Notes: a model not told the origin generated them from the sequence alone. Positions 1 through 38,909 are shown, numbered from the stretch's first letter. The stretch: DNA of 38,909 nucleotides from Gemmatimonadota bacterium (GCA_009841165.1 VXMI01000062.1:9629-48537), one strand, 5' to 3'. Made by a program: numbers and translations.

Positions 1-1
1 C

Positions 2-1069
2 GCGGCCGCGGGGGAGGCTCGGGCGGTCGTCCCGACGGGCGGAACGATCCTGGCCGGCCTGATCAACAGCCACGCCCACCTCGCCTGGGACGGCATCCAC
101 GACCTCGCCGCCCAGTCGATGCACGACGCGCCCGAGATCAGCGCCTACAAGGCGGCGGCCAACATGCTGGCCAACCTGCGCGGCGGGGTCACGCTGGTGC
201 GCGACCTGGGGATGAACCGGAGCGGCGAGTTCGCCAAGCAGGCGGTGGAGCAGGGGGTGTTCGCGGGCCCGCGCCTGCTGATCTGCGCGGAAGCGATCGT
301 GCAGACCGGCGGCCACACGTACTGGTGCTGCCGCGAGGCCACAGGCGCCGACGAGATGCGGCGCGCGGTGCGGGAGCAGGTGAAGGCCGGCGCCGACCTG
401 ATCAAGATCATGATGTGCCACGACCTGCTGGAGTTCACCGACGAGGAACTCGAGGCCATCGTCGACGAGACGCACCGGAGCGGGCTGCCCGTCACCGCGC
501 ACGCGACCTTCGACGCCGCGATCGAGCGGGCGGTCGACTTCGGCATCGACACGGTCGAGCACGGCGGCAGCATGTCGGACCGCACCATCGGCAAGCTGGT
601 TGCGCGGGGTGTGCCGATCGTCACCACGTTCTCGCCGGTGGTGATCCAGGCGAAGCCCGAGATCGCACGCCGGTACAACATTCCCGAGTGGAAGATCCGG
701 GAGCGGCAGCAGGCAGACGCCGACAGGGGGCGCTACGACGGCCTGGTGCGGGCGGCGCGTGCCGGGGTGCGGATCGTGTTCGGGACCGACGCGGGGAGTC
801 CCGCCGTGCGGCACGGCGTGGTGGTCCCGGAGATGGAGTTCATGATCGAGGTGGGGGTGGTGGCGGACAATCACGCCGCGATCATGAGCGCGACGCGCGA
901 GGCGGCGATCATGAACCGCCTGGACGACCGGATCGGGACACTGGAGGCAGGGAAGGAGGGGGACGTGATCGTCGTGGACGGGAATCCGCTGGACGACCTG
1001 CGCGACCTGGAGCGGGTGCGGATGACGTTCGTGCGAGGGTGCCTGCTGTACTCGCGGCCGGGGGTGTGA
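2..1069 (+). CDS. Amidohydrolase family protein, 5' end missing
   Basis: The reading frame is open from the window edge, so the N-terminus lies outside. The first visible residues include the metal-binding HxH motif (SHAHL) at the end of the first strand of the amidohydrolase barrel. The later metal and active-site positions follow in order: a lysine in DLIKIM, histidines in VTAHA and TVEHGG, and the aspartate in FGTDAGSP. The C-terminus has the usual small beta domain (LEAGKEGDVIVVDGNPL). This pattern belongs to the imidazolonepropionase/prolidase-like branch of metal-dependent hydrolases that act on C-N bonds of cyclic amides or dipeptides. The substrate cannot be read from sequence. The aminotransferase gene starts 5 bases after its stop, so the two are probably co-transcribed. 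A second, lipoprotein member of the same branch lies at 37420-38760. The fold is confident, the substrate unknown. Confidence 0.9.
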   Translation, partial: AAAGEARAVVPTGGTILAGLINSHAHLAWDGIHDLAAQSMHDAPEISAYKAAANMLANLRGGVTLVRDLGMNRSGEFAKQAVEQGVFAGPRLLICAEAIVQTGGHTYWCCREATGADEMRRAVREQVKAGADLIKIMMCHDLLEFTDEELEAIVDETHRSGLPVTAHATFDAAIERAVDFGIDTVEHGGSMSDRTIGKLVARGVPIVTTFSPVVIQAKPEIARRYNIPEWKIRERQQADADRGRYDGLVRAARAGVRIVFGTDAGSPAVRHGVVVPEMEFMIEVGVVADNHAAIMSATREAAIMNRLDDRIGTLEAGKEGDVIVVDGNPLDDLRDLERVRMTFVRGCLLYSRPGV

Positions 1070-1074
1070 TCCCC

Positions 1075-2277
1075 ATGCCGCGACAGCCCCGGGGATCCGC
1101 GCTCGCCGCCCGCGCCACCCCCCTCGCCGCTCGCGCCGTCAGTGTGAAGTCCAGCTTCCGCACCCGGATGCTCGAACTGGCCGCGGGGCTCGACGACATC
1201 ATCGCGCTGGGCCGGGGCGATCCGGATTTCGAGACGCCTCCCGCGATCGTGGCTGCGGGCGCGGATGCCCTGATCAGCGGCTACACGCACTACAGTCCGC
1301 CCGCCGGTTTGCCGGAACTCCGCAAGGCGATCGCGTTTCAGCTGAAACTTAACAATAATGTTAAGTATTCGACCGACCAGATCATTGTCACAAACGGTGC
1401 CCAGGAGGCGCTGCTGATCTCCATTCTCGCGCTGGTCGATCCCGGCGACGAGGTGATCCTCCAGGCCCCGCGCTTCAACGCCTTCGACTACATGGTCAAG
1501 CTGGCCGGCGGCCGGATCGTGGACGTGCCGACGCTGGAGGCGGACGACTACGCCCTCAGGACCGACGCCATCCGCGGGGTCCTCACAAAGTGTTCGAAAC
1601 TCCTGGTAATCGCGAATCCGAACAATCCCACCGGCGGACTCACCCCGCGCGCCGAACTGGAGCGCATCGCGAGGCTGGCCGTGGAACACGACCTGCTGGT
1701 CATCTCGGACGAGATCTACGAGAAGCTGATCTTCGGTGGGGCCGAGCACGTCAGCCTCGCGGCGCTGGACGGCATGTCCGAACGCACCGTGACCGTGAAC
1801 GGCTTCTCCAAGGCCTACGCGATGACCGGCTGGCGCGTCGGCTACCTGGCCGCGCCCGCCTGGATGATGGAGTCGGCCGTCGAGATCAAGCACACGCTGA
1901 GCATCTGCACCCCGCCGGCGCTGCAGCGCGGCGCGCTGGCGGCCCTGGAGAGCGGCGAGGCGTCGGTCGCCTCGATGCTGGCCGAATACGAGCGGCGGCT
2001 CGCGCTGGTGCTGGGCCGCCTCGACGACATGGGCATCTCTTACGGTTGTCCGGGCGGGGGAATGTACGTCTATGCGAACATTTCGAGCACCGGGCTCGAC
2101 GCCGAGACCTTCTGCCTCGAGCTGCTGCGCAAGGAACAGGTCATGGTCTTCCCCGGCACGATGTTCGCGGACCCGGCGAATCGGCACATCCGGATCACGC
2201 TGCTGTCGCCGTTGGAGTCCATGGAGAAGGCGCTGGAGCGGATGCAGCGGTTCGTGGAGCAGGCGCGTGACGACTAG
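1075..2277 (+). CDS. PLP-dependent class I/II aminotransferase
   Basis: A 400-residue fold-type I aminotransferase of normal length, cytoplasmic. Visible motifs are GRGDPDFETP near residue 47, THYSPPAGLPELR (71-83), TNGAQEALL (107), NPNNPTGG (181-188), SDEIYEKLIF (211-220, with the PLP-contacting Asp and Tyr) and FSKAYAMTGWRVGY, whose Lys246 forms the Schiff base. A C-terminal arginine in HIRITLLSP would bind the substrate carboxylate. It would move an amino group between an amino acid and a 2-oxo acid; aspartate/aromatic aminotransferase-like enzymes are closest in pattern. ATG 1075 was chosen because it follows the upstream stop by 5 bases and gives a full domain; the frame stays open further upstream only as an overlap. 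Residues 91-99 (KLNNNVKYS) are encoded by an AT-rich island containing a perfect 7-bp inverted repeat, unlike the rest of the gene. A close relative lies at 28400-29593. Confidence 0.93.
   Translation: MPRQPRGSALAARATPLAARAVSVKSSFRTRMLELAAGLDDIIALGRGDPDFETPPAIVAAGADALISGYTHYSPPAGLPELRKAIAFQLKLNNNVKYSTDQIIVTNGAQEALLISILALVDPGDEVILQAPRFNAFDYMVKLAGGRIVDVPTLEADDYALRTDAIRGVLTKCSKLLVIANPNNPTGGLTPRAELERIARLAVEHDLLVISDEIYEKLIFGGAEHVSLAALDGMSERTVTVNGFSKAYAMTGWRVGYLAAPAWMMESAVEIKHTLSICTPPALQRGALAALESGEASVASMLAEYERRLALVLGRLDDMGISYGCPGGGMYVYANISSTGLDAETFCLELLRKEQVMVFPGTMFADPANRHIRITLLSPLESMEKALERMQRFVEQARDD
1348..1365. repeat. AT-rich perfect inverted repeat inside the aminotransferase gene
   Basis: The arms CTTAACA and TGTTAAG are separated by ATAA. 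They sit in about 30 bases of A/T-rich sequence within a strongly GC-rich gene and encode the codons for LNNNVK. It could be a protein-binding site or a chance result of an Asn/Lys-rich loop. Function unknown. Confidence 0.5.
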
Positions 2278-2318
2278 TACAGTATCTGACATTTCGAATT
2301 GCTATTTCAAAACATCAT

Positions 2319-2334
2319 GATAATTTGCATTACA
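2319..2334 (+). promoter_or_regulatory. Candidate -10 element for the AAA/DUF4143 ATPase gene
   Basis: GATAAT at 2319-2324 matches the -10 consensus at 5 of 6 positions and lies 9 bases before ATG 2334. The whole 2278-2340 stretch is AT-rich compared with its surroundings. No good -35 hexamer is visible at the usual distance and no Shine-Dalgarno sequence precedes the ATG, so a near-leaderless transcript is possible. Confidence 0.35.
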
Positions 2335-3512
2335 TGTTCAAAAGATCACTGCCCTTGCCCGACGCGGGCACGGAGACGTTCTTCCTCTGGGGGCCACGCC
2401 AGGCCGGGAAGAGCACCCTCCTGCGAGAGCACTATCCGGATGCTCGCTGGATCGACCTGCTGAAGAGCGACGAGTTCCGGCGCTACCTGACCAACCCGGA
2501 ATACCTGCGCCAGGAAATCGAGGCGGAGGGGTTCGACCGCAGCCGCCAGGTGGTAGTCGATGAGATACAGAAGGTGCCGGCACTCCTGGACGAGGTACAC
2601 TGGCTCATGGAGAACCGGGGCGTCAGTTTCGCACTCTGCGGATCCAGTGCCACCAAGGTCAAGCGCGGTGCCGCCAACCTCCTCGGAGGACGAGCCATCC
2701 GCTACGAGTTGCTTGGGATCACCGCAAGAGAACTGACTGATGACTTCGACCTGACTCGACTGCTGAACACCGGGTACCTGCCTCGCATCTACCAGGCCCC
2801 CCGCTCCGTCCGCCTCCTGGATGCCTATATCAATGACTACCTCGTGCAGGAGGTCGCTGCCGAGGGGGTCGTCCGGAAACTCCCCGCCTTCTCGCGCTTT
2901 CTGGACGCGGCCTCGTTGAGCGACGGGGAGGTCGTCAACGTCTCGAATATCGCTGCGGAGTGCGGAGTCTCGCAGCACACGGCAAAAAACTACTTCCAGG
3001 TCCTCGTGGACATGCTGTTGGCTCGCTGGGTTCCCTCCTATCGTTCACGCCCGAAGCGGCGCGTCATTCAGGCCCCGAAGTTCTATTTCGCCGATGTTGG
3101 CATCGTGAACCGGCTCGCACGGCGTGGTCCGCTGGCATCCGGCTCGGAGTTGTACGGAAAGGCTTTCGAAAACTGGGTATGCCACGAGTTGTCCGCGTGG
3201 CTAAGCTACCGCGATTTCGATGGTGGACTCTCGTATTGGCGGCTGGCTGGCGGCACCGAGGTGGACTTCATCGTTGGCAACATGCTACTTGCGGTTGAGG
3301 CCAAGGCCAGCCCGAACATCGGCTCACGTCACCTCCGAGGGCTCCGTAGCGTCATCCGCGATCACCCCTCACTCAAGCGGCGAGTCATCGTCTGCCTGGA
3401 GGCTCGCCCCCGGCGTACACGTGACGGCATCGACATTCTGCCCGCCGCTGACTTCGTCCGGCAGCTCTGGGACGACCGCCTCGTGAGCCCGCTGGTACGT
3501 CCACCGTACTGA
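2334..3512 (+). CDS. AAA_14 ATPase with C-terminal DUF4143 (PD-(D/E)XK-like) domain
   Basis: A 392-residue protein with the standard two-part layout of this family. The N-terminal P-loop ATPase has Walker A GPRQAGKS (20-27), Walker B VVVDEIQ (73-79) and a sensor-like LCGSSATKVKRG. Next comes a winged-helix-like stretch (VSNIAAECGVSQHTAKNYF). The C-terminal DUF4143 part has a nuclease-like signature, with Asp311 in TEVDFIV and Glu322/Lys324 in AVEAKAS. The biological role of the family is not settled; such genes often sit alone and look mobile. ATG 2334 is preferred over the in-frame TTG at 2325. G+C is visibly lower than in the neighbours, and the gene separates an aminotransferase from a Gfo/Idh gene, which suggests acquisition. 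Its TGA overlaps the ATG of the next gene by one base, so downstream translation may be coupled. Confidence 0.88.
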   Translation: MFKRSLPLPDAGTETFFLWGPRQAGKSTLLREHYPDARWIDLLKSDEFRRYLTNPEYLRQEIEAEGFDRSRQVVVDEIQKVPALLDEVHWLMENRGVSFALCGSSATKVKRGAANLLGGRAIRYELLGITARELTDDFDLTRLLNTGYLPRIYQAPRSVRLLDAYINDYLVQEVAAEGVVRKLPAFSRFLDAASLSDGEVVNVSNIAAECGVSQHTAKNYFQVLVDMLLARWVPSYRSRPKRRVIQAPKFYFADVGIVNRLARRGPLASGSELYGKAFENWVCHELSAWLSYRDFDGGLSYWRLAGGTEVDFIVGNMLLAVEAKASPNIGSRHLRGLRSVIRDHPSLKRRVIVCLEARPRRTRDGIDILPAADFVRQLWDDRLVSPLVRPPY

Positions 3513-4609
3513 TGGCGAATCCGGTCCGCATCGCCCTCGTCGGCGCCGGGGTCCGCGGCCAGGTCTGGGCGCGCGTCATCGCCGAGACCCCCGGCGCGAC
3601 GCTCGCCGGGATTGCGGATCGCGACAAAGCCCGGGCCCGGCATGCCCGCGATGATTTCGCCCCGGGAGCCCTCGTGCGCCGAGACCTCGCCTCCGCGCTG
3701 GCCGACGCCAACGTGGACGCCGATGCCGTCGTCATCGCCACCCCGCCCGCCACCCATCACCGCCTCGTCAGCCGCGCCCTCGCCCACGGTCTCCATGTGC
3801 TCTGCGAAAAGCCGCTCTCGGAGGACCTGGACGAAGTCGTCGACCTGATCGCGCGGGCCGACGCAGCCAGGCGTCACCTGCTCGTCGGAATGAACTTCCG
3901 CTACCTCCCGTCGTCGCAGCGCATACGCCGCTACGTCCTGGACGGGCACCTGGGCGCGCTGAGTCATGCGCACTTCACCTACCACAGACAGCGCGACGGC
4001 AACAGGGACGACCTGAACGACTACGTCATGTCGATGACGCATCCGATGCTGCTGGAACAGAGCATCCACCACTTCGATCTGCTGCGCTATTGCTACGGCG
4101 TGGAGGTCGAGTCGCTCGTGTGCGACTCCTGGCGGCCTTCGTGGAGCACCTATGCCGGCGACTGCTGCGTCTCGGTGCTGTTCCGCTTCGAGAACGGGGT
4201 GCGCGCCAACTACCTGGGGACGTGGACGGCGGCGTGGAACCGGATGGAATTCCGCTGGCGCAGCGACTTCGAGCGCGGGGCCCTCATTCAGCGCGAGCAG
4301 TTCGACGATCTCGTGCGCGTCGATTTCGAGCGCGGGCTGGGACTCAGCGGGTCCAACTTCAAGGGGGCGGACGAGGCGGAGGTGCCGGTCGTGGAGCCGC
4401 TCGAGCCTTGCGCGCCGTTCGTGGACGACACACGGGGGCTGCTTGCCGAGTTGCTGGGGGCCGTGCGCGGGGAGTTGGATCCTGAGACAGAGGGCGGCGA
4501 TCACCTCGAGAGCCTGCTCCTGGTGCAAGCGTGCATCGAGTCGCTCGGGACCGGAGGATGGGTGAAGTTGCGGGAACTGCGAGATCGCTTCTCCCTGGCG
4601 CCTGCCTGA
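3512..4609 (+). CDS. Gfo/Idh/MocA family NAD(P)-dependent oxidoreductase
   Basis: A 365-residue cytoplasmic dehydrogenase-type protein. The N-terminal Rossmann fold carries GAGVRG (11-16), followed by VIATPPATHH and the family motif CEKPLSED, whose lysine is the conserved catalytic-site residue. The C-terminal alpha/beta domain has EQSIHHFDLLRY, with the second conserved histidine. Family members oxidise or reduce sugars, inositols, glycosides and related alcohols using NAD(P); the substrate here cannot be assigned. The ATG overlaps the previous stop by one base, and the stop overlaps the next ATG in the same way (TGATG), so it is tightly coupled to the ABC ATPase genes. That context weakly suggests it works on something imported by that transporter. 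Confidence 0.9.
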   Translation: MANPVRIALVGAGVRGQVWARVIAETPGATLAGIADRDKARARHARDDFAPGALVRRDLASALADANVDADAVVIATPPATHHRLVSRALAHGLHVLCEKPLSEDLDEVVDLIARADAARRHLLVGMNFRYLPSSQRIRRYVLDGHLGALSHAHFTYHRQRDGNRDDLNDYVMSMTHPMLLEQSIHHFDLLRYCYGVEVESLVCDSWRPSWSTYAGDCCVSVLFRFENGVRANYLGTWTAAWNRMEFRWRSDFERGALIQREQFDDLVRVDFERGLGLSGSNFKGADEAEVPVVEPLEPCAPFVDDTRGLLAELLGAVRGELDPETEGGDHLESLLLVQACIESLGTGGWVKLRELRDRFSLAPA

Positions 4610-5640
4610 TGCCCGGTCCATCGGACGCCCTGCTGCGGGTTCGCGGCCTGCACACCCGCTTCCTGACCGACCATGGCGTCGTCCACGCGGTCAACGACGT
4701 GAGCTTTTCCGTGCGGCGCGGCGAAACCCTGGCGCTGGTCGGCGAGAGCGGCTGCGGCAAGACCGCGGCCATGCTCTCCGTGCTGCGGCTGCTTCCCGCC
4801 CGGCGGGCGCGTGTCGACGCCGACGAGGTGACGTTTCGCGGGCGCGACCTTCTCGCGCTCGACGACGAGGGAATGCGGCGCGTGCGAGGCGCCGAGGTCG
4901 CGATGATCTTCCAGGATCCCCGAGCGTCGCTCAATCCCGTGCTCACCATCGGGCGACAGCTCACCGAGAGCCTGCAGGTGCATCTCGGGCTGGGGCGGCG
5001 TGAAGCCCGGGAGTGCGCGGTCGAACTGCTGGATTCGGTCGGGATCCCGCGCGCGAACGAGCGGATCGACGACTACCCGCATCAGTTCTCGGGCGGAATG
5101 TGCCAGCGGGTGACGATCGCGATGGCGCTTGCCTGCGATCCGGTCCTGCTTATCGCGGATGAGCCGACCACAGCGCTGGACGTAACCGTCCAGGCACAGA
5201 TTCTGGATCTCGTTACCGAGTTGAGGGCCGAGCGGCGGATGGCGATGATCTGGATCAGCCACGACCTCAGCGTGGTGGCGGGCCTGGCCGACCGGGTTGC
5301 CGTGATGTACGCCGGTTCGATCGTCGAGACCGCGCCGGTGGGGCGGCTGTTCGACGCTCCGGCGCATCCGTACACCCGCGCGCTGCTTGCGTCCCTGCCC
5401 GCACTCGGTGATGGCGGCCGGAAACACCTGACGGCGATCCGGGGGCAGCCGCCCGATATGATTACCCCCCCGGGGGGGTGTACCTTTGCGGAGCGATGTC
5501 CGCACGTCTTTGAGCGGTGCAAACGCGATTTGCCGCCGCTGCTTGAGGTGGGGGAGGGTGCGCGGGCCGCCTGTTGGTGGGATGTGGGGTTGCGGCGGGA
5601 GCGAACGCCGGACGGAAGCCGCGACAGCCATGTCTGCTGA
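4609..5640 (+). CDS. Oligopeptide/dipeptide-type ABC transporter ATP-binding protein (OppD/DppD-like)
   Basis: A 343-residue nucleotide-binding subunit on the inner face of the membrane. Motifs are Walker A GESGCGKT (45-52), Q-loop QDPRASLNP, signature FSGGMCQR (from 160; the usual LSGGQ has become FSGGM, common in this subfamily), Walker [13 protein letters not shown] and the H-loop ISHDLSVV. The C-terminus holds the cysteine-containing extension of the oligo/dipeptide family ([14 protein letters not shown] and ACWW), often associated with an Fe-S or structural role. ATG 4609 overlaps the preceding stop; an ATG at 4531 in the same frame lies inside the previous gene and was not used. The next gene is the partner OppF-like ATPase. 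No permease or binding-protein gene is in view, so the rest of the transporter must be elsewhere. Confidence 0.92.
5464..5479. repeat. C7G7 palindrome inside the OppD-like gene
   Basis: Seven C followed by seven G, flanked by A and T, form a perfect 16-bp palindrome. It encodes the Thr-Pro-Pro-Gly-Gly stretch before the C-terminal cysteine motif. It is probably a coding coincidence in a GC-rich gene, but homopolymer runs of this length are prone to slippage. Confidence 0.5.
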
Positions 5641-6436
5641 GCCCCTCCTCGAAGTCATCGACCTGAAGAAGCACTTCCCGGTGCGCCGGGGGGCGATGCA
5701 GCGCCAAACAGGATCCGTTCGGGCCGTCGACGGAGTCAGCTTCCGGCTTGAACGGGGCGAGACGCTCGGACTGGTGGGCGAAAGCGGTTGCGGCAAGACG
5801 ACGACGGCCCGCGCGGTCCTCTGCCTGACGCGCCCCAACTCCGGCCGTGTCGTCTTCGACGGTGTCGATGTCGGGCGGGCAACGGCCCGCGAACTGCGGG
5901 CGCTGCGTCCGCGCATGCAGATGGTATTCCAGGACTCGTATTCGTCACTGAACCCGCGCCGCACCGTGGGCCGCTCGATCGCGGAGCCTCTGCTGCAGCA
6001 CACGAAGCTGAGCCGCATGGAACGCAACGAGCGGGTCGCCGAACTGCTGAACTTCGTCGGGATCGATCCCGCCCTGGCAACGCGCATGCCGCACGAGTTC
6101 TCGGGCGGCCAGCGGCAACGGGTCGGAATCGCGCGAGCCCTGGCGCTGAGGCCCGACCTGATCGTCTGCGACGAACCCATCTCATCGCTCGACATCTCGA
6201 TCCAGGCCCAGATCGTCAACCTGCTCGCAGACATCCAGGACCGGTTCGGGCTGACCTGCCTCTTCATCTCCCACGACCTGAGGATGGTAAGGCATCTGTG
6301 TGACCGGGTGGCGGTCATGCACCGGGGGAAGATCGTGGAGACGCAGCCGACCGAAACGCTATTCCGGAAGCCGGAGCATCCCTACACACGGGCGTTGCTG
6401 TCGGCGGTGCCGCGCATGCCGGGCCGCGCGTCGTGA
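5630..6436 (+). CDS. Oligopeptide/dipeptide-type ABC transporter ATP-binding protein (OppF/AppF-like)
   Basis: A 268-residue ATPase that pairs with the preceding OppD-like subunit. Motifs are Walker A GESGCGKT (50-57), Q-loop [10 protein letters not shown], signature [15 protein letters not shown], Walker [13 protein letters not shown] and H-loop ISHDLRMV. It ends shortly after [10 protein letters not shown], so the cysteine-rich C-terminal extension seen in its partner and in many OppF proteins is shortened or missing. ATG 5630 lies inside the end of the previous gene (11-base overlap) and gives the normal N-terminus; the frame is open further upstream but reads non-homologous sequence. It would hydrolyse ATP to drive import of peptides or peptide-like compounds. 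The next gene overlaps it by 4 bases. Confidence 0.92.
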
Positions 6437-7776
6437 GGGCCGCCGCCTCGATCTCCAACTTCGGCGGGAACATCAGTTTCACTCCCCGGCACAGGTACTG
6501 TCCGCGCAGTGAAGACGAGGTCGTCCGCATACTGGACAGGCACCGCGATGGAACGGTGCGCGTGCTCGGGGCCGGGCACTCGTGGAACGGGGGAATCGAG
6601 ACCGCCGATGCGCTCGTCGACCTGCGCCATCTCGCACGCGTGCGTGTGCAGGGTAACCGCAGGAGCGTGACGGCGGGAGCCGGGGTCAGGATCGGCGCCC
6701 TTCTCAAACACCTGTCAAAATGGGGCCTGACACTTCCCTCGATCGGGCTCATCGACCGCCAGACGGTGGCGGGCGCGGCCGCGACGGGGACTCACGGCTC
6801 GGGGCGGCACTCCATGTCGCACTACGTCGAGTCCATGCGGATCGCGTGCTACGGAAGGGATGGGAAGGCGCGGGTCCGCACCGTCGATTCCGGCAGTGCG
6901 CTTCGGGCGGCGCGATGCTCGGTTGGGGCGATGGGCGTCGTCCTCGAGGTGACGCTGCCTTGCGTGCCGCAATACTACGTGCGCGAGCGGTCCGTCTGGC
7001 GGCGCGATCTCGATGCGGTGCTGGCAGGGGAGGGGAAGGCGCCGCTGCAGCAGTTCTACCTGATGCCGCACGCCTGGACCTGGCTCGTGCACGAACGGAG
7101 CGTGGCCGATGAGAGCCGTCGGACGGGGGGAGCGGCACTCTACCGGCTGTACTGGCTGGCCGTGATCGATGTGCTGCTGCACCTCTGCGTGAAGTTCTCC
7201 GCTTCGCTGATGCGGAGCCGTCGCCTCGTACACCTGCTCTATCGACGCCTTCTTCCGGCGTTCATCTTCCCTCGGTGGCGCGTCACCGACCGGAGCGACC
7301 GGCAGCTCCTGATGCGCCACGACCTCTTTCGCCACCTGGAGATGGAAGCGTTCGTAACGCGCGAGCACCTGGCGGCGGCGGTCGACCTCGTCGTGGAGGG
7401 TCTGCGGCGGGCTGACGAGCGTGGTTCGTATGTCCACCACTACCCGATCTGCATCCGTCGGGTGCTGCCCGACGACACGCTGATCTCGATGACTTCCTGC
7501 CACGGCATCGACGAGCAGGACTGGTACGCGATCAGCCTCATCACTCTGACCGAGCCGCGGGAGCCGTTCCAGCGCGTGGCGGCTGCCCTGGCAGCACGCT
7601 TGTCGTCGCTCTTCGGCGCACGCCTTCACTGGGGCAAGTGGTTCCCGCCGGGTGGGGCGGGGGTGGAGCGCGGCTATCCGGGATTGGGGGAATTCGAGGC
7701 CACTTGCAGGGAGTTCGATCCGCAGGGCGTGTTCCGCAACCGGTTCCTCAGGCGAGTGCTGTTGCGTCGAAAATGA
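6433..7776 (+). CDS. FAD-linked oxidoreductase, D-arabinono-1,4-lactone/L-gulonolactone oxidase type
   Basis: A 447-residue VAO/PCMH-fold flavoprotein. The FAD-binding region has [11 protein letters not shown]; His49 in GAGHSW is the position used for covalent FAD attachment in this family. It is followed by [19 protein letters not shown], the second FAD-binding loop. The C-terminal ALO-type domain ends with HWGKWFPPG and the closing F..RNRFL pattern. Relatives oxidise sugar lactones or alditols, reducing oxygen or another acceptor; the substrate is unknown. The start is a GTG that overlaps the previous stop by 4 bases. There is no clear signal peptide, but hydrophobic stretches around residues 235-275 ([17 protein letters not shown] and nearby) may allow membrane association. 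It probably ends the operon, since a new promoter follows. Confidence 0.85.
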
Positions 7777-7799
7777 ACGCGAGTGCGTCACAACAACGC

Positions 7800-7829
7800 T
7801 TGACAAGAGTCATCCAGCTCGACTAGAAC
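7800..7829 (+). promoter_or_regulatory. Candidate sigma-70-type promoter for the first LRR-protease gene (possibly leaderless)
   Basis: A perfect -35 TTGACA (7800-7805) is followed after 18 bases by TAGAAC (7824-7829), a 4-of-6 match to the -10. Transcription would start at about 7835-7837, at or next to ATG 7837. No Shine-Dalgarno sequence precedes that ATG, consistent with a leaderless mRNA. Confidence 0.5.
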
Positions 7830-7836
7830 TCATGCC

Positions 7837-10800
7837 ATGAGCCACCCGCGCAAAGCCATCCTTGCCGGGGCAGTTCTGGCAGGCGTCGCCTGGGTCGTCG
7901 GCTGTGGTGACGGCACGACGGATCCTGCGCGGCCACCCGAGGTTCCCGTGCCGGCGACGATCACGATGAGCCCGGCCTCGGCCGAGCTGACAGCGGTAGG
8001 CGAGACCGTGCAACTGAGTGCCGAGGTCCGCGACCAGAACGGCCGGGTCATGAGCCGGGCCGCCGTGACGTGGGTGAGCGTCAGCAACGCGGTGGCGAGG
8101 GTGGACGCGGCGGGGCTCGTCACGGCGGTTGGCAACGGGACCTCCACGATCAGCGCAACGGCCGGGTCGGCCTCGGGGAGCGCCGAGGTGACCGTGGCGC
8201 AAGCCGTGAAGGGGATAGAGGTGTTGCCCGCCCTCGGCAAAGTGTCCGCAGGCGACACCCTGCGCCTGAGCGCGGAGGCCTGGGACGCGAACGGGCATAC
8301 GGTGCGTGGCGGCGAATTCACATGGTCGTCGAGCAACTCCGCCGTCGCTGCCGTGGATGAGTCGGGTCTGGTTCACGGGATCGTCGAGGGCGTCGTCACC
8401 ATCACGGCTACGTCGGCAGGAGTGCCGGGCACGGCAGCGGTTACGGTAGCCCACGCCGACTGGGGCCCGCTCGCGGCGTTCTACGAGGCCACGCAGGGTC
8501 AAGGCTGGATAGAAGACGACGGCTGGATGTCGGATCGGCCGATCGGCGAGTGGCATGGAGTGACAACCGGGCCGGATGGTCACGTCACCGCGCTGGAACT
8601 CGCTTCGAGCCACCTGACCGGGAGCATCCCGGCGGAATTGGGCCGCCTGTCACACCTTGAGACCCTGCATCTCCAGTGGAATCGGTTGCGGGGGCCGATT
8701 CCCGCTGAACTGACCAGGCTGCTGAACCTCAGGAGTCTGCGCCTTGACGTGAACGGCCTGGTCGGGGAAATTCCGGCCGAATTGGCCAACCTGGCCAGGC
8801 TGCAGGACCTGCGGCTGAACCACAATTTCCTTTCCGGCCAGATTCCGCCCCAACTGGGCAGTCTGCCCAATCTCACGAGGCTCAGTATCCAGGGAAACGA
8901 CCTGACCGGTCTGGTTCCCTCCGCCTTCACGCGATTCGAACGGCTCCGGTTTTTCCACTTCAGGGACAACGAATACCCATGTATTCCCGACGAAACCGAT
9001 TTCATTCGGTGGCTGCAGCGGCTTGACGTTGCGCTCGGACCCGTATGCAACGAGGACGACAGGAAAGCGCTCGTTTCGCTCTACGAGGGCACCGGGGGAA
9101 GCGAATGGACTCGCTCCGACGGCTGGCTCGATGACGTGCCGGTGAGCGAATGGCACGGCGTGACCACCGATTCGTTGGGGCGGGTGCTCGCGCTCGATCT
9201 GGCCGACAACGGGCTTGCGGGTTCCCTGCCGGAACTGTTGGCACCGCTCACGCGCATGACTTCTCTTCGGCTGGACGGAAACGAGGGACTGACGGGTCCC
9301 CTGCCGCTGACGCTGTCCGCGCTCTCGCTCGAAGCGCTGGAATACCGACACACCGGCCTGTGCATTCCCACGGGCGAATCGTTTGCCGGATGGCTGGCCG
9401 CAATTCCCTTGCACGAAGGCACGGACGCCGACTGTTCGTCCCCGTCGGACCGGGAAGTCCTCGAACTCCTGTACAGTGCTGTCGGTGGTCCCGAATGGAA
9501 GGACGACGGGAACTGGCTTTCGTCCCATCCCCTCGGTGTGTGGACCGGAGTGGAGACCGACGCGGCCGGCCGCGTAATCGCGCTGCGGCTTCCCCGCAAC
9601 GGTTTGGCGGGCCGCCTTCCACCCCGGCTGGGCTACCTGGACGCGCTCCGCGAACTGGACGTGTCCGGCAACCGCCTGGACGGACCGATCCCGGCCCAGT
9701 TGGGCGACCTGTCCAGCCTCACACTGCTGAATCTCGGCCAGAACGAACTGGAGGGACCGATCCCTCCACGGTTGGGCGATCTGTCCAACCTTTCGCAGTT
9801 GCTGCTGTGGGCGAACGAGCTGGAGGGACCGATCCCGCCGGAGCTGGGCAAACTGACCGGCCTTCTCGTGCTGGGGCTCGGGTTCAACAGGCTTGAAGGA
9901 CCGATCCCTCCGCAGTTGGGCGGCCTTGCCAACCTCTACTTTCTATACCTGGACGGCAATCGCCTGGAGGGCCCGATCCCGTCGCAACTCGGCAACCTGG
10001 CCAGGTTGCACGAGCTGATTCTCAATCGCAATCGGCTCACGGGATCGATTCCTTCGTGGCTTGGCAGCCTGCCGACCCTGACGCGTGTCGGGCTCGGCGA
10101 GAACTGGCTGACCGGGTCCATCCCGCCCGAGTTGGGCAACCTGCCCCACCTGAGCGAGCTGGTCCTCGGTCGCAATCTGCTGACGGGGTCGATTCCGGCG
10201 AGGCTGGCCAGCCTGTCTGCATTGGCAAAGCTGGATCTCAGCCGGAACAGGCTGACCGGCAACATCCCGTCGGAGTTGGGCGCCTTGTCCAGCCTGGAGC
10301 GCCTCAACCTCAGCACGAACGAACTGGAAGGACGGATTCCCGCCGAACTGGGCAATCTGTCCAGGTTGCAGACGCTCTCTTTGGCCGGGAACGGGCTGTC
10401 CGGTGCGCTCCCGTCTGTCCTGGGCGGGCTCACCGGTCTGGAGCGGCTCCACCTGACCGACAATGCCGAGGTATCGGGGACCCTGCCTGCCGGCCTGACC
10501 GCCCTGGGCGAGCTGGAGGAACTGATTCTGACGGGTACAGGTCTGTGTGCCCCTGCGGACACCGCCTTCCAGAACTGGCTGTCGGAAGTTGAGGTGGCGC
10601 GGGTGCGTGCCTGTGAAGTGGACGTGGGGTCGGCGGCGTACCTGACCCAGGCGGTCCAGTCGCTGGACTTCCCCGTTCCGCTGATCGCCGGCAGAGAGGC
10701 GCTGCTCAGGGTGTTCGTGGTGGCTTCGATCCCAGGCGTCGAAGGCATCCCGATGGTGCGCGCGACCTTCTACCTCGATGGCGAGGAAAGGCTCGCCGTC

Positions 10801-12123
10801 GAAATCCCGGGCTCGGGGACGCCCCTCCCCACCGAGATCGAAGACGCCCGGAGTTCGTTGCAGGGGTCGGCCAACGTGACGGTCCCCGGATGGGTGATCC
10901 AACCGGGATTGGAGATGGTCGTCGAGATCGATCCCGACGGAACGCTGGATCCGGGATTGCGCGTGACCAAGCGGATTCCCGAGGAGGGCAGGGCTCCCGT
11001 GCAGGTGGAGTCGCTGCCCAGCCTGGATCTGACGGTGGTCCCGTTCCAATGGGCACCGAAGCCCGACTCGTGGATCGTGGATCTGGCTGCGGGCATGGCT
11101 GCAGACCCGGAAACGCACGAAATGCTCGGCGACACGCGCGCGATGCTCCCTGTTGCCGATGTGGACGTGGAAGTCCACGAAGCCGTCCTGACCTCGACGA
11201 CCGAGTCTCTGGACCTGCTTCGCGAGACACATCTGATTCGGACGCTGGAGAGCGGTACGCGCTACTACATGGGGATCCTCCCCGAACACGTCGTCGGGGC
11301 CGCGGTGGGGGTTGCGTTCCTTGGCTTCCGAATCGGCTATTCGGTGGCCGATCCCTTTGTGATCGCGCACGAACTCGGACACAACATGGGTCTTTCGCAT
11401 GCGCCCTGCGGAGGGGCCGGCGGCCCGGACCCGGCGTTCCCCCGGACGGATGCCTCGATCGGCTCCTGGGGATACGACTCGCGCGACGGTGGGAGACTGG
11501 TATCACCGCGGACTCGGGACCTGATGTCCTATTGCGGTCCACCGAGGTGGGTGAGCGAGTTCAGTTTTACCAAGGCACTGGAGCATCGCCTCACGGGGGA
11601 TGGGAGCCGGGGTCCGTTTGCGCCAGCCGCCCCGTACGCCCCCACGAGGAGCCTGATTCTCTGGGGCGGTCTGGACGACGAAGGGAATCCGTTCCTGGAG
11701 CCCGCCTTCGTGACCGACGCCACGCCTACCGCTCCCCGATCCGGCGGTAACTACGAAGTCGTCGGCCGGAGCGCAGGCGGCAACGAGGTGTTTTCCCTCA
11801 GCTTCGACATGGCGGAACTGGCTGACGCTGTGGCGGGGTCGTCCTTTGTCCTCGCGCTGCCGATACAGACCGATTGGCCGGGCATGCCGGAGAGCATTAC
11901 GCTGTCGGGTCCGGGAGGATCGACCACCACGGACCGGATGACCAACCGGCCCATGGCAATCCTCCGCGATTCGGCCAGCGGCGAGGTGCGGGGGATCCTG
12001 CGCGGCGAGGACGCAGCCGACCTGATCGGCGTGGCTGCCGACGCTGTCGGGCCGGCCGGGCCGGGTCTGCAGGTGCTGTTCAGCCGGGGGATACCGATTG
12101 ACACGGACGGGACCGGGTACTAA
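7837..12123 (+). CDS. Giant lipoprotein: BIG2-like Ig domains, plant-type LRRs and metzincin-type zinc protease (copy A)
   Basis: A 1428-residue exported protein. The signal peptide ends in a lipobox with Cys23 (VVGC). Two bacterial Ig-like (BIG2) domains span about 38-122 and 123-206. Three LRR modules follow, each opened by an aromatic cap ending in W[HT]GV (Trp239, 439, 569), like the N-terminal cap of plant LRR proteins. The repeats are about 24 residues with the consensus NxLxGxIPxxLGxL; the third module holds about 13. A linker domain (about 930-1150) leads to HELGHNMGLSH at 1178-1188, a complete HExxHxxGxxH zinc site, with a candidate Met-turn DLMSYCG (Met1230). A C-terminal beta-rich domain closes the protein. 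It is predicted to be a membrane-anchored protease with a protein-binding repeat region; target unknown. A paralogue begins 37 bases downstream. The domain calls are strong; the combination is one I do not recognise as a named family. Confidence 0.88.
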   Translation: MSHPRKAILAGAVLAGVAWVVGCGDGTTDPARPPEVPVPATITMSPASAELTAVGETVQLSAEVRDQNGRVMSRAAVTWVSVSNAVARVDAAGLVTAVGNGTSTISATAGSASGSAEVTVAQAVKGIEVLPALGKVSAGDTLRLSAEAWDANGHTVRGGEFTWSSSNSAVAAVDESGLVHGIVEGVVTITATSAGVPGTAAVTVAHADWGPLAAFYEATQGQGWIEDDGWMSDRPIGEWHGVTTGPDGHVTALELASSHLTGSIPAELGRLSHLETLHLQWNRLRGPIPAELTRLLNLRSLRLDVNGLVGEIPAELANLARLQDLRLNHNFLSGQIPPQLGSLPNLTRLSIQGNDLTGLVPSAFTRFERLRFFHFRDNEYPCIPDETDFIRWLQRLDVALGPVCNEDDRKALVSLYEGTGGSEWTRSDGWLDDVPVSEWHGVTTDSLGRVLALDLADNGLAGSLPELLAPLTRMTSLRLDGNEGLTGPLPLTLSALSLEALEYRHTGLCIPTGESFAGWLAAIPLHEGTDADCSSPSDREVLELLYSAVGGPEWKDDGNWLSSHPLGVWTGVETDAAGRVIALRLPRNGLAGRLPPRLGYLDALRELDVSGNRLDGPIPAQLGDLSSLTLLNLGQNELEGPIPPRLGDLSNLSQLLLWANELEGPIPPELGKLTGLLVLGLGFNRLEGPIPPQLGGLANLYFLYLDGNRLEGPIPSQLGNLARLHELILNRNRLTGSIPSWLGSLPTLTRVGLGENWLTGSIPPELGNLPHLSELVLGRNLLTGSIPARLASLSALAKLDLSRNRLTGNIPSELGALSSLERLNLSTNELEGRIPAELGNLSRLQTLSLAGNGLSGALPSVLGGLTGLERLHLTDNAEVSGTLPAGLTALGELEELILTGTGLCAPADTAFQNWLSEVEVARVRACEVDVGSAAYLTQAVQSLDFPVPLIAGREALLRVFVVASIPGVEGIPMVRATFYLDGEERLAVEIPGSGTPLPTEIEDARSSLQGSANVTVPGWVIQPGLEMVVEIDPDGTLDPGLRVTKRIPEEGRAPVQVESLPSLDLTVVPFQWAPKPDSWIVDLAAGMAADPETHEMLGDTRAMLPVADVDVEVHEAVLTSTTESLDLLRETHLIRTLESGTRYYMGILPEHVVGAAVGVAFLGFRIGYSVADPFVIAHELGHNMGLSHAPCGGAGGPDPAFPRTDASIGSWGYDSRDGGRLVSPRTRDLMSYCGPPRWVSEFSFTKALEHRLTGDGSRGPFAPAAPYAPTRSLILWGGLDDEGNPFLEPAFVTDATPTAPRSGGNYEVVGRSAGGNEVFSLSFDMAELADAVAGSSFVLALPIQTDWPGMPESITLSGPGGSTTTDRMTNRPMAILRDSASGEVRGILRGEDAADLIGVAADAVGPAGPGLQVLFSRGIPIDTDGTGY

Positions 12124-12160
12124 GTAGGCCGCAGGTCGGGTCGTCCTACCGGAGTTCACG

Positions 12161-15100
12161 ATGAGTCTGCCGCGCAACCACTTCCTGCTGTTGATCCTGC
12201 TCGCCGGCTTCGCCTGGACTTCCGCGTGCAGCGACGACACGATCGAGCCGCCCGAGCCTCCCCGCGCGACCGCGATTGCCGTGACCCCGGCGGCGGCCAC
12301 TCTGGCGGCACTGGCGGAAACCGTGCAGCTGAGCGCCGAGGTTCGCGACCAGAACGGGCGGGTGATGACTGGCGCCGCGGTGACCTGGGTGAGCACCAGC
12401 GCCGAGGTGGCGACGGTCGACGCGACCGGTCTGGTAACGGCAAGGGCGAACGGGACGGCGACGATCACCGCGACCGCGGGCGGGGCGTCGGGGAACTCGG
12501 CGGTTGCGGTGGCCCAGGAGGTAGTCGGGATAGAGGTAATGCCGGCTGGCGGAAGGGTGTCCGCGGGCGATACGGTCCAGATGACGGCGGAAGGCTGGGA
12601 CGCCAACGGGTTCACGGTGCCGGGGATGGAGTACACCTGGACATCGAGCGACACCTCGGTCGCCGCCGTGGATGGATCGGGGCTGGTGCGCGGCCTGGCC
12701 GAGGGTACGGTACTGATCACCGCGGCTCGGGCCGGCGTGAGTGGGCACGTGCTGTTGACCGTGGCCCACGAGGACTGGGGAGACCTGGTGACGTTCTACG
12801 AGGCTACGGACGGTCAGGGATGGATCGAAAACGACGGCTGGATGTCGGACCTGCCGATCGGTCAATGGCACGGGGTTACCACCGACGACACCGGTCACGT
12901 CACCGAGCTGATACTCTCTGCGAGCGATCTCGAGGGGCGGATCCCCCCTGAGTTGGGGAACCTGACCCGCCTGGAAGTGCTGAGTCTCGAGCGGAATTCG
13001 CTGAGGGGACCGATCCCCGCCAAACTGGGCAAGCTGCGCAACCTCAGGGCGCTCATCCTCGGAGTCAACGACCTTTCCGGATCGATTCCGGCCGAGATCG
13101 GCAATCTGGCCAGCCTGGAGGTGCTGAGACTTCGCAGAAACGACTTGACCGGGACGGTCCCGCCCGAATTGGGCAAGCTGCGCAATCTCACGCGACTCGG
13201 CCTGGACTGGAATAACCTTGTCGGGCCGATCCCTCTGGATCTGATGGGTCTGGACCGGCTTCGCGTCTTCCACTTCCCCGGCAACGAGTCGCTCTGTGCT
13301 CCCGGGTCGACGGACTTCGCGACGTGGCTCTTTCAGCTCGATGTGTTTGTGGGGCCGCTTTGCAACGAGGCTGACCGGGATGTCCTGGCCGCTCTGCACA
13401 ACGCCACCGGGGGAGAGGGTTGGAAGCGATCCGCCGGGTGGCTCGGCGACGGCCTCCTGGAGGAATGGCACGGCGTGGGCACCGATTCCCTCGGGCACGT
13501 CAGCACGCTCGACCTGTCAAACAACGATCTGGCGGGCCGCGTTCCAGCGGTCCTGGCACAACTTGCCGGCTTGACGTCGTTGCGAATCGACGCCAATGCC
13601 GGACTGACCGGTCCTCTGCCGCTGTCGCTCTCCGTGCTCCCGCTGAAGGAACTGCGATACCAGGGTACGGGGCTGTGCGTCCCGCCCGATGACTCGTTCG
13701 TCGAGTTCGTCGACACCATCCCATCCCACGAGGGCACGGGCGAGGAGTGTGCACCCCTCTCCGACCGGGAGGTCCTCGAGATCCTCTACACGGCCACCGG
13801 CGGCGACGACTGGGAGGACAACGAGAACTGGCTGTCCGACCTCCCTCTCGAGGAGTGGCAAGGAGTGTCGGCCGACGATGAGGGCCGAGTGGTCGGGGTG
13901 GCATTGCCCCGCAACAAGCTCGCGGGCACGATTCCCCCCGAGCTGGGCCACCTGTCCAACCTCTCCGAGCTGGATCTGAGCCTGAACGACTTGACCGGGC
14001 CGATCCCGGCGGAGTTGGCCGGATTGGCGAACCTGTCGCGGCTGAACCTTGCCTTGAACGGGCTCACGGGACCGATTCCCTCCGAACTCGGCAACATGCC
14101 GAGCCTGTCGTGGCTCGTGTTGGGTCGGAATCGCCTGACCGGGACGATCCCGCCGGAGCTGGGCGGCCTGTCCAGCCTGACGTTGATCTACCTCGACAAC
14201 AACAGGCTGACGGGCCTGATCCCGCCGGAGCTGGCTGACCTGTCCGGGCTATTGACGATGAATCTCAGCAACAATGAACTGTCGGGACCGATTCCACCCG
14301 AACTGGGAACCTTCCCGCAGATGTCGTGGCTGCGACTGAGCGGCAACCGCCTGACCGGTCCGATTCCGCTGGAACTGGGCAACCTGGCCGCCCTGGTCGA
14401 GCTGTACCTCCAGGACAACGAACTGACCGGGAGGATCCCGCCGGGACTGGGCAGCCTGTTGCTTCTGGAAGATCTGATCCTCCATGACAATCAGCTGACG
14501 GGACCGATCCCCGCCGATCTGGGTGCCGCGCCGAGCCTGTCCGCCTTGACCCTCGGTCGCAATCGGCTGACCGGGCCGATTCCGCCGGAGCTGGGCAACC
14601 TGTCGGGCCTGGAATACCTGTCCCTCACCGGGAACGAGCTGACGGGGCCGCTCCCTCCGGAGTTGGGCAGGCTGTCCAGCATGCGGACGCTCCACCTCGA
14701 CGGGAATGCGCTGAGCGGCCCGATCCCCGCCGAGTTCGGCAACCTGTCCAACATGTGGACGCTGTATCTGGACAGGAATGAACTGACGGGCGCCATTCCC
14801 CCCGAGTTCGGCAACCTGTCGCGACTCCAGACACTGTCGGCCATGGAAAACCGGCTTGCGGGCCCCCTGCCGACGGAGTTGGGTGGCATGACATCGCTGC
14901 GGCGGCTCCACCTGACCGGCAACGCCGCACTTTCCGGCGTCCTGCCTTCGGGCATGACGACGCTTGCCCGCCTCGACGAGCTTCTCGTGGGTGGTACCGG
15001 GCTCTGCGCTCCCGCGGATACCACGTTCGGGGACTGGATTTCCGGGGTCACGGTTGCCCGCGTGCGCCCCTGCGAGGCTGCCGCCGTGTCGTCCGCCTAC

Positions 15101-16570
15101 CTGACGCAGGCGGTACAGTCGCGCGACGTTCCGGTCCCCCTCGTCGCGGGCAGGCAGGCGATGCTGCGAGTCTTTCCGACGGCTTCGCGGCCAACGGAGG
15201 AAGGCATCCCGACCGTGCGGGCGACCTTCTTCGTCGATGGCACCGAGACGCATGTGGTCGAGATCCCGAACTCGAACGTTCACATCCCCACCGAGGTCGA
15301 GTACGCGGAGAGCGCACTCGAAAGGTCCGCGAATGCGATCATACCGGCGTCGGTGATTCGGCCCGGTCTGGAGATGGTGGTCGAAATCGACCCGGACAAC
15401 ACGCTGGATCCGGGACTCGGGGTGACCGCGCGGATCCCCGAGGCGGGTCGTGCCGCGATCCTGGTACGGGATGTGCCCGCGCTGGACCTCACATTCGTGC
15501 CGTTTCAATGGATGCGGGACCGGGACTCGTCGATCGCGGGCGTTGCCCGCGCCATGTCCGCCGACCCCCGGAACCACGAGATGCTGGCCGATACGCGGGC
15601 AATGCTCCCGGTCGGCGAACTCGACGTGAAGGCTCATGAACCCGTCCTGACCTCGACCAACAACACCATTGAACTCCTGATCGAGACCAACCTGATCAAG
15701 CGCATGGAAGGCGGGGGCGGCTACTACATGGGCATCATGCCGGAACGCATCGTCGGCGGCCAGTCGGGGGTCGCATTTCTCGGTTACGGGGCGGGCTTCT
15801 CGGCTGCCGACGGGTTCGTGATTGCCCACGAACTGGGACACAACTTCGCTCTCTACCACGCACCGTGCGGGGGCGCCGGCGGCCCGGACCGGGCGTTCCC
15901 CCAGTCGAACGGGTCCATCGGCAACTGGGGATACGACTTCCGTGACGGGGGCGCCCTGGTGCCTCCGCACGCCCGGGACCTGATGTCGTACTGCGGTCCC
16001 CCCAGGTGGGTGAGCGACTACAGTTTCGCTCGGGCCCTGGGCTATCGCCTCGCAATTGAAAACAGTACCAGCCGGTCTACCGCAGGCGCTCCCACCCGCT
16101 CCGTCCTGCTCTGGGGTGGCGTGGACGCACACGGCAATCCGTTCCTTGAGCCTGCGTTCGTGGCGGACGCGTCACCGTCTGCTCCGCAGATCACCGGGGA
16201 CTACGAACTGACCGGTCGAGCCGCGACCGGAGAGGCACTGTTCTCGCTCAACTTCGACATGCTGGAGATGGCCGACACCGACGGGTGGTTGTCGTTCGTG
16301 CTGGCGCTGCCACTGCGAGACGAGTGGGCCGGCACGCTGGAGAGCATCACGCTGTCCGGTCCCGGCGGTTCGACCACGATGGACGGAACGACCGACAGGC
16401 CCATGGCGGTCCTCCTCGATCCCGACAGCCGTCAGGTGCGCGCGATCCTGCGTGGCGAGGATGCGACCGATCTGTCCGAAGTGGCTGCAGATGCCGCAGG
16501 TCCGATCGCGGTCCCTCCCCGGGTGATCTTCAGTCGCGGGATTCCCGATGCGGTCGCGCGGCGGCGGTAG
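12161..16570 (+). CDS. Giant lipoprotein: BIG2-like Ig domains, plant-type LRRs and metzincin-type zinc protease (copy B)
   Basis: A 1469-residue paralogue of the preceding gene with the same order of parts. It has a lipobox with Cys23 (TSAC), two BIG2-like domains sharing VQLSAEVRDQNGRVM with copy A, three capped LRR modules, a linker and a zinc protease. The third LRR module has about 15 repeats against about 13 in copy A, which explains most of the 41-residue difference. The zinc motif is HELGHNFALYH (1223-1233): all three histidines and the glutamate are kept, but the usual glycine of HExxHxxGxxH is alanine. The Met-turn DLMSYCG (Met1275) lies 42 residues after the third histidine, as in copy A. 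A GGAG Shine-Dalgarno sequence (12151-12154) stands 6 bases before the ATG. No separate promoter is obvious, so it is probably co-transcribed with copy A. Its stop is 6 bases from the convergent amidase stop. Confidence 0.88.
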   Translation: MSLPRNHFLLLILLAGFAWTSACSDDTIEPPEPPRATAIAVTPAAATLAALAETVQLSAEVRDQNGRVMTGAAVTWVSTSAEVATVDATGLVTARANGTATITATAGGASGNSAVAVAQEVVGIEVMPAGGRVSAGDTVQMTAEGWDANGFTVPGMEYTWTSSDTSVAAVDGSGLVRGLAEGTVLITAARAGVSGHVLLTVAHEDWGDLVTFYEATDGQGWIENDGWMSDLPIGQWHGVTTDDTGHVTELILSASDLEGRIPPELGNLTRLEVLSLERNSLRGPIPAKLGKLRNLRALILGVNDLSGSIPAEIGNLASLEVLRLRRNDLTGTVPPELGKLRNLTRLGLDWNNLVGPIPLDLMGLDRLRVFHFPGNESLCAPGSTDFATWLFQLDVFVGPLCNEADRDVLAALHNATGGEGWKRSAGWLGDGLLEEWHGVGTDSLGHVSTLDLSNNDLAGRVPAVLAQLAGLTSLRIDANAGLTGPLPLSLSVLPLKELRYQGTGLCVPPDDSFVEFVDTIPSHEGTGEECAPLSDREVLEILYTATGGDDWEDNENWLSDLPLEEWQGVSADDEGRVVGVALPRNKLAGTIPPELGHLSNLSELDLSLNDLTGPIPAELAGLANLSRLNLALNGLTGPIPSELGNMPSLSWLVLGRNRLTGTIPPELGGLSSLTLIYLDNNRLTGLIPPELADLSGLLTMNLSNNELSGPIPPELGTFPQMSWLRLSGNRLTGPIPLELGNLAALVELYLQDNELTGRIPPGLGSLLLLEDLILHDNQLTGPIPADLGAAPSLSALTLGRNRLTGPIPPELGNLSGLEYLSLTGNELTGPLPPELGRLSSMRTLHLDGNALSGPIPAEFGNLSNMWTLYLDRNELTGAIPPEFGNLSRLQTLSAMENRLAGPLPTELGGMTSLRRLHLTGNAALSGVLPSGMTTLARLDELLVGGTGLCAPADTTFGDWISGVTVARVRPCEAAAVSSAYLTQAVQSRDVPVPLVAGRQAMLRVFPTASRPTEEGIPTVRATFFVDGTETHVVEIPNSNVHIPTEVEYAESALERSANAIIPASVIRPGLEMVVEIDPDNTLDPGLGVTARIPEAGRAAILVRDVPALDLTFVPFQWMRDRDSSIAGVARAMSADPRNHEMLADTRAMLPVGELDVKAHEPVLTSTNNTIELLIETNLIKRMEGGGGYYMGIMPERIVGGQSGVAFLGYGAGFSAADGFVIAHELGHNFALYHAPCGGAGGPDRAFPQSNGSIGNWGYDFRDGGALVPPHARDLMSYCGPPRWVSDYSFARALGYRLAIENSTSRSTAGAPTRSVLLWGGVDAHGNPFLEPAFVADASPSAPQITGDYELTGRAATGEALFSLNFDMLEMADTDGWLSFVLALPLRDEWAGTLESITLSGPGGSTTMDGTTDRPMAVLLDPDSRQVRAILRGEDATDLSEVAADAAGPIAVPPRVIFSRGIPDAVARRR

Positions 16571-16576
16571 GTGCCC

Positions 16577-18046
16577 CTACTCCCGCCAGGGATACGGCGG
16601 CCGCCGCTGGTGCCAGTCCGTCTCCCGCTGATACGCCATGCCGAAATCCAGCACGCCCTGGTCGTCCATCGGTGACCCGACGATCTGCAGCGACAGCGGC
16701 AGTCCGTCCTCGTCGAAGCCGCACGGAATCGCCAGCCCGGGGTGTCCGACCAGGTTCGCGATATAGTTGAGGCGCGGGGTGCCCGTGCTGACATCGCCCG
16801 GGGGCTCCCACTCGTTGCGTGCCGGAATCGGCCAGCCGTCACGCACCTCGCGCATCGCCGCGCCGTTGGGCCACGTCGGCGCGATCACCGCGTCGTAGCG
16901 CGACAAGATCTCGTCGGCCTCGCGCACCAGCTGGTTGCGAATCCGCTGCGCCGTGAGGTAATCGGCGGCGGGCATCATCCGGCCGGCCATCCATCCCGCG
17001 CGCCGATCCTCGTTGAACGAGAACATCTCGGCGGCGCTCCCGTCGTCGAAGAGCGACCTGAAGTTGGTGCCGCTTTCGACGGTGACGATGGTCGTAAAGA
17101 GCGCGCCGGTGGGTCGAAGCGGCAGTGCGACATCCTCGACCTCGACGCCCATCCGGGCGAACACATCCAGCGCCTCCTGGAAGACCCGTCTGGTGGTTTC
17201 CGAGCCCGACAGCTCGAATTCGGCCCGGTGGACGCCCAGGCGGCGGCCGCGCATCGGACCCGGCTCCGGGCGGAAGACGAACGGGCGGTCGACGGTGCAG
17301 TTGTCGCGCGCATCGTGTCCCGCGATCTCCTGCAGGATGTACCCGCAGTCTTCGGCCGAGCGCCCGACGGGCCCGATCTTGTCGAGGCTCCACGACAGCG
17401 CCATGCAGCCGAAGCGGCTCACGCGCCCGAATGTGGGGCGCAGGCCGGAGGCACCGACGGCAGAAGCCGGAAAGACAATGGAGCCGCCGGTCTCGGTGCC
17501 GATGCCGAAGCCGATCAGCCCGGCGACCGCGGCGGAGACCGTGCCGCTCGAAGACCCGAAGCTGGTGCGGTCGAGCTTCCAGGGATTGAGGGCGGAGCTT
17601 GTGTTGCCCCCCGCGAACTCGCCCAGCGACATCTTGGCCATCATGACCGCGCCCGCCTCTTCGAGCAGGTCGATGACGGCGGCGTTCCGGTCCGGGACGC
17701 GGTCCCGAAAGATCCCCGACCCCCATGTGGTCCGGATGCCGCGCGTGTCCAGCAGATCCTTCACCCCGTAGGGGATGCCGTGCAGGATGCTGCGCCGACG
17801 GCCGACCGAGAGTTCGCGGTCGGCTCGCTCGGCCGACTCCAGCGCGTGGTCGCGCGCGATCGTAACCATGGTGGCGAGCTTGCCGTCGTGGTCCGTACGC
17901 GGCTCGCTCGGCAATTCGAACGGGGGTACGTCGAGCGCCTGCGCGCGGTCCAGGTAGGCCTGCGTAAGTTCAACCGAGGTGACAGCCCCGCTCGCAAGCC
18001 GTTCAGCCAGCTCACGCACCGTGAGGAAGAAGGTGTCTTCCTGCAT
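16577..18046 (-). CDS. Amidase signature family hydrolase
   Basis: A 489-residue amidase-signature enzyme that hydrolyses amide bonds. The catalytic triad is visible: Lys96 in GVKDLLD, the cis-Ser region GSSSGT (164-169) and nucleophile Ser189 in GTETGGSI. The rest of the fold is complete (PTFGRVSRFG, IAPTWPNGA, LGLAIPCGF-like end). The substrate is unknown. In relatives known to me, the core is often preceded by a Tat signal and a roughly 100-residue N-terminal segment. Here those parts are in a separate frame-matched ORF at 18050-18331, parted only by TGA and one GCG codon. Starting from ATG 18046 the protein has no signal and would be cytoplasmic; with read-through or association with the upstream product it would be exported. 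It is convergent with copy B of the LRR-protease genes. Confidence 0.9.
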   Translation of the reverse strand: MQEDTFFLTVRELAERLASGAVTSVELTQAYLDRAQALDVPPFELPSEPRTDHDGKLATMVTIARDHALESAERADRELSVGRRRSILHGIPYGVKDLLDTRGIRTTWGSGIFRDRVPDRNAAVIDLLEEAGAVMMAKMSLGEFAGGNTSSALNPWKLDRTSFGSSSGTVSAAVAGLIGFGIGTETGGSIVFPASAVGASGLRPTFGRVSRFGCMALSWSLDKIGPVGRSAEDCGYILQEIAGHDARDNCTVDRPFVFRPEPGPMRGRRLGVHRAEFELSGSETTRRVFQEALDVFARMGVEVEDVALPLRPTGALFTTIVTVESGTNFRSLFDDGSAAEMFSFNEDRRAGWMAGRMMPAADYLTAQRIRNQLVREADEILSRYDAVIAPTWPNGAAMREVRDGWPIPARNEWEPPGDVSTGTPRLNYIANLVGHPGLAIPCGFDEDGLPLSLQIVGSPMDDQGVLDFGMAYQRETDWHQRRPPYPWRE

Positions 18047-18049
18047 CGC

Positions 18050-18331
18050 TCAGCCCCTTCGGAAAATGGTGAGGGGCGGCTCGTCGGGGTCGAGGGGGAA
18101 CTCCCGCAGCTGCCGTTGCACATCGATCATGTTCGCGATCGCTGCGCGCAGACGGTCCAGTTCTTCGGCGTCCTCGTAGATGCCGCGCGGGCCCTGATGG
18201 TCCAGGAGCGTTTGTACGGTCGCCGCCGAGACCTCTCCCGTGTCCGCCACCTCGGTGCACGCCTGCTGCCACAGGAGGGCCACCGCGCTCGCCCCCGTTG
18301 CGGCGGCGAACCGTCTGCGGTCCATGGTCAT
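18050..18331 (-). CDS. Small Tat-leader protein, apparently the detached N-terminal part of the amidase
   Basis: A 93-residue ORF starting MTMDRRRF and continuing with a short hydrophobic stretch up to LLWQQACTE, which resembles a twin-arginine leader (RRRF, then AAATGASAVALL), with a cysteine at the cleavage area. The rest (LDRLRAAIANMIDVQRQLREFPLDPDEPPL) resembles the alpha-helical linker ending in a PLP..PPA-type motif that precedes the catalytic core in long, exported amidases. An AGGA Shine-Dalgarno lies 6 bases before ATG 18331. The stop TGA (18052-18050) is in the same frame as amidase ATG 18046, with one GCG codon between. It may be a gene split by one nonsense mutation, a read-through site, a sequencing error, or a real two-subunit arrangement. 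Confidence 0.7.
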   Translation of the reverse strand: MTMDRRRFAAATGASAVALLWQQACTEVADTGEVSAATVQTLLDHQGPRGIYEDAEELDRLRAAIANMIDVQRQLREFPLDPDEPPLTIFRRG

Positions 18332-18401
18332 GTGTCATCCTTCGTTAGGTTGATCCCTGCGCCGCAAGCTACGTACCGCGCGTTGACATCGCCAAGCGTG
18401 T

Positions 18402-18421
18402 CCGACCGAGCGACCGGTCGG
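18402..18421. promoter_or_regulatory. Inverted repeat in the divergent amidase / CoA-ligase intergenic region
   Basis: CCGACCG and CGGTCGG are perfect 7-bp arms separated by AGCGAC, and CGACCGGTCG inside is itself a 10-bp palindrome. It lies between two divergent gene starts (18331 minus, 18445 plus), a typical place for an operator; the look is like TetR-family sites, but this is inference. A TTGACA at 18383-18388 has no matching -10 element on the plus strand. Confidence 0.4.
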
Positions 18422-18444
18422 CCTCACATTCCGACCTGTATCCC

Positions 18445-19794
18445 ATGAGAGTGCAATCGGCCGCAGCCACTTCCGATCGAACGGGCGACACCTCCGTCGC
18501 CGACAGGCCGGATCCGGAAGAACGACTCGATCCGTCAGCACTGCAACGCCTCCAGCTCTCCCGCCTCCGGGCCATGCTGGAACCCGTCCTGAGCGACAAT
18601 GTGTTCTACCGCAACAAGCTGACCCACGCCGGGGTCCACACGCCCACCGACATATCCAGCCTGGACGCCCTCCGGGGCCTGCCGTTCACGACGAGACACG
18701 AACTCCAGGCAGACCAGCGGCAAGCCCCGCCGTACGGCACCCTGCCGACGTACCCGCTGGAGCGATATGTCCAGGAGCACCATACCTCGGGCACTTCGGG
18801 ACAGGGGCTGAGGTGGCTCGATACCCGGAAGAGCTGGGAATGGCTCGCCAGGTGTTGGGTCAGGATCTTCCGCGCGGCGGGCGTCACCCGGGCCGACCGC
18901 GTGTTCTTCCCCTTCTCGTTCGGTCCCTTCCTCGGCGTATGGAGTGGTGTGGAGGGTGCCCGGCGCCTCGGGTGCCTTGTCCTTCCGGGAGGCGGCAAGG
19001 ACTCGTTGGGGCGCGTGCAGGCCATCATGTCGGACCGCCCCACGGTCATGGTATGCACGCCTACCCATGCACTGCGGCTGGCCGAGGTCGCCGCGGAGGC
19101 CGGAATCGACCTCGCGGCTTCCGCCTTGCGCGTGACCATCCACGCGGGTGAACCGGGGGCAAGCCTGCCGGCCACCCAAGCCCGGCTCACCGAGGCGTTC
19201 GGCGCCGAAGCCTTCGACCACGCCGGCGCCACCGAAGTGGGCGCGTGGGGATTCGAGTGCCACGCCCGGGACGGCGTCCACTTCAACGAGGCCGAGTTCA
19301 TCTTCGAGATCGTCGATCCCGTGACCGGAGCCCCGGCGCGAGAGGGAGAACTCGTGGTCACCAACCTCGGCCGGACCGGAATGCCCGCCATACGGTACCG
19401 GACGGGTGACTTCGGGCGGCTGCATGAGCGACCGTGCGCGTGCGGCAGCATCTACCGGCGTCTCAAGGGGGGTGTCCGGGGCCGGTTGGACCAGAGCCTG
19501 AGCGTCCGGGGTGTCGAGTTCTATCCCAGCGAGATCGAGAATGTGATCCGGGGATTCCGGGAAGCGGGGGAGTTTGCGGTGGATGTGCGGAGGCAGGAGA
19601 ACCGCGACGAGATCGAGGTGCGCGTCGAGATGGGGGCCAGCGATGCCGACGGGGTAGCAGCGCGCCTGACCAGGGCGCTGCGGGGCGCGCTTGGGCTCCG
19701 GTTTGACGTGCGGGCCGTGCCGCCAGGGGCGCTGCCGCGGTTCCCGGTCAAGGCGCGGCGCGTCACCGACCACCGTGAGTCGAGCGCTCGCTGA
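18445..19794 (+). CDS. Phenylacetate-CoA ligase (PaaK)-like AMP-forming enzyme
   Basis: A 449-residue adenylate-forming enzyme of the PaaK-like, ANL type. The phosphate-binding loop reads HTSGTSGQG (113-121). The adenine-site motif is DHAGATEVG (from 258), close to the YG.TE of the family. ELVVTNLGRTGMPAIRYRTGD follows, and the C-terminal lid has GRLDQSLSVRGVEFYPSEIE. It would activate an aryl or other carboxylic acid as an acyl-adenylate and transfer it to CoA. It stands alone between divergent and convergent neighbours, with no ring-oxygenase genes nearby, so phenylacetate as the real substrate is not supported. The 113-base upstream region shows no Shine-Dalgarno before ATG 18445. The 3' end faces the TRAP permease gene across 23 bases. 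Confidence 0.88.
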   Translation: MRVQSAAATSDRTGDTSVADRPDPEERLDPSALQRLQLSRLRAMLEPVLSDNVFYRNKLTHAGVHTPTDISSLDALRGLPFTTRHELQADQRQAPPYGTLPTYPLERYVQEHHTSGTSGQGLRWLDTRKSWEWLARCWVRIFRAAGVTRADRVFFPFSFGPFLGVWSGVEGARRLGCLVLPGGGKDSLGRVQAIMSDRPTVMVCTPTHALRLAEVAAEAGIDLAASALRVTIHAGEPGASLPATQARLTEAFGAEAFDHAGATEVGAWGFECHARDGVHFNEAEFIFEIVDPVTGAPAREGELVVTNLGRTGMPAIRYRTGDFGRLHERPCACGSIYRRLKGGVRGRLDQSLSVRGVEFYPSEIENVIRGFREAGEFAVDVRRQENRDEIEVRVEMGASDADGVAARLTRALRGALGLRFDVRAVPPGALPRFPVKARRVTDHRESSAR

Positions 19795-19817
19795 CGCGGC
19801 AACGGAGAGGTCCCCGG

Positions 19818-21131
19818 TCACGGCTGGATCCCGTACATCGCCTCAGGAAGGAAAGTGGCAATCCGCGGCACCAGGGCGATCAGCACCAGCAACGCCAGCA
19901 TCGCGAACCAGAACGGGACGATGCCGCGGTAGATCGCGCCCATCGGAACATCCTGGGCTACGCTCTTCACGACAAACGTGTTCAGACCGACCGGCGGCGA
20001 GATCAGCCCCATCTCCAGGGTGACGACGATCATCACACCGAACCAGATCATGTCGACGCCGAGCGAGGCGAGGATCGGCTGAACCAGCGGGATGGTCAGG
20101 ACGAGCATCGCGAAGCCGTCCAGGAATGTCCCCAACACGATGAACATCACCAGAAGCACAGCAGCCACCTGTGCCCCCGACCATCCCTGTTCGGCCACCC
20201 AGCGGGCTGCTGCGAACGGTATCTCGGTGAAGCCGAGGAAGACCTTGAACACATACGCACCGATCAGGATCAGGAACACGGTTCCGCTCGCCCTCAACGT
20301 GGAATGTACGGCTTCGCCCAAGCCATCCCGAGTGAGGGAGCGACGCGCCAGCGCCAGCAGGAGCGTCAGGAATGCACCCACGCCCGCCGCTTCCATGGCG
20401 GAGAAGACGCCCGCGTAGATCCCGCCCAGGGTCACCACCACCAGCCCAAGGATCCAGTAGGCTCCCGCAGGCGCCCGCTGCCGCTCCGGGCCCGGATTCG
20501 CAGGCCCTCCCGGCGGCACCTTGTGCGGTTGGAGCTTCACAACCAGGAAAACGGTCAGAACGAAGAACAGCGTGAGCAGGATCCCCGGAAAGAGCCCCGC
20601 CATGAAGAGGCGGCCGATGCTCTGCTCCGTAAGTATGCCGTAGAGCACCAGCCCGGCCGATGGCGGAATCAGGATGCCCAGGGTTCCACCGGCAGCCACG
20701 CTTCCGGCCGCGAGTGACCTGTCGTAGTTGAAGCGTCGCATCTCCGGGAGCGCGACACGTCCCATCGTCAGCGCAGCGGCCAGCGACGATCCGGACAGGG
20801 CCGAAAAACCGGCGCTGGCGACGATCGAGGCCGCGGCGAGCCCGCCCCTGAAGCGGCCCAGCCAGAGGTTGGCCGCCAGGTACAATTCCCGGCTCATCCC
20901 CGAGACGACGGCGAGATTCCCCATCAGCATGAAGAGAGGGATGATGGTCAGCGCGTACCGCGACGACACCGCGAACGTCTCTCCGGCGATGACCGGCAGC
21001 ACGGCCTGGGGACGTAGGAGGGCGATGCCGGCCGCGCCGGCGATCAGCATCGACAGCCCGACCGGCACCCGGATCAGGAGAAGAACGAAGAGCGCGGCGA
21101 GCCCGAGCAGAGCAACGGCTGTCCCGTCCAT
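19818..21131 (-). CDS. TRAP transporter large permease (DctM-like)
   Basis: A 437-residue membrane protein made almost entirely of hydrophobic helices, the usual length for the large TRAP subunit. Family patterns are visible: VPVGLSMLIAG near the start, PLFMLMGNLAVVSGMSREL, a GFSALSGSS loop, TLGILIPPSAGLVLYG and, near the end, GLISPPVGLNTFVVKSVA. It forms the sodium-driven import path for the substrate handed over by DctP. The ATG overlaps the stop of the small permease gene (ATGA), and it is the last gene of the four-gene minus-strand operon. The substrate is set mainly by DctP and cannot be read here; organic acids are typical. Confidence 0.93.
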   Translation of the reverse strand: MDGTAVALLGLAALFVLLLIRVPVGLSMLIAGAAGIALLRPQAVLPVIAGETFAVSSRYALTIIPLFMLMGNLAVVSGMSRELYLAANLWLGRFRGGLAAASIVASAGFSALSGSSLAAALTMGRVALPEMRRFNYDRSLAAGSVAAGGTLGILIPPSAGLVLYGILTEQSIGRLFMAGLFPGILLTLFFVLTVFLVVKLQPHKVPPGGPANPGPERQRAPAGAYWILGLVVVTLGGIYAGVFSAMEAAGVGAFLTLLLALARRSLTRDGLGEAVHSTLRASGTVFLILIGAYVFKVFLGFTEIPFAAARWVAEQGWSGAQVAAVLLVMFIVLGTFLDGFAMLVLTIPLVQPILASLGVDMIWFGVMIVVTLEMGLISPPVGLNTFVVKSVAQDVPMGAIYRGIVPFWFAMLALLVLIALVPRIATFLPEAMYGIQP

Positions 21132-21676
21132 CAGACGCCCTGCCCCCGCGAGTCATCCGCGTCGGATACGGCTGCCCGATCGAACAATCGGGACGCCAGT
21201 AGCAGAGAGTACGTGGCCATCGACGTCCCCAGCGCGTAGTAGAACGGGGTGTGCACGATGGAAAGGCTCCCGGTGACCTCGCCGCACTCGAGACCACAAC
21301 TGCCCTTGGCAAAGAGTGCCAGGGCCGCGACCGCTGTCGCCCCTGTACCAAGAAGCCGCGCGAGGAAGTCGGCCACCCGGCCGACGCGGCCGCCGTCGAA
21401 TCGCCCGACCAGGTCGACCGATACGTGTCCGCCCTCCTGTGCCGAATAGACCACCGCGGCCGCCACGAGCACAGTCAGGCTCATGGTTACGAGATCCTCG
21501 GCGCCCAGCAGCGAAACCCCGACCAGGTGACGCGCCACGACCTCGGCCACGGTGATGCCCAGAAGCGCGAGCAGCGCGGTCCCCCCGGTGATCGAAAACG
21601 CGGAGGTCAGACCCCGTTTCAGCGCGTGACTGCCCCCGCCGCGGCCCCGATCCGGGTCTCGGTGCAAGCCCCTCAC
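21131..21676 (-). CDS. TRAP transporter small permease (DctQ-like)
   Basis: A 181-residue protein with four predicted membrane helices (about residues 25-50, 60-80, 105-125 and 140-165). It has the DctQ pattern of an EVVARHLVG-like segment after helix 1, EDLVTMSLTVLVAAAVVYS and QEGGHVSVDLV after helix 2. It pairs with DctM in the inner membrane. The N-terminus is unusually charged (HRDPDRGRGGGSHALKRG) before the first helix. ATG 21676 overlaps the DctP stop and its stop overlaps the DctM start, which shows strong translational coupling. Confidence 0.9.
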   Translation of the reverse strand: MRGLHRDPDRGRGGGSHALKRGLTSAFSITGGTALLALLGITVAEVVARHLVGVSLLGAEDLVTMSLTVLVAAAVVYSAQEGGHVSVDLVGRFDGGRVGRVADFLARLLGTGATAVAALALFAKGSCGLECGEVTGSLSIVHTPFYYALGTSMATYSLLLASRLFDRAAVSDADDSRGQGV

Positions 21677-22689
21677 CTCCCGCGGTACCGTTCGATGACC
21701 TCGGCCACGGTAAGGTCGCCCAGCCTTCGGAAGAGCTGCGCCTGCAGGGTGCCGGCGACCGCGTCCTCGAAACGCGCCTTCTCCCGGTCCGGCAGGTCGA
21801 TGAGTTCAACGCCCGCCTCACGGGCCACTCTGAGCCCGCGGGCGCCGGTGGCCTCGTACCCCCGGGCCCCCGACATCGACAGCCAGGCGTCCGAAGCCTG
21901 GTCCACCCAGCTCCTCTCCGCGGACGAAAGCGACGCATAGGTGTCCTGGTTCATCAACAGGACAAATGGAGCGGCGGAGAGTGGCAGCCAGGTCGTCACG
22001 TAGGCGGCCGCTTCCTGCAATTGGTATGGAAGGATCCCCCCGGCAGTCATCACAACCCCATCGATGACGCCGTTGTGAAGATTCTGCTGCACCTCCGAGA
22101 TCGGCTGCATCACGGGGCTCGCGCCCAGCGCCTCGACAAAGGGCATCTCGAGCCGGGACGACACTCGCAGCTTGAGCCCCTGCAAGTCCTCCACCTTGCG
22201 AACGGGCCGGTCGCGGGTGACAAGCACGGGAGGGGTCGCGGACCAGATCGCCAGCACCTTTGCCCCGTATTCGTCCTCCAGCATCGGACGGGCCCGCTGC
22301 AGGGCCTCGGTGCATTCGATCGCGCTGTCGCAAACGCCCGGATAGACGCTGAGCGCGGTCATCGGAAACACCGCGGAAGTGTATCCGGGGAGCGTGGCGA
22401 CCACGTCCGCCACGCCGTCCAGCAGCAGCGAGTAGTATCCGCGCGGCGAGGAGCCCAGAGCCCCTCCCATGTACTCCGTGACCGTCAGCCTGCCTTGGGA
22501 CAGATCCGCCAATCGCTCCGCAAACGGGACGACAACATCCGTTCTCACGCTGCTCAGGGGCGACATGAAGTGCGCCAGGACCAGGGACCTGCCGTCCGGA
22601 TCGTGATCGGACGCAGGTGAACAGCCCGAAACCACAAGGAGCAGCAAAGGCGTCAGCCGAACGCCTCGAAGCGGTCGCGAGTTCAACAC
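21673..22689 (-). CDS. TRAP transporter substrate-binding lipoprotein (DctP-like)
   Basis: A 338-residue periplasmic binding protein with a lipoprotein signal (Cys23 in VSGC), so it is membrane-tethered rather than free. The DctP fold is recognised from LAHFMSPLSSVRTDVVVPFAERLADLS, GSSPRGYYSLLLDGVADVV, the helix DRPVRKVEDLQGLKLRV and VQQNLHNGVIDGVV. The arginine in the LRVSS segment is the position that binds the substrate carboxylate in the family. It delivers its ligand to DctQM. One base separates its start from the stop of the NCS2 permease gene, so both transporters are made together. The ligand is unknown. Confidence 0.92.
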   Translation of the reverse strand: MLNSRPLRGVRLTPLLLLVVSGCSPASDHDPDGRSLVLAHFMSPLSSVRTDVVVPFAERLADLSQGRLTVTEYMGGALGSSPRGYYSLLLDGVADVVATLPGYTSAVFPMTALSVYPGVCDSAIECTEALQRARPMLEDEYGAKVLAIWSATPPVLVTRDRPVRKVEDLQGLKLRVSSRLEMPFVEALGASPVMQPISEVQQNLHNGVIDGVVMTAGGILPYQLQEAAAYVTTWLPLSAAPFVLLMNQDTYASLSSAERSWVDQASDAWLSMSGARGYEATGARGLRVAREAGVELIDLPDREKARFEDAVAGTLQAQLFRRLGDLTVAEVIERYRGR

Positions 22690-22690
22690 G

Positions 22691-24454
22691 TCAGCGCTTC
22701 CCGCCGGCCCGTTGCTCGGCTGCGACCTTGAGGGTGACGATATCCACGTTGCGAAACTGCTGGTGCCGCACGGACGATGCCAGATGTCGAAGCAGCCTGA
22801 GCGAGATCTCCTGCTCCTCCGGTCCGCTTTCGGCCTCTTCGCCGAGCCAGGCCAGTCGATCCTGCAGGTTCAGCTCCTCCTGTCCCGGGGCGGCCGCCTT
22901 GAATCGCAGGACGGCGTGTCCTTCCTCCCTTGACGCGGTGATCAGCAGCGCACGCTCCTTCAACCCGGGTTCGTCGACCTCCATGCTTCCGGCATCCCGC
23001 GACTGGAGGAGCATCAGCAACGTCTCCTCACAGGCGGCCTCCATGCGCTCCGCAGACGTCTCCATCCCGTGACGGCGGGCGAAGCGCACGATGAAGTGTC
23101 TGATCCCCGGCAGTTCGGCCACGTCGAGGCTGCCGCTGAACCGTGCCACGCGCGGCATCGTCACGGCCGCGAGCAGGATCGCCATCAGTCCGCCCGCGGT
23201 CATCCCGTTGCTCAGAAGGCCACCGGCCATTCCGGCCAGTTGGTCCGCGAAGACCAGGTCGAACTCGACGGCGATGCCCGTCCACACCGAGATGCCCGCG
23301 ATGAGACCGCTTCTCGGATTGGTTCGGGTTCCGGCAACCACCTCGCGCATGCCGACCACGAACAACATGCACATGACGACAGCGATCGACGCCGCGGCGA
23401 CTGCGTCCGGTACCGCGAGAATCACCGAGACCAGCTTGGGCAGACATGCCAGCGCGATCAACGCGATCCCGGCCGCAACGCCTACCCTCCGGGCTGCCAC
23501 GCCGGTCGTCTCGATCGCAGCGATCGGCGTCGGATGCAGGGTGTTGGGAATCGCACCCGTCAGGCCCGCCAGGGCGTTCCCGACCCCCTCGGCTGCCAGG
23601 GCGCCCTGGACCGAGCGAAAATCCACGGCGCGTCGGCCGCGCCATGATACGCGCTGCGTGGCGACGGCCACGCCGACCGACTTGGTGGCCCCAACGAGGG
23701 CTATGAACAGAAACGCCGGAAGGAGCGCCCAGAAGGACGGGCCGAAACCCAGGTCGAGGCCTGGCGGGCCACCTTGCGGCACGCCGACCCAGGCCGCATT
23801 CGCCACGAGCCCGGTTTCGTAGATCCCGAAGAACGCGCCTGTGACGGCTCCGGCCCCGATTCCCGCCACGGGCGCCCATCGGCGAAGCCCGCCCGTTCCC
23901 TTCAGGTAGATCCCCACGGCCGTGGCCAGCGTTGCGAGGGCGCACAGGGGACCAGCCACGGCCGGGGCCCCGCTCGGCACCTCGTCGAGCATGCGCAGGA
24001 GAATGGGCATGACGGTAACCGGCAGCAGCATGATCACCGTCCCCGTCACCACGGGTGTGAGTATCCGGTGCAACAGGGCAAGACGCTCGGAGAACACCGC
24101 CTGCGCCAACCCCGACACCAGCACCAGCGTTGCGAGCATGGCCGGCCCCCCCTGAAGGAGAGCGGCGACGCAAACGGCGATGAAGGGCGAGGAGGCCCCG
24201 TGAAGCATCAGGTACCCGGCTCCGAAACGCCTCAGCCTGACCGCCTGAACGATGGTGATGACGCCACAGGCCACCATGCCGGCGAAGACTGCCCACACCA
24301 GGAACCTCTCCGCGTCCGCCGCCCGGAAGACGATGGTGGGCAGCAGCACCGCCGAATTCAGCGTAAGGGCCGCGAGTTGAAGGCCGAGACCGAGGGCAAG
24401 GGGTCGCTCGATCGGGTCGGACGCTTCGTAGCGGAGGTTGTCGTCGGGTCTCAT
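22691..24454 (-). CDS. NCS2 (xanthine/uracil-type) permease with extra C-terminal RsbW-like domain
   Basis: A 587-residue protein. Residues 1 to about 445 are a polytopic transporter of the nucleobase:cation symporter-2 family, with the GNALAGLTGAIPNT-type segment and a run of about 14 hydrophobic helices. Ordinary members stop near 450 residues. Here about 135 soluble residues follow: GIRHFIVRFARRHG, EAACEETLLMLLQ, ALLITASREEGHAVLRFKA and LRLLRHLASSVRHQQFRNVDIVTLKV. This resembles the RsbW/anti-sigma type histidine-kinase-like ATPase fold, but the asparagine of the N-box is replaced (EETLLML) and no DxGxG motif is seen, so ATP binding is doubtful. It would import nucleobases or related ring compounds, with the tail perhaps regulatory. 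It is first in the operon with the TRAP genes and divergent from the 2-hydroxyacid dehydrogenase. Confidence 0.85.
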   Translation of the reverse strand: MRPDDNLRYEASDPIERPLALGLGLQLAALTLNSAVLLPTIVFRAADAERFLVWAVFAGMVACGVITIVQAVRLRRFGAGYLMLHGASSPFIAVCVAALLQGGPAMLATLVLVSGLAQAVFSERLALLHRILTPVVTGTVIMLLPVTVMPILLRMLDEVPSGAPAVAGPLCALATLATAVGIYLKGTGGLRRWAPVAGIGAGAVTGAFFGIYETGLVANAAWVGVPQGGPPGLDLGFGPSFWALLPAFLFIALVGATKSVGVAVATQRVSWRGRRAVDFRSVQGALAAEGVGNALAGLTGAIPNTLHPTPIAAIETTGVAARRVGVAAGIALIALACLPKLVSVILAVPDAVAAASIAVVMCMLFVVGMREVVAGTRTNPRSGLIAGISVWTGIAVEFDLVFADQLAGMAGGLLSNGMTAGGLMAILLAAVTMPRVARFSGSLDVAELPGIRHFIVRFARRHGMETSAERMEAACEETLLMLLQSRDAGSMEVDEPGLKERALLITASREEGHAVLRFKAAAPGQEELNLQDRLAWLGEEAESGPEEQEISLRLLRHLASSVRHQQFRNVDIVTLKVAAEQRAGGKR

Positions 24455-24548
24455 GCACCTGCGGTCCGTGCTGACTCGCGCTTGTTCTCGCCGGCTCTAC
24501 TACCTTCCTTCTCAACCTGACCGCTACCATAGCGAACGAGGCACCACC

Positions 24549-25571
24549 TTGCGAACCCTGCATATCGAACCTCTCCCGGAATGGATCCGCGAACTCTTCC
24601 AGCGGACCGCCGCAGAAGCGGGGATCGAGATCGCCTGGGGCGGGGAGCTCCGGGGCACCGGACTGCGCCAGGAGGCCGGCGAAGCGGACGCGCTGGTCAC
24701 GGGCACGCGCCGGATCGGGGGCGATCTGATCCGGGCGACGGGGCGGCTGCGGCTGATCCAGGTGCAGGGGCGCGCGCCGTGGGCGGTCGACAACCGTGCC
24801 GCGGCTGCGGCGGGCATTCCGCTGTCGGTTCTCCCGCACCGGGGCGCGATCGCGGTAGCCGAGCAGACCATCGCCCTCATGCTCGGGCTGTACCGGAAGC
24901 TGGTTCCCGGCCACCGGGGGACCCGCAACGCGGAGTACAGGTCGCTGGGAGTGGAGCCGGTTCGCACCACCGAGCGGAGGATCGCCTTCAACTGGCTGGG
25001 CTACGACGATATCCGGCAGCTGCACGGGCGGGTCCTCGGCCTGGTGGGGCTGGGCGGCATCGGTCTGGAGGTCGCCCGACGTGCCCGCGCCTTCGACATG
25101 GAGGTCGTGTACCACAAGCGCTCGCGGGTGCCGAGTCGGCACGAGCAGATGGCGGGCGTGCGGTACCTGCCGCTGCCCGAACTGCTCGCCGCGAGCGATA
25201 TCGTCAGCCTGCACGCGCCGCACACCGAGCACACCGAGCACATCGTCGACGCCGAGGCGCTGCGCCTCATGAAAAGCGACGCCATCCTCATAAACACGGC
25301 GCGCGGCGGCCTGGTCGACGAAGCCGCGCTCCTGGACGCGCTGCAGACGGGACAGATCGCCGGCGCAGGGCTGGACGTCTTCCTCGACGAGCCGCTCCCC
25401 CACGACAACCCGCTGATCGGGGCGCCCAACGTCCTCTTTTCGCCGCACGTGGGCGGGGGCACCGGTGGCGGCCAGGTTGGCATGGCCCGGGACGTGGTGG
25501 CTAACCTCGTAGCCGTCCGTGACGGGGGCGAGGTACGTGGCCTCGTCACCGCGGGGACCGCATCGCCCTGA
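24549..25571 (+). CDS. D-isomer-specific 2-hydroxyacid dehydrogenase
   Basis: A 340-residue NAD(P)-dependent enzyme that interconverts a 2-oxo acid and a D-2-hydroxy acid. The nucleotide-binding motif is LVGLGGIGLEVARRARAF, followed by ASDIVSLHAPHT and INTARGGLVDE. The catalytic set is Arg in NTARGG, Glu in VFLDEP and His in SPHVGGG. The start is taken as TTG 24549, because GAGG (24538-24541) stands 7 bases before it and the protein then begins at the expected place. An in-frame ATG at 24438 would add 37 residues and overlap the divergent permease gene. It could also work as a phosphoglycerate- or glyoxylate/hydroxypyruvate-type reductase; the substrate is open. The next gene follows after 43 bases. 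Confidence 0.9.
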   Translation: MRTLHIEPLPEWIRELFQRTAAEAGIEIAWGGELRGTGLRQEAGEADALVTGTRRIGGDLIRATGRLRLIQVQGRAPWAVDNRAAAAAGIPLSVLPHRGAIAVAEQTIALMLGLYRKLVPGHRGTRNAEYRSLGVEPVRTTERRIAFNWLGYDDIRQLHGRVLGLVGLGGIGLEVARRARAFDMEVVYHKRSRVPSRHEQMAGVRYLPLPELLAASDIVSLHAPHTEHTEHIVDAEALRLMKSDAILINTARGGLVDEAALLDALQTGQIAGAGLDVFLDEPLPHDNPLIGAPNVLFSPHVGGGTGGGQVGMARDVVANLVAVRDGGEVRGLVTAGTASP

Positions 25572-25614
25572 GCGCAGCGACCCCGGGAAACAAATCCGCA
25601 TCGACGGGAACACC

Positions 25615-26778
25615 ATGATTCGAGAACCTGTGCTGGTCCTGGCCTTCATGCTGGCGGTGGTGGCGTTTGCGCGCTGGCTGGAGGAGCGGTACGACGCCAT
25701 CAGGAAGATCAGCTCGGCGGTGGTGTGCACGCTGCTCGGGATCACGCTCGCGAATGTGGGGGTGATCGAGCATACGGGGCCCGTCCACGAGGGCGTGTTC
25801 ACCTTCGCGATCCCCTACGCGATCGTGCTGGTGATCATGGGGACGCAGTTGCGGGAGCTGGCCGCGGCCGGGCGTCCGCTCCTCGTGGCGTACGTTGCGG
25901 CGTGCGTGGGCAGCCTGATCGGCGGCTTTGCGGCGGGCGTTACGATGTCCGAATGGGTCGGGCCGGAGACATGGAAGCTCGCCGGGGCCTTCTCCGCGGC
26001 GTTCGCGGGCGGGGGGATGAACTTCGCCGCCGTCGGTCAGGGGCTGGACACCGACCCGAGCACCTTCGCCGCGGCCGCTCTGGCCGACAACCTGTCGACC
26101 GTGCCCTATCTGCTGCTGCAGGTGTGGCTGGCGGGGGCTCTGGCGTCAATGTTCCTGCGCCGGACCCGGCTGGCCGGCGCGTGGGCGCGGACCGCTGCGG
26201 ACGCCGAGGGAGATGCCGTCGACGAAGAGGCCATGCGCCGGCGCTGGACCGATTCCGACATGAGCATCACCGATCTGGCGATTCTCGGTGCCCTTCCGCT
26301 CCTGGCGCTGTGGCTGGCCCGCATCCTGAGCGGGATGTGGCCGCTGATTCCCGAAGTCCTCTGGCTCACGACGATGGCGCTCATCGCGGCACAGCTCCCC
26401 TGGGTCAGGAAGCTGCGCGGTGCCGAGGTACTCTCGTATTTCGCGCTGCACATCTTCTTCATCGTGCTGGGAGCCGCGTCCGAGCTGGGCAGGGTCGTCG
26501 AGGCGGGCGCGCCGATCTTCACCTTCATGATCGCGATCATCGCGGTGCACATGCTGGTGGCCTACGGGATCGGCTGGCTGCTGCGCGTGGACCTGCCCAC
26601 CGTGTCGATCGCAAGCCAGGCGGCCATCGGTGGCCCCGGCTCGGCGCTGGCGATCGGGATGGCCATGAAATGGCACCGGCTGGTCGCGCCGGCGGTGATC
26701 GTGGGGATCTTCGGGTACGCGCTGGGCAACTATCTGGGGTTCAGCTGTGCATGGCTCGTGCAGGCGCTGGTGGGGTAG
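25615..26778 (+). CDS. DUF819 family integral membrane protein
   Basis: A 387-residue protein with about 10-11 hydrophobic helices. It matches the DUF819 (YjcL-like) pattern: an N-terminal half ending in FAGGGMNFAAVG and ADNLSTVPYLLLQ, a polar loop with AEGDAVDEEAMRRRW (about residues 200-220), and a C-terminal half ending in IASQAAIGGPGSALAIGMAM and VGIFGYALGNYLG. The two glycine-rich re-entrant segments suggest a transporter with inverted repeat halves; the substrate is not known for the family. ATG 25615 is preceded by a weak GGGAA. It sits between a 2-hydroxyacid dehydrogenase and an SDR, which hints at transport of a small organic acid. Confidence 0.82.
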   Translation: MIREPVLVLAFMLAVVAFARWLEERYDAIRKISSAVVCTLLGITLANVGVIEHTGPVHEGVFTFAIPYAIVLVIMGTQLRELAAAGRPLLVAYVAACVGSLIGGFAAGVTMSEWVGPETWKLAGAFSAAFAGGGMNFAAVGQGLDTDPSTFAAAALADNLSTVPYLLLQVWLAGALASMFLRRTRLAGAWARTAADAEGDAVDEEAMRRRWTDSDMSITDLAILGALPLLALWLARILSGMWPLIPEVLWLTTMALIAAQLPWVRKLRGAEVLSYFALHIFFIVLGAASELGRVVEAGAPIFTFMIAIIAVHMLVAYGIGWLLRVDLPTVSIASQAAIGGPGSALAIGMAMKWHRLVAPAVIVGIFGYALGNYLGFSCAWLVQALVG

Positions 26779-26814
26779 GGGCGCGTGAGTGATCCCGAAG
26801 CGGGCGACGGCTCA

Positions 26815-26835
26815 ACCCTGACGTTGCGTCAGGGT
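26815..26835. promoter_or_regulatory. Perfect 21-bp palindrome before the SDR gene (shared motif 1)
   Basis: Arms ACCCTGACG and CGTCAGGGT flank TTG. The site ends 15 bases before ATG 26851. A near-identical palindrome precedes the hydantoinase gene at 30335. It could be an operator (spacing and form recall MerR-family sites) or, as RNA, a 9-bp hairpin followed by CGUUUU, which would be a weak terminator for the DUF819 gene. I cannot decide between them from sequence. Confidence 0.6.
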
Positions 26836-26850
26836 CGTTTTGCGACAGCG

Positions 26851-27648
26851 ATGCTCGAAGAGACCGACGTGCTGGTCACCGGAGCGGGGCGGGGGCTGGG
26901 GAGCGGGATCGCGGCTGCGCTGGCGGCGGCGGGCGCGCGAGTCTGGCTGGCGGCGGAGGTGCCGGAAGAACTGGTGTGGACCGCCAACCGGATTCACGAT
27001 GCGGGCGGTCGGGCGGAGGTGTGTCCAGTCGACCTGTCACGCGCGGACGGACGGGATTGCCTGGTGCGCCTCATCACCGGTGAAGCAGCCAACCTGCGCG
27101 CCGTCGTCAACAACGCCGGGGTGCTCGAGCGACAACCCCTCAAGGCGCTCGACCGGGAACACTGGGACCGCATCATGCGAGTCAACCTCGAGGCACCGGT
27201 GTTCCTCACCCGCGACCTCCTTCCGCTGCTGCGGCGCCGCGGGGGCTCGATCGTCAACGTCTCGTCGCGCGCGGGCGTCGAGGGGTTCCCCGCACAGATC
27301 GCGTACTGCGCGTCGAAGTTCGGGATCGAAGCGTTCACCCGTTGTCTCGCCCTGGAACTCGCCGGATCGAGGGTGAGCGTCAACGCGGTCACCCCGGGCA
27401 TCCGGCTGAAGCCGACTTCGCTGACCCGGCGGCAGGCCGAGCGCGCGGATCCCGCAACCCGTGCGCGATGGGAAGATCCCCTGAAGCTGGGGCCCGCCTT
27501 CGTATTCCTGGCCGGCCTGCGCGGAGAGGTCAGCGGATGTCGTTTCAATACCCGCGTGCTCACGCAGGCTCTGGAGGAGTGGGGGTCGGAGGGCGTCGTT
27601 CACCGAGCGGCCGAGGTGGCCGACCATGGACCGGAGAGTGGATCATGA
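26851..27648 (+). CDS. Short-chain dehydrogenase/reductase (SDR)
   Basis: A 265-residue classical SDR. The cofactor motif is TGAGRGLGSG near the N-terminus, followed by NNAGV. The catalytic residues are the Ser in VNVSSRAGV and YCASK (Tyr and Lys, with AYCASKFGIEAF). It oxidises or reduces an alcohol/carbonyl with NAD(P); the substrate is unknown. ATG 26851 is chosen because the fold begins right after it; an in-frame GTG at 26785 would add 22 residues and read through the palindrome at 26815-26835. Its stop overlaps the next ATG (ATGA), so it is coupled to the degenerate aminotransferase gene. The C-terminal tail after SGCRFNTRV is atypical, replacing the common VDGG ending. Confidence 0.88.
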   Translation: MLEETDVLVTGAGRGLGSGIAAALAAAGARVWLAAEVPEELVWTANRIHDAGGRAEVCPVDLSRADGRDCLVRLITGEAANLRAVVNNAGVLERQPLKALDREHWDRIMRVNLEAPVFLTRDLLPLLRRRGGSIVNVSSRAGVEGFPAQIAYCASKFGIEAFTRCLALELAGSRVSVNAVTPGIRLKPTSLTRRQAERADPATRARWEDPLKLGPAFVFLAGLRGEVSGCRFNTRVLTQALEEWGSEGVVHRAAEVADHGPESGS

Positions 27649-28403
27649 GCCGACGAAGGAAAGGGGGGATGTCGATGAGCGCGGTCGAGATGGCCTTGTC
27701 CTGGCGCGCGCGCGCCGCAATCGAGGCCGAGCCCGGCGACCGGCCCGGTCCCGCCGCGGCCCCGTCACCCGAGCTGCTGGCAAGCCTGCGCCACCACCTG
27801 CTCGCCGGCGAAACCCACTACCCGGACCGTCCGGGGATGGTGGACCTGCGCCGTCTGGTGGGCGCCGCGCTGCCGGGCGCGGGATACCCCGAGCGCGGCG
27901 CGGACGGCGTCCTGATCACGGCGAGCGAGGGCGAATCCCTCTTCGTGACGCTGCTCGGCCTCGGCGCCGGAAAGGGCGCTTCGTACACGGGCAGCGCGCC
28001 GGGCCGCCACAGCCGCCTCTTCGACTGGATGGGGCTGGTGATGGCCGACCCGGACGCCGCGGACCACGAGGCCCCGGCGTTCGACTACACGGACCGGGCG
28101 CATGACGCAGCGCAGGAGACGCGGGGACGCGTCGAGCGCGACCTGTCGGTGCCCCGCATACACGCCATCGGCGATCCGCTCTTCCGGTCCGACGCCGCGG
28201 CGCACTCGGACGACGCCCTCGCCAAAGTCATCGTAATCGGTTCCCTGGACGGCCTGGCGGCGATGCAGCCTTTCCGCCTCGGCTTCGTGGCGGCCCCTCC
28301 GAAGACGCTGGCCGGGATCACCAGGTGGAAACAGGCATCCTCGATCTGCTCGCCCGCGCCGTCGCAGCGGGCGGCGCTCTTCGCTTTGGGAGTCCGGCCG
28401 TGA
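27645..28403 (+). CDS. Degenerate aminotransferase-like protein lacking the catalytic lysine
   Basis: A 252-residue protein that reads as a shortened fold-type I aminotransferase. ETHYPDRPGMVDLRRLVG (56-73) matches the THY..PPGLPELR region of the neighbours, GVLITASEGESLFVTLLGLG (88-107) matches VTNGAQEALF.., and RLGFVAAPPKTLAGITRWKQ with SICSPAPSQRAALFAL (211-247) matches the segment after the active site. The Schiff-base stretch, FSKAYAMTG in active relatives, has become GSLDGLAAMQP (199-209), so the lysine is gone. The NPxNPTG and DEIY segments are missing. It should not bind PLP as an aldimine. ATG 27645 overlaps the SDR stop; ATG 27669/27675 after a GGGGGG run is an alternative. Its stop overlaps the start of the intact aminotransferase, suggesting a partner or regulatory subunit, or a decaying duplicate. 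Confidence 0.72.
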   Translation: MSRRRKGGMSMSAVEMALSWRARAAIEAEPGDRPGPAAAPSPELLASLRHHLLAGETHYPDRPGMVDLRRLVGAALPGAGYPERGADGVLITASEGESLFVTLLGLGAGKGASYTGSAPGRHSRLFDWMGLVMADPDAADHEAPAFDYTDRAHDAAQETRGRVERDLSVPRIHAIGDPLFRSDAAAHSDDALAKVIVIGSLDGLAAMQPFRLGFVAAPPKTLAGITRWKQASSICSPAPSQRAALFALGVRP

Positions 28404-29593
28404 CCGCGCAGCGCCCCGCCGCCGGCCGCGAAGCGCAGCGCAAGGGCGAGCGGGGGACCTCGCTGCGCTACCGCATGATGGCGCTGGCACGTACCCGCGA
28501 GAACGTCATCTCGCTGGGGCGGGGGGACCCGGACATCGACACGTCCCCGGCGATCGTCGAAGGAGGCCTCGAGCGGTTTGGCCGATCCGGGCGCGCACAT
28601 GGCACCGGCCCGGTCCGCGGCCTCGCTTCCGTCCGCGAAGGGATCGCCGCGCGCCAGGCCCGCGAAAAGGGCATCGAGGTGGATCCCGCCCGCGAGATCC
28701 TGGTCACCAACGGAGCTCAGGAGGGACTCTTCCTGGCCATGCTCGCGCTGGTCGATCCGGGCGACAGGGTCGCGTGCCAGGATCCGCGCTACAGCTCCTA
28801 CGACCAGGCGATCGGGGTCGCGGGGGGTGAGATCGTCCCGGTTCCGACCGGTGGCGACCGCCCGTTCCTGCTCGGAGGACGCGAGCTGCGCGAGCATGCC
28901 CGGGGCGCGAAGATGGTCGTCTTCGTCAACCCCTCCAATCCCACCGGCGCGTGCGTCGAGGGCGACGGGGTCGAGGCGCTCGCCCGGGCCGCGGCCGACC
29001 TCGACCTGGTCGTACTCTCCGACGAGATCTACGAGGACGTCGTCTTCAACGAAACACCGTTCCGTTCGTTCCTGGCGGTGGACGCCGCGCGGGAGCGGAC
29101 CGTCGTGCTGTCCGGTTTCTCCAAGGCGTACGCGATGACCGGCTTCCGGGTCGGATACCTGATCGGCCCGCCCGCGTTCATCGACGCGGTCGAGGCGCTG
29201 AAGAGCACGACCTCGGGTCCGTGTCCGGCCTTCTCCCAGCATGCGGCGCTCGCGGCTCTGGAAGCGGACCCCGATCCCCGCCCGGCCTACCTCGCGCGCT
29301 ACCGGGCGCGCCGCCGCGCCCTGCTCGACGGTTTCGCGCGGCTGGGGATTCCACACGGTCCCCACGGCGGCGGCCTGTTCATGTGGGCGGACATTTCGCG
29401 CTTCGGGATGGACGCGGAGACCTTCTGCTACCGGCTGCTCGACGAGGCGGGGGTGCTCATGTTCCCGGGCAACGCCTTTGGACGGCGCTGGCGGGGGTGG
29501 GTACGCGTGTCGCTGCTGGCTCCGGAGGCCGATATCCGCGAGGCCATGGAGCGGATTGCGGGATTCACGGGTGGACTGGTGGCGCGCGACTGA
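28400..29593 (+). CDS. PLP-dependent class I/II aminotransferase (second copy)
   Basis: A 397-residue intact aminotransferase, paralogous to the one at 1075-2277 (shared GRGDPD, TNGAQE, DEIYE, SGFSKAYAMTG..VGY). Visible active-site features are NPSNPTGA (177-184), Asp208 and Tyr211 in LSDEIYE, Lys242 in FSKAYAM and the carboxylate-binding Arg in WVRVSLLAP. The start is a GTG at 28400 that overlaps the stop of the degenerate copy (GTGA); a further upstream ATG at 28325 lies inside that gene. Where the first copy has SGYTHY near residue 70, this one has RAHGTG, so substrate binding may differ. The amino-acid substrate is unknown. Confidence 0.93.
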   Translation: MTAQRPAAGREAQRKGERGTSLRYRMMALARTRENVISLGRGDPDIDTSPAIVEGGLERFGRSGRAHGTGPVRGLASVREGIAARQAREKGIEVDPAREILVTNGAQEGLFLAMLALVDPGDRVACQDPRYSSYDQAIGVAGGEIVPVPTGGDRPFLLGGRELREHARGAKMVVFVNPSNPTGACVEGDGVEALARAAADLDLVVLSDEIYEDVVFNETPFRSFLAVDAARERTVVLSGFSKAYAMTGFRVGYLIGPPAFIDAVEALKSTTSGPCPAFSQHAALAALEADPDPRPAYLARYRARRRALLDGFARLGIPHGPHGGGLFMWADISRFGMDAETFCYRLLDEAGVLMFPGNAFGRRWRGWVRVSLLAPEADIREAMERIAGFTGGLVARD

Positions 29594-29600
29594 CAGGTTC

Positions 29601-29609
29601 TGGTATCAT
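29601..29609 (+). promoter_or_regulatory. Candidate extended -10 promoter for the peroxiredoxin gene
   Basis: TGGTATCAT holds a TG-N extension and a 5-of-6 -10 (TATCAT at 29604-29609). No convincing -35 is visible. The following leader contains a 6-bp GC hairpin (GGCCCC at 29627-29632 with GGGGCC at 29639-29644) before the Shine-Dalgarno. Confidence 0.35.
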
Positions 29610-29673
29610 GGGTTCGCCACAGTGGCGGCCCCATGTCCGGGGCCAGGAGAAAACAAACCCGAGGGGAACCAAC

Positions 29674-30333
29674 GTGACACTGAGAATCAACGACATTGCT
29701 CCCGACTTCCAGGCCGACACCACAGAGGGCCCGATCAGTTTCCACGACTGGATCGGCGACGGCTGGGCGGTCCTCTTTTCGCACCCGAAGGACTTCACCC
29801 CGGTCTGCACGACCGAACTCGGCACCGTGGCCGGTCTGAAGGACGAATTCACCCGGCGCAACTGCAAGGTCCTGGGCATCAGCGTCGACGGCGTGAGCGA
29901 CCACCACGCCTGGTCCAAGGACATCGAGAGTTCGCAGGGGCATGCGCTCAACTATCCGCTGGTGGGCGACCCGGAACTGAAAGTCGTGAAGCAGTACGAC
30001 ATGCTGCCCGCCGACGCCGGCGAGACGAGCGTGGGGCGCACCCCCATGGACAACGCCACCGCGCGCTCGGTCTTCGTGATCGGCCCCGACAAGCGGATCA
30101 AGGCCACCCTGACGTACCCGATGAGCACCGGCCGCAACTTCGCCGAGATCCTGCGGCTGCTCGACTCGATCCAGCTGACCGCCACGGAGCAGGTGGCGAC
30201 GCCGGCGAACTGGGAGGACGGGGACGACGTGATCATCCTGCCGGCGGTCTCGAACGAAGCAGCGAAGGACAAGTACCCGGAAGGGTGGGACGAGCCGCTG
30301 CCGTACATCCGCATCGTCCCGCAGCCGAAGTAG
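29674..30333 (+). CDS. 1-Cys peroxiredoxin (Prx6 type)
   Basis: A 219-residue cytoplasmic peroxidase that reduces hydrogen peroxide or organic peroxides through a cysteine thiol. The peroxidatic Cys45 is in HPKDFTPVCTTELG, the Prx6-type PVCTTE motif. The length (about 220) and the long C-terminal part with the TLTYPMSTGRNFAEILRLLDSIQ pattern also fit Prx6. No resolving cysteine is visible, consistent with a 1-Cys mechanism. The start is GTG 29674, with a strong GAGGGG Shine-Dalgarno at 29661-29666 (7-base spacing). It has its own leader of about 60-80 bases, so it may be controlled separately from the aminotransferase operon. The hydantoinase gene begins 24 bases after its stop, right behind a palindrome. 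Confidence 0.95.
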   Translation: MTLRINDIAPDFQADTTEGPISFHDWIGDGWAVLFSHPKDFTPVCTTELGTVAGLKDEFTRRNCKVLGISVDGVSDHHAWSKDIESSQGHALNYPLVGDPELKVVKQYDMLPADAGETSVGRTPMDNATARSVFVIGPDKRIKATLTYPMSTGRNFAEILRLLDSIQLTATEQVATPANWEDGDDVIILPAVSNEAAKDKYPEGWDEPLPYIRIVPQPK

Positions 30334-30334
30334 G

Positions 30335-30357
30335 AACCCTGACGTAACGTTAGGGTT
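30335..30357. promoter_or_regulatory. Near-perfect 23-bp palindrome abutting the hydantoinase start (shared motif 2)
   Basis: Arms AACCCTGACGT and ACGTTAGGGTT lie around a single A. The one mismatch is a G.T pair, so it would still pair as G.U in RNA. The last base touches GTG 30358, leaving no room for a normal Shine-Dalgarno. The motif is nearly the same as at 26815-26835. It may be an operator over the translation start, or a terminator-like hairpin for the peroxiredoxin gene, but there is no U-run. Confidence 0.6.
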
Positions 30358-31767
30358 GTGAGCGAACTCCTCATCAAGGGCGGGACGATCGTCACCGCCG
30401 ACCGCATGGGGCCCGGCGACGTGCTTGTCCGCGACGGGCGCATCGCCGCGGTCGGGCGGGATGCGGGCGCGGGGGTGACCGGCGACGCCCGGGTCATCGA
30501 CGCGAGCGGCCATTGGGTCATGCCCGGCGGTATCGACACTCACACCCACCTTCTGCACCCGATCGACCGCCTCGGCATCACGACCGCCGACGACTTCTAC
30601 ACGGGCACCGTGGCAGGGGCCTGTGGCGGCGTCACCACGATCGTTGACTTTTCGCTGCAGCGCCGCGGCGAGTCGCTGCTGCAGGCGCGCGACCGGCGCC
30701 TCGTCGAGATCGAACCCGACGCCGTCATCGACTACAGCTTCCACACGATCGTCACCGACGTACGCGATGACGTGCTGGCGGAAATGCCTGTATTGATTGA
30801 CGATGGTTTCCCTTCCTTCAAGGTCTACATGACCTACGGGGACAAGATCGTCAACGACGCGGGCCTGCTGCGAATGCTGGAGGTGACCGGCGAGCACGGC
30901 GGCCTGGTCTACGTGCACTGCGAGAACGACTGCGCGGTCAACCATCTGATCGAGAGGCACCTGGCCGCGGGCAAGACCGGCCCGGCCTATCACGCGCCGA
31001 GCCGCCCGCCCGTCGTCGAGGCCGAGGCGACGCACCGCGCCGTCATGCTGGCCGGCCTGGCCGGATCTCCGCTCTGCATCGCGCACGTCACCTCGTCCGG
31101 CGCGGCGCGTCACGTGGCCGACGCACGCGAGCGGGGCGAACCGGTCGCGGCGGAGACCTGCCCCCAGTACCTCGTTCTCGACGATTCGGTCTACGACCCC
31201 GACGCCGGCTTCGAGGTCGCCAAGTTCGTATGCAGCCCCCCGATGCGCGCGGCCGAGCACCGCGAGGTGCTCTGGGATGCGCTGGCCGAAGGGTCGATCC
31301 AGCAGGTGTCCTCGGACCACGCACCGTTCCACTACGAGAACCAGAAAACGACGGGCCGCGACAACTTCACCCGCATCCCGAACGGGTTGCCCGGCATCGA
31401 AACCCGGCTTCCGCTCGTCTTCACCGGCGGCGTGACCGGGAGCAGGCTGTCACCGCAGCGCTTCGTGGAAATCACCGCGACCAATCCCGCGCGCATCTTC
31501 GGCATGTATCCCCGCAAGGGGACGCTCGAAGTGGGCGCCGACGCGGACGTGATCGTCGTCGATCCGGACGCCGAGGTCGAGATCGACGCCGCAAGGATGC
31601 ATTCGGCCGTGGACTACAACCCCTACCAGGGCCTCAGAGTGCGCGGGTTCCCGACCTGGACGCTGTCACGCGGCGAAGTGATCGCGGAGCGCGGCGAACC
31701 GGCATCTCGACGGGGCAGGGGACGTCTGGCCCGGCGCGGAAGGATCGATCCGGCGGGGCTTCCCTAG
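30358..31767 (+). CDS. Dihydropyrimidinase / D-hydantoinase family amidohydrolase
   Basis: A 469-residue cytoplasmic enzyme that opens cyclic diamides such as dihydropyrimidines, hydantoins or allantoin to N-carbamoyl amino acids. All metal-centre residues of the family are present: His62 and His64 (THTHLLH), carbamylated Lys155 (SFKVYMTYG), His187 (VHCEN), His243 (IAHVTS) and Asp320 (SSDHAPF). The spacing is close to that known for hydantoinases. The substrate-loop sequence does not let me choose between dihydropyrimidinase, hydantoinase and allantoinase. The start is GTG 30358, directly behind the palindrome. The C-terminal 25 residues are very arginine- and glycine-rich. Its stop overlaps the convergent stop of the aspartoacylase-family gene. 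Confidence 0.93.
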   Translation: MSELLIKGGTIVTADRMGPGDVLVRDGRIAAVGRDAGAGVTGDARVIDASGHWVMPGGIDTHTHLLHPIDRLGITTADDFYTGTVAGACGGVTTIVDFSLQRRGESLLQARDRRLVEIEPDAVIDYSFHTIVTDVRDDVLAEMPVLIDDGFPSFKVYMTYGDKIVNDAGLLRMLEVTGEHGGLVYVHCENDCAVNHLIERHLAAGKTGPAYHAPSRPPVVEAEATHRAVMLAGLAGSPLCIAHVTSSGAARHVADARERGEPVAAETCPQYLVLDDSVYDPDAGFEVAKFVCSPPMRAAEHREVLWDALAEGSIQQVSSDHAPFHYENQKTTGRDNFTRIPNGLPGIETRLPLVFTGGVTGSRLSPQRFVEITATNPARIFGMYPRKGTLEVGADADVIVVDPDAEVEIDAARMHSAVDYNPYQGLRVRGFPTWTLSRGEVIAERGEPASRRGRGRLARRGRIDPAGLP

Positions 31768-32771
31768 CGACCGGCGCACGGATTCTCCCGCACCTCCTCG
31801 ATGATCCCGAAGAAGCAGCACCACTCTCCCGCAATCACCGCCGGCCGCGAGCGCAGGCCGAACACGACCCCATCCGCAGGCGCGACCACCTCGGCCTGAA
31901 CGTCGCCGTAGAGGTCGTAGACGCGCCCGAGCGGAGTTCCGGCCGGGATCTCGGTCTCGAAGGGCAGATCCGCGCTTCCGACCCACATGCCGGAGGCAGG
32001 CGCCAGCAGCGCCTGTTGGTGGCCCATCCGCAGGCGCCCCGCGTAGCGCGCCTCGCCGTCGAACATGCCGTAGTGCCGCATGACATTCGCGTAGCTTCCC
32101 GCCAAATCTTCGGCTACCGCGTGAAAGTCCGCAGTCAGCGTGCGACAGTTGCCGCCGAGTTCGACCGTGATCCCCGCCTTGCCGCGCTCGGCGATCTTTG
32201 AAGAAGGGTTGGCGCCGCCGACACCGCTCCGGAAGACCAGGTCCCACTGGGGCCCCATCGCCGATGCGAGCTCGAGACTGGGGGGATTGTCGGACGCGAA
32301 GATCATGTGGGCCAGGTAGGAGTGCTCGCCGCCGGAGTGGATAGCGATCTGAAGGTCACAGGTGTCGCGCATCGCCTCCCAGTGGGCCCGCGCCGCCCGC
32401 TCGGTGGGGTAGCCGTCCGGCCGCCCCGGATAGATCCGGTTCATGTCGTAGGAAAACGTGTCCAGCGGATCGCCGCGCTTTCCGGCCTCGAACGCGGGCA
32501 CATTCATGGCCGGGACGCCGACCACCGTACCGCGCAACCCGCCCGGCCGCAGCTCGTCGAACAGCTTGAAGATCGAGAGCGCGCCCTCGGGCTCGTCGCC
32601 ATGCGTCGCTCCGTTGATCCAGAGGACAGGACCGTCCGCCTCACCCCGGCAGATCAGGACCGGGATCTCGCGCATCCGCCCTGAGGCGTCGAGTCCCACC
32701 GGGATCGCGCCTCTGGCGTGCGTAGCGTGGGCAGCGGCGGCCGTCCCGACCGAGAACACGTCCGGCATCAT
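31764..32771 (-). CDS. Succinylglutamate desuccinylase/aspartoacylase family zinc hydrolase
   Basis: A 335-residue carboxypeptidase-fold (M14-like) amidohydrolase. The zinc-binding signature GATHGDEPEG gives the His and Glu ligands of the family, and IHSGGEHSYLAH supplies the third histidine region. The C-terminal part (MWVGSADLPFETEIPAGTPLG.., EVVAPADGVVF) is the small beta domain typical of this group. Members remove an acyl group from N-acyl amino acids; the acyl group here is unknown. The start is taken as ATG 32771 in ATGATG, which overlaps the stop of the Ldh2 gene, instead of an upstream in-frame GTG/ATG at 32810. The stop codons of this gene and the hydantoinase overlap in CTAG (31764-31767). 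Confidence 0.88.
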   Translation of the reverse strand: MMPDVFSVGTAAAAHATHARGAIPVGLDASGRMREIPVLICRGEADGPVLWINGATHGDEPEGALSIFKLFDELRPGGLRGTVVGVPAMNVPAFEAGKRGDPLDTFSYDMNRIYPGRPDGYPTERAARAHWEAMRDTCDLQIAIHSGGEHSYLAHMIFASDNPPSLELASAMGPQWDLVFRSGVGGANPSSKIAERGKAGITVELGGNCRTLTADFHAVAEDLAGSYANVMRHYGMFDGEARYAGRLRMGHQQALLAPASGMWVGSADLPFETEIPAGTPLGRVYDLYGDVQAEVVAPADGVVFGLRSRPAVIAGEWCCFFGIIEEVRENPCAGR

Positions 32772-33871
32772 TCCTCCGTGGGTTGCGGCGGGCTTCGTTC
32801 CAGCGACCACGGAACGCCCATTCCGGCGGCCAGTTCGCGCAGCCCCGCCACCGTAGTGAGATCGACCGGGATGCCGTGCCGCAGGCGTTCGCGGGCACGC
32901 CGCTGCTCGGCCTCGCCGGGGAGCTGAACGGGGCGATCCAGGTCGATCGGCGGCGCGGCCAGCACCTCGGCGATCAGCGCCTCCAGCCGCTCCTCGAAGC
33001 GTGGCCGCGGCATGAACGCGTCCGTGTCGATCGCGATCATGGTGTGGGCGACGTCGTAGTCGAGATCATCCTGGAATACCTGCCCCCCGAAGAGCGAGCC
33101 CGTCAAGACACCGGTCAGGATGTCGGTCACCAGGCTGAGTCCGTAGCCCTTGTAGTCGCCGATGGGCAGCAGGGGACCGTCCATCGCGGCGGCCGGATCG
33201 GTGGTGCGGGCGCCGTCGGGGGTGAGTGCCCAGTGCTCCGGCATCGCCAGCCCGGCGCGCTGCAGCCACCGCATCATGCCCTTTCCGGACTGCGTGAGCG
33301 CCATGTCGAGCACGATGGGGTCGCGCCCTTCGCCGCGCGGCACGGCGATCCCCCACGGGTTCGTGCCCAGGACCGGCCTGGACGATCCCCACGGAGCCAT
33401 CTCGGCGCCGGCGTTCGTCATGGCGACGCCGATCAGCCCGGCTTCCGCCGCGCACTTCGCGTGATAGCCCGCGATCCCGAAGTGGTTGCTGTGGCGCACC
33501 GCCACCATGGCGATCCCGGTGCGGCGGGCCATCGTGATGGCCCGGTCCATCGCACGGCGAGCGGCCACGTAGCCCAGCCCCTTGCCCGCATCGAGCAGCG
33601 CCGTCGCGGCGCCCTCACGGACCCACCGCATCGACGCGGCAGGCCTGATCCCCCCGTTGCGCATCCGCCGCGCGTAGCGGAACAGCTTCTCAAGGCCCTG
33701 ACCCTGTCCGGGATGCCACCAGAGCGACGCCGTCACCACCCCGTCGGCGTTGATGCGCGCCTCTTCGTCGGTCGCGCCCAGAGCCCGGAGCACCGATTCG
33801 GAGAAGCAGCGCAGGGAGTGCTCGGTGAAGCGGTCTACCGAGACGCGGTCGTCGAGGCGGTAGGCGATGAT
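32768..33871 (-). CDS. Ldh2/AllD family malate/L-lactate/ureidoglycolate-type dehydrogenase with apparent AUC start
   Basis: A roughly 367-residue NAD(P)-dependent oxidoreductase of the Ldh2 family. Family motifs are RHSNHFGIAGYHAKCAAEAGLIGVAMTN (His is the catalytic-site residue), GTNPWGIAVPR, VLDMALTQSGKG and DYKGYGLSLVTDILTG. Known members oxidise malate, lactate, ureidoglycolate or sulfolactate. The conserved N-terminus (YRLDDRVSVDRFTEHSLRC) lies upstream of the first usable GTG (33793). The frame closes at TAG 33880-33878 and contains no ATG, GTG or TTG before it; the only sensible start is ATC 33871 or 33868, with AGGA just upstream. So it may start at AUC, or have suffered a point change from ATG. 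Overlaps the aspartoacylase gene by 4 bases. Its place beside a hydantoinase would suit ureidoglycolate, but this is speculative. Confidence 0.8.
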   Translation of the reverse strand: MIAYRLDDRVSVDRFTEHSLRCFSESVLRALGATDEEARINADGVVTASLWWHPGQGQGLEKLFRYARRMRNGGIRPAASMRWVREGAATALLDAGKGLGYVAARRAMDRAITMARRTGIAMVAVRHSNHFGIAGYHAKCAAEAGLIGVAMTNAGAEMAPWGSSRPVLGTNPWGIAVPRGEGRDPIVLDMALTQSGKGMMRWLQRAGLAMPEHWALTPDGARTTDPAAAMDGPLLPIGDYKGYGLSLVTDILTGVLTGSLFGGQVFQDDLDYDVAHTMIAIDTDAFMPRPRFEERLEALIAEVLAAPPIDLDRPVQLPGEAEQRRARERLRHGIPVDLTTVAGLRELAAGMGVPWSLERSPPQPTEE

Positions 33872-33884
33872 GGTTTCCTAATGC

Positions 33885-33921
33885 GTAATGTCAACGTTAC
33901 ACAATGTCATGTCAACATTAC
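33885..33921 (-). promoter_or_regulatory. Pair of 13-bp direct repeats with TTGACA, putative promoter/operator of the Ldh2 gene
   Basis: ATGTCAACGTTAC (33888-33900) and ATGTCAACATTAC (33909-33921) are spaced exactly 21 bases, two helical turns. On the minus strand each contains TTGACA. The upstream TTGACA (33915-33910) is followed after 17 bases by GACATT (33892-33887), a weak -10, giving a short leader before the Ldh2 start. Confidence 0.4.
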
Positions 33922-33980
33922 AAATCGATAAGCAAATGGAGTATCTGTCCCATCCGAACATGCATTTGTCCCTGCCCGTT

Positions 33981-34043
33981 TCTGCGGGACCACTCGGGGC
34001 ATCTGCGGGACCACTCAGGGGATCTGCGGGACCACTCAGGGGA
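33981..34043. repeat. Three tandem 21-bp repeats overlapping the end of the choice-of-anchor gene
   Basis: The unit TCTGCGGGACCACTCAGGGG plus a final A occurs three times (33981-34001, 34002-34022, 34023-34043). The first copy differs at two positions. The stop codon of the upstream minus-strand gene (34038-34036) lies within the third copy, so the repeat reaches into its last codons. A likely product of slippage; no known repeat family. Confidence 0.8.
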
Positions 34044-36402
34044 TCAGCCGCCGCGCCCTCGGCCGCACAATGAACAGCCCCTCCCTCCGGCTCGACAGCA
34101 GCACCGTCCCGCTCTCGAAGTAGGGGTACACGCTCCACGTACCGTCGAAGCCCGCTTCGTCCCTGCTCCACGGCGTCGTGTCGAAATGCCCCAGCTCGGT
34201 GGGGTTCTCGGGATCGCTGATGTCGAGCACGCGCAGCCCGGCCCGGTTGTTCGACATGTAGAGCCGGTCGCCGTGGACGTAGAGGTTGTGGTCCGTGGCG
34301 TTGGTGGGGTTCATGTACTCGCTGAGGAGCAGGGGGTCGTCGAGGTCCTGCAGGTCCCAGATCAGCGTGCGTGTGGCTTCGACCAGGCCGCCCACCTCGT
34401 CCAGCTCGTCGTTCGAATAGAAGTAGCGGTGGTCCTCGGTGAGCCAGCCCTGGTGCGCGTACGCGACGTTGGGGTAGTCGGCGGCGGCGACGGCGACGGG
34501 ACTGTCCTTGTCGGTTACGTCCGCAATCGACAGCGCGGTCTCGTTCGAGTTCACGCAGATCTCGCGGCCAACGTAGTCCTGGTCGGGTCCGTGGTAGATC
34601 ACGCACTGGGTGTCGTGCGAGTTGCCCGTGTTGCGGCGTCCCGTGTTGGGGTGGGCGAAGCAGCCCGCGAAGACGGGGTTGAGGGGATCGTTGATGTCCA
34701 CCATGTGGGACCCGCCCCCGCAGGTCTCGCCGCCGTCCGACGACCCGACCAGGTAGGCGAAGCCCGTCTCCTCGTTGATCGCCACGTTGTGCGACGACGC
34801 GATCCCGGTGTACATCGCGGTCGCGTCGAACTCCTGCGGCTCGGTGACGTCACGGAGCTGGGTGAGGTCGAAGATCTGCATCCCGTGCTGCCCCGCGCCG
34901 TCGGCGACGACGAAGGCGTGGTCCTTGAACACCTTGATGTCGCGCCAGCTGTTGGCGCGGCTGCCCTCGGTCATGGCCAGATTGCCGAGATAGCGGGGGT
35001 TGGAAGCATCGGTCACGTCCACGAACGCGGTCCCGTCCATCCGCCCGACGAGCGCGTATTCCCGCCCGGTTTCCGAATCGGTCCATCCCCACACGTCGTT
35101 GAGACGCGCGCCCCGTCCGGCGCCCAACTCCGCCCACGGGACGAACGAGAGCAGGTCCACGTGGTCGCAGTCGTAGCCGGCGGCATCGCCGTCGTCGCAG
35201 GGAATCTCGCCGCCGTTGATTGCGGGCAGGGGAGCATACTCGACCGTGAGGTGCCCGGTACGGGTCCAGCCCCCCGACTCGTCGGAGAAGACCGTGACGG
35301 CTCCCAGACCGAAGTCGGCGCCCGGATCGCCGAAGGCCGCGACGCCGTCGGCGAAGTCAAGCCGCCGGCTGCCGACCACGATCCGCCCGTCACCCGTGGC
35401 ATCGGACATCTCGGTGGCGCCCGTGAGGATCCATTCGTCGCCCTGCCGAGTGTAGGAAGACAGGAGCAACCCGCCGCCCACCAGCAGTGTGGCCCCGTCG
35501 GTCCCAAGCGACATGCCGAAGGCTTCGTCCCGATCGTCCTCGGGCGACAGGGTTCCGATCGCCGTCCAGGCGCCGTCGATCCTTGCAAACCGGTGCAATA
35601 GCGGCTGCCGGGGACCGCGCAGCGTCATTTGGCCGACAAGGACCTCATCTCCGGCCACGGCCACCGACAGGCCGAACATCGCGAATTCCGCGGCTTCGGC
35701 GTCGGGAGGAGCAAGCTCGGTCGCCGGCCCCCACGCTCCGGACGCGTCACGCTCGAATACGTGGGCCGCTCTGCCCGTCGCGCTCGCGCTCGCGAGCAGG
35801 CCGTCGCCCAGCGCGAACTGGTTGCCCACGTCGTCGGGCAGCGTGACCGTGGACCCACGCGACCACATTCCGTCGCCACCGAGCCCGAATGTCGCAAGCA
35901 CACGTCCGTCTGCCTCGCTGGTCGCGACGGCGATCATCTCGCCTCCGGAAGCCATCAGCGACGCGCCGAAGCCGTCCAGGCCCGCTCCCGCCAGCACCTG
36001 GATCGGCTCCGCGTCCCCGCTCCGAACCTCCGCAAGGCTGTAGACGTAGACCCGTCCTTCATCCCCGCCGTTCGCTCCGACAAGCAGATGGTCGCCCGAC
36101 CGCGCGAGCGCCCTGCCGAATCCGTCCCGAACCGCGGGCTCCGGCGCTCGCAAGGACCAGACCTCGGTCCATTCGCCGTCGAAGGCGTAGCCGCGCACGG
36201 TTCCCGGATCGCGCTCGTGCGCGGCCTCACCGACCAGCACCTGGCCGTCGGCCACCAGAACGGCCCCGCCGAACGCCTGGGCCGAGATCGAAGCGGGAGC
36301 GCCCAGGAACAGTCCGCCGAGCGCGAGAACGGCCGATACCCCCGGTGCGCTCGGAAAGCGCCTGCGGGGAAGCTGGTGAAAAACGGATTGCACAAAACGC
36401 AT
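34036..36402 (-). CDS. Secreted beta-propeller protein: FG-GAP-like N-terminus and choice-of-anchor B (LVIVD-type) C-terminus
   Basis: A 788-residue exported protein. A signal peptide with arginines (RRRF), a hydrophobic core LALGGLFLGAPA and a cleavage site near SAQA (about residue 42) starts it. The first half has repeating units such as RDGFGRALARSGDHLLVGA, DGFGASLMASGGEMIAVA and EAFGMSLGTDGATLLVGGG, as in FG-GAP-type propellers. The second half has the pattern of choice-of-anchor B proteins (GYDCDHVDLLSF, LNDVWGWTD, VDVTDASNPRYLG, NSHDTQC, DHNLYVHGDRLYMSNNRAGLRVLDISDPENP), similar to LVIVD repeats. The role is unknown; binding or display at the cell surface is likely. ATG 36402 has GGAGG 6 bases upstream. 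An inverted repeat lies at 36431-36451. It starts 160 bases after the VOC gene, probably its own unit. Confidence 0.85.
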   Translation of the reverse strand: MRFVQSVFHQLPRRRFPSAPGVSAVLALGGLFLGAPASISAQAFGGAVLVADGQVLVGEAAHERDPGTVRGYAFDGEWTEVWSLRAPEPAVRDGFGRALARSGDHLLVGANGGDEGRVYVYSLAEVRSGDAEPIQVLAGAGLDGFGASLMASGGEMIAVATSEADGRVLATFGLGGDGMWSRGSTVTLPDDVGNQFALGDGLLASASATGRAAHVFERDASGAWGPATELAPPDAEAAEFAMFGLSVAVAGDEVLVGQMTLRGPRQPLLHRFARIDGAWTAIGTLSPEDDRDEAFGMSLGTDGATLLVGGGLLLSSYTRQGDEWILTGATEMSDATGDGRIVVGSRRLDFADGVAAFGDPGADFGLGAVTVFSDESGGWTRTGHLTVEYAPLPAINGGEIPCDDGDAAGYDCDHVDLLSFVPWAELGAGRGARLNDVWGWTDSETGREYALVGRMDGTAFVDVTDASNPRYLGNLAMTEGSRANSWRDIKVFKDHAFVVADGAGQHGMQIFDLTQLRDVTEPQEFDATAMYTGIASSHNVAINEETGFAYLVGSSDGGETCGGGSHMVDINDPLNPVFAGCFAHPNTGRRNTGNSHDTQCVIYHGPDQDYVGREICVNSNETALSIADVTDKDSPVAVAAADYPNVAYAHQGWLTEDHRYFYSNDELDEVGGLVEATRTLIWDLQDLDDPLLLSEYMNPTNATDHNLYVHGDRLYMSNNRAGLRVLDISDPENPTELGHFDTTPWSRDEAGFDGTWSVYPYFESGTVLLSSRREGLFIVRPRARRLIP

Positions 36403-36430
36403 GGAAGCCTCCGAAGATCGATCAACAGAC

Positions 36431-36451
36431 AGATTCGCTGCCACCGAATCT
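36431..36451. promoter_or_regulatory. Inverted repeat upstream of the choice-of-anchor B gene
   Basis: Perfect arms AGATTCG and CGAATCT surround a 7-base spacer, 29 bases before ATG 36402 (minus). It may be an operator or a leader hairpin. The minus strand reads TAGATT here as a possible -10, with TTTCGC 16 bases before it as a weak -35. The 36403-36562 gap holds nothing else I can support. Confidence 0.4.
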
Positions 36452-36562
36452 ACGCCCGGAGGCCACTTGCGAAATCCCCGCCGCCTCGGGCAGCCGTCAC
36501 CGCAGCACGTGCGGCCGGACCAGGAACACACATTACCCACCAGGGCGCCCCGGCCCCAGCCG

Positions 36563-37423
36563 CTAGAATAACTCCACCAGCTCCACCGCCATTCCCGGCA
36601 ACTCGTCCGGGTGCACGAACGCCGCCAGCCCCTCGTCGAACCGGTGGATCGCATCGTCGAGTATCCGGACGCCCCGTGCCCGTAACCCGGCCACATCGCC
36701 CTCCAGGTCGCTCGTCTCCATGGCGATGTGTTCCAGTCCCTCGCCGCGCTCGCGCAGGAACCGTCCCGCTCGCGACGCCGGGTCCCGGCTCTCGAGCAAC
36801 TGCAGCGAACACCGGTTGCCGAAGTGGATGTACCCCTCGCGCACCGCCATCCCCTCGTCCTCCGCGAAGTCCCGCGCCGCCAGCCCGAAGTACCTTTCGA
36901 ACCGCCCGCGCGCGCTACCCAGGTCGTTGACGCAGAGGCCGACATGGTGCAGGCGCGTGAACCGCATGGACGTGCTCACCGGCTCTCCCACAGCCTCGGG
37001 CGGGTACACCCAGCTCCGATCGTGCGACTCGATGAGTTCGACGGTCAGCCCGGGCAGCCGGTCCGGATAGACGAACGCCTCGTAGCCGTCGTTGGCGTCG
37101 AGGATCCGGTCCTCCCACACGGCGACCCCGATGTCCCGCAGGTGCGCGACGTCGGCCTCGATGCTGTCGGTCTCGATGCAGATGTGTTCCAGCCCCTCGC
37201 CGCGCTCGCGAAGAAAGCGGCTGACCCGCGTCTCCGGGTTCCAGTTCTGCACGAGGTGGAGCCAGCATTCGTTGCCCAGCAGGATGCGCGCGTCCAGTTG
37301 CATTCCCTGGCCCTGGTCGTCCCGGAAGTCGCGCGCGGGCATCCCCAGGACGTGCTCGAAGCGGGCGCAGGCGTCGCGCAGATCCCGCACAACGATCCCG
37401 ATGTGCTGGAGACGGAGGATCAT
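36563..37423 (-). CDS. Two-domain VOC (glyoxalase/dioxygenase-fold) protein
   Basis: A 286-residue protein made of two tandem vicinal-oxygen-chelate domains (about 4-135 and 155-286) with clear internal similarity: LQHIGIVVRDL and LHHVGLCVNDL, LRERGEGLEHICIETDSI and LRERGEGLEHIAMETSDL, LPGLTVELIES and LPGMAVELVELF. Each half keeps the His, His and Glu expected of metal ligands, so one or two metal sites are possible. The pattern is closest to methylmalonyl-CoA epimerase and related enzymes, but the reaction cannot be assigned. ATG 37423 overlaps the amidohydrolase stop (ATGA), so the two are translated together. It probably processes a product of that enzyme or works on an unrelated CoA or lactone compound. 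Confidence 0.88.
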   Translation of the reverse strand: MILRLQHIGIVVRDLRDACARFEHVLGMPARDFRDDQGQGMQLDARILLGNECWLHLVQNWNPETRVSRFLRERGEGLEHICIETDSIEADVAHLRDIGVAVWEDRILDANDGYEAFVYPDRLPGLTVELIESHDRSWVYPPEAVGEPVSTSMRFTRLHHVGLCVNDLGSARGRFERYFGLAARDFAEDEGMAVREGYIHFGNRCSLQLLESRDPASRAGRFLRERGEGLEHIAMETSDLEGDVAGLRARGVRILDDAIHRFDEGLAAFVHPDELPGMAVELVELF

Positions 37424-38760
37424 CGGCGAGCGCCGCCCGCGACGGGGTCGTTGCGATACACCCGCCCCGCGCGCATGACGAAGACGACGCGCCCGACCGC
37501 CGTGATGTCGCTGGAGGGGTCGCCCTCCACCCCGATGAGATCGGCTTCGAACGCTTCGGCCACGCTGCCGACCGCGTCGCCCAGCCCCAGCGACTCGGCG
37601 GCAAGGCTCGTCGCGGAGATGATCCCGGCCATCGGATCCTGTCCGCCCTCCTCCACGCGGTACACGAGCTCGCGCCAGTTCTGCCCGTGTGCGCCCGCAA
37701 CCGCGTCGGTGCCGAAGACGATCCGCAGCCCCGGCACCGTGAGCGCCTCGCGGAAGACCTCGAGCGCCGTCGGGACTGCCGCGCGCATCTGTTCGAAGCC
37801 CTCTGCTGTGTAGCTGCCGATCCCGATGTAGCGATCGGCGTTGGCGAAATAGTTGTCGAAGAGGAGGTGGATGTGCGGATCGTAGTAGAGGCCGCGCTCC
37901 GCCAGCAGCTCCAGGGTGCGGCGGTCGAGGAGCGCGCCGTGTTCGATCTGGTCGCATCCGGCCAGCGCCGCCCTGCTCGCGCTCTCCGGTCCGTGGGCGT
38001 GCACCACCGCGCGCAGTCCATGCACGCGCGCCCGTCCGCACGCCGCGTCGAGCTGCTCCTGCGACATCGTCGGCGTGCCGCCCACCCGAATGCTGGCCGA
38101 CGCGAAGATCTTGATCACGTCCGCGCCCGCCGCCGCGACCTCGTCGACGTGCGCCCGGATCTCGTCGGGTCCGCCGGTGCCCTCGTTGACCGCCCGCACC
38201 GACGTGAGCACGCGGGGCCCCGGCAACATGCCGCCCGCAATCGCGTCGCGCACCGGAATGTCCTCGGGCCCGCCCACGCTCTGCACAGTGGTGACCCCGC
38301 TGTGCAGCATGGCCCACGCGTTCTCGGCCGCGTACAGCACCCGGTCCTCGGGCGTGTCGGTCGAGCCCGCGCTGTGGAGCCGGCCGGTGTCGCGGTCGAA
38401 GTGCCAGCCCAGGTGCACGTGAGTGTCGATCAGCCCCGGCATGAGCGTGACGCCGGACAACTCGTACACGAGGCCCGCGGTCGAACCGGCGGAAGTGATG
38501 GTGTGTATGAGGCCGTCGCTCACCACGACTTCCACGTCGGTCAGCGAGCCTCCGCGACCGTCAAGAACGCGGTCCGGACGGAGGACGACGATCCCGGCCC
38601 GGCCCCCATCCCCGCGCGTGGCCGCGTCCGCGTCGCCGGACGCCTGCCCGGCCGGGTCGGCCCCGCCGCACGAGGCTGCCAGCGCTGCAACGCACACGGC
38701 GACCATGGCAATCCACCTGGGACGCGCGGTGCGGTTCGGAGCGGTTCGGAGAGGGAGCAT
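37420..38760 (-). CDS. Lipoprotein amidohydrolase (metal-dependent hydrolase)
   Basis: A 446-residue enzyme with a lipoprotein signal (hydrophobic core MVAVCVAALAASC, Cys31 in the lipobox), so it is exported and membrane-anchored. The metal motif is HVH at 114/116 in GLIDTHVHLGWH. Further family residues are the lysine in ADVIKIF, His in VVHAHG, His in QIEHGALL and Asp in VFGTDAVAG. The C-terminus has LIGVEGDPSSDI, like the family end. It belongs to the same branch as the partial enzyme at 2-1069, but this one acts outside the cytoplasm. The substrate is unknown; secreted members include exported peptidase- or amidase-like enzymes. Translationally coupled to the VOC gene. GGAG stands 11 bases before the ATG. 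Confidence 0.9.
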   Translation of the reverse strand: MLPLRTAPNRTARPRWIAMVAVCVAALAASCGGADPAGQASGDADAATRGDGGRAGIVVLRPDRVLDGRGGSLTDVEVVVSDGLIHTITSAGSTAGLVYELSGVTLMPGLIDTHVHLGWHFDRDTGRLHSAGSTDTPEDRVLYAAENAWAMLHSGVTTVQSVGGPEDIPVRDAIAGGMLPGPRVLTSVRAVNEGTGGPDEIRAHVDEVAAAGADVIKIFASASIRVGGTPTMSQEQLDAACGRARVHGLRAVVHAHGPESASRAALAGCDQIEHGALLDRRTLELLAERGLYYDPHIHLLFDNYFANADRYIGIGSYTAEGFEQMRAAVPTALEVFREALTVPGLRIVFGTDAVAGAHGQNWRELVYRVEEGGQDPMAGIISATSLAAESLGLGDAVGSVAEAFEADLIGVEGDPSSDITAVGRVVFVMRAGRVYRNDPVAGGARR

Positions 38761-38853
38761 TCGTCAACGTGCTCCGGCGGCTTACCTTCCACAAGGGACC
38801 GGCTGCCTGCCCGCAGGTCGGCCGCCACTGCAACAAGACCAGGGAATCGACCC

Positions 38854-38909
38854 ATGCGCCACGGCCTGACCGCCTTCCTGATGCTCGTGCTCGCAGCGTG
38901 CGCCACGCC
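38854..38909 (+). CDS. Start of a lipoprotein gene, cut by the window end
   Basis: Eighteen codons from ATG 38854 read a short signal peptide with a lipobox (MRHGLTAFLMLVLAACAT; Cys16 in LAAC). An AGGGA Shine-Dalgarno lies 8 bases upstream (38841-38845). It diverges from the amidohydrolase gene across 93 bases. The mature protein lies outside the window, so its function is unknown. Confidence 0.65.
   Translation, partial: MRHGLTAFLMLVLAACAT

What the first reader, a model, noticed from the sequence alone, without database searches (positions are those of the whole stretch)
7837..16570. Tandem giant lipoproteins joining Ig-like domains, plant-type LRRs and a metzincin-like zinc protease
Two adjacent genes encode the same uncommon architecture: lipobox, two BIG2-like domains, three capped LRR modules with the NxLxGxIPxxLGxL consensus, then HExxHxxGxxH (or A in copy B) and a candidate Met-turn DLMSYCG exactly 42 residues after the third zinc histidine. 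LRRs usually bind proteins, so a surface-anchored protease carrying its own recognition array is a plausible system for attacking or processing specific protein targets. I know of no named family with this order. Domains are seen in sequence; the role is inference.
Basis: partly seen in the sequence, partly recalled or inferred. Interest (0 to 1): 0.85.

Follow-up and report, generated by a model that had tools for sequence, protein, structure and literature searches.

The report
Expanded LRR-guided surface metalloprotease family
Two neighbouring genes belong to a family of about 20 genes in this bacterium, each encoding a lipid-anchored zinc protease fused to its own plant-receptor-like recognition array, a combination that may let a sponge-dwelling microbe cut specific proteins around it.

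Summary
Both ORFs are intact. Each has a lipobox, two Big_2 domains, three Cys-capped plant-type LRR modules and a C-terminal metzincin with HExxHxx[G/A]xxH and a Met-turn 42 residues after the third His. AlphaFold2 models the protease at pLDDT 90; its core matches ADAM/adamalysin structures (Z about 14) and is Pfam M66-like. The LRRs match plant receptor kinases.

The protease region occurs 21 times in this genome (ORFs total about 1.6% of its bases). All 22 sampled same-genus genomes have 9-28 copies. Fifteen of 26 LRR-bearing ORFs here are these proteases. Order-level relatives have none or one or two divergent copies; those scanned lack LRRs. Orthologues keep their array length; all domains are under purifying selection.

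Best reading: a paralogous set of lipid-anchored, LRR-guided proteases, each cutting its own substrate, probably in the sponge holobiont. Fold is predicted and the site conserved; surface exposure, activity and targets are inference. The turn residue, Gly/Asn in metzincins, is Ser or another residue in over half the copies (Ala in B). I found no published or NCBIfam description. It is a new variant built from known domains.

The parts
7837..12123 (+). Gene A, whole ORF (1428 aa, predicted lipoprotein metalloprotease)
7837..7905 (+). A: signal peptide with lipobox VVGC, lipid Cys23, followed by GDG
   Evidence: sequence
7960..8451 (+). A: two Big_2 Ig-like domains (stalk)
   Evidence: Pfam PF02368 3.6e-20, two stretches
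8452..9048 (+). A: LRR module 1 with N-cap and Cys382/Cys404 C-cap
9049..9435 (+). A: LRR module 2 (short) with Cys509/Cys533 C-cap
9436..10614 (+). A: LRR module 3 (at least 12 strict repeats), plant-type, Cys904/Cys926 C-cap
   Evidence: PDB FLS2 1.4e-186; AF2 solenoid, Foldseek to MIK2 1.7e-27
10654..11001 (+). A: beta-rich domain between LRR cap and catalytic core, conserved AYLTQAVQS start
11002..11613 (+). A: metzincin catalytic domain (M66-like)
   Evidence: AF2 pLDDT 90; VIA Z 14.8 to ADAM8 over model 119-318; PF10462 7.2e-6
11368..11400 (+). A: zinc-binding motif HELGHNMGLSH
11518..11535 (+). A: Met-turn DLMSYC, Met 42 residues after third His; Cys1233 probably paired with Cys1191
11641..12120 (+). 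A: C-terminal beta-rich domain carrying the family motif SRGIP near its end
   Evidence: AF2 secondary structure; conservation
12161..16570 (+). Gene B, whole ORF (1469 aa), same architecture, 62% identical to A in the C-terminal region
12767..15073 (+). B: three LRR modules, Cys pairs 379/401, 506/530, 949/971
15461..16072 (+). B: metzincin catalytic domain; HELGHNFALYH at 15827-15859 (Ala at turn position), DLMSYC at 15977-15994

Best explanation
A and B are two members of a large paralogous family of secreted, lipid-anchored metzincin proteases. Each is tethered through a lipidated Cys and a Big_2 stalk. A plant-receptor-like LRR array, different in length in each paralogue, binds a particular protein. 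The C-terminal M66-like zinc protease then cleaves that protein or something held next to it. The genome keeps about 20 such enzymes so that many substrates can be cut. The likeliest substrates are extracellular proteins of the sponge and its microbiome (matrix, mucus-like glycoproteins, defence receptors). Shown here by computation: the architecture, the predicted folds, conservation of the catalytic site, purifying selection, the paralogue expansion, and array length fixed within orthologues but variable between paralogues. Inferred: lipidation, outer-surface exposure, catalytic activity, LRR-substrate binding, and host targets.
For: (1) Fold: AF2 pLDDT 90, pTM 0.90; the catalytic core aligns to ADAM8 Z 14.8, archaemetzincin Z 13.6 and fragilysin Z 12.8. 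All 77 aligned homologues hit PF10462 Peptidase_M66 at E up to 0.1, best 1.4e-9. (2) Active site: HExGH in 128 of 129 distinct copies, third His 127/128, Met-turn Met 121/128; dN/dS lowest in the metzincin domain, 0.09-0.17. (3) Recognition arm: best PDB sequence match FLS2 1.4e-186; predicted solenoid closest to MIK2. (4) Extracytoplasmic: lipobox, and the nine Cys of each protein fall as one lipid Cys plus four pairs at matching places in A and B. (5) Expansion: 21 matches here, 9-28 in each of 22 same-genus genomes, 14 and 20 in two named Palauibacter genomes. (6) Array length differs by 0.9 repeats on average between close homologues and by 6.8 between distant ones. (7) LRR proteins are reported as enriched in sponge Gemmatimonadota MAGs, with no known delivery route (PMC8163846).
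Against: No activity, localisation or ligand data. In a diderm a lipoprotein may face the periplasm. No prodomain or latency mechanism was recognised. Position 8 of the zinc motif departs from Gly/Asn in 72 of 128 copies, and one own-genome copy has HDLGH. The sponge origin of the window rests on relatives' record names. LRRs could bind glycans or serve cell-cell adhesion instead of choosing substrates.
Confidence: 0.6

Rival explanations
1. General nutrition: the enzymes digest bulk extracellular protein (sponge collagen, detritus) and the LRRs merely hold the enzyme on that substrate; the peptides are imported.
For: Two oligopeptide-type ABC transporter ATPase genes lie upstream (4531-6433). 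M66-like and ADAM-like enzymes often act on matrix or mucin proteins (established knowledge).
Against: No neighbour gene recurs beside most other copies, so the transporter link is local. Some twenty stably distinct arrays are more than bulk digestion needs.
Confidence: 0.2
2. Adhesins or receptors: the LRR arm does the main work (holding on to host, matrix or neighbours) and the protease only sheds or processes the protein itself, or is partly inactive.
For: Eleven LRR ORFs in the genome lack the protease region, so LRR binding may also be used alone. One copy has Asp in place of the catalytic Glu, and the turn residue is unusual in many.
Against: The catalytic domain is the most constrained part, the zinc ligands are almost invariant, and the protease also exists without LRRs.
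Confidence: 0.12
3. Microbe-directed weapons or defence: the targets are surface proteins of competing bacteria, predators (protists) or phages, not of the host.
For: LRR arrays are generic protein binders. High-scoring copies also occur in a few Acidobacteriota and a Rhodothermales MAG, which suggests exchange within a community.
Against: No immunity gene or other partner recurs nearby. Within-orthologue conservation (dN/dS about 0.2-0.26 in LRRs) does not look like an arms race.
Confidence: 0.08

Closest known systems
Pfam PF10462 Peptidase_M66 (StcE-type glycoprotein-specific metalloproteases)
   Same: HExxHxxGxxH metzincin; all 77 aligned members match the profile; A scores above the gathering cut-off (25.6 vs 20.6 bits)
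   Different: Only about profile positions 175-245 of 306 match; B is under the cut-off (14.7 bits); StcE has no LRR arm (own knowledge); the HAPC...MSYC cysteine pair and the flanking beta-rich domains are hallmarks of the present family
ADAM/adamalysin (M12B reprolysins)
   Same: Closest solved folds of the catalytic core (ADAM8 Z 14.8, adamalysin II Z 13.8); modular enzyme with separate binding domains, a good functional analogy
   Different: About 15% identity, Reprolysin profiles under cut-off, no recognised prodomain or disintegrin domain, different flanking domains, bacterial lipoprotein
Plant LRR receptor kinase ectodomains (FLS2, MIK2, GSO1)
   Same: 24-residue plant-type repeat NxLxGxIPxxLGxL, WxGV-type N-cap, Cys-paired C-cap; FLS2 1.4e-186
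   Different: No kinase; the output is a protease on the same chain
Sponge-symbiont eukaryote-like repeat proteins (LRR, ankyrin, TPR; PMC8163846)
   Same: LRR enrichment reported in sponge Gemmatimonadota MAGs
   Different: There they were counted as repeat proteins; a fused metalloprotease is not mentioned in that paper's main text (no occurrence of peptidase or protease)

Membership tests
Metzincin clan | HExxHxx(G/N)xx(H/D) including the G/N turn residue (PMC11674741) | tested here: inconclusive
   A meets it fully (HELGHNMGLSH); B has Ala at the turn and does not. Across 128 copies: S55 G33 N23, others 17; third His intact in 127
Metzincin clan | Met-turn downstream of the third ligand | tested here: met
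   DLMSYC, Met 42 residues on, in A and B; Met in 121 of 128 copies, spacing 40-47
Metzincin clan | Metzincin fold of the catalytic domain | tested here: met
   AF2 pLDDT 90; ADAM8 Z 14.8, rmsd 3.1 over 169 residues, model range 119-318 spanning both motifs
Peptidase M66 (PF10462) | Score over Pfam gathering cut-off | tested here: inconclusive
   A passes (25.6 vs 20.6), B does not (14.7); 17 own-genome places pass; matches cover only about a quarter of the profile
Peptidase M66 (PF10462) | Glycoprotein/mucin cleavage | not testable with these tools
   needs an enzyme assay
Reprolysin/ADAM M12B | Score over curated cut-off of the Reprolysin profiles | tested here: not met
   Reprolysin_3/4/5 hits of A and B lie below cut-off
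Plant-type LRR proteins | 24-residue NxLxGxIPxxLGxL repeat with N-cap and solenoid fold | tested here: met
   18-19 strict repeats, successive ones at 24-residue steps; FLS2 1.4e-186; Foldseek MIK2 1.7e-27
Surface lipoproteins | Lipobox and surface-export signal | tested here: inconclusive
   Lipobox present; acidic residue at +3 in 52 of 55 family N-termini, but the control set of other lipoproteins was small and impure; no export signal is established for this phylum (own knowledge)

The most novel reading that the evidence does not exclude
A combinatorial cell-surface proteolysis system in animal symbionts: about 20 proteases per cell share one catalytic module with a relaxed metzincin turn, each aimed by its own stable LRR arm at a specific sponge (or holobiont) protein, and together they make up most of the long-noted LRR 'eukaryote-like proteins' of these symbionts.
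Probability: 0.35. Interest if true: 0.85.

Novelty: new variant of a known kind. Interest (0 to 1): 0.64.

Why it matters
LRR proteins of sponge symbionts have been counted as eukaryote-like repeat proteins without a known output. In this genome more than half of the LRR_8-bearing ORFs end in a predicted zinc protease, which turns a vague idea (host interaction) into an enzyme assay and a substrate hunt. It would also be a natural case of plant-receptor-like recognition arrays steering a protease, and a metzincin family that mostly abandons the Gly/Asn turn residue.

Tried and rejected
Spread into Gammaproteobacteria: several record titles say so, but their copies coincide (contig coordinates, ORF lengths) with genomes that the genome search groups in the window's own family (for example RHO2_bin_50 with G252), so the titles are probably wrong. 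Terriglobia and Vicinamibacteria hits (L063, L064) lie on 3.5-4.5 kb contigs and may be binning errors; not used. Fast diversification of the LRRs: dN/dS is under 0.3 for whole LRR regions; one tiny class (33 codons in B) gave 4.7 on about one synonymous change and is post hoc, so it is ignored. Conserved operon partner: none recurs widely. Surface-export signal from the acidic +3 residue: suggestive only, control inadequate. StcE and other M66 structures did not appear among the fold rows shown, which does not exclude them. Literature searches found no description of the family; most subscription papers are not held. AF2 coordinates are not readable here, so zinc-site distances were not measured. 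The domains flanking the metzincin core were not folded and searched alone.

Full report
WHAT IS THERE. The two ORFs are at 7837-12123 and 12161-16570 on the + strand, 37 nt apart. Each begins with a signal peptide and lipobox (Cys23). Two Big_2 domains and three LRR modules follow, then a C-terminal region of about 460 residues. The nine cysteines of each protein fall as the lipid Cys, one pair at the end of each LRR module, and one pair (A: 1191/1233; B: 1236/1278) joining the residue three past the third zinc His to the end of the Met-turn. Both partners of that last pair are present in 74 of 77 aligned homologues. Such even pairing suggests an oxidising, extracytoplasmic location (inference).

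THE PROTEASE. With 77 homologues (alignment A1) AlphaFold2 gives pLDDT 90 and pTM 0.90. VIA-align places model residues 119-318 on ADAM8 (Z 14.8, rmsd 3.1, 169 residues), and matches snake adamalysins, archaemetzincin (Z 13.6) and fragilysin (Z 12.8). The HELGH helix and the Met-turn lie inside this region. By sequence the nearest Pfam family is Peptidase_M66, which all 77 members match, best 1.4e-9; A passes its cut-off and B does not. Three NCBIfam models match a few members weakly and none fits. A beta-rich domain precedes the core and another follows it; their folds were not identified.

THE TURN RESIDUE. Metzincins are defined by HExxHxx(G/N)xx(H/D), the G/N being essential for the turn (PMC11674741). 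Over 128 distinct copies position 8 is Ser 55, Gly 33, Asn 23 and other 17, while the third His stays in 127 and the Met in 121. Copy A has Gly and copy B Ala. The family has relaxed a textbook position while keeping the ligands. One own-genome copy (L120, contig C3) reads HDLGH and may be impaired.

THE LRR ARM. The third module matches plant receptor kinases best (FLS2 1.4e-186). The predicted structure of module 3 plus protease (pLDDT 88.6, pTM 0.76) contains a regular solenoid closest to MIK2, GSO1 and FLS2 ectodomains. The conserved Cys-paired cap sits directly before the conserved start of the protease region.

THE FAMILY. The protease region is found 21 times in this genome, one match being partial. 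The ORFs sum to 23,472 residues, about 1.6% of 4.27 Mb. PF13855 finds 26 LRR-bearing ORFs, 15 of which carry the protease (counted by me from the tables). All 22 same-genus genomes have 9-28 copies, with at most about 27 candidates scored per genome; the order-level relatives have none, one or two. In a sample of 298 Gemmatimonadota 136 have a match, but strong multi-copy expansion is limited to a few genera (g1, g9, g12, g33, g42, g74); the rest have fewer, divergent copies (that search scored only five candidates per genome). All 12 listed g74 genomes are expanded; this is the group that holds Ca. Palauibacter denitrificans, as contig coordinates show. Three genomes of another genus in the same family (g90) show only E about 1e-5. 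The copies of distant relatives that I scanned have no LRR, and the LRR-less own-genome copies branch low in the tree. The LRR fusion therefore probably came early in the expansion. FastTree support is modest for many inner forks.

STABILITY. Own-genome copies are scattered over the tree among copies from other species, so the duplications are old. Array length is nearly constant between close homologues and varies widely between distant ones (mean difference 0.9 against 6.8 repeats). All domains show dN/dS under 0.45, the metzincin domain least (0.09-0.17). This fits many fixed specificities better than rapid antigenic change.

ECOLOGY. Best hits come from Gemmatimonadota MAGs whose names point to sponge projects (RHO, COS and APA fit Rhopaloeides, Coscinoderma and Aplysina, hosts sampled in PMC8163846; reading the bin codes this way is my inference). 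Two Palauibacter genomes, rhopaloidicola and denitrificans, have 20 and 14 copies. PMC8163846 reports LRR proteins enriched in sponge-associated MAGs, a higher repeat-protein share in sponge Gemmatimonadota than in seawater ones, and few sponge lineages with the secretion systems to deliver such proteins. Lipid-anchored, self-contained proteases would need no injection. Four genomes around the acidobacterial G323 carry 2-11 high-scoring copies while nearly all of its other relatives have none, and one such copy nests inside the Gemmatimonadota copies: probable transfer, though binning error is not excluded.

MECHANISM. The simplest reading is an anchored enzyme whose LRR arm selects the substrate. 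Fold and site conservation are shown by computation. Lipidation, surface exposure, activity, LRR-substrate choice and host targets are inferred. The neighbours (two oligopeptide ABC ATPases and a sugar lactone oxidase-like gene upstream, an amidase downstream) are ordinary, and no neighbour family recurs at more than 6 of about 80 loci.

VERDICT. The parts are known; the combination, its scale and the relaxed turn residue appear undescribed within the sources searched.

Noticed in passing
window 4531-6433 (+): Two overlapping oligopeptide-type ABC transporter ATPase genes (ABC_tran + oligo_HPY) upstream of the lactone oxidase-like gene and gene A.
   Followed up: partly
L120 (G000:C3), ORF 1147-5793 +: A family member with HDLGH instead of HELGH (catalytic Glu to Asp), otherwise intact.
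   Followed up: no
G318 contigs C26 and C146; G337 contigs C76 and C104: Open frames of 1607-2129 aa for which two protease matches are listed with the same frame length, that is, probably doubled enzymes.
   Followed up: no
L021, L031, L038, L051, L053, L057: Records titled Gammaproteobacteria whose copies coincide with genomes grouped in the window's own family: probably mislabelled Gemmatimonadota.
   Followed up: partly
L159-L162, L164, L039 (Acidobacteriota group), L065 (Rhodothermales): Copies, most with LRRs, in other phyla and patchy among relatives; possible horizontal transfer between sponge symbionts.
   Followed up: partly
window 8452-10671 (A residues 206-945) against L009: Synonymous divergence in the LRR region (dS 0.11) is about half that of the protease domain (0.24) in the same gene pair; gene conversion or codon constraint could explain it.
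   Followed up: no
window 34036-36945 (-): A 969-aa ORF with an FG-GAP repeat match, possibly another surface protein.
   Followed up: no
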